Source: Sclerodactyla briareus
Taxonomy: Eukaryota > Echinodermata > Holothuroidea > Dendrochirotida > Sclerodactylidae
DNA length: 64,000 bases
Reading direction: 5' to 3'
NCBI GenBank assembly: GCA_026419785.1
Contig: JAODTK010003976.1
Location: 1 to 64,000 of the forward strand
The position numbers were made by a program, and so were the translations under genes. Each line of letters begins with the position of its first letter. Position 1 is the first letter of the stretch. Of the stretch, positions 1-64,000 are shown piece after piece. The notes below the pieces were generated by a model that saw only the letters and a program-made list of their open reading frames with translations, had not been told where the DNA came from and did not search any database.

Positions 1-404
1 TTGTTGGAACACATCATTGAGATACTAGTCCGGCATCAAGATATATTCACGCTCCATATTGCCACAGCACTCGTATATACATCTTCCCATACTGCAATTC
101 TGTTAGGGGGGTAGGGATAGATCAACATCTCGGCCGGTGGGTGGCGGCAGGGGGAGGAAATGCAACCAACATTGCCGCATTGAAGTTAAATGTAGCAGGT
201 GATTCCAAGATGTTTTGTCCAAAGACTGATAAATGTAACTGATTCGATGTTTGAGCAAAAATCACAATCAAGTGTTCAAAATGTTGCGCGAAATCTTCTA
301 ATATGGTGAGCCCCCAACCGCCCCATCGGCTAGAAATGCTTAGTGATTATTAGACTGATCTGGGCATTCTGCGAAAGTGTTGCGTTTACATGTTTTTTTT
401 TATC

Positions 405-700
405 ACTGTGGACCTTCGACCTTCGACCTTCGAGATAGCATTCTGGACTCTGACCTTCGACCTAAACTCCAAACAATAGGAATCACGTGCTAAATTTGAG
501 AAGCTCACGTACAAAGTATGAGCTTGAATCATCAGGTTGGGTCGAGTTATCCGGTTTATTCATAATCAAAATTCCAGCTCAGGACTAGTACATCCTGAAC
601 TTTAACCTCTGTTACGTCAGATGATCTTTGATCTTACCCAAAACAATTGTGGGTTATCGTGTTCACAAGCCGAAATTGAGGTCAAAGTATGGAACCTCGG
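405..700 (+). repeat. Dispersed 'GACCT' repeat, plus-strand copy
   Basis: It begins with tandem CCTTCGA units (407-433), then has CAAACAATAGG, AGTATGAGCTTGAATCATC and GGTTGGGTCGAGTTATC, and later AAAACAATTGTGGG and GTTCACAAGCCGAAATTG. The same word order recurs in the tandem array at 37.4-38.6 kb and, inverted, at 25.2 and 27.9 kb. Confidence 0.75.
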
Positions 701-3700
701 GCGACCGCGGCAAGTCAGATATGCTCAGCAACCTTCGAGGAATCACTGCGCTTTTTAGTTTTCTGCAATTTCTGGTTCTCGATACCTACCTAATCTGGTA
801 GCTAAAACACTTAAGCCGGATGAAAATGAGACAGGAAAATGATTTCCACTTTTCCCCATTAATTAAATAATTTCGGTCCTAAACACATCGTCATTTGGTA
901 GAGAGAATGTTATGATTTTAGGCTGTATAGCCTTCTCGAGTCTTGTTCAATATGTTACATACGCGCATCCCTTGGGGAATTTTTTTTATAGTTGTTCAGA
1001 ATTAGCGACACTTCTGTATGAGGGGGGTATAGGGCAACATTCAAAAGTCCGAACTGTATTGTAGGCCGATTTACCCCCACATGCAGTATTATTGACATGA
1101 TAGACCTATGCTCAGTGATACATTTGTTTTTTCTGCGATCTGCAAAACTAGTCAACACTTTTTTTTCCCGATCATTCTCCACAATCGACAAGGAATAGGT
1201 CGAACCACTGAACATAAATCAGAGGTGGCGCCATGTGAGCATGCACCCCCCCCCCCCATCACTCCGAATTGATACACAGTAACAATTGTCACTGCGACTT
1301 GGCCTGGGAGCGTTCTTTCCCTGCATCCTTCATCCAAGCATTCAGAATACTACGGCTTCCTAACACCAGGAAATCATTGATCATCTCTTATCGGTATTTC
1401 AATTAGCTTCTTAGGTCGAAACCCCCACCACCACCCAGGACATCCGCTCCCCTTATCCGGCCAGGTGGGAGCACTATTGTGCTTCCATCATGGCACCATC
1501 CCCAGATTCCAAAATCATTCCAATAACTTGACACTTTGAAGCCATTACCATCAGCTTTCGTCCTATGATTGGATGACCAATCTCATATCATGTACTGTAG
1601 AAGTCAGGCCTCACTGTATGTCAAGGTGAAGTTCTTGTCGAACTGTGATAAAACAAATGCACGAATGAGAATTCAGAGGTCTAGGCCAGGATTCTTATTG
1701 TGGACCATTTTCACAGATACAGAACAGTTCAAATCTTTTGAGCTTTATGGGACATGGAAACTGCATTCTGCAAAATTAAGGTGGTCATTATTCAATACCA
1801 ACAGCTAGCAAATACCCCCTGAGAAAACAATGCACTATGGAGTTATGCCTAGAACTGCCGTAGGCCTGAAACGCTGTTAAATTCGTTAAAATACTCTATT
1901 GATTGACAAAAACATCACTACTTCATGACAAAGTAGCCAATAAAGCCTCCCAGATACTGTAATAAGTGTATTGAGTAAAATTCTCATTCAGGGACTGTGC
2001 AGTCATTGTCAGATCAACTTTCGCGAAACTGGTCCCAATGTCATAACGGTCTAACTCTAACCCATCTGAAAAATCGGAACAAATCATGTTCACGCGTCCA
2101 TAATGAGAATTGATCTACTGCAGGAAGTAGCATAAATTAATTACCAATTACTGCCGCTAAATTAGTAATTGCAATGAAAACAAAAAAAATTACCCCCCCC
2201 CAAACCAAACTATTCACCTATAACCAGCCAATCTCTTATTCACAGTATCAGTGCCTGCTGGAGAGTGGTAGCGTTGTAACGGGTTCCTATTATTATAAGC
2301 CCGGGTTCTTTTGCATTCATACTTTTTTTTTTATCACGTTCAGGGTTCATTATATTAGAGATGATGAAAATTGGCGGAATAGGCCTGACAATACGGCTTT
2401 GAAAATCGTGGAAGCCACAGAATCAAGTTTGAACAGACACTTTACAATTACTTGGAGGCATTTTTTTCTGCGCCCTTGCCAATGTCTCAGTATTACCCAA
2501 TAAACGCGTATGTACTGCGAAACAACGACAAACGTGATCAAAATGGGAGAACTAATGAAAATACAATGCGATGAAATTTTGTGTGATTGTCATACAGACA
2601 AATCAGGAAAACAATGAAACGACAACGAAAACTTCAGTATTTGAACTTAATTTTAACAAGTACCTAAGTGTACGCACTGCAGTTGAATGAAATGATGAAA
2701 GTGCGCCCAGTTTTCCAGAGAGCAGACGTTCCAACAATTTCCGGGTTTTCCCGGGTGGCGGGCCAGGGTCATGGACCTATGCGCTAGCTTTTCTTACCAC
2801 CGTGTTGAGACAGGAATCTGAGAGAAGGGAGGAAATACGGCAGTTCGGTGGCTGTGTAACAAACCGGTGGCGTTCTGGATTGTATCTCTCGGTTGCATAC
2901 TCTACCAGACTGGGAGAGAAACAGTTAAAATACTCTCGATTACAGCCAGGCAGAATTTCACTGACAACCCCTGACGAACATCAAACGACCTCAACAATCG
3001 CGGACAATATACGGTAGCCCTTGTTGAGCCCTCCCAATGATGTTATCACGTAATGCACCCGTCTGTGTCTGTTAAGAAGAGGCGTAGCATTATTCCACTA
3101 GAGGTAGCCATACTTGCGAATTAAATAATTTGATTAGTGTGGGACTAAGGATGCTAATAATGTGGGGATGAATTTGTGAATCCATAAATCCTGAACTCAG
3201 TCGCCAGCTACCCAAGCTAATCATTCCCGAACGCCAGATAATTTCGTATTGGCTCGACCAAACGAAGTTTTTAGTACTGGAACTGGTAGAATATTCACAG
3301 CGCAGTGGAAGGAGTCAGAAGAAAATAATGCACCACGTTTAATCTTGCCTACGTGGTTGATATGTTCCGTTCATTACTAACGTATGCCTAAATCATAACT
3401 AACTAGCCAAGAGTGTACTCGTTCACACTTCAAATGCACCAAATGTCGTGTGTAAAAGTCACTCGAATGAATTTCTCTTTCCAGCTATGCATTACTATAA
3501 TAATACATGCAATGCCAACAACATGCATGCTATTCGTTTGAATGGTTTGAACAATGCAATGTTAAACACTGTCATTTGTAATGAAAAGTAGCAGTGGTAA
3601 GCAAATGTGTACTTATCTACGGGGGCACTGGTATTAGGTACCTTCTTATCATATGGCTTCTGTGACTCTGCGGTATATTTTCGCAATATTTGATATTGAA

Positions 3701-3835
3701 ATGGAAAGTAAAAACAATTCCGTAGTTTCTGAACTTTCGATCCCGATTTATAGCGCGAAACAATGGCGCGAGGCTGCTATCTATAGTCGAATAAAGTGTC
3801 ATTGCCATAGTGCTTGTTTCGGTTTTGGTGTCAGT
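701..3835. other. No gene or element recognised
   Basis: Only short open frames with no family signature. The stretch contains a C-run at 1243-1257 and small T-runs. I see no splice-flanked coding segment that I can support, including no signal-peptide exon for the receptor. Confidence 0.5.
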
Positions 3836-4193
3836 GGCAAATGGTAGAGTGGTATCAGTGTCACTTTACAACCAAGATATTCCGGGTCGAATTCCAGCAG
3901 TTACCGGACGGTTTTCCCTAGGTTGGATGGTCTTGGTCTTCATTTCATGATTCCGCTGTGATGCAGTGGCTTTTCTGGGGTTAGTGGAGTTTGTTACGTG
4001 ATGTTTGTTCCGTTTGTGAGCAGTCGACTCGAAACATTCCGCTCCTCATAGTCCAGAAAGTGTAGGTCATAGAGCATGAAGTGAGGGGACGTAACAGGGC
4101 GGCGGTCCCGGGAGCAGGTTGGGATTGGTTTACACCCCTGCCTCGTTATCAACCTGAGCCCTAGTCGAGAAGAGAAGGCGAGTATCGCCGGTG
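3836..4193 (+). mobile_element. tRNA-derived SINE, family A copy 1
   Basis: The tRNA-like head has an A-box-like GGTAGAGTGGTATCAGTGTC and a degenerate B-box GGGTCGAATTCC. The body contains GATTCCGCTGTGATGCAGTGG and a central CGGTCCCGGGAGCAGG. The tail is CTAGTCGAGAAGAGAAGG then CGAGTATCGCCGGT. It aligns along its length with 13105-13482 and in part with two other copies. Confidence 0.75.
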
Positions 4194-5387
4194 CTCATCC
4201 ACGATCAATGGACAGGGTTCCTAGTAATATTGTTGGCTTCCTGAACCGTAGGAATAGAATGAAAATCGGCAATCTATTTTGCGATTTTTCTTGTGTGTGG
4301 AAATGTGGTCGAGCGTTCCACTGAACAGAAAAATTGGATTACGCTAACCCTAATTCCCAATTTATTTTCTAATCCCTAGGTAGTACATAATGAATTGTTA
4401 TTTCAATACAATAGGTGCAGTCAAGCAGAAAGAAAAGGAAAAGGAAAATCCCCTGTTTGGGCATAATGATGATGATGACTTGATTAGATTATAAATCCCA
4501 GATCTGTTGGAGTGTCGTTCAATTTGCTACCTACCATACCTCTATCCGGTCTATGCACATTTGTAACAATTCAAACCTGCTGACAAATGAAGTTCGTCTG
4601 GGGCGTTGTATTATATCAATAACATGACTCTCCGCGTAGTGACCCAAGTTGAATTCCTCACGGAGACACACATTGATTCGAAATGTCAACAAGGAGTGAT
4701 TTTTCCTAGTTGTGTCATCATTTCATGAAGTATTGATATTGAAACAATATTGTATTTTCATTCCAGAATCATGACGTGACCATCTTAGAAGCGTGCCTCT
4801 TGGAGTAACTGTATGTAGCAATCCGTCCTCTTTGGTGAAGGGGGTTTTGTTCTTCGTGCCGCTGACATGGATCACTTCAGTTGGGTAGCGTTAAAGAGGC
4901 GATTATCGTACCGAACACCCGGCTGGAGTGGACAATATCGTTTGTAGGACGTCACAATGGGAAAACCGCCCCCCCCATGGTATTACAAAAAAGATCCTGG
5001 TATTGACTTATCGTAGTAACCATTGAGGCGGTGTTTAGTCGTGAAGTAATGCGAACTTCGCATTCTCGCCAGTTACTAATGGAATGCCACTTTAAGAATC
5101 ATAATTGAAGATGTTTACAAACCTTTTTTATCACTGTCATGATAATTCTTTATTTTTATTATTATATTTCTCCCCAACCCCACTCTATCAAGTGAGAAGA
5201 GAGTTACCATTCCTCATCGCCTATGCGGAACACATACTGCAATGGTAAAAGGTTCCAGTCTCTATTAGGCTTACCTGAAATAAAACCCCTGGGTCGAGAG
5301 TACAGTTTTAGGTCACCCTGGCAAGTGGGCTGTGGTCGTGTGTTAGCTTGTTTTCACGACGCATATTGAATTTCTGTTGACAGAATA
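4194..5387. other. No gene or element recognised
   Basis: AT-rich unique-looking DNA with a short GATGATGATG run near 4467 and no supportable coding segment. Confidence 0.45.
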
Positions 5388-5403
5388 TTAATAATAATAA
5401 TAA

Positions 5404-5458
<55 letters not shown>

Positions 5459-5490
5459 TAATAATAATAATATAATAATAATAATACTGT
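5388..5490. repeat. (AAT)n microsatellite
   Basis: About 100 bases of AAT repeats with a few interruptions. Confidence 0.95.
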
Positions 5491-5862
5491 ACTTACTGGT
5501 TACCTGTAGGTACAGAACCGTGTTTAAAATATCTGTCCTTGTACACAAAGGTTCACCAGGAAACGCTCCATCCTACCTGAGGAAAAAGATTTCCCTGCCC
5601 CACGCGAACACTAAGGTCAACTTCTGCAAATTTGCTCCGACTCTCTAGGTACTAGGTGTAGACGGAGATGGGCAAAAGGCGGTGTACGAAATACTGTGGG
5701 CCCTACGTTTGGAATTCTCCTCCGCTAGAAACTCGCGGATTTGAGGACCTCTCCAGAATTAAATCCAGTGTTTATTTCAACCTGGCTTTCAGTGTATATC
5801 TGTAGGTGTTTGTTCAGCGCAATTGAGTTTTTTATACTTCTGCGCTTCATAATTTTTCCAAT

Positions 5863-5875
5863 AATAATAATAATA

Positions 5876-5937
<62 letters not shown>
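5863..5937. repeat. (AAT)n microsatellite
   Basis: A second, purer AAT array of about 75 bases, 370 bases downstream of the first and 200 bases upstream of the first Ig exon. Confidence 0.95.
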
Positions 5938-5938
<1 letters not shown>

Positions 5939-6134
5939 TCAAATTAATGATATAAAAGTGACGATGTCACTTGGCGAACTGACTGACACGTATAGCATAG
6001 GGATCAGTCGGTAAGATACTTGATATAATTGTGGCCCAGTACCGAAGAGGGTACAGGCCGAACACCATCGTTCTTCAGGTCCCTGTCACAGGAATTAATT
6101 GACTACTGTTCTTGTTTTCCGATACGACTGCCAG

Positions 6135-6538
6135 GGCAAATGACTGTCAGTCCCGCAGTATGGAGTTTGGGAGCGAAGGTACTATACAATGTGTCTTTCC
6201 GACAGACTTCTACAGCGTGGCTTGGTACAACAAGTCGGACACATCTGGGCCCATTCTCTTGTACAAGGATATGCAGCCTAGTGGGAGGGGGGTGTTTTGG
6301 GGGCGGGTGGGGGGTTTGTTTTTTTTCTTGGGAGGGGGGGGGGGGGGTGGCCTCTTTTTGGGGGATTTTGTTTTCTTTTTGGGGGGCGGGTTCGAAGCTG
6401 GGGAGTATGACGTCCAAACTGGTGCGCTCGCTAATCATCAGGGATGTTACCCTAGATCACGAAATTACCTTCAACGTAGTCATGTTTCTGACGGATTCAT
6501 CGGAGCCATAAGCATTAACACCGATATAATCGTCATTC
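6135..6538 (+). CDS. Ig V-type domain exon (first Ig domain of receptor)
   Basis: An extracellular immunoglobulin-like domain. The exon starts after CAG at 6132-6134 and ends before a GTGAGT donor at 6539. The B-strand reads GTIQC (Cys codon 6190-6192) and the C-strand VAWYN (Trp codon 6223-6225), followed by a C' strand ILLYKD. After an unusual G/T tract (about 6284-6388) the frame resumes as FEAGEYDVQ, then slips by one base to SLIIRDVTLDHEITFNVV and slips back to SINTDIIVI before the donor. The usual D-x-G-x-Y-x-C F-strand signature is replaced by DHEITFNVV, so the second canonical cysteine is absent; a cysteine near the start (NDCQS) could be an alternative partner. The motif set resembles sea cucumber Ig proteins from memory. 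Function (ligand, partner) is unknown. Confidence 0.75.
6284..6388. repeat. G/T-only low-complexity tract inside the Ig V exon
   Basis: About 105 bases made almost entirely of G-runs and T-runs interrupt the first Ig V domain between the C' strand and the FEAGEY segment. The length appears to be a multiple of three, so the frame used before the tract is the same after it. A normal V domain would have only two or three residues here. The G-runs could form G-quadruplexes or be an assembly or consensus artefact. Confidence 0.8.
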
Positions 6539-7630
6539 GTGAGTATTATTCGTCATTATTGTACTCAACTGTGTAAAGCGCGATGAAGAGCAAATCTTCT
6601 ATGAACCATGCTTTATACACTAACACTGTGGAATGCCACTGAATTTATTGTTACATTACAGTTACCGTTCAACACGAGAGGCTGAAAGTGAAGTAGTTGG
6701 CATATTGTCGAAGCGTGTTAATGACTCATGATCAATTTCTATCCAGGTACACATTACCTATTCTGTGTATAAGATGACAGAAGTATTCTGTTCTGCACCA
6801 TTGTTGCACGCATACGACATGAATTCACTGGTAGTGTTATGTGCACCATTACGTGGTAGTTGTGATTGATAGGAATTCATTGCAGCCTCTCCAAGAAACA
6901 CGTGGTCAAAGTAGTCGCAACCACTCTGCATATCAAGACTTACCATTGGAAGAAACTTCTAGCTTGACGAGAGAGAGGCTGTGTGAGAAATTCGTATTCC
7001 GATAAGACAGGAGCAAAAAATGCTATGCCGCCCATTACAATGAGTATTACACCATTAGTCCATGGTCATGTGTCTATTGCCATGGATTCAGTGTTAGTAC
7101 CCTGGTCAACACGACAGTTGTTCGGATGGGCGAAGCTTCCATGCTATACAGACATGGTAAGCCAAGATAATATGCATTAGACTAAGAGGACAAGTATTTT
7201 ACGACTCAGCTATTATCTCTGTGAAAACCTTGTGAAAAACTCGTAACACGTTGTGTTGTCTGACTGTGTGGTAACTGCTTGGTCCGACTCGCCAACAGGA
7301 GACCTATCGTCTAAAACAGTGTCCATGACTCTTGGTAAACCCCGTGCGCTTAGAAATTAGGCACAATAATTTAGGATTTTAACGTATTCCTAAAGTGATG
7401 GCAAAATGGTGTTCAATTCCCAACCATTGTTTTTGAAGTGTAAGCACGATTCCAGGTCTGTTCATACAGTCATACCGGGGACAATGGAAACTGACCACGG
7501 AATAGGGAACCCACTCAGTGATCCAGTCAAGCCAGAATATTATATTCGAAGAGCCTGGAACACCTTCCACTCCTTATCCAGATATATGATAATATTATAA
7601 CTATCACAACTACCCTTTTCTTCCTCGCAG

Positions 7631-8295
7631 AGAGAGACCAACAATCGAAGCGCCTGTCATCAAGGGACCCAGTGGAGATGGCTACATTCAATTCCAGGAA
7701 CTTCCGCGACCGACAACCTCACGTGCGTCATTAGAGACACTAGACCAGTCATAACACTAGCCTGGGAGCGGCAGTCTCCAGAGGCAACCACAACGTGTCT
7801 TATGATTATTCTGTCACGAACAGAACAGGGTTCTATTCTCATCGCTATTTAGCGGATGGCCTTGCCGATGGTTTGACTCTGAAGTTACTCAGCTGCAGGG
7901 CGGATGACACCTTGGGCTTATCAGAAGAACGGAAATCTTCCATCCCTATTCAAAAACGCCGAGATGACCTCCTGACTACTAACGGAAGATAGTGTAAGAG
8001 GATCTCAAAATCTGCTCCAGTGAAGTGGCTTTGTTCAGAGGTGATAAACAGTTGCTCGTGTGGAAGAAACAGAACTCCACTGGTCACTCAGGACCCCTGG
8101 CCTACAGCGGTTTTCAGGGACTATAATTTCGAAGGAGTTCTTGTGGGACGCACTCAGGAGTAGTAACCTTGCGAACCGCGACGGTGCCCTGGTCATTGAC
8201 TCGTGGAGGTCGCACGGGGGGAAGGTGTCTACGGTTGTATCTACAGCGAGGGGAAATCTAGAGGATACCACCCTCGTCGATTTGAGAGTTTACTA
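7631..8295 (+). CDS. Exon with tandem Ig C-type and Ig V-type domains
   Basis: The acceptor is the pyrimidine-rich stretch ending CGCAG at 7630 and the donor is GTGAGA at 8296. The exon opens ERPTIEAPVIKG, a typical inter-domain linker. The C-type domain has NLTCVIRDTRP (Cys 7724-7726), ITLAWE (Trp 7763-7765) and LKLLSCRADD (second Cys 7894-7896). With no intron between, a V-type domain follows: LKICSSEVALF (Cys 8013-8015), QLLVWKKQN (Trp 8061-8063), GALVIDS, and an intact F-strand VYGCIYSEG (Cys 8236-8238), ending TTLVDLRVY. At least four single-base frame changes are needed across the exon. Both domains keep their disulphide cysteines, unlike the first V domain. It is extracellular and follows the preceding V exon after a 1.1-kb intron. 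Confidence 0.75.
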
Positions 8296-9104
8296 GTGAG
8301 ATAGGCCCACTCATGACCCCAATATATCAGGTGAACATCGTGCTAGCAACTGAAGGATGAATTTAGGCCCGGTAACATTACAACGATATCGTATAGAACT
8401 TCACATGATTTTTCTATTAGAGGCTCATGATGTGTTAGCACTTTAGTATCATAGCGTAGCACCCGCTAATGGGTTGAAGGTCCTTATCCCATTTGGAAAA
8501 CTTTACATTTTCTCAGGTTCCATATCGCTAGAGGGAGCTCGATTATCGTCCATGTTAATCGTTATCGATATGACAGTCACTCAAAACAAAACTGATAAAA
8601 CCCAAAGGCAAACTACAACAAAAATTTGGTGTTTGTTGTGTCAGGAATTTATTGCCCAACCTGTTCCCAATCTCCCAATTCTCTCTTGGAGTGGGGGGCG
8701 GGTCGGGGGGGGGGCTCGAAAGAATTTCGCTAACGTAGAGCATTCCGAGACGTCTCAATGATTAAGCTAACTAATGGTACACGATTCTAATGTTTCCAGT
8801 TATTCCCTATTTGAGTTGTGGATACTGGCTATAACTCGCCTCACTTTTTTTGGCACCGGTGATAAGATATTGACGGAAGCAGGCAAGCTGCTTGCATACC
8901 CTACAATTTATTAGGTTCTCCATAACGTCCTCATCCTACAGTCGTGAGGTAGTATATTTAATATTCAGTTTTCCCCCCTAATTGACTGAAAGAGTAGCAT
9001 TCACATGTCGATCCTAAATACCACGTCGACCTATTGTATGTAGAATTAGTGTGTTAAAAGTGAATTATAACCGGTTATAATTCTGAGACTAAACACCGGC
9101 TGAC

Positions 9105-9260
9105 CAAATAATTAAGGAAGAGCGCGCAACACGCAATGCCTGCGTTCAGATTACGCGCAAACAAAAAGTCGAACGCGCGCAGAAATTTGCACGCGGTTTA
9201 GCTGTCGCAAAACACGATTACGCGATGTACAAGTTGCAAGCGCGAGTGTAGCTTGCACGG
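9105..9260. other. Short CGCG-rich island in intron
   Basis: Repeated GCGCGC, TACGCG and GCACGCGG words stand out from CpG-poor surroundings. A similar but shorter cluster (TTTGCGCGC repeats) lies near 60115-60150. It may be a transposon end or an unmethylated patch. Confidence 0.4.
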
Positions 9261-9354
9261 TTTATCGCAAACACTCCTGAAAAGTTTTGCTGCCAATTTT
9301 AGGGACTATTATCACACTTTTTGTATGAGCAGCAATATGAAAAGGGATGGGGTA

Positions 9355-9533
9355 TTTTATGAATGGGAATAATGAACAGATACTCGGGCCTTTGTTAGAA
9401 TTGAAACCGTTTGACGTCATAATAGTCGAAAACCCTCGGCTGCGCCTTGGGCTTTGCCTCCTATTATGACGGCATCCCGGTTTCAATTCTGCAACAAAGG
9501 CCCTAGTATCTGTGCATTTATTCCCGATATGAA
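9355..9533. mobile_element. Foldback (palindromic) element
   Basis: The left arm (9355-9425) and right arm (9461-9533) are reverse complements over about 65-70 bases with a few mismatches. They share GGGAATAA, ACAGATACT, GGGCCTTTGTT, GAATTGAAACC and GTCATAATAG. The loop of about 35 bases (CCCTCGGCTGCGCC and following) is itself partly self-complementary. No transposase is present. It resembles a foldback or MITE-type insertion in the intron between Ig exons. Confidence 0.85.
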
Positions 9534-9655
9534 AAACAAAACCACCAAATGGCCAGTATCGGTCCGTCGATTTGTTCACAGGAGGTAAAGTCTGTATTAG
9601 TTATGGGTAACCATACGGAACATTAACTGTCTTCCCCTCCGGACCATACGTACCT

Positions 9656-9982
9656 AGCCGGATTAGCTCAGTGAGTAGAGCTTAGGGATGTGATCGAAAG
9701 GTGGGAGTTGGCAAGGCGCTGTCATACCGCTTGCCACGTCCTACCAGGCGTTATTGGGAACCTCTGAGAGGTTACTCGTAATCACAAGTGCGCTATTAAC
9801 GATAGCCATGTGATGAAAATAGTTCCCGGGGGACATGTGTGGAGGGGAAACCACCGGCGGTTGCAAGGAGTGTATAGCTCGAGATGTGCACTATGGTGCG
9901 GGCCGAACGAGTCCCATTGACCGGAGGGTAATGGCCTTCAGCGCTTTAAGACCGTATTACTGTAATAAAGCGCTTCATAAGA
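9656..9982 (+). mobile_element. tRNA-derived SINE, family B
   Basis: The head GATTAGCTCAGTGAGTAGAG is a good tRNA A-box; the B-box is degenerate. After a GC-balanced body, the 3' end has AGCGCTTTA (from 9938) facing TAATAAAGCGCT (ends 9973), a hairpin-like AATAAAGCGC tail used by several animal SINEs that borrow LINE machinery. It shares no body with family A. Confidence 0.6.
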
Positions 9983-10431
9983 ACAGTATATTATTAAGAT
10001 ATTAGCCCAGCTATGCAACGAAATACTGGATTGACGGTGGTATGTAGATTGCTGGAGATGAATATTGAGTCATGTTTTTCGCACTTAGTTCGCTATGTCT
10101 GCGTAGGTTGCTGCATGGAGCGATGTTAAACGTACAAATGCGATCGCCTGTCGTTTCGGTGTTACTCGCACGTGGACTTTTTCTCTTGAATAGTACGGCA
10201 ATTGTCTGCCATCGCCTCTCTAGTTAATATTATAGCTCGGGGTACGAACGACTGGACCACACGACCGCGCAGCGCCATCTCGAACTGCTCTATTTTCCAC
10301 AACGAACCGTCCACGGAAGTCGTCAGACGCGGCAGACAGCCGTGAATTATGATGGCACCACCCCATTCCCGCCCTCAAATAACCCTAGGCATTGTTTTTC
10401 TTGCTTCCGTTGATCCACCCTCCCACCCGCG

Positions 10432-10731
10432 TGCTGGTGTAACAACCCTGACCAATACTGCACGTTAGAGGTGTGCCAAGCGGGAAACGGGAAACTCACC
10501 TGTACAATCAAAGGGATTCGCCCAGCGGTCGAAATCCAGTGGGCGGTATTCGATGAGAATCAGGCGGAGGCGATCACTTTCACAAACCAAGAGACTAGGA
10601 TAATAGAATACGGCGATAAAAACGATATCATCCTCTCTCCGATACGAGGTCAACTCCGAGATATCTTGGAACAGAATTACCCTCAAATGTATAGCTTCGG
10701 GACCTCATGCTGAAAGAAATTTGAATTTGGT
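10432..10731 (+). CDS. Ig C-type domain exon
   Basis: A second C-type Ig domain of the same style as the one at 7.6 kb. The frame reads CNNPDQYCTLEV, then GKLTCTIKGIRPAVEIQW (Cys 10501-10503, Trp 10540-10542) and AITFTNQETRI. A one-base shift near 10640 leads to YEVNSEISWNRITLKCIAS, giving the partner Cys at 10688-10690, and then GPHAE. The domain is complete apart from the slip. The splice acceptor is not clear (no good AG just upstream) and the donor after about 10731 is also unresolved, so both ends are approximate. The repeating V-C-V-C pattern suggests duplication of a two-domain module. Confidence 0.7.
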
Positions 10732-11644
10732 AGTCAGTGTTTTAAAATTTGAGATTCTGTTCACCAAAGGTAGGTGCTGGGGATTCGGAACTGCCCTCGT
10801 TCTCTCTCCAAAGATTAACAGCAATTGTTCACCTCTAGACCGATTGTTTAATCTCGTTGTTCGAGTAACTTAACATAGGTGATGATTACAATGGTGTTTC
10901 CATAGATGCGTTACCTGAATTGACTGCAAATTAAGGTAGTAACCTCCGGAAGTAGTCTATCCTTATTCAATATTTTGAAATCTACACTGACAACTACCAA
11001 TCAAAAGAGGTTTTTCGAGTTGGGACAGCAGGGGTCCTGAATATGCGATAAAAATTGAAGACTCGCTGGACCAATTTCCAAGGGGGTGAAATAAATTATA
11101 TATTTTCATATTTACAATGAATGAACGTTGCAATGTCTCATGATTAAATTCAAATTCTCCTGAACCGGAGACAATTTTATTCCCCGAATAGGAGACTCTC
11201 CCGGACAACAATTGGTTGGGCCCTTACATAACTTCTATCATACGCCAGTTGTTCCCACTGCGTTCGGCGTGTTCTTTTCAGCGAAGCTTTCGCAAAACTT
11301 CGGGGAAAATGATAGTTAGTTTGGTGAAGTGACATGGCAGATATGGCGTTTTAGTGGTTTACTGAGATGTGGTATTTGATAGATTTCAAACAATCAGTCA
11401 CTATATGAGTAATCGGAATCGAACACCAAAAGTTGCCTCGGTTGAGTGTTCCATAATGTTCTTGACGTTTTCAGTGATATTTCTCGAACAACGAAGCCTC
11501 ACGTAAGAATCTCATGATTCATCGAATTGGAATGAAAATCATCTAATCTGGTTAGAGGATATTCCAAGGGTGGTATATTCTCACAGTCAATGTCTCGCTT
11601 GATTCACTGATACAACAACGTGCTATATGTGACGAATAGACTGG

Positions 11645-11865
11645 TTCATGTTCGTTGTTAGGTCTTGAGTTCTTCTTCCGGCCGCGGTTAGTACGATATT
11701 ATGCTGCCACTTGAACGCAGTGTCTGGTCTATCTCTTACAAGCGCTCTTTCTCTGAGCTAAACGTTTCGCTTCCTACAGGCTCAACGCTGCCCATACTCT
11801 GATGTTGTCATACCACTGTTTTTGACGCCGACCCTTTCTTCCCTTCGGACCTTCCCTCCATAGTT
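11645..11865 (-). mobile_element. LINE 3' end, minus strand (GRRRQKxWYDNIR-type ORF2 tail)
   Basis: On the minus strand, frames give PKGRKGRRQKQWYDNIRVW, then LSL, EAKRLAQRK, and RDRPDTAFKWQHNIV with TAAGRRTQD. The block 'GR-RQKK-WYDNI-EW...EAKRLAQDR..WR.LV' is characteristic of the C-terminal end of RTE/L2-related non-LTR retrotransposons. Only the tail is present, with indels, and no reverse-transcriptase core is seen upstream. Confidence 0.7.
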
Positions 11866-12608
11866 GAAATTATGTTAGGTTTACTGCACGTCCGATCGAA
11901 TGTTGACCAAGGTAAGTGAGTTTCCTGCTGACAACTTATTAAAGCCAACTGTCCATTCACTCTAAGTTTCTCTTAGAGCATGGGTTTTTGTCCTTTTCCC
12001 CTCTCAGTGATTATCATCATTCGTCTCCAGATCAAACATTTCCGCAGCAATCAGTCGGTTTTCATCTCTTCAGTCCCACCCTACGAGCCATACAGTAGCA
12101 TACTCTACGCCAGGATCTCAAATCAAGCTCATTTTAGCTCTTTTGGCGGTTACCATATTCCAGAACGTCCTAAAAACGTTATTTTTCCTTTGTCCATTCC
12201 AATCCTGGCGTTCGATGTCCAATGTGCAGTTTGGATTTTAGGTTTTCACAAGAGCGCCGGATATTTAAAATAGCCAACCTGCTCAATTAGTTTACCATTC
12301 ATGCGACTGCTATGTAAAACCATATCCGAGGGAGCGAAAAACGACTGTAACCTAGCCCACACATTGATAAACAACTGGTGAAAGCAGTAGAGTCGTTGCG
12401 GACCGACAGACTGGGGATCCCAGGTTCAACAGCAGGGTTGATAAGAGTATGACAGCCCAGCCAAGCGGTGTCAATCGTAGTTCCCCACCATTTATCGCCC
12501 ACCATCTCTTCCATAGCATTCATCAGGACCAAGTAGAGTAGGAGGGTTTATCGCTTTACTTTATATCGATGAAACATTTGACAAATGTCAATTTTCTTCG
12601 TATTTCAG

Positions 12609-12658
12609 ATGATTCCTTGGAAACAAGGACACGTTTACAACCGGTTGATATGCGGGTG
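12609..12658 (+). CDS. 50-nt linker/stalk exon
   Basis: Fifty bases lie between a strong acceptor (pyrimidine-rich run ending TTTCAG at 12608) and a GTGAGT donor at 12659. Read with one base borrowed from the previous exon, it encodes a hydrophilic segment DSLETRTRLQPVDMRV with no cysteine. It would lie between the last Ig domain and the membrane. It ends in phase 0, which matches the start of the next 50-nt exon. The function is probably a spacer. Confidence 0.5.
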
Positions 12659-13104
12659 GTGAGTGTGATTGGAGAGCCGCGGGGATCTCATTATATTGTA
12701 CTAGTCATATGTATAACAGTACTGGAAGTAAGAAGTAGTAGAAGTAAGTATTCAAGCAATTGGCCTCGTTATCAATAATGCACCCTGCGGCGAATGCAGG
12801 ATTTGCCCACCCTGGGCGCGGCTCACCATCTGCGCGGAGCGGCGAGCCATTGGCTTACCCGGATATTACCCTCATCATCAGCCTGAGAGGGAACCGTTTA
12901 TACTCACACTATCCTTTGAAAAAATATAGTGTTGCTCTCGTGGTTGAATGAACTGAAATAAAAAATGATCTCTAACTGGCATATGTCGAATCTACATGTG
13001 ATTGTTGGTTATTCATTCTCCACATACATACTCAAATATAAATGGGCCAACGCCATACGGTTGACAGCATTGGATCATCTGCCCGTCACCCCTTAGTTAT
13101 GCCC

Positions 13105-13482
13105 GAGGAGTGGTAGAGTGGTATCAGTGACAATTACAAACAAATATTCCGGTTCTAATTCCACGGTCAAGTAATGATTTTTCTCCAGCTGCTGCACTTA
13201 CAGTTGTGATGGGCGAGGTCTTGGCTTCACCTCAGGGTTCCGCAGTGATGCATTGGATTTTCTGGGTTACTGGGATGCGTTACGGATATTTGCAATAAGT
13301 CCGTCTGTCGGCTGTCTGACAGTCACTCGACGTGAACGTGCCACCCGCTCCTCCAGGTTCGAGAAAGTTGTCGTGTCCTGGATTCACTGATAGTCAATTT
13401 CGGATGGTTGGGTTGGTTACAACCGCTGCCATCGCTATCATCTGGAGCCCTAGTCGAGAAGAGAAGGCGAGTATCGCCGGTG
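13105..13482 (+). mobile_element. tRNA-derived SINE, family A copy 2
   Basis: The head is GTGGTAGAGTGGTATCAGTG with ATTCCGGTTCTAATTCCA. The body has GGTTCCGCAGTGATGCATTG and the tail CCCTAGTCGAGAAGAGAAGG followed by GTATCGCCGGTG, collinear with copy 1. It lies in the intron between the two 50-nt exons. Confidence 0.75.
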
Positions 13483-13792
13483 TCAGCTACACTAATACGG
13501 CAGTTTCCTAATGGGCCTTAATTGATTCCGTAGAAATTAAAATCTAATCAAATCGATACCCAGAGCCCCATCAGTAACGACGGATAAAAACGTGCTAACG
13601 TCACACGTGCTACACCGCGCATCACAACTACTGTCGTGTGGTTTCCACCTCAGAATCCTGTGTGACAACTATCGATTATATCAGAACAGCCGGTGAAGTA
13701 TAATGGGGCTATTAGAATCAGTTGATAAATCGGAAGAATTGCTTTTCTGCTTAGATACACTATGATGTACAGACGTATCTATATTTTTTCAG

Positions 13793-13842
13793 TCACAGAA
13801 CGGAGACGAAGCAAGGAAAACGCGTCCACTGACAGAGGGGGA
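13793..13842 (+). CDS. Second 50-nt linker/stalk exon
   Basis: It is preceded by TATTTTTTCAG and followed by a GTAAAG donor at 13843. In phase 0 it reads SQNGDEARKTRPLTEG and leaves GA for the next exon. Those two bases plus the T at 14507 complete an aspartate codon and open the transmembrane exon in its correct frame, so no frame repair is needed from 12609 to 14636. This segment is charged and hydrophilic, which fits a membrane-proximal stalk. Confidence 0.5.
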
Positions 13843-14506
13843 GTAAAGGTTAGCCTACTTGAACAGTAATTTCTATCATTCTTTTTTTTACCTCTCTTAT
13901 TTTTCTACCGCCGCTTTTATCCACATATCTTCTAACCATATTTCAAGGATGCTGATGTCTCCTAGTCTCGGGGCTAATCCCCGACCCCGATAATTAACTC
14001 AGCTTAACACCCTTCTGGCCGGTTCTCGATTTGTCCACCTGTTATCAGAAGGCATACATCAGTCAATGGGTTAGCACCCCCCCACATTAGCTGTGTTTGA
14101 TTGTTGTGGCTGCTGAACTCAAGATGAAAATGAGTAACAGCCTATTCACGGTCACGTCACTGAGCTTAAAAATATATGATTGTGTCGAAGGTCAACTCAC
14201 CTGACCTGACCTTCCGCAGGAAATCCTTTAACAGATTCCCACATAGTCATCAATAATAACATAGCATAGGGAACTTGGGTTGATTTTTTTCCAACGAGTA
14301 GTGGGATGTTGGGGTACTTCTAATCTGGTAACTTTTAATCAAGCTAAAACTCCAAACCTGCTTATTTCTGGACTGTGCGATTCTGACACACCGTTCCTTT
14401 CATGGCTGATCGGGTCCTATATTCTTGGTATGGGAAATCACAATAACTTTCCTTGAACTCTCATATCAAGTCTATCGCTACTAATTCATATTGTACTTCC
14501 CAACAG

Positions 14507-14636
14507 TTACTGCTTTACAAAACCCACTTCCCGCGGTATATGGTGCCAAATATGTGGGTGGGTCTTCGTCATCGGCCTCCCGGTTGTCCTGATCGTATAC
14601 ATAAAAAAGGTTATTTACTCATCAAGACGACCGACC
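14507..14636 (+). CDS. Transmembrane-helix exon of the receptor
   Basis: The exon follows an acceptor ending CCCAACAG at 14506. In the phase set by the preceding exon it reads YCFTKPTSRGIW and then a hydrophobic helix WVFVIGLPVVLIVYI of roughly 18-20 residues. It is closed by a stop-transfer charge cluster KKVIYSSRRPT, a classic type I single-pass anchor with the basic side facing the cytoplasm. A stop codon at 14637 would end this frame, and no good GT donor precedes it. Either a base is missing here, or the Ig receptor ends at this exon with a very short tail. This is the key uncertainty for the fusion model. Confidence 0.55.
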
Positions 14637-14654
14637 TGATTCTACTCTTCACTT

Positions 14655-14975
14655 CTTCCCAACCGTATCCCTGCCTTTATGGCAGTGTTTCTTCTTCTTC
14701 CGAACTTCCGGAAAGCTGGACCCGCCCTTTTGCACGATGGTTACTCGCCGTACTCATTCTGACCCACGCTCGCTCCGTTTTCCCTCACACCGTGGTGCAT
14801 GGAATTCCCTTCCTCAAGATTTGTTTTCCTTTCGTCTTATCGTCCAGCTGTTCGAGTGCAGATTCAATAGGCTGGATCGTTCCTCTTGTTCGTAGTCTCC
14901 TGTGCATATGGGTTGCCCCTATCATGTGTATCAGCGTGGTTCGCAAACTACTACAATACACATATTCACAATAAT
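14655..14975 (+). mobile_element. Possible non-LTR retrotransposon 3' fragment
   Basis: The plus strand carries a frameshifted reading resembling the end of a LINE ORF2: RSVFPHTVV in one frame, and AWNSLPQDLFS with FECRFNRLDRSS in another. This is the 'pRt-WNsLP' tail seen after the reverse transcriptase in CR1/L2-like elements. No catalytic reverse-transcriptase motif is present, so this is at most a truncated 3' end inserted in an intron. Confidence 0.4.
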
Positions 14976-15240
14976 TCGTGATTTTTTAACATCGTGCCGA
15001 CCCGCAACCATGGAATCTTGCCTGAACGCCTAACCCCCGAACACGAGGTACCGGTATTTTTTCAATACACTTGTGACCCTATCTGCACAATTTTCAGCCT
15101 AACGAGAATGGCCTAAACGTGTTAACGCGACCGAGTATTAACTACTCCATACTCGTGTTTCCATTCGAACAAACATTTTCAACACCAACAGATAATTATG
15201 AAGCATTTTATACTATCGAACGTATTCAATCTCATTGCAG

Positions 15241-15290
15241 GAAGAGCGATGATTCCTTACAAACCAATCCCAAAACCAAAAAACCAATCA
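15241..15290 (+). CDS. Candidate 50-nt cytoplasmic linker exon
   Basis: The acceptor is ATCTCATTGCAG (ends 15240) and the donor GTTAAT begins at 15291. Read with one leading base it encodes KSDDSLQTNPKTKKPI, hydrophilic and lysine-rich. It lies between the transmembrane exon and the NACHT exon and has the same length as the two stalk exons. The donor is weak and the upstream phase cannot be checked, so this is tentative. Confidence 0.35.
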
Positions 15291-16027
15291 GTTAATTTTT
15301 TGGGGAATGGCAAATACTGCCAATGCCTCCAAGTAGCATTACCTATATATTCGCAATGTTTATAAATTGAATGTTGTTATATTGAACATAGAGTAGAACT
15401 ATTAGGTGAAAAGGCGGAATAAAGAGTAATATTACGTTGTAAAATTAGAAGAAAACCGAACCGGGTGAGATCACGTCTTAGCTAGCCTATCACGGCATAC
15501 GTGGGTTACGATGACTATTTACTTCCTAACGGAGTTTTTATCTCATCTTTAGGAATACCCTCTTGAAGGAAGGTAAGCTCGTAGGTACTTGTTCCATCCC
15601 GACAGCAGCGTAGTTACAAGTGTTATTCATAGTCTCTACAGAAAAACAGTGGTGTTTGACCAGTTGTGGGCATGTTTCAATCATTTTAACGTCAATATGT
15701 ATACGTACAGATACGTTTTGAGGTACTCTGCCATGTACATAGTGTTTCTGCGGAGCATACTCGTTTTCAGGGCCATGTGTTTTTCCGAAACATTGTTCTA
15801 GTTAGTGTGTGAAAAGGTAACCTACGAATCTATTACTTTTGATGCAGACGTTGGCGAAGGTAACTCAGAATGATAGCCTAAACTAGAAAACAACAGTGTC
15901 GCAGTAAATGTAATGGCAACACCGAAAATGGAATTACCGGGTAAATTTGTGATCGATCACTAGTGCGAGAGGGCCTTGTCGAAGTTTCCTACTGACAGTA
16001 GTTCCCACCTTCTCCCCTCATTCTCAG

Positions 16028-17532
16028 TTCACACACAGATTTGGAGCTATTTCACCACTGCGTGGGAAGTCCGAAGACCGTCTAACCCATGCACAAGCCA
16101 TTCCATATCTCTCTAAAGAATTTATTCTTTAAAATAAATTGTTTGTTGAAGGCGGACTGAAGATGTGGAAACGAGTGGACTTGAACATGGGAGGAATATA
16201 TCGTCTATCGCTGAAATTTCCAACGCCACACGATACATTATCGAAGGCGAGCGGTTTGGGAAACAACATTAACCCTGCAGCTAGCCTATGAAGGGTGGCG
16301 AACAATACCGAACACCAATGGAACCCTATGAACTGCTGATTCTTCTCTCTTCGTCTCCGGCATTTAGCTGGTATTTCCTCCTCACTCTTGGAGGCTATCA
16401 AAAAAGGCATCTTGCCACGAGACCCTTCCCTTCGAAAACTATTATTCGTTTAATATAAAGAAAGCATATCGTCTGGTTATATTGACGGCTTCGATGAGTA
16501 CTCAAGTCAAGACACCGACAACGGGTTCAGACTTAAATGACTATAATTGAAGAATGCAATGTTGAAGAGATAAAGTGGTCGGTCTCACGACGCGTCCATC
16601 GCCCACCTAAGAGAGGTTGTACCGGTGCCAAGAATCATGAAAGAGACAGGGGGTTCGATAAGCAATGCCAATCAACCTACCTTCGCAAAGCGGTTGTCGT
16701 CGAAGACGCAAATGCAGAGGAAAGATCCATGGAGTATTTCGTGAATAATCCAGTCGTTGCCGATATCTGTCAGACTCATTATTTTTCGTGGATTTTCGCT
16801 CACGTGTCTTGCGAAGACCCAACTCATGACTGGTCAGTTCGTTACCTTGTTCTTTCCGGTAATATCATCACGTGTTTCATCCTCATAGATTATAAACTAA
16901 CCGGAGATTCAAAGAGAGAGGCAAAACTGTTCCATAGTAAATTCTCAGAAACTTAGTCAGTTGCCTTCAAAAGATATGTGAGAACAATGAAATGAACGAA
17001 TGGACAAGAACGAGGTATCTAAAGAGATTGGTGAGGGCTGTTGACTCACTCCTTAGAATCGGGTATTCTAAGATTCAGTACAAACCCGGAAGTGAACGAT
17101 GATCCGGGAATGAGTTTCCGCTGCTGATGCCGAGCGCGTCCACTTCTATCACAGGCTTTTTCTGTGAATGGTACGGCGGCTCATATATGGCAGATGAACT
17201 TTGAAAACCTCCTCAAATCGGAAACTGGAGCGGGAGATTTGCAAGGCATGCGGAACGCATTTGGGAAGACATCAATCCAGTTGATATGCAGTACATGTTC
17301 CGTTTTGCCTGCGGTCCTGAAGGGAGAAGTAGCCGACATGATAATAGCCTACTCAAAAATTTGCAAGGTGACAAATTCGCCGTGTTGTGTTCTTTCGAGC
17401 AAGGCGGAAAAATCGAGTATATCAAAAACGCCCTCCTACGCTGTGCGAGGATATCATCTACAATTGCCGCGAAGATCGAGGCTCCAGAGACGGTCCACAC
17501 TCCAACTTCTAGGAATTGCGTCCATGAATGAG
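16028..17532 (+). CDS. NACHT (STAND) NTPase exon, NLR-type
   Basis: A long exon after a strong acceptor (CCCCTCATTCTCAG, ends 16027), ending at a GTAATA donor at 17533. The order of motifs is that of NLR NACHT modules. A pre-NACHT segment AIPYLSKEF leads to LFVEGGLK. The Walker A region lies at 16243-16290: EGE, FGK, then TLTLQLAYE after a one-base deletion inside the GKT. Walker B is DGFDEY at 16484-16501. A sensor-like segment GFDKQCQSTYLRKAV is at about 16649-16695, followed by YFVNNPVVADICQ (16735-16774). The conserved RVHFYHRLF and CEWY lie near 17130-17175 and DMQYMFRFACG is at 17284-17316. The end is STLQLLGIASMNE. About ten single-base slips are required. The family acts as an ATP-switched oligomerising signalling platform in the cytoplasm; the trigger here is unknown. 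Confidence 0.85.
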
Positions 17533-17719
17533 GTAATAATTCCTAATCCTCTTAAATGCTTTCCTCATCATCAGCAAGGGGAACAAAATATGCTTTTCAT
17601 TGCGACTCACATGAAAGGGAAAAGAAAAAGGAGTATATTGTAATCATTGTTGACGGAGATAAAAGCAAATTCCAATTCGTAAAGCTTTTGTTCCCATGAA
17701 ACTGCGGAGGAAGTTGCAC

Positions 17720-18125
17720 ATGGCCTTTGTTACCTTCCACCTTGACTTTTGTAATGGCTTGCTTTGTTGGTCTACCTCTTGCTGAGCTTACAAAGCTTCT
17801 GCACATACAAAATGCTGCGGCCCGGATTGCACACGTTGTTCCAACTCAGGGCAAGATATTACCCTGTGCTGGACAACTTCCACTGCACGTCCTCTATACA
17901 CCAAGGCCCAGCAAGGACAAACTTTGGAGAGCGAATGTTCTCCTGGTCCGGACCTTCTTTGGTGGAATGCCCTTCCCAACGACATTTGCATGTCACGCGT
18001 TTTGACTCCTTCACGTCTTGGGTGGAATCCCACCTTTATTCATTTGTTCCTTCTTAGGATTTTCTTTCTTGCGCTCAGAGGCCTCTGCATTGCGCCGTAT
18101 ACAAATGCTGTTTCTTGTTATTAAT
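17720..18125 (+). mobile_element. CR1/L2-like LINE 3' fragment (reverse-transcriptase C-terminus)
   Basis: The frames read FHLDFCNGLL, LPLAELTKLLHIQNAAARI, then DNFHC and, after a loss of sequence, FGERMFSW, AGPSLWNALPND-like residues and DSFTSWVESHLY. This is the C-terminal part of a non-LTR retrotransposon ORF2 downstream of the catalytic core, on the plus strand, with an internal deletion between the 'LDNLHW' region and the 'FGERSFS' region. The tail LRGLCIAPYTNAV followed by AT-rich DNA matches a LINE 3' end. It sits in the intron after the NACHT exon and is dead on arrival. Confidence 0.75.
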
Positions 18126-18531
18126 TATAAACCATATCGATATATAAAATCATAATTTTGGGAGGACAGCGCCTGCTCCAAGTTTTCATATCGACCCTGT
18201 AATAGGCCTCCCCTGGCCGACTTATGTCCATTACCTCTCAATTTCAAACCCTGTTGAACTGAATGAACAAATAGCAGAAAAAATCAAAAGCACTGTTACA
18301 AATACGGTTTATTGTATCTTTCACACTGTCTAACAATACTTTTTTATGAGCACATATCTCTGGGTTCAGTCATTTTCAATATCCCTTCTAAAACGATTCA
18401 AGACCATTAAACGATTCTAAGATTACGACGTTCATGACCACGATACTACTGATCACAGGTGAAAGACTCTTAATTATAAATCGTCGAGTTCACTTATTTT
18501 GCTTTGGGGTATTACAATGTTACTTGAGGGA

Positions 18532-18585
18532 GGTTGTGGCGAGGGCTTGTGAGCCAAGCATACCTGGGTTCTAGTCCCGCAACGG
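18532..18585 (+). repeat. tRNA-like fragment
   Basis: TGGCGAGGGCTTGTGAGCC followed by CTGGGTTCTAGTCCC has A-box/B-box spacing and a B-box-like GGTTCTAGTCC. The acceptor ends do not pair, so this is a tRNA pseudogene or SINE head rather than a tRNA gene. Confidence 0.35.
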
Positions 18586-18760
18586 TTTTTTTCCCACATT
18601 TCTATTTCCGCAATTTGCCCAGGTGAAAGTAGAATATTCCGGGAGAAGTTTGTTCATTTGAGCGCTGATGTTTCTTCTGACATAAATTGAGATTGCAGAA
18701 GCGGCGTCTCTCAGATCGCTTTATTATCCAGTATATTACATATTAAAAAACAAGTTGCAG

Positions 18761-19043
18761 GAATACCGAGACGAAACCAGCCCTCGGCAATGTTACCTAC
18801 ACGCCACACGCCGTTTCATATTGCTTCAGACAACTCATATTTGTTTGAAAAAGTCTTGGGCCCAACAACACTTAACTTGCTGCTCCTCCATCACTGCTCT
18901 AATGAAGAAACTCTTTCGAATCCATCAACAGATACCCATTACGAATGTGTGGATTAGCGAATCCTTTATATCAGTAGACGCAAATCCATTACTGAGATTA
19001 CGCTTGACGACTGCCTGTAGTTTGCCCATCTTGAATACTATAA
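18761..19043 (+). CDS. Candidate C-terminal exon downstream of NACHT
   Basis: The exon is flanked by CAAGTTGCAG (ends 18760) and a GTGAGT donor at 19044. One frame is open for about 70 codons and reads TPFHIASDNSYLFEKVLGP then LNLLLLHHCSNEETLS. After single-base slips, KSITEITLDDCL and AHLEYYK lead into the donor. The leucine-rich strand-like pattern ITEITLDDCL would suit the region after NACHT in echinoderm NLRs, where leucine-rich repeats often follow. I do not see a full LRR consensus. It is assigned to this gene by position and strand only. Confidence 0.4.
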
Positions 19044-22000
19044 GTGAGTTGAATTATCGACTAACGGGGGAAAGAGATCGGCAAAGATTCTGTGGAACGG
19101 CTTAATCAAGTTTTCCTGACGAATTGCAAAAGTTACGTAATTTGAGTTGAGAGTACAGCACACGTCTGCATGGCTACATACTTTGTTAACTAATATAACT
19201 TGACCCATTTGCCCATACTCTTGGATGCGATACCGGAACTTCTGTTTGTAAAGGATATTGTAACAGTAGGGCATTCAGCCCTTGTATTCGCAGATGATAC
19301 GCTCTGCTGACTATGTCTGTTCCATTACGTATCGTCTGTACACTTTACCAATGTGCTGATGGGTCGTTGGTGTCTCCATGATATGAACAGTCACGGTTGT
19401 TTTGAGACGTCCTCTTGCATTACGTTTCGTCTTCACACTGAACTAGAATGTAAATACCTTAGGTTCGGTGGGTGTCTACGAAATGATACCTAGTGTTTTG
19501 ATGAAGTTTCTCATTCCCTTATCGACTGCACGGTAAAGTATGGAACATCGCCTTACACTGTACTGGAATACGATCCCGGCATGATCCTTTGAAACTCTCA
19601 AAGAGGAACTGTCTGCATAATCCTCAGTAGCGAAACATCACAGAGCTGTGAAAACAGGCGAAGAAGGCCATAGTCTTCTCTAGTCAAACCAGAGTCAGAA
19701 ACGTTTATCTGTATTGGAAGTGATGCTATTTAGGAATGAGCAATGAGGCGCACGCTGCATGGAATGATAGCTCCTTTTTTAGGCGGCACCCTGATAGCTT
19801 GCTCGATCCTCCAGCCAACCTAAGATACCAAATGTAATAAATCTTATTTTTTATAATCATCCACCCTACAATGATCGGATTTCAGTGGTTTTCGAAAGAT
19901 ACGCAAGATGCTTATATCTGCCTATTGACGCTAACTATAGATTGTCTCATGAACTCATTACCTCAGACTTGGTTTTCAAAACCCTCCTATATTCCCTGGC
20001 AGTAAAGCATCAGACTATCACCCCAAATAATCAATCAAATATCATTCGAAATATTTGTACCAGCTGGGGGAATGCGTTTTCTGGATCTGACCTGCCTACC
20101 TAAGAGAACACATTATTGATTCGGTCAATGCAGTGAAGACACATTCTCGCTGTCTGAGGTACGTTGCAATAGCTTAGGTGCTCCACACACTGACCCCTAT
20201 CCGATATCAAATGACCCATGTCTCCAGTTCCTCTTATTCATGGAAGCTTTTGTTACTGTAATTCGCTAATTTCATTCATTCATTGAACAAACATTAATCA
20301 TTCTCGCTGATTCATGTTACATTTTTAGATTCGAAAAAAAAAAATTGTTCTAGCTACCTTTCTCCGTCGACCCCCTCCTCTCTTGAATTCATCGGAAGGC
20401 GGGGAAAGGTAGTGTGGACCCGATGTTTCGCCTCTCTTAACCGACTGACTCGAGTGGTTACCCATTTAAGTAGAAGCGTCGGCTTGTCACCCGTACCAAA
20501 GTTGAATCCCTTTCGGGTCTCACCAAAGACCCTAAAACTATTACCTCGTTTCACCTTTTCTTAGGCGCTCAGTCGAGGATTGGAGCTGGTACAAATGCCG
20601 GGTAGCATTTCCATGTTGCCGTCTGCGTGTGCTTACCCCCATACCAACCCTTAAGGAACTGCCACAAAAAAAACTGCCTGATTCCCCGTACTGGGCAGTT
20701 GCGTAGCTGACAAGAAGTGACGCAGTTTGCCTCCGTAACAGTCTTTTGGTGAGCAGAATGAGGAACCGAAGTAAAGTATCCACTTCCGTCCGTCCTTGAT
20801 AGTACGACCCTCTGCTTGACAATTTTATATAATAAAAAGGAAGACACTTTAAGTTTGATTCTGATATTTTCCCATATGTGCAGGGGAGAAACGTCTGCCG
20901 ATTTTAGCCCACACAGTTGTTTGGAATGGTACTGGGCCCGGACGAGATACTAAGGCATAGAACGCTTGTAATACTGGTATATAGATTTTTTTCCTCTGAT
21001 TCCCGAGAAGTCTCAGAACTAGACAATGGTTCATAAGCCTAGATTTACTCGACATTTCGTCCGTGGAGTTATGCACGCACCTTCAACGAAGTTTTGTATT
21101 TGGCGAATTCATCGAGATCTTGTGAGATTGATATCGAGTAGCTATCAAGGTTAGCGCTAGCCACAACATGAAACGAATATTTAGAGGAGTTCATTCCTCC
21201 TTTTCCTGACAGATGTTCATTCATGCCGTCCCTTTATTCTGTTTCAACTGACAGACGACGCAAATTAACTAAAAACAGAACACAACGAGTTTTTCTCATC
21301 GAAACTGATAGGGAAGACGTTAACGTGGGTAAAGGCTGGTGTAGCGATAACGTAATAATGCGTACCTCTTGCGTATGAAGCTCGTCGCCCATACAAGCTC
21401 GACATCAATAAAATACTACTGTGGATGTTTGAACTGGATTGTCCCCTAGTCACTCGTACATGTAACGTGTAACTGCGAGATTTCCAACCCTATCGCTATT
21501 GGTTTGTAGTTCAGTTTTGTAAAAAAAGGGGTACGAAGGAAAAATCCACATTGAAGACCCCTGAATCCACAACATCCCAAAAAGGTGAGATAACCAATCC
21601 TGAAAATTCGCCCATAATTATTGAAAATTAATCATTACTTTTTTATCAGCTCTAATGACATTTTTTGTGTATATCTGTCTTTGCAAGTGTCGTGGTATTG
21701 GATGGAACATCGGTATGAAATGGAACTTCACAACAGGTCGATGGCAAGTGGTATTAGGACAAATAGGGTGCACAGGGCTTGTTGTTCGTTGATACTTTTT
21801 GTGATGTTGTTATGCGTAACATGCAGTATGCATACTTAAAATTTTCAGCGGCGAGTCAACTTAATCTGTTTTTTTCCAATTTCCCGAATGTCTAAAAAGT
21901 TAACAAAAGGATGTTGACATGATGGCAATTTCGAATCATATAGGTCTGAGGTTTCAGTTGCTACCTTGAAAGGCTCCGAGATTTTTTAGGCCAACTCTAC

Positions 22001-25000
22001 ATTAGTTAGGTTTGGGAACGGAAGAGCCCAACGTTCTGTAACTTGTCACCTACGGCTTCGTCCTGCCGAACAACGATTGACACCATTATGCATTGTCGTT
22101 ACTTCGTGACATTTAATTTCGCCATAACGGTATAGTGTAGCACAGAAACTGGGGGGGATAATGATTGATCATTGTAAACCGTGTTGTTAATCTCATTTTA
22201 GTTTGTATTTGCCGGAATGTTGTACTCTGTGGGCAAAATGTTCGAGAGGAAGGACAAGTATCATCGACCACATTGAACCCTGAATAATGTCAAGAAGGAA
22301 CTAAATCATTCAAAAACGCGGGCACGTTCCTTTGGACATGATCTCCCGAGACCATCCGGCAAAAGAGGCGAGAAAGACTGTTCGTGAAAAAATTTTTTGT
22401 TTCCTTTAAACCATTCTGTTTTTTCTTTTCAATCATGTTTCACTAACACTCTCTTGGATTCCAACTGATACGACCAACTGGTAGGGAATTCTTGCTTTGT
22501 TTTTATTGGCAAATAATTGTACGTTCTTTCTGATTTGTTGTGTGTCCTCTTGTATGAGTCCAATGGAGCAGCAACAAAGGCTGTGTACGCTTGGGAACAA
22601 TGTGTTCTAAAGTGGCAATTTATTTCCAGTAGCTTCTGGTTGAAATAGAAGCGAATACTGTCTTCCAACAGTTCGCGACAATAGACGTCATGTGAAAAAC
22701 GTTCAATGTACAGAAAGAAGTTTTCTCGCTAGATATGTTCTTTTTTCTTCCTTTAACTCAACTCTGCACAACGTGACAACTGGTAAGATCTGGCATCCCG
22801 CTGGGTCGATACCACTATCTCGAGTAGAATGCATTCAAAGTCTGTTTTTCCATAGTATTTTTTCCAATATATCCTTCATAGGCGTAATACAAACTTGAGA
22901 GCAATCATTCAGGCAGATATACGACAACGCCGACGGCATGTTGCCGCTCATATTCCCATTTCTACAACACAGCTCCTTTTCCGATTGTAGGATCCGATAT
23001 ATGTACCTTTGGAATTTTGGATAGAGATCTGTGGGGTATTTCCATTATTTATGAAATGATCAAAACCATAATTGCCAAAACTGTCATTCCTCCTTGGCAG
23101 GATGGCAAATTCAGAAGAGAGTTCCACTCTGGTAAGATTTTATTCTTATAAATCACATCCCATTGGCTGCAGAGCCGTGCTTTGGGGCGCCACGTCACTC
23201 TTCCACGATGCTTTTGTTACCTTCTCAGCGTGATAGAGAGGTGGGTTAATATTCGACAGCACCACTTGGGGGATGCTAACGGTTCCCGTGACTGAGCCAA
23301 GAAAATGGAAGTGGTGTGTTCTGTCACTGAGTACTGAATGGAACATTTGCCTCTTGTCTGATCGCACCTCTTTTTCACAATAATCTAAGTTTTGAATCTC
23401 AGATTCAAGATATCCAACAGCACCTCTCAATCTCGGGGTTCATTCAGTGATACTGCCTTACCTGAATTGTGGGACCGCTTTGTTGTTACTATTGCATTTT
23501 ACTGACCTCATTTGCCATAAACTTAGCCAGGGAAAGTTTCGGTGATAAACCCACCCTCACCGCATTACTCAAGTAACCAAAACATATAAAAACAGTGAGA
23601 TCCCCGACTCACCCCACCATCCCCAAAGGAGAGGGGGTGGGGGGAGACGCGCGGACTCCACTGGAGGGGTTCATTATTCAACGGCATGCGTTAACTGCGT
23701 TATTACCCATGGTTACTTTACTACTGCCGGTTGCTTAAAGAATAAAGCGATATTGTGAGTCTTGTGTCGGAAAATATATAGTATGAAGACCCAATCTCAG
23801 CTAAATAAATTTGCTCATGAGTCCGAGACTATTTATAAATAATCACGTTGGACCTTGCGCTTTCACATTTCCACCCCAAAATGAAAGAAAAAACGCAATC
23901 GTCTCTAGAGACAGCATATCTTTAAATATGTTAGTAATTTCATCACAATTCATGCACAACAAGTTACTTTGTGATACTTGAGTTACTCTATACCAGCTGT
24001 CTGGTATTGCAAAGAATAGTGATGGTTATTTATAGAAAGTCGCCCATCAGCACATAAATTTTTCGTAATAAGATTACTAGGGTTTAGAATAAATATTACA
24101 GTAAGATGTGTAATGTCTGTTTGAACTGCCGCCTACAGGGAAATGCGACATACATGGTGGCCTTACTCTGTCATCTGAAAACAATAACACGTTTCGCGTG
24201 TGATGTGGTCCGAAAACAATAACCTACCGCCTGTGTCATTTACGGTATATGTAATGTTCGGGGCGGACATGTGGATACGAGGTCCTTCATCCGTTATAGG
24301 CTAATATTTGCGAATGGGACCCACTATCGTACCATATATATATCAGGTTTTCGTATTCTCACTTTTCCAGAAATGAAGACGAACGGATTTTTGGGTCCTA
24401 CTACCAAGAGACTGAAGCTATGTCCTGTTCCAAAAGTTGACGGGCAGTTCCTGTGTCCCTGTCCAATGTTGGCACTACTGTGTAGAGGCATACAAATTCA
24501 CGTGACGTTTCTAGCATAGTTGTTTTTGATTTTGGCCCCTTCCTAAATGTCCCAATATTTTTTTCTTCTGCGGATTGCAGACTACCCCTGAAAAGCAACC
24601 GAATCAGTAATATGATAAGAGGCACGTACCGATATGTTGAGAGAACCATCTTCGCTACCAGGAGGCCATTGATCCTACTACAGACGTGGCAATGGAATAT
24701 CGGGCTGCTTACACGGTCTGTACCGCAAAAGGTTACCTTTGATGTTTAAGAGGGCACCTTCACACATTACTTACAAATATTTATTCTGTCTAGTACAATG
24801 ATTGTTGGTTGGTCAGGTAAGCATTTCAGGTATGTTGACCAGACCCTGGTTTTCGTCTCACTGACCGGGGGGGCCAATTGCCAGGAGCTCCGGATTACGC
24901 TACCAGTCAGACAGCTTCACGTATTCGCCATGTCTGTTTGGACTTTTAAAATTAAATTATGACTTGGGATTTGAATTTCGAACAAAAACATTGGAATCCA

Positions 25001-25195
25001 GCCTTATCTAATTCCTAATCTTGCGTCAAAGCATACGAGAGGTTCGCCTCATTGATAGGGGCGTTGCCTAATCACCGTACCTGCTCATTGTAGCTATCGT
25101 AAAGAGAATAACATTTGCGTTGAATTCCTACTGGGCGAGTTGGATTCTCAGTATATGTCTAAAAGAAAAACATCATAGTTTACAGGTTTGAAGGC
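19044..25195. other. No gene recognised after the receptor exons
   Basis: Short frames only. Possible small splice-flanked pieces near 19882 and 23101-23131 cannot be tied to a family. The region includes an A-run at 20335-20343. A small complementary pair (AACTGCC / GGGCAGTT) lies near 20670-20701. No repeat family was recognised. Confidence 0.4.
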
Positions 25196-25415
25196 CTGGC
25201 TTCATGTCAGTACGATTGGTTGGGATTGTTTGTCTGTATGTGTGTGACGCCCGGGTTGTAAACATATCAGATTCACAAGATCAATTTGTGTCGATGAAGC
25301 TCAAACTTGGTTTATGTGTTCCCCACAATCAGTGCCCGACCACTACTGTTTTAGGGTCTGTCAGAAGTCATCTGAGTCCAGAGGTCAAAAAGTGAATTCC
25401 TTGTAAACATGGTCT
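25196..25415 (-). repeat. Dispersed 'GACCT' repeat, minus-strand copy
   Basis: It reads GTGTGTGACGCC, GATGAAGCTCAAACTTGG, TATGTGTTCCCCAC, AGAAGTCATCTGAG and CCAGAGGTCAAAA in order. This is the inverse of the plus-strand words at 0.4 kb and 37.4-38.6 kb. Confidence 0.7.
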
Positions 25416-27900
25416 AAACGATGGTCCTATGAATTTGAAATTGAGTGAGAACTTTTGTATTGGGAATACGGAAACCCTATTTGTTCCGGTGGTTCATTGT
25501 GAGTTTTTTTTTTCTGTTTGGCGGGAAATAGGAATTTGGGAGGAATTCAGTCATTTTGGCCAATTTTTCAGCTTGTAAACACAATTAACCTAGCTTCCCA
25601 CTGAATAGATGGGCTCATATTTGGTATTTTCGTTTCCCACAGAGTCACAGAGTCTGAAAACGCTAGGGGTCCTGATGATTTGTCCAGTTGAACTTTGTGC
25701 ATTGACATTTTAGTTTTTTTTGTGATGGTTTCCAAAATCCCACAGTCCTTGTGCCCAGACATAGGTTTTCATAAATGAGTCAAGAAATCATCCAGACCTC
25801 TCAGCTTTCTGGTTTAATTATACGCTGTGAAGCGTGTCCAAATGCCAGAATACGTGTCCAAATTTCTTCACATTCCCGTCTTCAGTTGCCAAACAGAAAA
25901 TCTAGGATTCTCGTTCAGCGGATGCGGCATCACGCATTAAAGACGGACTCACGCAAGCACAATCGTGCAAACAAGTGCTCCAAATATGTGAGGGTTTGGT
26001 TTGTATAGATTGGAGAACTTCGCAAAAATTTAAAAGTCGTACAATGAAACTCGCGCTAAGTAGGCAAAGTTGAAATGTGTACCAATGATGAAGGTGCGAA
26101 TCCTACCAAAGTGCTCTCAAGTGCCTTTGTTCAACCCGTGTGAATACTTATGTGAATAGTGACATAAATATCTCATACTAATATGATAGATAACAATACT
26201 ACTTCTACTGCCTTTGACTGCTTACGTGAGGCCCCAGATTCATCCTATTTGGAAGACAATAGCTCCTACGAATGAATGTATGCTACAGTGTATTATTCCT
26301 AGCGTAATTGGTATATATGCCTGTATAAATACTTAGTTAACATACAGCCATGCGCAATCTATATCGAAATAAGATATTTATAAATATTAGTTAAAATAAT
26401 ATTCAATAATAAATTCAATAAGGCACTCAACAAAACGATATATAATGATAACCGTAACATAAAAGTCCCGAACCTGGAACATCTGAGGTAAACAACCCTT
26501 TCCGTTCTATTCAGAGCTCCGGTAGAATGGATTTATCTTCTTCTTATCGAGACCGTTAGGTACCAATATCATAGGTCTATCCAACGCGATGGAATAGCTG
26601 TAATGGTATGAACAAAATTACAGATAAATTCCAGTTTTTCAAGAAGGAATAAATTGATCATACACCATTTCACTCATAGGATACACTATCATATAAACTA
26701 TCATGTGATAGTTGGTTAACCAAAAAATTCGGACTATCCAGTTTCTTAGCTATGTGATAAGAACTGTAGTTGTGGGGCTATAAAGGTGAATGCCGTCATG
26801 TAAGGTTGTTAAGTGAGCAGACTTGAATTTTGTAGCCTTGCAAGTGTTTCTCTTCACATTCATGCAACATTAGTTGTTATACAATTTTGTATGTTTTTTT
26901 TGTGTATCGCTAAATATAAACACTACTTACCAAACTTCTGAAGTGCCATATTTGACCGTCTTCGCTTCGAACTAGACTACCTGCCTGGATGTCTGAAATT
27001 GTTCAGCTATAGTGGGCGACATCAGCTGTGGGAAGAGTTGTTTTTTTTGATCAGACGTCAGACGTTGTGAATAGCAATGCTATTCGTCTGGATGACCGAC
27101 TGCGGGGGACAGCCGCTTTCCCTTTTTTTTTTTTTTTTTAGAGTGAGCGGATGAAGTGATTCATTATCTGAACTGCGCGCCCCAAATATTACAGGAGCAG
27201 AGAGTTCGCCAAAGGCCCCAGAGGGGTACCCCCCGAAAACTTCCCGGGTTGCTTGATATACATCGAACCCACGTCTCTTTGTACTTCGAACATCTCATAT
27301 CTCGGATTCTGTATGTGAGCTTATTGTTCAAAACACTGTCCGTCTGCAGCAACAACTTCGGAAACGAAACTGCACTACCGCCCTGGGACCTGCCTCATAT
27401 AACGTTCGAAGGACCTTAAAAAAGAGGAATCTAAAAAGCGGTAAAAGCTAATTATAGAACGTTTAGTTAGCAATAAATATAAAACACATCAACCTCATTC
27501 GAACCGCTCTCTTAGTGCAATGAAACTTTTACCCAAAATACAACGTCCCTATAAGAATTATAGCCCCACCAGGGGATGATATGAACAAGCTCATAACGAG
27601 AAAACCTGTTGACTTCAGGTCGATTGCCTGTTTCATTCCGAGACCTTAAATTCTCTCCAGCTCATTGATTACCATGTATGCGGGATACCAATCATAACGA
27701 GTTTCTGCCATTCTAATCCTGGCTTTGATGTCTATCAAAATCGTAGGTCAAAAGCGGTCGAAGTCTGAATATCTTTTTAACAAGGATAAAGTACAGAATG
27801 CCGTCCGATCAGATTAGAATACAGTATACAGCTTCTTATGGGGAGTATAGGAAAAGCTTTCTTATGAGGAGTACAAGACTCCTATTGTTTTCGGTGTGGA
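25416..27900. other. No gene recognised; AT-rich
   Basis: AT-rich DNA with a T-run at 27123-27139 and a near-perfect small palindrome (AACTATCA / TGATAGTT) at 26696-26713. An open stretch at 27156-27419 has no family resemblance that I can name. Confidence 0.4.
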
Positions 27901-28225
27901 CTGGTGGTCAGTTTTGGTGAAAAATGAGAAATTGAAAAACGGATCATTTTGCAAATTTTAGTCGCAAAAACGATAACTGCTCCACCTGGATGGATGTAGC
28001 TCATACTGAATACACGTGTGTGTATGTGCGTTTGTGACGCCAGCTCGTGAACAAGCTAACTCGACCCCACCTGATGAATGAAGTCATAGTCGGTATGTGT
28101 GTCTCATGATAAATACCTGATAACACTGCTTCGAGTCAATCGGAGGTCATCTGAGATCACCGAGGTCAAGTCCTGAAAACTTGTAAACAAAATAGGTCGA
28201 GAATGCCTGCGGACCCAACGAGCCG
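27901..28225 (-). repeat. Dispersed 'GACCT' repeat, minus-strand copy
   Basis: It contains GTGTGTATGTGCG, TTTGTGACGCCAGC, GAACAAGCTAACTCGACCCC, GTATGTGTGTCTCATGAT, GGAGGTCATCTGAGATCACC and GAGGTCAAGTCC, collinear with the copy at 25.2 kb. It is longer on the 5' side, where GATGGATGTAGCTCATACTG repeats the motif. Confidence 0.75.
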
Positions 28226-30439
28226 GAATTCAGTGGTAGCTTCCACCTATAGTATCCAATGATATGATCCATCTGTGAAAAATGGTAAAGAATCTATTTC
28301 AATGATTTGTGTTGGTAATGGTGTCTAAATGTACTGGAAAAAAGATGCCGCCGCGTACAGGAGGGGGAACCTGATTTTTTACAAAATGGTCATTACAATC
28401 ACGGTGGATTGAAAATGCCCGAACCTGACGGGCCGAACGGCCGGTCCGTGCTCGTTAAAATACTTGAGATCTGGTCAGTAATGGGTTTCGGCCACACTGG
28501 ATCGTGAATTATCCTACTGGGAGTTGAATTACTTGACTTCAATATACATAAACACCGTTTTCACTCAGCTGAGAACATTTATGTGATCAGGGGCCAGGAA
28601 TAGACCTAAATCGATGTACATTTGGACTAATCGTTCAGAAGGAAGAAAATAGACTAGCTATCTAAAAGAGGGTAGGAGTAAGTAACGCTGCAAAAATCGC
28701 AGCAATTGGCGTATAAATTGGCCGAGACTGACCATTCGTATTATAACGAAAATATAACCTAATAATCCGCCGTTGAAAGTTCTATTCATATCTACATCAG
28801 CCACACAAACCATTTCATGGGAAAAATATGAACGTGATGAAATGTAGTTCCATGTGCCATGCAAATTGGGTTCAGTAGGTTGACAAACCGCATGAAGGGC
28901 AAAGTTCTCCCGTCCGAGAAAAAGTCATAAAAACTGTCCCATCCGCCAAAGCCGGGCAAACTGTAATGTCAAAATTCGCCGCCGGATATGGAAAAGTCGT
29001 AGAAAATGCATGGATCCTCGAAAAAAGTTAGTAAATTCGAACAAATTATTGTACATATAATTTCGATCATTGCGAGCACATACGCGACATTCTCATGCTG
29101 CTGATATATGCCAAAATGCAGATAGCGGCTAATATGGCAGACAATTCCTTGAAAATGTAATGTACACAAAATTGAAATAACGGAGATGAATCTGTCGGGA
29201 AAGTGTACAGGCTCCCAAACGAGACAGTAGACATTAAGAAGGCATCTACACGATTGGAGTTTCCAGAAGTCTGGTGATAAGCCTTTTCTGAACAGAGGCA
29301 TTGCTGTCAGCATCAAATAACTGGTGTTTTGTAAAGGACATGAGGTCACGGTTTCAACCAAACTCTTGGGGGGGGGCACACCAGATTCTGAAACAGGATA
29401 GTAGAAGGAAATATTGATCCAGGCAAACTCCCACCAACAGATGCAAGCACTCAAACATGACCTAGGAGTTCACCACCAATTAGTAACATGGAAGGTGGTG
29501 TTCCGAGTTGAATCAAGCATGCAGGAGTATCACTGCAACGTATCGAGACAAACTCATAGGTGCTATTCTGCCACATCATCCAGACGCTGAGCACAAAAAC
29601 ACAGAAATTAATGGATCTCTTCGATAGTAGAAAGATCACCAAGTTACACGAGAACTTCCCTATAACTCCCGTGGTGCAGCTGTCCAGTCTTGCTCGCCAG
29701 CTTTACGAATTCACTCGTAACAGAGAACTCGTTCTCCAAGCTCCCCCGATCCAGGAAGGATGAGGATGAATCAGTTCTGATACGGCCCATTGACCAAGTT
29801 ATTGAAGATGGGGCTTCCAGCTGTGATTGGTGACCTTGTAAATATTGTTTACGTGTGTTAGGAAACGGCAACAGCCTGATAGATACAGACATGCTGTGGT
29901 TCGACTATTGCTTACAATTGAGCCAGGAATGGCCCCACAAGCATTGGTCAACTATCGACCGTTTGGAATCTCTGATTGGAACGAACATGTCTTGGAAGGG
30001 ACTGTCTTCAACAGATTGGTGTGAATACATTCTTTCATCATCACATTCGAAGTTTTGTCAGTATACCGGCCATGATAACCCCCATAGAGAACGCACTCCT
30101 GCGAGGCGCACTGATGTACTGGAAGCCTTCGACGCTCATCGTTATTCGCGGATTAAATCAATTGTACATAGAGTCACAGATGAAGTTGTAAAATTGAAAG
30201 TGTATTGACGCCACCAATGTTGGAGGCGGAACAAGCGGCTGTTACTCAACGACTTCACGAACGAAGTCATTCCGTTCCGCAAAGTCAATTTCACTTGAAC
30301 TACGTATTTTCCAACCTACAGGTGAGGGTCACCCTGGTCGAACCAACGACGATTTTTAAAGACCTCCGGGCGTACTTTGGACGCTTTCAAGATCATGTCA
30401 CCAAAATATGTATCATTGACAATATACACAGGATATAAA
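28226..30439. other. No gene recognised; long frames without family
   Basis: Open frames lie on both strands at 28969-29454 (minus, hydrophobic) and 29560-30208 (plus). I could not match any to a family, and neither strand shows a convincing exon structure. A minus-strand membrane protein fragment or an unrecognised mobile element is possible. Confidence 0.35.
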
Positions 30440-30660
30440 ATCGCACTCGACAAAAGACCCAGATTCAGCCTGCACGTACGACACATTACACCAAAAACAT
30501 GATCACATCACCCCTGCTGGATTGATATAGACAATCGCTGACTGCACATGCACGGATTGAATTAAAAAATTATTGCTTTGTCTGCTTTCAAAATTCTCCA
30601 CACCTCCGCTCCTACCTATCTCTCTTCCCTGGTTGGCCGCTATGCTCCCCTAGCTCAATG
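30440..30660 (+). mobile_element. CR1-like LINE fragment
   Basis: Plus-strand frames give DHITPLLD, then HARIELKIIALSAFKILHT and APTYLSSLVGRYAP. This is the segment between the reverse-transcriptase thumb and the C-terminus of CR1/L2-like ORF2 ('DHITPvL..LHWLPv..RIeFKi..l.fKaLhg.aP.YL..l'). It is short, indel-bearing and not functional. Confidence 0.65.
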
Positions 30661-31499
30661 TAACATGTGGCCAGTGGCGCACACGGAGAAGTTCAGGGGA
30701 CAGGACCCTCACCCCAGCCCTGGACCCAGGGGACCAATATTTTTAAACACAAAAACACCCATCTTTTCGTAAGTAGACGGTATAGCTATGGTTTATCGAA
30801 AGTTGCAACAGCATATGTCTAGGGGCCCATAATTGCCATTTATATTACTAATAGGGAGGCTGAGGCTCTTAATAAGGGCGCATTTAGCCCCAATTAGGAA
30901 CGAACTAAATTTCCCCCCCCTCTCCCTCCCGAGGAAAAACTGTCAGTAGGCCACCATGAGGATCATCTCACGCATCGGAGTGGCTCGCCACTTGCAGGAG
31001 GCGCTGCTTGAGCTAGACCACTATATAGAACCTTTTTGGTGAACGGTCTTTTTCTCACTCGGCAACCACTCGTTTCGAACGCTTTAACCTGCTCCACATG
31101 AGAAACATTTGTTAGGGGCTTTGAGACTTAATATTATTATTATTATTAGATTATAAGAGAGAAGGGATGCCATAGGGATCACTATGATCGGTTCCGGTAC
31201 AAGTTATAATGTGTGCTTGTTTCATAGGGAGATTGAGATCATTCGGGTTTCTATCCCGTGTATTCAATGCCGCGCCTCCTTACACACAAGCGACTCAACC
31301 CAGGTCAGGCTTGGCACCCTAATGAAGACCTTGCCTGCACCACCCAGCATGCACGTCGCTCATCGATCTACTACAAACCCCTGGTAGCCAACGCAGTGGC
31401 GCCACTTCGTTAACTCGTAGGTTCCCACTTTAGATACTTGGGTAGCGTGATCATTCGAGGTAACATGCCTCGTCTAACATCACTGCGGAAAATGGGCCT

Positions 31500-31590
31500 C
31501 GTCTTTCACTGGGATTCGAACTCGCAAATGATCAACTGATCTTAGGTCCGGATCTCTATACCGACTGATCCACCATCTCACTTCGTGTCA
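31500..31590 (-). mobile_element. tRNA-derived SINE head, minus strand
   Basis: On the minus strand GGTGGATCAGTCGGTATAGA serves as an A-box region and GAGTTCGAATCCC as an exact B-box, with suitable spacing. No acceptor-stem pairing, so it is SINE-like rather than a tRNA gene. The boundaries of the full element are unclear. Confidence 0.55.
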
Positions 31591-31599
31591 CTTTGTTGG

Positions 31600-33975
31600 A
31601 ATTCATGCCCGATTTGTCCTCTTATTTCAATCGAACTTATAACAGCAAGAACATGTCGTGTTTTTCAATTTTAACCATGAGTGATATCATTGGGTGTATA
31701 TCTATCATGCCTTGACTTCTGTCACTAGTTCAACTGGTAATGAGGTGCACCTCCCTAATTTCGTTATGTCTTAGCAGCCACTTTCCATATTTTCAAGGTT
31801 CACAGCTGTGTTGGGCGCCATCTTGGTTCTGGTACATGCTAACAGTTTTTGTTCGTGTTAGCAATGACGGAAAATATATGAATCACAGTTTGTTTGAAAC
31901 TCAAAATTCATGTTTTCGACTGTACTGCGCCGTTTCTTAATTTCACCATGCCTGGCAGCCATTTTTGACGCCATTTTGATTTTTTACTTTCCCGCCATCT
32001 GCATGGGCGGCATTTTTTCTGAAGAACTAGACAATCCGTTGAAAACAAATTCTTTCCAATTTTTTTTCGCAGATTGGGTAAAAAACTCATCTAATTGTCG
32101 TTACTATACGGGGAGTACACGAACACCATCATTTCTGGTGTTGACGGGGTCCTACCGTTGACTCGAGTCGAAAGTATATGTTTGAACTTATCTTTACAAA
32201 CTAATCAATCCAGAAGATCTAGCCTCATTGGTCTATTACAGTTTGAAAAAACCCATTGTGTGGAGTCCTTAAAAAGTTATATTCCGTTTATAACCCATAA
32301 ACATAACAAGTCACCATGCTTATTCCATGGATTGAATTCTCGCTTTCGTACTATAGAAACTTATGCTTTCGGTCGGGTGGTGGTATAATTGTGAAAATGG
32401 CAGAACCGATGCATGCTTGGCGTTATAATTAGGAAAACATGTGTTTTGGGAGTCCTTTTACCTCTGAATTCACAGGACCTTGTTACGGATCTATTACGAA
32501 TCCTCGCTGATCAAGAGCACGAACATGAGGGCATCGTAAGAAAGAAATTATCTTATTCACCTTAAGAACCATAATCAAACCCATTCAAAACCGTAGAAAA
32601 ACTGATGAATTATTTGAAAACAGCATGGTTTTCCAAACCTGGGGTCGAGACGCCAACAGGCTACAGCAATTCTTGGGGGGTCGCAGGCCTGTTGTGAGAA
32701 TTAAAAAAAATCTGACGGTACCTAAAAACTTACCCTAATTTCCCGAACCCAGACGTTCTCAGTCGAAATCCTACACAATTCACCCTGAAAACTCATAGTT
32801 ATGTGTTTTAATAGCAAGCCGTTCTAAACACTACTACTACCGTTTTTTTTCCTGAGTGAACCTGGGTTATTTTGCTCAATTATCGCTGACCACCCTGCTT
32901 TTTAATATCACTATCTTGTTTTCACATACACTTACGTACTGTACTACAAGTAAGTGCCGCCCCTGCACATCTGCATTATTCCGGAGACACACTTGGGGTC
33001 GCGCATGGATGGCGCCACATAATATGGGGTTTCTCGCCTTGCAACGTTTGGGGACCTCTGCTATCCAAGATTAGTTGTTGACCCTTTCCATCAATCCGAT
33101 ATGATCAACTCTTAGCTCACTTCACTACTAGAGACGGTTTAGCCTACACGTTTAGGAGAGTGTCGCCGATAATATATTTGGGAATCAAGTCCACAATTGT
33201 AGCAAGTACATCATTTTACTACCCAAGTATTCCCTTTTCCTCTTTGCTATTGAAGATTGAGCTCAGCCTAAGGTGCTAGACAAGAGACCGATATACTATC
33301 TAGCTGTGCCGTGGCCTGCCTCTAATGCTGTCTGTTATTCCATTACGCTTGCCGTCCGAGGGTTTCTGCATCGTAACGCTCGAGATTTTTTTTTCGCCGT
33401 AGCGACATATTTTATCCTGCATCGTTTGCAACAGGACACTGTTGGAAGCTTGGTAGAAATGTGACACCAACGCTTAGTTAGACTGGTTGTTTCCGTACTC
33501 CATTGCCAAACTAAGATGCCCCGATTTGGACCATGCATAATATAGGTCAGGGGTGATTGTCACCAAACACAATCTCGTACATTGGTGCCACCACCCACCT
33601 CTCCACCACATCAACTTCTGAGGCTTTCATCCTTTTTCTGCTGCCAATCACGAGGGATTGTCTCTGAAGCTTGCTCGGCTGAGAATTCTCCAGCAAGTCG
33701 GATCACGGAGAAATGGTTCCTGTCCCGATCCATATGGGAAAGGTCCGAGGCACAAAGACATCAACTCACAGTTGGGCGAACCAGACTTTTTTTTTCCAAA
33801 ACCCAGAAATCCCTCCCAAATTCAATTCTTTCTTTAGTTTGTTTGAATCTATAAGCCATGGGGGGTAAGATGTTGGCAGGTCCGTTGAATGTCATCACCA
33901 CGTCTGTATGAACTGTAGGTATTTATATTCCAACAGCAATTTTTTTTTTAAATAACTTCCAATCACATGACTTGC
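31600..33975. other. No gene recognised
   Basis: Short frames only and T-runs at 32845 and 33387. No family was recognised. Confidence 0.4.
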
Positions 33976-33979
33976 CAAA

Positions 33980-34915
33980 TGGACGTGTGTTACAACCGAT
34001 AGTGAAGTAACCAACCGATACTGAATCACTAACCGAAATGATATAAAAATTGACCGATCATGATCAATCACTACCGATAATGAATAATTTGACCGATAAG
34101 GAAGTAACTTTCCAACCGATAGAATCTGGGTCTAACCGAGAATGAATTAACATTTTCTAACCGATAATGAATCAACCATTTGAAACGGATATTGAAGTAA
34201 CTTTTTATGAATCACTAACCGATAATGATACACAATTTGAACCGTAATGAATCACTACCCCATAATGATCTAACAATTGACCGATAATGAGTTAACTTTT
34301 TTCATTTTTCAGGAATGGGTGGGGGGAGGGGGGGGGGTCACGAAACCCGTTTACCGATAACTCCGGTCAAACGATGGTCCTATCGGGCTGAAATTGGTTC
34401 CCAATCTATTTCTTCAATGCAATTCCTATCGCGACTATTTATTGTGGTACAAAAATCAAAGTGGCGGATTTTAAAACAAATTTGTGAACCAGGTAATTCG
34501 GACCGTAGAATCCGAATTGAGTGTCCCCCGTGAGCAATTTTGCAATTCTTCGATTTGACAGCCTCCGATTCGCATAGGTTCTATGTCAAATAGTGTTTAA
34601 AACTGCTATTTCAGGCCGAGTTGAGGCTAGGAAATGCTTCAAACATCTTTTTTAATTTTCCCTCCAGTGAACGAGTGAAAACACCCAAGTCGGACATATA
34701 TTATGCATCTCATCCCGACCCGGATCCAATGAGCTATACCCAGAGCCATATCATATTGCGCCTTTACCGATTTTTAACAGTCCTCTGAAATGCTAGATTG
34801 CCCAAGCACCATCGCTATATCTGGAAACAAAACTAAAACAAGGGGAGGAACATGAATTGCCTCATTGTGTTCCGCCGCCCAACTATCCCGGTTCCGTTAT
34901 TTTTAATTTTGATCA
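33980..34915 (+). repeat. Left arm of a 6-kb inverted-repeat composite
   Basis: The outer 310 bases (33990-34290) are a tandem array of about 17 degenerate 16-20-bp units built on AACCGATAATGAATCA. Inward come a G-run with GGTCACGAAACCCG, then TCGGGCTGAAATTGG, AGTGGCGGATTTTAAAA, ACACCCAAGTCGGACATATA, GTGTTCCGCCGCCCAAC and TTTTGATCATGAGTGGGCGG. All of these recur in inverse order and orientation in the right arm (39170-39992). Divergence looks high, perhaps 25-35%, with indels. Confidence 0.8.
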
Positions 34916-35831
34916 TGAGTGGGCGGTCCTGATTTTTTTTTTTTAGGGGTCGACTTTCTCGGCCACCTGAGTTATCACCTCGTACTGCTCGTCGGTGTGT
35001 TGCCTCTTCCCGATGACCCAGCACAGGTTGGATGGTCTAACCAACTGAAACATACATCACGAGCACTCCAAGCGCATGCTTGCACTGTGGCCATCGTCAT
35101 AGGCTAGCTAGACTTCGTACTAGGGTTTGCCAGTGGCGAATTTCTGAAAATCCCAGAATATGGCTCGAGATTCTTTGAGAATACCGTTTGTCAAAATACT
35201 AGGCATCAAAATGCACTCTAGATCGAATCAAAACCATTGGCTTTACTGTATACAACGGTGGACGGGGTTTATTTTAGAATTTGATCGGGAGTGGCGCTCT
35301 GATCTTTCTCGGCCACCGTGTGGATTACTGGGGCGCGAAAACAGGGCGTACTCGAAGGTACTTGGTACTTGGTCGAGATACTGGCCAACGCTTACGAGGA
35401 AGCAAGACGCCAAATGGGGTTATCAGCCCCCATAACAAATTAGTCCCGTCTCCAAGCCAGTGTAGATTGTTGCCCACACTTCTTGAAACTGTCTATATCC
35501 CCAATGATACGTATGCCTGAATGCAGTGCGTTCCATCTCGACATTCTTTGGTACGAACGATATTGTAGCAATCTTTGTTGGCCGCAATGGTGGTGTATGA
35601 ATTGCGGTGCGGTTTGCCGCGATTGACGCGACAATGTTGTAGAGGTGACTTATGGCAGTACAATTGACCTTAGCTTGCTTTTTAAAAATACAAATCGTCT
35701 GTTTTTCTGCGGACGTCAAGGGAATACGGAGCTTTCAGGTACTCAATGGGCGACTAACCACGCCCTAAACTGTTATAGGGACGTGGCCACAGGGTGGGGT
35801 TTGTCAATTCTTGCTTTTCTGGGGACATCCC

Positions 35832-35914
35832 CCGAGACGAAGGATCCGCGAGACCGAAGGTTCATGAGACCGACGGCCCGCGAGACCCGACGGCCCACGA
35901 GATCGGAGGCTCCA
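35832..35914 (+). repeat. GC-rich 16-18-bp tandem repeat
   Basis: Five units of the form CGAGACCGAAGGTTCATG / CGAGACCCGACGGCCCA lie end to end with small length changes. Confidence 0.7.
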
Positions 35915-35915
35915 G

Positions 35916-35924
35916 TATAAAATA
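35916..35924 (+). promoter_or_regulatory. TATA-box-like sequence
   Basis: TATAAAATA lies two bases after the GC-rich tandem repeat. The combination resembles a core promoter of a mobile element, but no convincing ORF follows, so it may be chance. Confidence 0.3.
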
Positions 35925-36559
35925 GGCCATTCACACTCCACAAACATTTGATGAAGGCAGATAATAGTGGCGGTTCGGGTGCCCTAACCGTTTAACTCGA
36001 GTCTACGCAGGTTGGTCTCGTACCATGCAACCAAGCTTGTCAACGTGGGTTACTCGTTTAACTCGGGTAACGCGGCTCAGCACTCGGCTTCTTGTTACCT
36101 CTGGCTACTGGGTTGTGAATGGCTGACATATATTAGAATGATACGGTGTGTATGTTTTGCATAGTAAGTCACTACTATTACTCCGCCGTGTGGTATAAGT
36201 ATTAGTGGTCTGCAGACATTCGCACTAATTTTACATGAACCTGTACGGCCGGCGCCATGTTACCACATCGAGTACTGAATGTGCGCAGGATCACGTACCA
36301 CTCATGTCAATTTGTCGTTGGGTTGCTCACGCACGGCGCACGCATGCGCATAATGAGCTAATTATGTCATACTTGTGTTAAACCGTTAATGCCCCCGAAC
36401 GCCACTAATGTGACTCTTTAGCATACCCAAGGGCATTTTGCTTCCTGTTACTACACAGAGTGAACGGGACTAGCTCCCATTGGCAGCGTCAGGGTCATCG
36501 GTCGCTGATAAGGTGCCATAAGTCTCACTGATTAGGCTGCCTACGCACATGTCTCAATG

Positions 36560-37160
36560 AAGGTCGTGAGTTTGGATCCGTGATCGGGTTGCTTATTCAT
36601 ACGAACCAATTGACTCACCACTGACTCACATAGCTCCATACCGATTACGTATTCGTATGAACTATTGCTCATCACGGGCACAGGCATCAATATCAATTGC
36701 ATATTCGTATGAACTACTCGACTTCCCCCGCACATACTTAACCAATATCATACGTTGTTCATACGCACCATCGATTCAACCCCGACATACTTTATATCAA
36801 TAATCTCTGCGTTTCGTAGCGAACTAATTGCTTACCACGGCATATTTATATCAATATCGTAAGGTTCGTACAACAATTTGACTCATAACTACACAGCATA
36901 TATTTATATCGGTTGCTTATTCGTACGAGATATTGACTCATCCCTTACCGTTACCTCCTTGATCATATAGATTCCGTTTTCGTATGAACCATTGACTCAC
37001 ACGGACAGCTTAGCCCTATATCAATATCGATTGCGTTATCCGACTAACTTAAGCAATTATACCACGGGACATAGATCTTTATTAGATTACCTATAGGTTC
37101 TCGTACGAACCAGAAACATTTACTCACCACTGACAATACTTATATCATATCCATTCATTT
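36560..37160 (+). repeat. ~58-bp degenerate tandem array
   Basis: About ten units have the order ATATCAATATCGATTGCG, TATTCGTATGAACC, ATTGACTCACCAC and GGACATACTT. Spacing is 55-62 bases and divergence is high. Confidence 0.8.
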
Positions 37161-37394
37161 TTAGAGAAAAAGCGTTTGTCGTACACCCGCAGGCGTGTAC
37201 TTGCCTACTAAAAGCGTCAGACCACTAACGAGCGCCAGAATGGTGGTCAAAGGGATCGTACAAGACCGAAAGCCAAAATCTTATGATTCCTTGACTCTTT
37301 CTACACCTATAGCAAGACCAAGGACAAATGGGAGATTGTACCCATCTCATTGTGGAACATAATGTTTGACGAATTTCTCAATTTTTTTTAAACC

Positions 37395-38580
37395 ACCATA
37401 GGGTCTCCTATACTCTTGTAAAGGCCACCCCTATTTTCAAGGATTTCAACTTTTGAACCTATGGTGACCCTCAAAACAATAGGTTACATTTACTCATCAT
37501 GGAGCACACATACCAAGAGAGATCATCCATTCAGTGTTGGGTCGAGTTATCATGTTTCACAAGCCATAATTGGCCAATAAATTGTTTCACAAGGTTTTCA
37601 TACTTTGACCTCTGGTGACCTCCGATACCTCTGACCTGACCCCAAAACAATAAGGTTCATGTAATCATCATGGGGAACATACACTACAAGTATAGCTCAT
37701 CCATCTAGGTGGGGTCTATTTATCGTCACAAGCCAAAATTGTGCCAAATTATTGACTTTTCAACAACTTTCTATTTTTGACCAAATCACTCCGCCTATAC
37801 CAAAAACAATAGGGTTTCCTGTACTCCCATAAGGAGAGCTCCACACCACATTTGAACCCTGATCAGACCAACCTTCGGACTTATCGTTTCACAGGTTTTT
37901 TTTTTTTTCAAGACCTTGACCCCTCTGGTGACCTCAGATGACCTCTGACCTGACCCCAAAACAAAGGTATATGGACTCATCATCATGGAATACGCATACC
38001 GTAGACTTCATCCATCATGTTGGGTTAGTTATCGAATGTTCACAAGCCAAATTGCCAAATTATTGACTTTTCCAGCCACTTTCACCAATTTCCTATTTTT
38101 GACTAAAATTCACCTCCAACTATCCCAGAACAATAGGGTCCTGTACTCCCCCTAAGAACGCTCTACAACCACATTTGAAACCCGATCCAGACCAACCATT
38201 TCGGACTTTCGTGTTCACAAGGTTTCAGACCTTGACCTCTGTTGACCGCTCAGATGACTCTGACCCGACCCCAAAACATAGTTCTGTACTCCTCATGGGA
38301 AACACCCTCAACTATGAGCTTCATCCATCTAGGTTTGTCGAGTTATCGTGTTCACAAGCCCAAAATTGGCCAAATTATTGACTTCACCAATTTTCTATTT
38401 TGACCAAAATCACCCCCGACCCCTACCAAAAACAATGGGTTCCTGTACTCCCCCTAGAAGCTACACCTTCAGATGGACCTCTGACCTGACCCAAACATAG
38501 GGTCAGTTCTTATCATGGGGGACACATATACCAAGTATGAAGCGTTCATCTCCGGTGGGGTCAAGTTATTTGTTCACAAG
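37395..38580 (+). repeat. ~156-bp tandem monomers in a ~312-bp higher-order unit
   Basis: The word CAAAACAATAGGG (with variants) recurs at about 37475, 37643, 37800, 37955, 38127, 38268 and 38425, a 141-172-base spacing. Two monomer types alternate. Type A continues with ATGTACTCATCATGGGG, GTATGAGCTTCATCCATC and GGGTCGAGTTATCG. Type B continues with TCCTGTACTCCCC, CACATTTGAAACC and AGACCAACCATTTCGG, then GACCTCTGGTGACCTCAGA. Both end near GTTCACAAG-containing text. The array ends in CA-rich sequence. Confidence 0.85.
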
Positions 38581-38583
38581 CCA

Positions 38584-38665
38584 ATGCGTCACACACATAC
38601 ACCACACACCATACCACACGCACACCACACACAAACACACACACACACACATACAGACACACACC
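38584..38665. repeat. (CA)n-rich microsatellite
   Basis: An imperfect CA run follows directly on the tandem array. Minus-strand copies of the array family at 25.2 and 27.9 kb also carry a GT-rich stretch at the corresponding edge, so it belongs to the repeat. Confidence 0.85.
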
Positions 38666-39169
38666 CTGGGCATGACTGCACTAGATTCCTCCCACTTCGT
38701 CAAGGCATCAAAAATGTTTTTTTCCTTCCATTTTGACACCACAGATCGAAGCAAATGACACTTTCTGGGAATATGGCCGCCATCGAACATCATGTTCCCA
38801 TTGTCCCACATTGCGGGTGTCGATATCTTCCGGGCCGCGGAAGGCAAATTGATGAAGAACTATCTGTACATCAGCGAATGCTAAACAACTGCGGCAACAC
38901 CTGGTAAATGACACATGCATCACACCATAAATTATGTCAAATTTACTACGAACGCTTAGTGTTGATATTGTCCTAATTGAATGCATGCATTTAACGGTCA
39001 CAAAACAGCACCGTCAAACTGTCAAATGCTTTTGCCTATTGGCGTATTTCCCATTTGCTGCCACAGGGGGGGGGGGGTTTGACCCCACACACCCCGTTCG
39101 CGACGGATTCGGGTGTTTGACACCCCCTCCCCCACCCCCAAACAACACCGACACCCGGTGGCTGGCGGC

Positions 39170-39992
39170 CATGCTCAAGATCAAATGGTAAAAATAGACT
39201 GAAGGCTGTTTGGGGCGGCAAATACGAGGGCGCAATTCACTTCCCCATATCTTGTTTATTTTTTGAGATATATACGCGACGGCAGCTTAGGAATCTTGCT
39301 TTTTGAGTGACATAAATGAACTCGGGGTAATAGCGAATTTCATCATATATTCCGACTTGGGTGTATATTCTACTTGGTCGCTAAAGATAAATCGGAGTTT
39401 GTCATATCGATTAAGTGTAAAATTTTCATCACCTGAACACTTTATTCGGATTTCACGGATCCGACTGACCCGTTCTCTTTTCTTTCTGCACTCCACCATC
39501 TTTCCGCCATTTAAAATTTTTGCGTACTCGGCCGTAAAGATTAAAAAAATACATATCGGATAGAAACACTGGCATTTCAGCCCGACGACCTCTTTTGACG
39601 GAGTATGTTACGGTTTCCGTGACCCACCAACCCCCCCCCCACCCATTCCCTCGAAAAAGAAAAAGTTACTTCATTATCGGTCCATTTTGCATATCAATTA
39701 TCGTTAGTGACATTAGCGGTCAAATTTTATATCATTATCCGTTAGTGATTCATAAAAAAGTTACTTCATTATCGGCAAATTGGTGATTCACTTATCGGTT
39801 GAGACATTGTTACTCCATTATCGGTTAGACCCATGATCATTAATCGGTTGAAAAGTTACTTCATTATCGTCAATTTTTATATCATTATCGGGTGTTACTT
39901 CACTATCGGACTCACATTTTTATATCAATTATCGGTAGTGATTCTTATCGGTTGGTTACTCATTATCGGTGGTAACAAGCGTGCATAAAAAC
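39170..39992 (-). repeat. Right arm of a 6-kb inverted-repeat composite
   Basis: The reverse complement of this segment matches the left arm in order: CGTAACATACTCCGTC, TCGGGCTGAAATG, AATGGCGGAAAG, GAAATCCGAATAAAGTGTTC, ACACCCAAGTCGGAATATAT, TTTGCCGCCCCAAAC and TTTGATCTTGAGCATGG. The outer part (39668-39975) is the inverted ATTATCGGTT tandem array. The outermost GGTAACAAGCGTGCAT corresponds to GGACGTGTGTTACAACC on the left. Confidence 0.8.
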
Positions 39993-41254
39993 ATCAAAAA
40001 ACAGCAATATTTTTCAGAGTAAAGGTGCTTTTACTAGGCACGCCAAAGGCGAATGTGCGAATACGCGATACAGACTACTTTTCGCTCCTGTATTATTCCT
40101 ATGGGTCTTTCCATTGGCACGCGAATGTGCTAATACGCGAATGTTTTCGTTTGACAATTCGAATCCGTGCCACGGAGGGGGACGGGGTTGAGCGGGGGTC
40201 ACCTATACTTTAGAGGGCGCCGGGAGAGCAGGTTTCCTACCTCTCTTACCCTCATATACCCTCGATGCTATTTTGGGCTCACTTACATTCCTGCATTAGT
40301 CCAATCACTCCCGACTTTACTGGCTGGGAATTGTTATTTTCGACGTACTATTTCTTCGCCGACTCGTTTTTCACCTCCCCCTCCCCATTTTCCCGTTTTT
40401 TCTTTGTGCCGTCGAGTTCCGGTTTGTCCACTCCGCTAAACTTCTTCCCCCCTCCCGCAACCCGCCATCATCCGCCCCAATCCACTGCTACGTAGCCACT
40501 GTGCGCCTGCATTGCGCCCGCGCGTGATCTTGAACGTTATTCCGAATTTTCTGGCCCTTAGGCTACGCACGCCCATCCTTGCCATGCATGCCCATTCTCC
40601 TATCCAGATTTGCCGGATACTATTTGTTTCCCATGCTGTTGCCTAATTTCCATTTGTGATCAACTGTTTATATTCGTCCTCATATTGTTACTATGTTTAA
40701 TCTCGTTCAGTTTGCCTATAATTCTTAATCCCAGAATGTGTGTTACCATGGATATCCAGTGATTTTCGTGTACAGTGTACCCGTACTACACAGTTCTGCA
40801 CTGAAAGACATCGCTGGGAGGTATACGACATTGGGCTGGGAGAAACCCGCGATTCATGACCAGTGGAACGCCGAATGGGACACCGTCAACCGAGAATTTC
40901 AGTATTTCGCTGGCAAGATATCGCATTATCGTGTCTCATACATCGTGCAATGCCCTTCATTTCGCCTGTTAAATTAGGCCTACCATATTCCATTGCTTAT
41001 TCTATCTGTGCTATATGTTCGAATAACGGCATGATGATCGTGAAGGGTTTTATAACTTGATCGGTGGAAATTTTCCCCAAGGTCTCCGGAATCTTCCGCA
41101 CTCGGGTTGGATAGATCTACTCGTGAAATCGACCAACCCGGAAATTATGTTTTTAGCCCTCTTTTGACCCACCCAGGCATTGAATAACCAATTGATTGAA
41201 CACCTACGGCCGGAAAATGGTCGTGTCATTCTAGTATAACTCTGTCACTCATGC
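39993..41254. other. No gene recognised
   Basis: Pyrimidine-rich DNA around 40355-40495 with short frames only. Confidence 0.4.
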
Positions 41255-41257
41255 ATG

Positions 41258-41594
41258 CTCACTAAAACAAAGAGTGAATTTCACACATCCATTGGCGTGG
41301 TCACTCAGCATACCTCGACTGTAGAGTGGAATTTCACTCTAATAGAGTGCAGTATCCCTCGATAATAGGGCGGCGATCCGCTCCAATGGAGTGGAATGTT
41401 GCTCTGAATGGAGTAATGATCACCATGCTTGTGCTCTCTATGAAAGCATTGGAAGTGATCAGTCATCACACTTCGAATTCCAAAGAGTGAAGTATGCTCC
41501 ATAATGGGTAAGATTTTTCTACATGGATGAATGGAGTGATGATCCCACCGCACACTTCATTGGAGTGAAATTCACTCTTGTTTTTGGAGTGTGG
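41258..41594. mobile_element. MITE-like element with terminal inverted repeats
   Basis: The left end AAAACAAAGAGTGAATTTCAC (41264-41284) is the reverse complement of the right end at 41565-41585, with one mismatch and a one-base length difference. The similarity extends a few bases outward. The interior repeats GGAGTGGAATTTCACTC-like and AATGGAGTGATGATC-like words in both orientations, giving subterminal inverted repeats. There is no coding capacity, as expected for a non-autonomous DNA element. Confidence 0.75.
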
Positions 41595-42234
41595 TCGCCA
41601 TTTCTTGGAGATTCTCATACGTGTTTAAGAACTAGGATAGGCCCATAGCCCATAGCCTACAGATGTTGTCGTCATTGGGTGGACTGCGTCTCCTCTGTTT
41701 TTCTTCAATAATGAAGATCTCCTGTGGCAATAATGCCAATTTGGCTAAATTGCTGTGGCTTGACAGACAGCCAGTTTTTTGTCCGTTTTTGCGCTAAATA
41801 GCTGCTCATCGGTTCTGTGTTCCCCCCGCGTGAATTTTCGCGAGTCGCGATTCTCGGCCTAGGAGATACCCACGCGACACCTATTCCCCTTCTGGGAAAC
41901 TGGGAAATGGCGCTCAGCAGGTAATGTGAAATAAGCGAGAGAGAACTAGGGGTCATTCGTATATCACAAGGACAGTGAAAGCTTACTGGTCTGATTCACC
42001 ATTTGCCAGTTCGAAATGGATTTCAGACCACTTCCTTGAGCTTCGCGGTCATCAGGAGAGCTCGTTTTGACGGAGTCGAGCCAATTTCCCCTCCACCATA
42101 ATGCAATTTATCAACGTATTTTTATTCATTACATGCACTCACCAGATTGGAAGGTTGCTTCATCAAGAGCTGACTTTCCAAGTTGTATTAATGACGCCTT
42201 GCAATCAAAAAATTCCGGTTTAAATTTCAGCACG
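41595..42234. other. No gene recognised
   Basis: A short direct duplication (GCCCATAGCCCATAGCC) at 41640 and short frames only. Confidence 0.4.
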
Positions 42235-42458
42235 TCATCAAGGGTTATCCATGGTGGCTGTCGTTGCGGTGCAATGGTACGTCTTGGATTAGGTTTGTCG
42301 GCTGTGAGCAGTCAGTTGAATGAAGGTGGTCTGATCCATGGAGTTCACTGATCCTTTCGCAGGGGACGTAAATGGTTCCCGGGGCATCTTGACAATAGCT
42401 AAACCCCTGTCACAATATCATCGTGCACTAGTCGAGAAAGAAAGCGAAATATGCATTG
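42235..42458 (+). mobile_element. tRNA-derived SINE, family A partial copy
   Basis: It shares TGTGAGCAGTCAG, GGGGACGTAAATGG, TTCCCGGGGC and GTGCACTAGTCGAGAAAGAAAG in the same order as copies 1 and 2. The head is truncated or eroded. Confidence 0.55.
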
Positions 42459-44190
42459 TTCCCATCCGCTCTCATATGTTCGGAGTTCCTTGATGGCCTT
42501 ACTTGGCTTCCTGAACCCATATAAATCCAATGAAATAGTATCGGTCAACACACTTATGATAATAACTGGACGAGACTAGCCTGAGATAAATGTTGACATC
42601 AAAATCACCACAGGTTGCACCTGATTCTCGCCAACTTAGATGATGAAACTCGCAAAAACACCCATGGCCTATTGTATCCCCGAACATGAAGTTTGTCGAG
42701 ACCTCATGGTTTTAAGGGCTGTTGTTCTTCGCCCCGCCGTTTCCGCGGATTTTTTCCCTCCGATTTTGTTTAACTTTGACGGATTCGAACGGAACTTGGA
42801 GAATGGAGAGTTTTTTAGTCCTAAACACATGAAGGTCATTTCAGGTTAACAGGAGGCACATTTGCATAGTTTAGCGTTCTTCCATACATAGCCCTATCTG
42901 AAGGAAACTTCGATAATGTGGACTACGTTGGTTCCATGACAACGGTAGGTCATTTCAGAGTCACGAGTCACCAGAGTCAATGAAACATGATATCAGTGCT
43001 TTCTCCAAATTAGGTCTTCAAAGTCAGTTTCTGCGGGGATATACCGTCGTTGTTTAACTTACCCGCCTAACATTCTTGTTCCAACAATATTTGGGCAATA
43101 ATCACACTTCATAGGGCGATACGATTACTAAATCTCCTGTACTTCCGGTATTAAGCCACATCTTAATTATCAATGTGGAGAGTAGGTGTCAAATAACCCA
43201 AACGAAGTTAACGTATGGAGGCTACCCAATCCTCCACCGTGAGCACATGGACGTATACACGAGATATTCAATGGGGTATTTGCCCGAAGTGCCGCCAAAA
43301 CCACCAAAACCGTATTTTCGCGCGTTGGCGCGTTAATTGTTCATTTTCCTGTAACAAGTATCAAAACTCAGTGAAGAGTCCGAGCTACTCTACACTTATT
43401 TTGAAAGTGTACCCGAATTCCATCATGAGTTTTACCTGCACTAGTTGGACATATTTTTCCAGAAGGCAGTCTTACTCTGGCGCGTATCTATATCATCTGC
43501 CTGTAAGTAAGGTCGTCATAACAAACAAACAATAAATATATTTAGCCCCAGTCGTTCCTATCTCAATAACATATATAAGATTGAGACAAGTTTCACTTTA
43601 CCTAAGCCCAATCTGTCATTACACACAGTGTCGGAGCTTGATGGTATTAAAAGTTAAAAAACGCCCTCACTAATTATCAACAAGCATAATGTTACCTAGA
43701 AGCAGCAGTGGCCATTACTTAGCAGGGCGTATCATAAACCCGGGGGCGCAGGTCACTGTCCAAGCGGAGCCGCCATCCAATCCAGTTTTTTGGGCGCGAT
43801 CGCAGAAGCAAATTTTGAGGTTTCATCAACACCTAGATCGCGGGTGAAATGGCTCCTCTGGTGCTGAGAGACGCGTTATACGCACATAATCGGCTAGGAA
43901 ACAAAGTGCCTGCTCATGGTGGAATTACAAACTGAACAATAATGTTCTTTGCATCTCATAATTGAAACTATTGAAACTTTTTCGATGTTTTGCCGATCAA
44001 CTAACCGAGCCAGACCTACAACCCAAATTCTCCAAGATCATTGCAAAACGCCACAGAGAATTCAGCCGACTCAAAATTTATAACCGCATTATTTCTCATA
44101 GTTCATCGTACCTCAACAAAAAATACATAAACTGATGAAACGGTTTCGTCTTTCAGCAATATGTTTAGGTTACATAGTCCCATACCTATT
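42459..44190. other. No gene recognised
   Basis: A frame at 43230-43330 reads EHMDVYTRYSMGYLPEVPP and then a KPPKP stretch, resembling a proline-rich, tyrosine-bearing tail. There is no family match or clear splice context, so it is not called. Confidence 0.35.
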
Positions 44191-44195
44191 CATCG

Positions 44196-44217
44196 ATATT
44201 ATATATTATATATCTAT

Positions 44218-44255
<38 letters not shown>

Positions 44256-44316
44256 ATATTATATATCTATATATATATATATATATATAATATATATATC
44301 TATATTATATATATAT
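44196..44316. repeat. (AT)n microsatellite
   Basis: About 120 bases of AT repeats with CTAT interruptions; self-complementary. Confidence 0.95.
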
Positions 44317-44864
44317 GCGCCATACGCCATATGAGTGACAACTTGATTCTCTCTGCCCTAGCCCATACCAGTAAGCCCGACACTAAACAAACGGCTATAT
44401 TCTGGTCACGATAATTACAGTGCCGTATATGTTATCAGCGAGAAAAAAAAAGAAAAAATGAATGGACAATCGGTTCATGTTTGAATCACTGATGTGTTAC
44501 GAACATGTGCATTCTTCCCTTCATAGCCGTACATTCATCTCAGGCTGAGATCATCGAGGCACATTCAATACGGTCCTTTCTCTGCATCGGACCGTATGGG
44601 GGGGCAACTTGCTTAGGGCTTTGGCGGCTGCAGCCGAGCTGGGACCCCTGCGCTAAAAAAACCATGCAAAGTGGGCAGTGGCTGTTTTCGGCAAACGATC
44701 CCCCCCACCCCCCCCCCCCCAGCTTGATAAATAAGGGCTCATACTTGGCATCTTGCGGTGAGGGTTCATTGGGCAGAAAGTTATGATACTGTGGTTAGCC
44801 ATCTCCCTGACGTTTCTTCCCATGAGGTTTTGATGCACGACCAGGATCTCGTCGGTCCGTTTCG

Positions 44865-45015
44865 AAAAGTGGGTGGTGTTGGGGGGGGGGGGGGCGATGT
44901 GACTCGTAATTCACTACCTAGCGGACGCCAACCAATGGTGGCGCGTATCGTACCCAAGAAATTTAAGCTTGATATATCTCCTATATCTCCGGAGATGGCA
45001 CTTGCCCGGGCCTAA
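44865..45015 (+). repeat. Interspersed repeat with G-run head, copy 1
   Basis: A G-run (44881-44894) is followed by CACTACCTAGCGGACGCC, CGTACCCAAGAAATTT, TATATCTCC and TTGCCCGGGCC. The same order is seen at 45436-45620. Confidence 0.55.
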
Positions 45016-45435
45016 TTTCAAATCTGGATGTGCAATTTTAAGTGACGAATAATGTTGAAGAGTTGTCACTCTGCAGATATAGGCAGATAAATAACAACAC
45101 AGCATCTACGACCCCTTCATCCCTATTTTTTTAACGAAAGAATATTCAGCAAGTATTTCAAACCTAAACCGAAGAACCTACTGCAAGATTAAAATTTACG
45201 TAAACAGGTGGAGCTAATTGAACCCCCACCCCCGTCATTTTCTTTAGTCCTTACTATCTGATCACAAAATACAATATGTGAATTAACGGACACACCCGTT
45301 GCGAAATGTTACGACTGATTTTGCCGGGGGGGGTATCTAAACAAAGCCCAATCATTGCTTGGCACGGGATCGTTGAGTAAATGTTGAGAGGAATAGGCCT
45401 CATATTGCAGGACATCGGTTAACTTTGGTACTTTA

Positions 45436-45620
45436 CTTCATTGGCGTATCTAGGATTTTTTTTTCAGTGGGAGGCCTGGAGGGGAGGGGGGGGGTGCATA
45501 TTTCTAGGTCGTGGCCTATGTCACTACCTAACGGATAGACAAACATCGGTTGGTGAGTAGCGTAGGCCTACCCCAGAATTTCGGGATATAAGGTCTCCTA
45601 GATGTTAAGACTTGTGGGCC
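45436..45620 (+). repeat. Interspersed repeat with GGCGTATC-type end, copy 2
   Basis: The start TTGGCGTATCTAGGATTTTT is followed by G-runs, then CACTACCTAACGGATAGAC, CTACCCCAGAATTTCG, TAAGGTCTCC and TGTGGGCCCC, collinear with 44865-45015. The edge CAGTGGCGTATCTAGG-type sequence is a common end of non-autonomous elements in marine invertebrates (recollection). Confidence 0.6.
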
Positions 45621-46599
45621 CCTCAGTGATATTTTGGTAAACATTTAACTTTTTTGCTTACCCATGTCTTCGCCTAGTTGCGCTACTCGAGTTTCTCACT
45701 CTCACTTGATTATCACTGCCCTCGATGCCTGTGACATGGGTGTTGTCTTAACTTGGTTTTTATTTTATCGCACTGACTGTACCTGCCCTCAGCTCCTGAA
45801 AAAAAAAAAAAACTACGGCGGGGATGGGAAAAAAAAAAAACGTATTGAAGGCTTTTAATCCAGGGCAGTTGGAATTAAGGGCTGTTCACACTTGTGCATT
45901 ACGATCGATACTATACGCTAAATTTATCGGTGGAGTGTTACACCTGTGCGATAAAAATGTCGTTACGATAATTTGATCTGACTCTCTGCGCCTAACATAA
46001 CGAGAGAGTAGTGGGATTTTAGTTTATAGAGAGAAGCACAAGTTTACCCCTTTTGTCGTTTCAGGCGGTGGAATAGCCCCCCCCCCCTGGTCGCAAGTTT
46101 TTTTGAGACCAAGGTCGTATTTTCAAAAGCAATTCGAAGCTTGGTCTCCTCAGTAAACTGTAGTAGGCGTGGAGAAACAGCAATTGACGTCACGAATCAA
46201 CAGCCACTGGTTTTGGACCTCACCATCCACCCGCCTACCCTTTCGTTAGACACCCAGACAAACCCTCTGGAGAAGTTTTCGGTTTCGCGTTGGGGTAAAC
46301 TGGTGTGCGTGTTTATTATTTTAGTTTTTAGCAAGGCCGGCGGCAATCGTTGAGCAATTATGTCCATCTTTCGACAAAGAATGGTCAACATTAATTTCAT
46401 TCGAAATTTAATTCAACTCACCCTTATAGCGGGTATGTGGGCAACCCATCGAAACTATCCCATTAACACCATGACTTTCCCCCTGATAGCCTTTAGTGGG
46501 GGGGGGGGTGGCTTTCCTCCGGCCTCCATATCATATCTTATCATTCGAGATGCCGGAAGCTGATGATGTAGTACTAAAATCGTGGGAACACACGATTAA

Positions 46600-46870
46600 T
46601 TTGCGTATATGACTCACAATAACCTCTTTTCAGTTCCTCTTGTATCTTCTCCCACCCTTCCCCTCCTCCTGTCACTCATTTCACTTCCTCTTCGCCTTCC
46701 TCTTTTTATTCTTCTCCCTTCTTTCCATTCCCCCCTTTCTCCCCCTCTCCCCCTTTTTCTTCTTTCCTTTTGTTTCTCCTCGGTCTTTTTTCCACTCTCT
46801 TTCTTTTTTCTCTCTTCCCCCCCCGTGTGGGGCGCGCCCCTAAAGCCCCCCCCCCCCCTCCTAGATACGC
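46600..46870. repeat. Pyrimidine-rich tract ending in GCGTATC-type element edge
   Basis: About 200 bases of C/T on the plus strand (46640-46860) end in a C-run and CCTAGATACGCGCCTG, the inverse of CAGGCGCGTATCTAGG. Open frames on both strands here arise from base composition and are not genes. Confidence 0.6.
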
Positions 46871-48930
46871 GCCTGCTTAGTATGGGAAAATTACTCATTC
46901 GAGCTTCGCGACTGATTCTACATGCACTCACAACACATACAACACTAACAACACACAAGCGAACATCACAACATACACGTACACAGTGCATAAGGTTCCC
47001 TTGCTAGAAGTATGTGAGTAGTGGACAACAGCTTTAAGGAGCCTAAGCTGGTTCAGCAAGACCTTAACCCGAACTGATCAAGAAAGAAGTATGTTTTTCT
47101 CCTGCCTTGCCTATAGTTAGGTTACACAGAAAGACAGCTCTCGAGTAGATAATTGACTTTATTAGAAACTTTGTGAAGTGATACTCGATAGCTAGCCTGC
47201 TAAAGCAGACGATGATGTAGAAGCCGTCTAAAATAGAGGGGCTATCGCTCTTTAGTATGTATCCCACGGTCGAATATCACCAACATATCGTCCTGCAGGA
47301 CTTCGTTTGACAAATCCCCCGAATTGGGATTTTGCTCATTCCGATTCAGGTGACGTAGATGTCAGTCATCAGTAGCCACGGCGTTGATAAGGATGGGAGC
47401 AACCCTGAATGGAGTCCCGCGAAAAATCGCCTCATATTTGTTCATGAATATTTACAGAAGAACTTTCAATAACCTTTAACAACACCGAAAACGATAATGT
47501 ATCGAAGAATGGATGCTTAGTGAGCCTAAAATTGACCTGCAGCAAGCCCCTGTTGTCGGCGGCGTATTGCGGCTTGTTGTATCCCGCCGCGGGAAGTTTC
47601 GGAAAAATAATGGATCCTTCAAATCGGGAAATAAAAGAATTCATCTAACGTATGCCAACACTAGTTTGAAGGTTGTCTAAGCAATTCCAGATCGATCAAT
47701 ATAGTACTTTTCCGCAGGCATGTGCGTTTCCCGTAAATTAGTAAAAGAGAGAATCTCCGATTGCGAATCAACGATGAGTTGTAACCGCCCACGATCATCT
47801 CGACAGCGAGCAGAACGAAGTCCCACAAAGCGTTTTGTTTAGGCAAATCACCGATCGTTTGAGGTCATCCTGCCCATAATGAATGAATGCGGCTGATACG
47901 AGGTGAACAAAGCAAACGATGTTTCAACAGGCTACTCGATAGCAGGACTGAGCGACCCATGCAATTATGAGCTTAAAGGGCAAATCCAGTCAAAATATTT
48001 GGAATGTCGATAGATCGTGCATTAAAGTCTTCCAATCAAACTTTTGTTTTATGTTCGTAGCATGTTGGGTTATAAAAGTTTACACATTGTTTTAAGAATT
48101 GTTTTTATCACTGTTAAGTTATCAATTTGCAAATTGGCCCATTTGATGAGTCATATCTAACAATTTTGAAGAAAAGGTTGAGAAATATGTAGTTTCCCTT
48201 ATACATTGGTATATATTACATCATGAAAGATGTATGCCAGTTTGTCCAAAATCACCAATTAACTGAAATTTGAGGAAGCCATATCTTCCACGAACATGCT
48301 ATCACCAGGACAACGTGATAAAAATTGATGATTTTTTATTCTTTTCAAAAAAAAAAAAAAAAAATAAAAAACATCATACATGGCCGAAAAAGAGTATTAA
48401 TTTGGCTGGACTTTGCCTCTTAAATATTCGAAATGCGCGTCGCAAGCTCCACGGGGCATCCGAAATCTCTGAGGATCATCATTTGCATGCAGGCGTTGTT
48501 GTTTCCAAATCAGGCGTGGTGAGTGTGCTACTATGACTGATAGGCAGTGGGCTCGAAGGTCTGACTTCGCTCGTCACTCGATCCAGGTGGCGCCCCCCCC
48601 CCCTAACAATCTCGAGAGGTTTTTTTTTTGTTCGCCGGCCTGAGCCGTTGAGTTGAAGTTGACACAAGCCCCATCTGCCATCTGTCCTCACAGTCAGAAG
48701 AAACACACAATGCGGATGGGTGGTATGTTAGGTATTCTTAACTCCTCAAAAGCTACCGCGTATCTAGGCACGGCAAACTCAACTCTTATTCCGGATCGGT
48801 GCGCTGTCCAGGGCTATATTGATTTGCGACGACATTGTGATTCCCCACGTGAGAGCGGAATGCCTTTGAATTTTCGCGGCGAAACAAAACATCTCTCTGA
48901 TGCAAAACCATTTCCGGCGGCATATTTGTA
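46871..48930. other. No gene recognised
   Basis: Short ACACAC-rich patch at 46920-46990, A-run at 48348-48364, C-run at 48592-48602. No family was recognised. Confidence 0.4.
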
Positions 48931-48931
48931 G

Positions 48932-49050
48932 CCATGGGCGTCCACAGGTGGGGGACGGGGGACATGTCCGCCCCCCCCACTTTCAAAAGTGGGAGTATCA
49001 TATCGTTTTGTCCCCCCCTCCCCACTTTTCCGGACCGATAAAAAAATAAG
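48932..49050. repeat. G/C-run interspersed element edge
   Basis: CCATGGGCGTCCACAGG is followed by G-runs, then the inverted pair CCCACTTTCAAAAGTGGG. This is another member of the GGCGT-plus-G-run class. Confidence 0.5.
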
Positions 49051-49720
49051 GCCATGCCCGATTTTGTATCCTCTCAACTGATTCAATCTTTGTCTAACCA
49101 AACAAAATCCGTTGGAAATTGTTTAGTCCACTCATTCCAGGTGCGGCCCCAGGTGAAGATCTGGACCCGACTAGAGGCCGCTTTCGAAGGATTACCCATT
49201 TTCATGCCGAATTCTCGAATTTCACATCGAATATCCAAAGTGCATAACTTTTCTGCGCGCATGTCGTTTTTATCCAGGGCGTTGGAGGTTAAATATGCGA
49301 TGTAACGCTTCGAATCATTTTGTTCACTCCATAATTTCAGGAGCCTTGGGGGGAGACTGCCCCTCCCCCCCATTTTTCTTAGATGAAAATCCCCCCTCGT
49401 GGAAAATCTGGGAAGTAAAACAGCGAAATGAAAAAAAAATGCGATGACTGACTTGTGGAAATTCGGGTAACAATTGTCTGCTCCCGAATTGGGGATGGTC
49501 CCGTACGCCTATGGCTTTTTCCTTCGATCCCACCGGGGACTGTTCGGTAGACTCCTTGATCCCACGCAACAAGCCAGAGTAGAACAGGTAATCCAAAAAT
49601 ATCATGTGTGAATTCGGTACATCATCTAGTATGGCACATTGACAACATTTAAAAAAACTAGTGTGTCTTTTATTCAAATACCCATGTAGATGGGTTTGCT
49701 ATTGAGCCTGGCAAGCGCCA

Positions 49721-49800
49721 TTCCCGTCGATCTGGAGGGTTGAAAATCTGAAATTTCCTCCTTGGTGCGCTTCGCGCCAACTGATGGAGGCGCCCGCCAA
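49721..49800 (+). repeat. Interspersed repeat (GCGCTTCGCGCCAA type), copy 1
   Basis: GATCTGGAGGG, TGAAATTTCCTCCTTGG, TGCGCTTCGCGCCAAC and GGAGGCGCCCGCC align with 50797-50868. Confidence 0.65.
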
Positions 49801-50384
49801 TAAATGGTCATTTACCTTCAAGTGTCCCCTCCCCCCCACTTGTTCAAACTAATCGACCCCCTGTTTTGTAGCTACATTGTTTTTGTCCGTCACGCGTGGG
49901 TAATTGTCACCCGAGGTCCTCGGTGTCGTAGAAGGCTACTGTGTGAGACGATATTGATTTCCGCTTATTTGGCCTGTTTTCTCCATACATTTACCTGTCA
50001 CGACACATCACTCCACCCCTCTTGGAAGAAATCTGTATTTTTGCCTTCTTTTATCTTGTCCTGGTAAAAGTATTGTGCTGTAAGGTGCCACACTCCATTT
50101 TACTTACCATGGGGATGGAGAGACAAACGTACATGGCATTGGTGGGATCGTGTTATGTTATTTCTCTACACACCAAAATTACAAAATATAACTTTTCAAT
50201 AATCTACTCTAAGAATTGCCCTCAGATCTACATACACCAGGATCCTGTCCACTCAGTAAAAAGGTTCAGCTTGATAGGCTTTTCGGGCAAGCTTCTGGGC
50301 TAATCCGTGTTGGCGAGATATACATTCTCACAATCTTTCTCAAAATGACCCTATTACGCACACCAAAACACTATAGTTCACTGT

Positions 50385-50405
50385 ACCCCCCCCCCCCCCC
50401 CCCCC
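50385..50405. repeat. Poly-C run
   Basis: About 21 C bases; the longest homopolymer run in this part of the window. Confidence 0.9.
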
Positions 50406-50796
50406 TCTAGAAAGCCCGACCACTGTCATTTTGCCTTGATCTAGGCGATTGATGCTGTGCTCGTTGTTAGCAAGTTTAAACCTCTCGTGATCTCAGAGAC
50501 CTTCAAATTCATCCAAACAATTGTTCATTTTACTCATCACGATTGCGAGTATGAAAAGAGTCAACTTCCATACGCGCAGTGGAACATCTTTGTGAAGACT
50601 TTGTCCATCACGGCATCACAAATGTGTATATTTGGGATCACTACTTGCAAAATTGTCGTTTAGTACTAACGTTGAAGTGTGTTAAATAAAGAGCTGTCTC
50701 ATGTACCCCCATGTGTTCCTCCAAATCCATGAAACAATCATTCCATAATTTTTTGTTTGTGATTTTTTCACAAAATACACGAGAATGCCGTTTCCG

Positions 50797-50868
50797 GCCA
50801 TCTGGAGGCCTCTCAGATCAGAAATTTTCTGGTGCGCTCGGCGCCAACCTCTGGTGGCGCTCCGCTTA
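50797..50868 (+). repeat. Interspersed repeat (GCGCTTCGCGCCAA type), copy 2
   Basis: CCATCTGGAGGCC, AGAAATTTTCTGG, TGCGCTCGGCGCCAACC and GGTGGCGCTCCGC align with copy 1 about 1 kb upstream. Confidence 0.65.
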
Positions 50869-50879
50869 GATGATCAACA

Positions 50880-51130
50880 TGATAATCTCATATGCCTTGG
50901 CCCCCACACACTCCCATTCCTTGTCACCCCATGGCCTCCTACTAAAAAATCTCTGGCTACGCCACTGATCGGATACGTGCGTCAAATCAATTAACAGTTC
51001 GTATATAGGGGAATACAGCGCACCCCCCACCCCCCCTTTCGCGCCGCCGGCGCTCCATATCTTCTCCAATATAATGTGCTGATAATTTTTGGCGCCCCGT
51101 CTAACCGAAAATCCTGATCCGCCCCTGCTT
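50880..51130 (-). mobile_element. Edges of non-autonomous elements (GGCGTAGCCAG / GGGGCGGATCAGG)
   Basis: On the minus strand, CAGTGGCGTAGCCAGAGATT (from 50974) and CAGGGGCGGATCAGGATTTT (from 51126) are typical outer ends of short interspersed DNA elements, each followed inward by purine- or G-rich sequence. Only the ends are recognisable. Confidence 0.45.
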
Positions 51131-53025
51131 GTTTGTAGAACCCTAAAAGTGGCTCGAAAATTTTGGGCTATGTGGATGTATGTGTAGTTTTAGGAATGTT
51201 ATCAAAGTTCACACGAGCCCAACTCGGGTACAGGAAGTGAATTTTTAAGGTTTAAACTTTCGCTATTCCCGAAAATTTCCTATATTTCCTCCAAACACTT
51301 CCAACCAATCAGTGAGCGATTAGTGAGGGTCAGCTAAATTTTACCAATCACGAGCCGATTCACCTCGCAACAATCATGACAAGATGCGACCTCCAGTGGA
51401 CAAGATACTCCTGTTTTGGCAGTGTGTAATGTGGATGATGGTCCTTTCACACAGAGTGTTAAACCAGGTTCACAAATATGGAAAGAATGCAACGGGCAAT
51501 GGACAGAATCGGGAAGACAAGTCGGAGGCCTTTGAACCTGGTGAATATTGACGAGGATGACAGTACTATTTCTCCCTATCTGTGCATGTCAGCGTGTTGA
51601 TGGTACATTGTTTTGTACCGCGAAGGACATGAACTTTTCTTCGCGTGTTCGGATCTCGCCTCTCGGTAGAGGCCCGTTTTCTTCGTTATTTTTTCATTTT
51701 TGTCACCAGTGGGCCAAGTACCGGCTATAAGTATTGACGCGCATAATTAACGGCCGAAGGAGCTTGAGGAAGGGTGCAGGTCATTATTTTCTTTGGCTGC
51801 GACTTTTTATGTTGTTTCCAAAACTTGATGTGTCGATTCAGATTTGTTCATCAGTAGTATTTTTAGGTAATGAAACGGTTTCTGATTTGTCTGGACTTAT
51901 TTCCAATGAATGATTTCACGTTCGCGAAAGGTTTCCAGAGGTGTGTTGATCACGTTACATTTTACTGGTGTGGAATTTGCTCCATTCTATCCATGGGCAG
52001 CCTGCCCGCTACCGACATGAGATATTGATAACGTTTTTAAGACTACCAAAATGTTTGTGAGACCCGGTCGGAAGCGCTTGGATAGCCGAAAGGCGCAGCC
52101 ACTTGAGCTTCGGGTGAAGGTTTCGTAGTGGGGGAGGGGGGGGGGAGATGGCGGGTCCGCGACACCCACCTTTGGGAAATTCCCTCCAGTTTCTTATTTT
52201 TTTCCACACTTAGCTTTTACCTCTTAACTGTCTTTAAAAGCGCCCCCCCCCCCCCCGTTATTGCTCTTGAGCCCCCACTTTCAGATGCGGCTGTGCACAC
52301 CTGAATGTTCAGATGTTGTCTGCTCCCGTTTTCCCAGTCCATGCTCCCCTAACATTTAATCCACACTGTGGCAGCACCCTCATTCAGCTCATTAATTCGA
52401 TTGTTTCTTGTTTGGGGTCCGAAACTGAACAATGTGTTTCGCTTTGGCATGTTACCGTAGTGACAATGTCCAGTCCATGAGGGGCGTTTGTCGGCATGTA
52501 CAAGGACGTCGAGAGCCTGTCCCAGGAAGTCGATATTATTTTTGGCAGGGGATACTTATGATGTGACCGTCTAAATGGAGCGCCGCAATATGTCGTTTTT
52601 TTATTTTTTGCAAACTACTAGTGCTCTCAATAATGGGAAGAGGCCTTTACCAGCTGCAAACGCGGCGGTTAATAACCATCTGTTTGGGAGCAGTCAGCAA
52701 AAATTTGAAGCCCCCTGCGACTTCTGCAGAACCGCTATCCATGCGGTACCGACGTATGTTCATTGGTCCTATCCGCCATGCTCCAGAGTGGTAAAAATAT
52801 TATTCGTTCATCATATCACCGGCCTGTTCCATCCACGAGGGGGCGTTCGCTCACCTCGCAAAAGGGGAAAGGAGCCGCTTGTTAGATATTTGACAATTGA
52901 GGCAGCTAACGTAAAACAGGCGGCGAGGGATGCACGAGGACATACGGACTGCTTTATGCAAATCGAGGCCTTATGTTCAGTGGTGTCACGAAGGTAGTTT
53001 TGTAGGTGGGTCAAAAGATCGAACA
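51131..53025. other. No gene recognised
   Basis: G- and C-runs at 52133-52145 and 52242-52256. A 140-codon plus-strand frame at 52575-52997 has no recognisable family and is not called. Confidence 0.35.
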
Positions 53026-53029
53026 TTGC

Positions 53030-56000
53030 GACCCCCCCCTGCCCCCCCCCCTCCTTTAGAACCTTCCCTTGATCTCAACTTGCGTACGGAAATAAGGGGG
53101 TTTCCCCCCCTGAGGCTACATCGAAACTTGCTACACTACTCTTACATTCCATATGCATCATCTCGCGTCTCACCATACGTTTTGGGGAGGATAATGTATA
53201 CGTGTTTTTATTCTTCAGTTAACAACCCACTGACCTTGAGAATCCTGTCTAACTTCAAGTCATACAGGCGGGGCACAACTTCAGGTCTTTGCCCTCAAGA
53301 ACTTGTCATCATGCCTAACTGAATCCATGTTTTCAACTCTCCACCTCTAGAATTTTTCACGATCATACTTATGATGGCCAAGCTGTTAATTCGATTCTGG
53401 ACCATTGTCGACATTGTTAATAGCTTTAGTTTTGTGGACTACCGCAGCACGCATATACGCATTACGCTCACTGCAAGTAAAATGCGCACAACCCTCTGCG
53501 AATTTGGGCAAACATTTTCCCCATAAAACACGAGAGTAATTGATAGTTCCATTTGTTCTCCGGGGTTTTGTCCCTGTGGAGTGACCCGCTTTGTCCTCAG
53601 CAGCATTCTGCAGTCCCCATTTCATGACAAAGTTCGGCTTCATCTAAATCACCGCTGTAAATTTGTGTAACTAGTTTCACACTTTCATGGTTGAGGTTCA
53701 ATTTCAAGGAATGTTCAAATCGCTCTTTAATAATCCACGCCAAAATAAGTAAAAATATAATCTAGATGTTGGGTCTTTGGGAACCGGAGGTTTGTTTCAG
53801 TGGTGTCATATTTCAAATAATGTTATTTGTACAGTGAAAAATCATGCGGGCCGCGCTGACGCACTGACCCCGTTGGTATCCTCAATACTATGCCCCGAGG
53901 CTGGTTGTTGCTGTAGCTGCTTGGCATAATTGTGCTTACTGTGACAATACTTTACGTACGCAGGTTTTCAGCTTTCAGGCGAGCGTAAGCTGAAGTACTG
54001 AAAGGGGGTGGGTGGTATAAGTGAATTGATGTGCTTTTTTCCGTGGGACAAAAATCTCTTTTGGCTGTAACTTTCTAACTTATTTCTTTGTTTTATTTTT
54101 TAAAAAAAAAAATCCTTGTCGGGCCTACCTCCGTTTGGCCGCCTCCAGATTCGCAGGAGGGCGGCTGCCCCCCCTGACCCACCTCCCTGTGACGCCACTG
54201 CCTAGTGGATGACATGAACTGGCATGCGTACGTTTTCCCCCTGTCAGTCTTGATTGTCAAGATAATGACTGTTTTGAGTATGGATCCTGGAAATGTTGTA
54301 TATTAACATATTAATCTGTATGTTATCCTCACATACTCAAATAATCTCTAGAAGTACCGCAGAGTCCTGGCGACAGTGTATACCATGTATGCGTGTTGGT
54401 GAACAGCCAACTAAACACCCATCAACGTCTATTCCAATATAACCTACTTCGAATAAAAATGCTTCGTTTGGCATTTCCACTGTATATCCTTGTGGTCGCC
54501 GGAGACCCTCGATTTTTATTAATGACCTCAGTGTCAAACTTGTCTGTAGCTGACTTGAACAGTGAGTCAATGTTTATGTAACTTAGCCTAGTGTCCATGT
54601 ACAAGATATGTACAATCGACTTGGCATCAGCCGCCCTCTTCTCTAGCCCAGACTATGTTCCCACACTCGTGCTGGAAGGCGATTGCCCTCTTGTCTCGAT
54701 ACTACATTCCCACATATTGATACCGTTCAATTCATTTTGCTCTACCAGTAATTCGTTCCGCAGCTCCTATGCGATTTCGAGGTGACCAAACTGTAAATGT
54801 TACCCATCCAAAAAGACATTGTTATCCTTTTGGTGTGGCTTCCTCACGGGGATCTTTTTCAAATGGGTTTACATTCATATCGCTGCCATTGCCTCTCCTG
54901 TTAATATAATATCTCTATGAATCTCATATGTTTCGTAAGATTATATGATGTTACATAAGAACTGGGCTGAATGAGCGTTACTAAGCAAGTTATTGTGATC
55001 CGCAGGTGTGGGATCGCTCGGACAGGTCGATCGACTAAGAAGTTCTGTATGTGGTATAAAAGAGCTTGTCCTTTCAAACCTAGAAGGGTAATGAACTATG
55101 AGGTCACATTCCTCTCCGACCCACAGCTGGTAATATATAACCAGATATCTGAATTGCATCATAAAAAACTAATGAGGCCTTAAACATGGCATATTTCAAA
55201 TGCCTAATGGCATTGTACAACATGAATATTCATTTATCTGGCAAACACGAATTAATATTGTATTTGTTTTTGTAGCTATTCCTGGGCAGGAGGCTCTTGG
55301 ACTTTGGTTTCGAATTATTTTACACTCGGTTGCAAATAGAACGCAGTACACTTAAACTTAACGTTTTCACAGCCGTTCACTCTTGATACGCCAACGGAGT
55401 ATTGCCATTAGTGCCTTTTGTCTCCAGTGCCCATTATTTCCAACCCACGCTGGGGCTAGCTTGCGAATGCTCTACACATGGAGGCAACAGCAGGGTCCAC
55501 ATCCATACTAGGAAGCGTAGGGCGCTTGTCACCACCAATTCCAACGTAGGCCGACCTACCGAGGCATGTATACCCGAGGTGACTATTAACGTAATTAACT
55601 CTGACAATGTTCCGTGTTTCCTTTGGTCACGTGATAATATAATATACCATGCATAATAATACACTATATGATAATGATAATAACGCTGTGGTCCCGATAT
55701 CAGTTACATAGCTTAACTATAAATACTCTTCAGTGACTTGTACAAAATACCTATCGAGGTTGAATGGGCAATAGTATCACGCAGGCCTTTTGTGGGTATG
55801 TATACTTGCCGAACCGAGCATCGAGCCCACCTCGTCGCAAGAAGGGTGCAGACTTGAATACTGCACTACGTCAAGTTGGCCAACACGTTTGGGCTTGCCA
55901 TACGGTATCAGAAGACAATTAGACAATAGATAATGTATCCTTTATTTACCGAGATTTTTTAAACTATATCCTACCTAAAATTTGACTAAATACACTGGCA

Positions 56001-57095
56001 GCGCGATATGAGTGGGATAATGAACCTGATCTAAACTAGACAAAGCAAGGCACTGTTTCTCCTAAAACCGGATCTGTGCTGAGTATAGGGCTTGGAACTA
56101 TGAAGATCTTTGTACCGAGTAGGATATGAGACTGATGGTCCTCCGTTTTGCTGCTGCTCTACCTTTAAATGCGACTGGATGAAGTGCCATACAATGGCTG
56201 ACTGAGATGTTAACTCCGCTCATTCTACACCCTGTTCTCAGCTTTTATAGGCAGCGTTTTATGGAGAAAACCGGGTCCATTCATCGCAGCTCTGTAAAAC
56301 ACTCATCATTGAGAATATGTAGCATGAATTTTCGATCAAGATTTGATCTGCATACATGTCGCCGATAGTTAGGAATAGGAACGAGCCTTGAGCCTCGAGC
56401 CGTTTTAGCACACCGTTAAGGGTCTATCTGAGGTCACGTTTCATCTTGGACTCTCTCCTGAGGCCCTATACTAAGCTATTATTACGATTCCTACTAGGAC
56501 GCAGACAATGTCTATCAGTTCATTTATGTTGCACTGGCCGAAGTCGGGACATGCACGGCTGGAGATAAATCTTAATGTCTTCTCTTTTCCACGAAACCAA
56601 AAAACGATCCGTCCAATCATTTCAGCGTAAATGGAGTTTCTCTGGACCTCAATGTCCTAATCATCAGATTATTACGCCTTCTCGGTTTCTTCAGCTGATG
56701 AGGTTTGTTGGTTTAGTTGCTGAGATGTGTTTCTCTCCTGCATTACTGAACTCATCTGAAGCTGTCCCGGAGTTTGGATCATTTTTCCCCTAGGTAGAGA
56801 GCCTACCCCTCCCCTTCTATTTTTACCATGTCAACATTCTCCTTGATAATTTAATGCTCTAATATCAGTGACCTCTCCGCTCTCCTTCTTAGAACAGCTG
56901 TACTGGTCTCACGCGTCGCCTTGAGGGCCGCAACCATAATGGGCATACGCTCAGATACCCCGCCCCACCAGTAGGACATTGTCTCTCCTCTTCCACTGAT
57001 TCCAATCGTTTTTGACATGTACACGGAATAGTTAGTGCCGATCTTTGGCAGTACCAAAATGTGGGGGTGGGGGTTAAGAGACACTGAAGTCTTTA
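53030..57095. other. No gene recognised
   Basis: C-runs at 53032-53053 and an element edge CAGTGGCGTCACAGGGAGG (minus strand, near 54202). Remaining frames are short and unassigned. Confidence 0.35.
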
Positions 57096-57099
57096 ATAC

Positions 57100-57171
57100 G
57101 ACCCAACCGGGATTCGAACCCCGATTCCCGATAAGTAGTGGGTACATCTATTATGGACCAACCGGCGCGGT
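57100..57171 (-). mobile_element. tRNA-like SINE head, minus strand
   Basis: On the minus strand CGCCGGTTGGTCCATAATAG (A-box region) and GGGGTTCGAATCCCGG (exact B-box) are tRNA-spaced. The ends do not form an acceptor stem, so it is a tRNA-derived repeat. Confidence 0.5.
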
Positions 57172-57544
57172 ATTTGGATGAACCACATTTTCATAGCACA
57201 AGGTGTCAGGTTAGTGGATTTTTAGGTGGTTTGAGGGGAGATGATAGCAATGAGCCAATGAGGGACGAGGAATTTGATCACGTGGATTTCCTTAGCACGG
57301 TGCAGGACGTCACATCTTTGTAGTGGACGTAACGGTTTGAGTTAGTAGATAATATAAGGCTGATAAATACAAGATATGTGGGGTTTTTATTAATCACGTC
57401 GTTTAGATTGATGATGACGTCACGCTGTGTTTGATTGATTGAATGGCAATCATTGAGGTTGGACGTGTTTTTTGAGCTCTCGCTCAATTCGAGTGTAAAT
57501 GAACAGTTTGTGTGCGATAAATCGTATTTTGAGCGGTGAGGATG

Positions 57545-57778
57545 GCAGGAACGGTAGAGTGTCGCCTTGCGTTTGCCTCAGCTCCCTGGTTCGAACCCCG
57601 GTGTCGCACAGACACAACTCACCCCGCTCATTCTCTGTATGGAAAGAGGGTGAACGAGTGAACTACACTCTCGTCTGTCGGAATGGGGAGGTTAAATGGC
57701 GGATCCCGGGAGCAGAATTTCCCACCCCGGCCTCGTATCGCCCACTCTTGCGAAAAGAGTAGGCGGAAGATCGCCGGT
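57545..57778 (+). mobile_element. tRNA-derived SINE, family A copy with intact B-box
   Basis: The A-box-like ACGGTAGAGTGTCGCC is followed by the canonical B-box GGTTCGAACCCC at 57588-57599. The body contains GGATCCCGGGAGCAGAATTT and CCCACCCCGGCCTCG, and the tail GCGAAAAGAGTAGGCGGAAG then ATCGCCGGT. It is a shorter relative of copies 1 and 2, and its head is the best preserved. Confidence 0.7.
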
Positions 57779-57799
57779 TTGTCCTTCCCACCAAACTGC

Positions 57800-60700
57800 G
57801 CCTCTACAAAAATGCCGACTATATAAGGATTCCTTATATATCGTCAGCTGATGAAGTAATTCGGGTGGAGATAACCGGAGCGTTATAATTAAGTAACGAT
57901 GAATCGTCTTTATGAATTTGGTGGCCGTACTGTTCAGACGTCTCCTTATGTGTGGTGCTTATCACGGGAGATGTTGATAATAACATATAGGTCGGTTAAA
58001 TACGGATGGTTCTACGTGAAACTTGCAGCGCGGAAATCTGCAGCTATCGTCAAGTGCTGATTAGATGGTTGTTTGTGGGGATAGTTCCTATTCAGGATCG
58101 ACTTTTTGTCTATAACTTTGTCGAATAGCGTCAATGAATTCGGTCCGCGGGTTATTCGTGTAGCGAAGAGTTCGTGAAATTTGAGGCTTGTTAATATGCT
58201 GGCCTGACATTAGTATGGATCATGTGGCGTTTACCGATATCGGAAATCGGGAATACGAGTTGAACGGACCATGGCGTACCGTTCTGGATTTCACGTGAGT
58301 AGACCTATGTGTTTCTGTGCAAGTGTCGTGCTGAAGTGGGAAGGTCACCAGGAAATGTATAAACGTGAGCCTCAATAACGAGTGGCATAGGGAAGTCTGA
58401 AAAAGTCGATTGGGCGGGAAACAACGATTGTTGATAATAGGCCTAAAGAGCTTGTCACAGCCATTGAACCGACTGCCAGCCTCGCTGACTGAGGTTCCTT
58501 CGATATGGGGTATGGAAGTGCGGATGTTCTCAATGGTCCCCTTGGACTGACTTGTTTCATTCTGGAATAACCCATCTTTGTTAGTCCTGGAATTGGTCTT
58601 TTAGAGTTCCCACAGTGGCTCATCTTGATAGAAGAGATAAGAGCGCCAACTCTACCCTTAATGGTGCCATTATGTTATGGATTCTTGATCCTTTGGCAAG
58701 TTCCACATTTGGAAACAAAAATGCGATGAGCCTGTCATAAATTTCAGGAATGAATCAAACTCGATAACATTGTCCTTGAAAATGATACGCAAGATACCCA
58801 AATGCTGTCCTCCGTAAATTTTGAGGACGGATGATACCAGAACAACTACCGCAGCTCAAAAGTTGTCGCTAAATTTTACCATAAGTCAACAAAATGCTAT
58901 CGTAAATTTTGAAAACGGGTGACACTAGAGCTCCGAATCGTTCGTAATTCTGAGAACGGATACCAGAAAAATTAGAGCAGGAGCTAAAAATCCGGTGACA
59001 TCATTCACCCATTGTCATTGCGCACGATACATCCACGAATAAACATAGGCTATCACGTGTGTTTTAGCTGTTGAGACCCTGCATACGCGCGCATAAGCTA
59101 GGCTATGTGTTGTAAACAATGTAATCCTAAACGTTACATCATTGGCAGGTTTCAGTCTGTACAAAATGGTTAAATTTTACACTAAATGTTCATGAAACCT
59201 GCTAAGGCCTGACGACGAAAACAAAATATTTCGAGCGTCCAAACTACTGAACTGCTCTTTCCGCAGTTGTAAGGCTAATGTTTCTACTACCATTAACAAA
59301 CCATACACTAACCCAACTATGGGCGCCTGTTTGGTCTGGATCCCTGGGCCCCGCCATTTTCCGAACGATATGCCTTACGGGCCCACTGCTCAGTAGTGGA
59401 GTCCGAATTCGCTGAGGTCAGTCCTTCCCGGATCTCCTTATAACTAGGCAGCCCGATTTCAAACTTCCTCTTCTAAGGTTATAGATGATTTGCTCGGCGT
59501 GCCCTTTTTTTTTTTTTAAATGTAGGCCTATCATTTCTATGATCAGATAATTGTATGCGAAAACTTCTTGTCATCTAGTCACTGGAATTTTTCCAATGTC
59601 TGCACACTGGCTCAGAGAGGGCAGCCTGAGAAGGCAGTGATTGAACCAGTTTTCCTATTGGTCAATGACCATGATAGAATGACACACAAGAGGAATGAAG
59701 GGATATGTAACTCCTGTATAGTACTTCATGAATGTATTTCCTCCCTAGGTGCAACAACTTGTTTTAGCTAGGCAACCCTCGTCACCAGTGTGGCCAGGAG
59801 AGGTCTCGCTGACTGATCGTGTGTGAATATCGCGTATTGGGCATGAAGTCATGTTCATGTGTGTAATATCGTTTTTGCTAATGAGGGAAATAATTAGGTA
59901 AGCGTTCCATCCATGGATGGGTTTTGTCACGCCAAATGTTCATACTGTTCCGCAAGTTTTGCCTGTCCCAACTGATCGTGATAATGTCGAGGCCTTCGAA
60001 GAGAGTTTCTTCGGATTATTTATCATATGGGGAGGGGGTCCATTAAACACTTAAAAATTCATCTCAGGAACCGTGGTTAGTCAGCAATAAATGCATAGCA
60101 TAGGTCCTAACAGTTTGCGCGCAGTTAAATGTTTGCGCGCTGCACGCGCTATGGCTTTTCTTGAAGGCTACGGGTAATAATCAGTTAGATTTTTAAGGAG
60201 AAAATGCACAAATGTGGCAGGAAAGCCTAACACGCGAAATTTTCTTGTTTTCTGGTGTCAACGACGATTTCCAAAATTTGTAGGAGTGTCAAGTGGCAGT
60301 GTTTCTCTATCTCTTCTGTTATGTCATACTGTGTAGGTAACAATCCAAGTGAATGAGTCAATGATATAATAGATATTTTGTATGCATTGCACCTTCCGTA
60401 CTTTCCTGGCCGGTTGTCAGAGTGCTCTTTAATTGATATATGAAGGAAAAGCTCCTTTCGACAACACTCGTTGTTCGTTTTGATTCCTGCCCATGTCAAA
60501 CGACCCCTTCACACGCTGTTTTCGCGGGGTTTCGATTTTTCCGGACGGTTCGAATTCCAAGAAGAGAGGTTCATTGCCGAAGGGGGGGGGGGGTTCTGGA
60601 CGAACCCAACAACCCCCCCCCCTCCTGCGTACGGGCCTGGTATGCTACTTTTTTAATCCATAATCCGTTCAACCATAACAACGAGCGGTATGAGCACGAT

Positions 60701-62045
60701 AATTGCTGAAATGACTGCCAACCCAATTAATACTTCACTACCGGTAACTAAACGGAACGCCAGCCAGGGGTCCTGAAGTACTCAGCGAATACAGCGGGAG
60801 GGGGCCATGGGTCCGGACCCACTTACCCCGCTATGTGGATGTCATCTGGATGAATGACCCTCTCATAGACTCCCCCTTACAAGATGACAATGACCCTAGA
60901 CATTACATCTTCCGTGTGTAAACCTCCGAAAATTTGGCGTGCTATTCGCGCGCGTTGCCACTCTCGTTAACGTATTGTACTTTCACCTCATATACTGCAA
61001 AGGTCCAAGAGCAATATGTGAGTATACATACATCCATTATGCCCATGTTCTATCATGCCCTCAATGTCTTACACATAGGTCTCTTCTAAATTTCAAGAAC
61101 CCGTGATTGAATTTCTTTCTTGAGTTTTTTTTCTTATTGTCAAAGGAGCAATACCTAGTTGTATAAGCAATAGATGGGGGCGAAAAGACAGTATATTCCC
61201 CGCGGGCGAGATTCCGTGAGAATCGTGTTGTATAGTTGAAGAAACATGCAAAACAGTACCGTATTCAACACTAACTGACAGAGGCTGATTTGATGATGGC
61301 TGTTATTCAAATCCGTATTTGACCGACATGTTCATCAACATTCTGTGAGTTCTGCGCTCTGCGTGAATGTGGTGTATTGTTGCGATTCCCTGGCCGCCTT
61401 CACGACCGTAGCCCATACGTCGTATGTTAGTGTGTGGATCAAGTACCATGGACTATACCAGCCTTTTTGTTTTACATATGCATGACTTATTAGCCACAAT
61501 TTGTGGATCTCTAACCAACGGCCAGAAAGAAACTAACTGACCTTCACCCAATCGCATCTCATTCCAGGTGAAAATGCAAAATTATTTCCAAAATAGAATG
61601 AGTGTGAACGTGTGCTTTTGCACCGAATTGCATCTGAGGCCACGTAGAAATGAAAAAGTTTAGAACCCTCCCACAGCCCACCACTAATCTCCACCCCCAT
61701 AAATCATCTCCACTAAATATCAAAACAACTTTGTTAAACGAAAATTGAAGGCACCGAAATTAGGCACCGTGGTTTTTAGTGTAAGACTAAATTATTAATA
61801 GGATTCGAGCCAGCGACTTTACATGCAAAAACTTGTACCACCGCCTTTCCCCTTCTCCTTTGTCTCTGATAATTTACGAACGACGAATACAGGACAAATA
61901 CTTCTCATAGTCAGAATCCATTATTTCCAACAGGGTATTTTCGTGCAGTTATTTGTGCTGACCAGCAACAGGTCGCACACCGACCGTGGAATTAGAATTT
62001 CCCAAACTGCCATCTTCGCGCTGATCATACTGCTCTTTACGCTCT
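57800..62045. other. No gene recognised
   Basis: Short palindrome ATATAAGGATTCCTTATAT at 57820, T-run at 59506-59517 and G/C-run element edge at 60583-60650 (minus-strand CAGGCCCGTACGCAGG). A weak tRNA-like B-box lies at 61803. No coding segment is supportable. Confidence 0.35.
58812..58975 (+). repeat. Short degenerate tandem repeat (~50 bp, 3-4 units)
   Basis: CGTAAATTTTGAGGACGGAT, GCTAAATTTTACC, CGTAAATTTTGAAAACGGG and CGTAATTCTGAGAACGG recur about every 50 bases, each followed by a GATACCAGA- or GACACTAGA-like word. Confidence 0.6.
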
Positions 62046-62049
62046 TGTT

Positions 62050-63095
62050 CCCTTTTTGCACGGAGCATTCTGCTCCTTTTCCGCGGAGCAAACACTTCTC
62101 TTTACACGCGGTCGGCGCGGAGCAAACTGCGCAATCTTGCGCGGGACATTGAACTGCTCATTTAGCTCTGACATTGCTTCTTCACGAATCTTGCTCCCTT
62201 ATTGCGGCAGTGCGACTGATCTTTGCGCGGAGCAAAGACTGCTCTTTTGTGCGAACAAACTGATCATTTTGCGGCGGAGCATATTCTGCTCATCTTGCGC
62301 AATCAAAAACGTGCGTGGGGCGAACACTGCTCTTCTCGCGCGGAGCAAACACTGTGCATTCTTGTGCGGAGCAAAAAACTGCGCATGCTTGCGCGAGCAA
62401 ACAACTGCTCATTTTGCGCGAACAAACTGCCTCATTATGGCGGCGAAGCAACCACTGCTCTTTTCGCGCGAAGCAAACGGCTCATTCTGGCGCGGATCAA
62501 ACACTGCGCTTTTTGCGCAAGCAAGCACTGCGTGGGGCGGGTACTTCCATTCTCCTCGCGCGAAGCAACACTGTCATTCTTGTGGGAGCACAAAAAAAGA
62601 ACCTGTACATTCATGCTCGGTCAAACACTGCTCAATTTTGTTGCGCGAGCAACTGCTCATTTTTGGGTGCGCGGAGGCCAGCATTGTTTTCTCCTGCGCC
62701 AGCAAACTGCCCATTTTGCACAGAGCAAAACCGGTTTTTTTTCTTTTTTTTTTGCGCGGAGCCAAACTGCGTGGGCGCACACTGCTCTTCTCGCCCGAAA
62801 TCAATTCTTTGTGCGTACTACAATACTGTCTCATTTTTGCGCGATCAAACCTGTTTTTTTTTTTTTTGCGCGGAGCAAAAAACTGCCGTGGGCGAACACT
62901 GCTCTTCCGCCCAAGCAAATTCTCTTGTGCGTCGTAGTCAAAAACTGGCTCATTTTGCGCGGATCACACACCTGCTCTTTTTGCGCGGAGCAATTTATAT
63001 TTTGCGCTGAGAAACACTGCTCTTAATTTGCGTGGAGCAACTGCTCATTTTGGCGGCGGAGCAAACATGGCACTTCATTTCCGCGAGCAAAACAC
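62050..63095. repeat. GC-rich minisatellite, GCGCGGAGCAAACTGCTC unit
   Basis: Roughly three dozen degenerate units of about 24-30 bases built on TTTTGCGCGGAGCAAACTG plus CTCA. Each unit contains the small palindrome GAGCA-AAC-TGCTC and a GCGC. Absence of stop words leaves all three plus-strand frames open for 230-290 codons, which explains the long overlapping ORFs. The frames encode repetitive, cysteine/serine-rich sequence without family resemblance, so I do not call a gene. Confidence 0.9.
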
Positions 63096-63850
63096 TGTCT
63101 TTTTGCACATTTCATCTTTCTCTTGACGCTCTTAATTCTGGTTTTCGAGGAGCAAACTGAGCTCATTTCAGCGCATTTCTGCGCCTTATCTCTTTCAGCT
63201 TTCCTTCTGAAAAATCTGCCCCTCACCCTCTCCCCACTCTTTTTCTCGGTCAGTAGTTGCGATATATCGTGTGACAGTTTTTCATCATGCAACAACACTT
63301 GACGTTTTGGCCGGTCACTACGCTAATGCCCCAAGTATATCGCTTCGTTATTCCAACAGAAGCTGGAAAGAACCCTACGTATATTGGAATAGTCCCTAGA
63401 GGTTTCGGAGTTTGCTCATGTTTGTACATACGTATGTCTAGGTTTTTAAATGATCTGCAATGTCCACAATCCCGGTTTTTGTTCGTTAGCCATGTAGCGT
63501 TCTATTCCTTGCTCTTCCGTTTTTAAACTATCATAACCTAGCAGCCAAATTACTATTGGGCTGGGGTAGTAGCAGCGGCGTAAAAGGTCTCTCACACTCC
63601 ATTGATCACTATCTCACCTTGTAAGTGAAGGAAAAAAAAACAAATCGTAGTGAGCAGCATGCAGATGCGCCACCCTGTACGAAAGCACTAAGCACTTTCA
63701 CTTCTTCGTATATGTCCAAGTCATATCCCGTGCTGGCAGAAAACCCAGAGTGGTTCCTGTAGACCCAACTCCACAGAAATCCATGGGGACCCACTACAGC
63801 ATTAACACTGGTTCACATCAATAATCTGAAACATCACCACCGATTTCAAT
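63096..63850. other. No gene recognised
   Basis: Short frames only. Confidence 0.4.
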
Positions 63851-63854
63851 AGCG

Positions 63855-64000
63855 AGACCTTCTTCTAGATATAGGTCGACAGCGGATACTACGAAGGCCG
63901 GGTCAGGAGAGTCGAGGAATAAATGAAGAAACAGGTGATTCATATGAAGAACAAGATGACGACGAAGAGTCGGAAGTAGGAAGCGATGAGGATCCATTTG
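63855..64000 (+). CDS. Possible acidic exon, truncated by the window edge
   Basis: One plus-strand frame is open from after a stop near 63852 to the last base and ends EETGDSYEEQDDDEESEVGS. Low-complexity acidic stretches are common in nuclear and cytoskeletal proteins, but no family can be named. Several AG acceptors lie upstream and the true start is unknown. Confidence 0.25.

Follow-up and report, generated by a model that had tools for sequence, protein, structure and literature searches.

A split gene in Sclerodactyla briareus that very probably encodes a holothurian Ig-TM-NACHT receptor

The window analysed here is a stretch of 64,000 nucleotides from Sclerodactyla briareus. It very probably holds one split gene on the plus strand, which starts at 6135 or further upstream, ends at about 19150 and belongs to the holothurian Ig-TM-NACHT receptor family of the AjNLRC4 type. 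Splice signals are present at the main exon borders, and the acceptor AG at 6133-6134 is consistent with an exon start at 6135. The sequence of the gene stretch appears to be error-rich. The features are listed below, with a slash at the exon-intron junction.

6135..6538, plus strand: Ig1 (V-like) exon; Ig1 profile, alignment to P0023, AG at the 5' border, GTGAGT at the 3' border
7631..8295, plus strand: exon for Ig2 and Ig3; profiles, alignments, CAG at the 5' border, GTGAGA at the 3' border
about 10418..10769, plus strand: Ig4 exon; Ig4 profile, alignment to P0003, donor AAAG/GTAGGT
12609..12658, plus strand: candidate stalk exon of 50 nt; TTTCAG at the 5' border, GTGAGT at the 3' border
13793..13842, plus strand: candidate stalk exon of 50 nt; TTTCAG at the 5' border, GTAAAG at the 3' border
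14507..14609, plus strand: candidate transmembrane exon (plausible); hydropathic segment QICGWVFVIGLPVVLIVYI, then KK
16028..17532, plus strand: NACHT exon with linker, NACHT and winged-helix part; alignment to P0003, profiles, CTCAG at the 5' border, GAG/GTAATA at the 3' border
16484..16501, plus strand: Walker B DGFDEY; aligned to the Walker B of relatives
17533..18931, plus strand: probable last intron with a LINE-like fragment; donor and acceptor
18932..about 19147 (end uncertain), plus strand: probable C-terminal exon (IPITNVWISESFISVD...); scores against relatives

No acceptor was identified at the 5' border of the Ig4 exon (about 10418), and no signal-peptide exon was identified at the locus. 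When the relatives described below were compared with the window, there were no minus-strand matches and four matches outside 6000-17700 at E <= 0.01; a second gene copy was not seen in the window, as nothing beyond the labelled regions matched at E <= 1e-3. A repeat pair lies within the window at 3842-4193 and 13111-13482.

The family was collected in two rounds. The joined pieces of the window led to one protein, and the Ig pieces of the window together with that protein led to the family. The relatives are 121 proteins, and Holothuria leucospilota and Apostichopus japonicus are among their sources. Family profiles were scored on ORFs in six frames, and the highest score from 20 dinucleotide shuffles served as the null. 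Each of the seven profile segments for Ig and NACHT exceeded this null at the locus, which bears out the preliminary description of four Ig-like domains and a NACHT domain, in order, on the plus strand. The profile scores were 37.8 bits for Ig1 (best shuffle 12.5), 20.1 bits for Ig2 at 7703-7786 (12.5), 12.4 bits for Ig3 (8.8) and 63.3 bits for Ig4 (8.1). The Ig alignments contain no stops and likewise exceeded all nulls: in a frame-tolerant alignment, 46 of 92 residues of the Ig1 exon were identical to P0023 (score 161, null maximum 41); Ig2 and Ig3 scored 144 and 88 (null maxima 38 and 36); and 43 of 108 residues of the Ig4 exon were identical to P0003 (score 165, null maximum 37). The Ig4 exon gave a higher score with the Ig2 profile (24.1 bits) than the Ig2 segment did, and a block composed only of G and T lies inside the Ig1 exon at about 6281-6393.

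The preliminary description had proposed the Pfam NACHT and V-set models for a search of holothurian proteomes. On the window, V-set reached E 2e-4 with Ig1, yet this is under the curated cut-off, and the NACHT model of Pfam gave no match to the joined NACHT piece. The identification of the domains in the window rests on the relatives. A Pfam search of nine single ORFs of the window gave nothing useful, because the frames are too broken.

The three parts of the NACHT profile scored 18.8, 19.6 and 50.6 bits, against best shuffles of 9.6, 10.7 and 11.9. Over 16049-17541, the exon is identical to P0003 at 197 of 472 residues, with 33 frame breaks and three stops. The motifs IDGFDEY, LTTRPS and FYHRL/FCEWY were found in this alignment, FACG is present as well, and Walker A (GLG.TTLTLQ) is present but crossed by frame breaks. 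Judged on sequence, the exon carries, in order, the Walker A, Walker B, sensor arginine and winged helix of a STAND NTPase of the NACHT clade.

The exon from 18932 is probably the C-terminal exon. Scores of 55-71 were obtained there for eight of 28 relatives, with a null maximum of 53 over eight segments, and P0001 scored 55 against a null of 45. The C-terminus of P0003 was not found in the region of 18932, and the C-terminal profile missed the exon (6.1 bits against 13.1 for the shuffle). The fragment at about 17700-18060, which is presumably LINE-like, had no Pfam match. A LINE insertion that truncates the C-terminus was considered and dropped, as the C-terminal exon lies beyond the fragment, with a donor and an acceptor.

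Between Ig4 and NACHT lie 5.3 kb without a homology-proven exon. Two stalk exons of 50 nt and a transmembrane exon at 14507..14609 are plausible in this interval. The segment QICGWVFVIGLPVVLIVYI at 14547 has a mean hydropathy of 2.31 and is followed by KK; it ranks first among six such segments on the plus strand between 10770 and 16027, an interval for which the rest of the window predicts about 3.7. At the locus, the family juxtamembrane/transmembrane profile gave nothing above shuffles, the candidate segment at 14547 included, and the linker profile did not exceed shuffles either. The candidate stalk exons have splice-like borders and showed no homology. Of the domain list first drawn up, the Ig and NACHT exons are confirmed, whereas the stalk and transmembrane exons are plausible only.

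Alignment of the NACHT exon to three relatives revealed 31-33 frame breaks but no more than 1-3 stops. If these were real mutations, the gene would be a dead copy from which no receptor is made, a sub-case of the single-gene reading whose probability overlaps with it, and one that we consider rather unlikely. Neutral decay and sequencing (indel) error were simulated. Decay gave scores of 295-910 with 4-13 stops and 10-27 breaks, whereas indel error gave scores of 808-1236 with 0-3 stops and 13-31 breaks. The window scored 543-613 against the three relatives, inside the decay range and below the error range, although the sequences compared in the simulations differ from those of the window. The G/T-only block in the Ig1 exon and the long branch of the window in the tree described below also suit a dead copy. 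However, breaks far exceed stops, as in simulated indel error, the Ig exons align without stops, and the NACHT motifs are retained. With its many frame breaks and few stops, the NACHT exon resembles the product of indel-rich sequencing more than that of old decay, but its alignment scores are low.

That the exons probably belong to one transcript, as the preliminary description had it, is supported by the relatives. Both in Holothuria leucospilota and in Apostichopus japonicus there are proteins that carry the Ig and NACHT parts in a single chain. Holothurian single proteins with both parts, which had been proposed as a check, number 76 of the 121 relatives; 66 have a hydrophobic helix between the two, and 58 are complete, having the full set of four Ig and three NACHT segments. 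Seventy relatives match the window in its Ig exons as well as in its NACHT exon; 69 of these are collinear (tolerance 30 residues) and one, P0037, is not. The other 51 did not match both ends. In addition, an acceptor stands at the start of the NACHT exon, at a point internal to the family protein. Since the relatives hold these parts in one chain and the acceptor falls inside it, one Ig-TM-NACHT gene is supported. The predicted model of P0003 shows four beta domains, a helix at 476-493 and an NLR-like part.

Two adjoining genes, one for an Ig membrane protein ending near 14.6 kb and the other a NACHT gene that begins at 16.0 kb, would suit the 5.3 kb interval and the 45 of 121 relatives that have NACHT without an Ig match, some of which may be cut gene models. 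We regard this arrangement as highly improbable in view of the 69 collinear single-chain relatives and of the acceptor that falls within the family protein. Moreover, a tree built from 119 NACHT regions places all 45 Ig-less proteins in one clade (support 0.927) with the window outside, and 35 of the 40 nearest relatives of the window carry Ig. The window is a long branch after re-rooting, and midpoint rooting left it alone; the tree is of little use for placement. A final protein search for the nearest relative returned no relatives among 104 candidates, which is no evidence of absence, because the known family was missed too.

To judge from the relatives, the product of this single gene would have a signal peptide and one membrane helix, with the Ig part outside and the NACHT part inside. 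A hydrophobic, signal-peptide-like stretch begins 41 of the 49 relatives with at least 15 residues before Ig1; a predictor could count this stretch as a membrane helix. In all 58 complete relatives, the 15 residues that follow the helix contain more K+R than the 15 that precede it (means 5.66 and 1.19). The relatives are not independent of one another, and the count concerns them rather than PIK48001.1 itself. The greater positive charge on the NACHT side disfavours the published extracellular NACHT. A reversed receptor with NACHT outside and Ig inside, reported for AjNLR-new from TMHMM, surface binding of recombinant NACHT and localisation (PMC13133943), has very little probability in our view, given both the charge pattern of these relatives and their signal-peptide-like starts. 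With Ig outside, recognition may be coupled directly to a STAND oligomerisation switch.

The canonical NLR plan (CARD or PYD, NACHT, LRR) does not appear to apply, judged on 31 relatives: neither LRR nor an N-terminal death-fold domain was found among 15 Pfam families, the frames of the window being too broken for a direct test. NLRP3 and NLRP2 are cytoplasmic proteins with LRR and PYD. In the predicted model, the fold of the NACHT part of P0003 resembles NLRP3 (PDB 8ej4, Foldseek E 6.1e-17) and NLRP2 (PDB 9l4k, Foldseek E 3.7e-15); the whole-length TM-scores are low (0.22 and 0.28, respectively).

By pairing Ig domains outside with an NLR switch inside, such a surface receptor unites two kinds of immune recognition that are separate in most animals. 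The preliminary description contrasted this architecture with that of the normally soluble NLRs. The architecture is already published: AjNLRC4 of Apostichopus japonicus was printed in 2021 (PLoS Pathog, PMC8699970) and AjNLR-new of the same species in 2026 (J Biol Chem, PMC13133943). What is new here is one gene with its exon layout. In Chiridota heheva, according to the part of the report drawn on here, NLRs occur with an Ig V-set domain, which was not found in sea urchin NLRs (PMC8913654); they are like the present family in joining Ig V-set and NLR in a sea cucumber.

AjNLRC4 is described as a membrane receptor whose Ig domains lie outside and whose NACHT lies inside, with a helix at 483-503 and NACHT at 600-757; the part of the paper drawn on here reports no LRR or CARD (PMC8699970). 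The same part reports a plasma membrane location, microbe binding, dimers via the Ig domains and an inner part that binds actin. By this description, AjNLRC4 has the domain order and a similar spacing to the relatives of the window, but two Ig domains and two helices were reported, in contrast to four and one here. By analogy, the Ig ectodomain would bind microbes or their polysaccharides, the receptors may pair, and the inner NACHT part may bind actin and drive particle uptake. AjNLR-new (PIK48001.1) is like the relatives in that Ig, TM and NACHT lie in one membrane receptor of 1197 aa; it differs in its reported topology, the reverse of which is favoured by the charge pattern of the relatives. 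We tentatively suggest that sea cucumbers might possess type I surface NLRs as a large repertoire of receptors, each with four Ig domains out and a STAND switch in, in which ligand-driven Ig clustering triggers NACHT oligomerisation at the membrane, and that the second helix of AjNLRC4 and the extracellular NACHT of AjNLR-new might be misreadings of topology. The comparison adds a plan common to the 58 complete relatives (four Ig, one helix, NACHT inside), which bears on the disputed topology.

At about 6135-19147 on the + strand lies a genuine gene of an already known type, which probably joins Ig-like domains, a putative transmembrane (TM) helix and a NACHT part; its sequence is too error-rich to tell a working copy from a dead one. 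The following exons and candidate exons were delimited.

6135-6538, + strand: Ig1 exon, splice-like borders
7631-8295, + strand: Ig2-Ig3 exon, splice-like borders
end at 10769, + strand: Ig4 exon, splice-like border
14507-14609, + strand: candidate membrane exon, hydrophobic segment
16028-17532, + strand: NACHT exon, splice-like borders
from 18932, + strand: probable C-terminal exon, splice-like border

The reading frame is lost every few dozen codons in the coding stretches of the window. Pfam gave no useful match to nine single ORFs. With five joined pieces, a V-set match to Ig1 was found (E = 2e-4, under the curated cut-off), together with weak Ig-type matches to Ig2 and Ig4; the Ig3 piece had no match, and the NACHT piece did not match NACHT. 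A protein search with the joined pieces found one protein, P0001, a NACHT protein of Holothuria leucospilota (E = 1.6e-16). The window Ig pieces combined with P0001 then returned 195 proteins, scoring being limited to the 7992 candidates with the most shared words. Among the best 120 of the 195, 103 were named and belonged without exception to H. leucospilota or Apostichopus japonicus; the remaining 17 came from ‘lgn’ contigs.

From 31 relatives, profiles were derived for ten segments. Those for the Ig and NACHT segments, seven in all, matched their expected + strand sites with higher scores than any of 20 dinucleotide shuffles; the profiles for the transmembrane, linker and C-terminal segments did not surpass the shuffles. 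In frame-tolerant alignments, the NACHT exon shares 197/472 identical residues with the relative P0003 (16049-17541), 196/473 with P0006, 203/461 with P0023 and 137/356 with P0002. Among the relatives tried, Ig1 to Ig4 reached best scores of 161, 144, 88 and 165, where 12 random segments each gave at most 41, 38, 36 and 37. The four Ig-like domains and the NACHT part described on one strand in the preliminary description are thus borne out. Within the Ig1 exon, a block almost purely of G and T (6281-6393) coincides with 33 inserted in-frame residues that the family lacks, a simple-sequence expansion or a sequencing artefact.

For the C-terminal exon, eight of 28 motif-bearing relatives scored 55-71, above the control maximum of 53 (eight control segments), and 20 did not; P0001 aligns to it (55 against a null of 45) and P0003 does not. 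The probable last intron (17533-18931) holds a stretch with broken frames at 17700-18060, which may be the terminal part of a LINE reverse transcriptase and has no Pfam match.

A membrane exon at 14507-14609, as previously proposed, is plausible; however, the Ig4-NACHT interval (10770-16027) holds six hydrophobic segments on the + strand against about 3.7 expected (one on the minus strand), and the transmembrane profile was negative. No signal-peptide exon was identified in the window. A repeated element lies in two pieces, 3842-4193 upstream of the gene and 13111-13482 in this interval (70% and 87% alike).

Elsewhere, an inverted repeat (33979-34394 / 39574-39986, 79% alike over 434 columns) is arranged as at DNA transposon ends. 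Tandem repeats occupy 37465-38584; their weaker copies lie around 25.3, 27.9-28.2 and 0.5-0.7 kb. An imperfect direct-repeat array (61996-63091) retains a 313-aa open frame (61996-62937) with no Pfam match. The window gave no tRNA (ARAGORN, bacterial code) and no Rfam match.

Whether the exons form one transcript, as had been assumed, was approached through 121 related proteins. Seventy show similarity to the Ig exons as well as to the NACHT exon at E <= 0.01; all of these but P0037 (69 proteins) are collinear with the window, allowing a tolerance of 30 residues. The other 51 lack a match at one end or at both. Single proteins with both Ig and NACHT, which had been named as a check, are present among the relatives (76/121); 66 have a hydrophobic helix in between, and 58 are complete, with four Ig domains, the helix and the three NACHT segments. 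The window NACHT exon starts at an acceptor, at a point internal to the family protein. Of the 14 lgn proteins above 1000 aa, nine have a frame that takes up roughly 70% of the contig or more, which suggests that these derive from spliced transcripts. A tree was built from 119 NACHT regions, two of the 121 being left out for their length. Its 91-member clade (support 0.927) takes in every one of the 45 Ig-less proteins but not the window, which sits on a long branch; Ig is present in 35 of the 40 nearest relatives of the window versus 74/119 overall. The collinear single-chain relatives favour a single transcript; the 51 count against it.

The NACHT exon showed 33 frame breaks and three stops against P0003, 31 and three against P0006, 33 and one against P0023, and 20 and three over a shorter stretch against P0002. 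Simulated intact sequence gave 0-3 breaks without any stop; neutral decay produced 10-27 breaks with 4-13 stops, and indel-rich error 13-31 breaks with 0-3 stops. By its ratio of breaks to stops, the exon is closer to error-rich sequence than to old decay. The alignment scores (543-613) lie under those of simulated error (808-1236) and inside those of decay (295-910), though the compared pairs differ, and this speaks the other way. A mixture of both is possible.

The structure model of P0003 (31-row alignment, mean pLDDT 81.6, pTM 0.54) has a helix at its N-terminus, then four beta domains, a further helix (476-493) and an NLR-like part. Its PDB matches are tandem Ig proteins, NLRP3 and NLRP2; the relative placing of its parts is unreliable, since whole-length TM-scores are low. 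In the 58 complete relatives, which were selected for having the helix and are mutually related and so non-independent, the seven segments are strictly ordered in 54, and all 58 carry more K+R in the 15 residues that follow the helix than in the 15 that precede it. The start is hydrophobic in 41 of the 49 with at least 15 residues ahead of Ig1. Charge bias and hydrophobic start speak for an Ig part predicted outside and a NACHT part inside.

This is the topology of AjNLRC4 of A. japonicus, which is described in PMC8699970 as a membrane receptor for microbes, whose uptake it drives by way of actin, and for which a second helix at 776-795 was published. That helix may correspond to a hydrophobic NACHT motif, ILSDLCQVPLLFVIFAHMT in P0003, present in 95/121 proteins (median hydropathy 1.56). 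In the best supported scheme for the window gene, by analogy with AjNLRC4, the Ig ectodomain would bind microbes, the receptors would pair, and the inner part would bind actin, with uptake of the particle. A nucleotide switch would be possible, as the NACHT motifs are kept. The excerpts of PMC11797021 and PMC13228809 hold nothing further on the Ig-TM-NACHT build. According to the respective papers, Chiridota heheva has six NLRs with other domains, V-set included, and sea urchin NLRs include none with V-set (PMC8913654); sponges have NLRs carrying membrane helices (PMC12909245); and AjNLR-new, a second A. japonicus protein, has the topology opposite to AjNLRC4 (PMC13133943). The extracellular NACHT reported for AjNLR-new, like the second helix reported for AjNLRC4, is at odds with the charge pattern and the model of the relatives analysed here.
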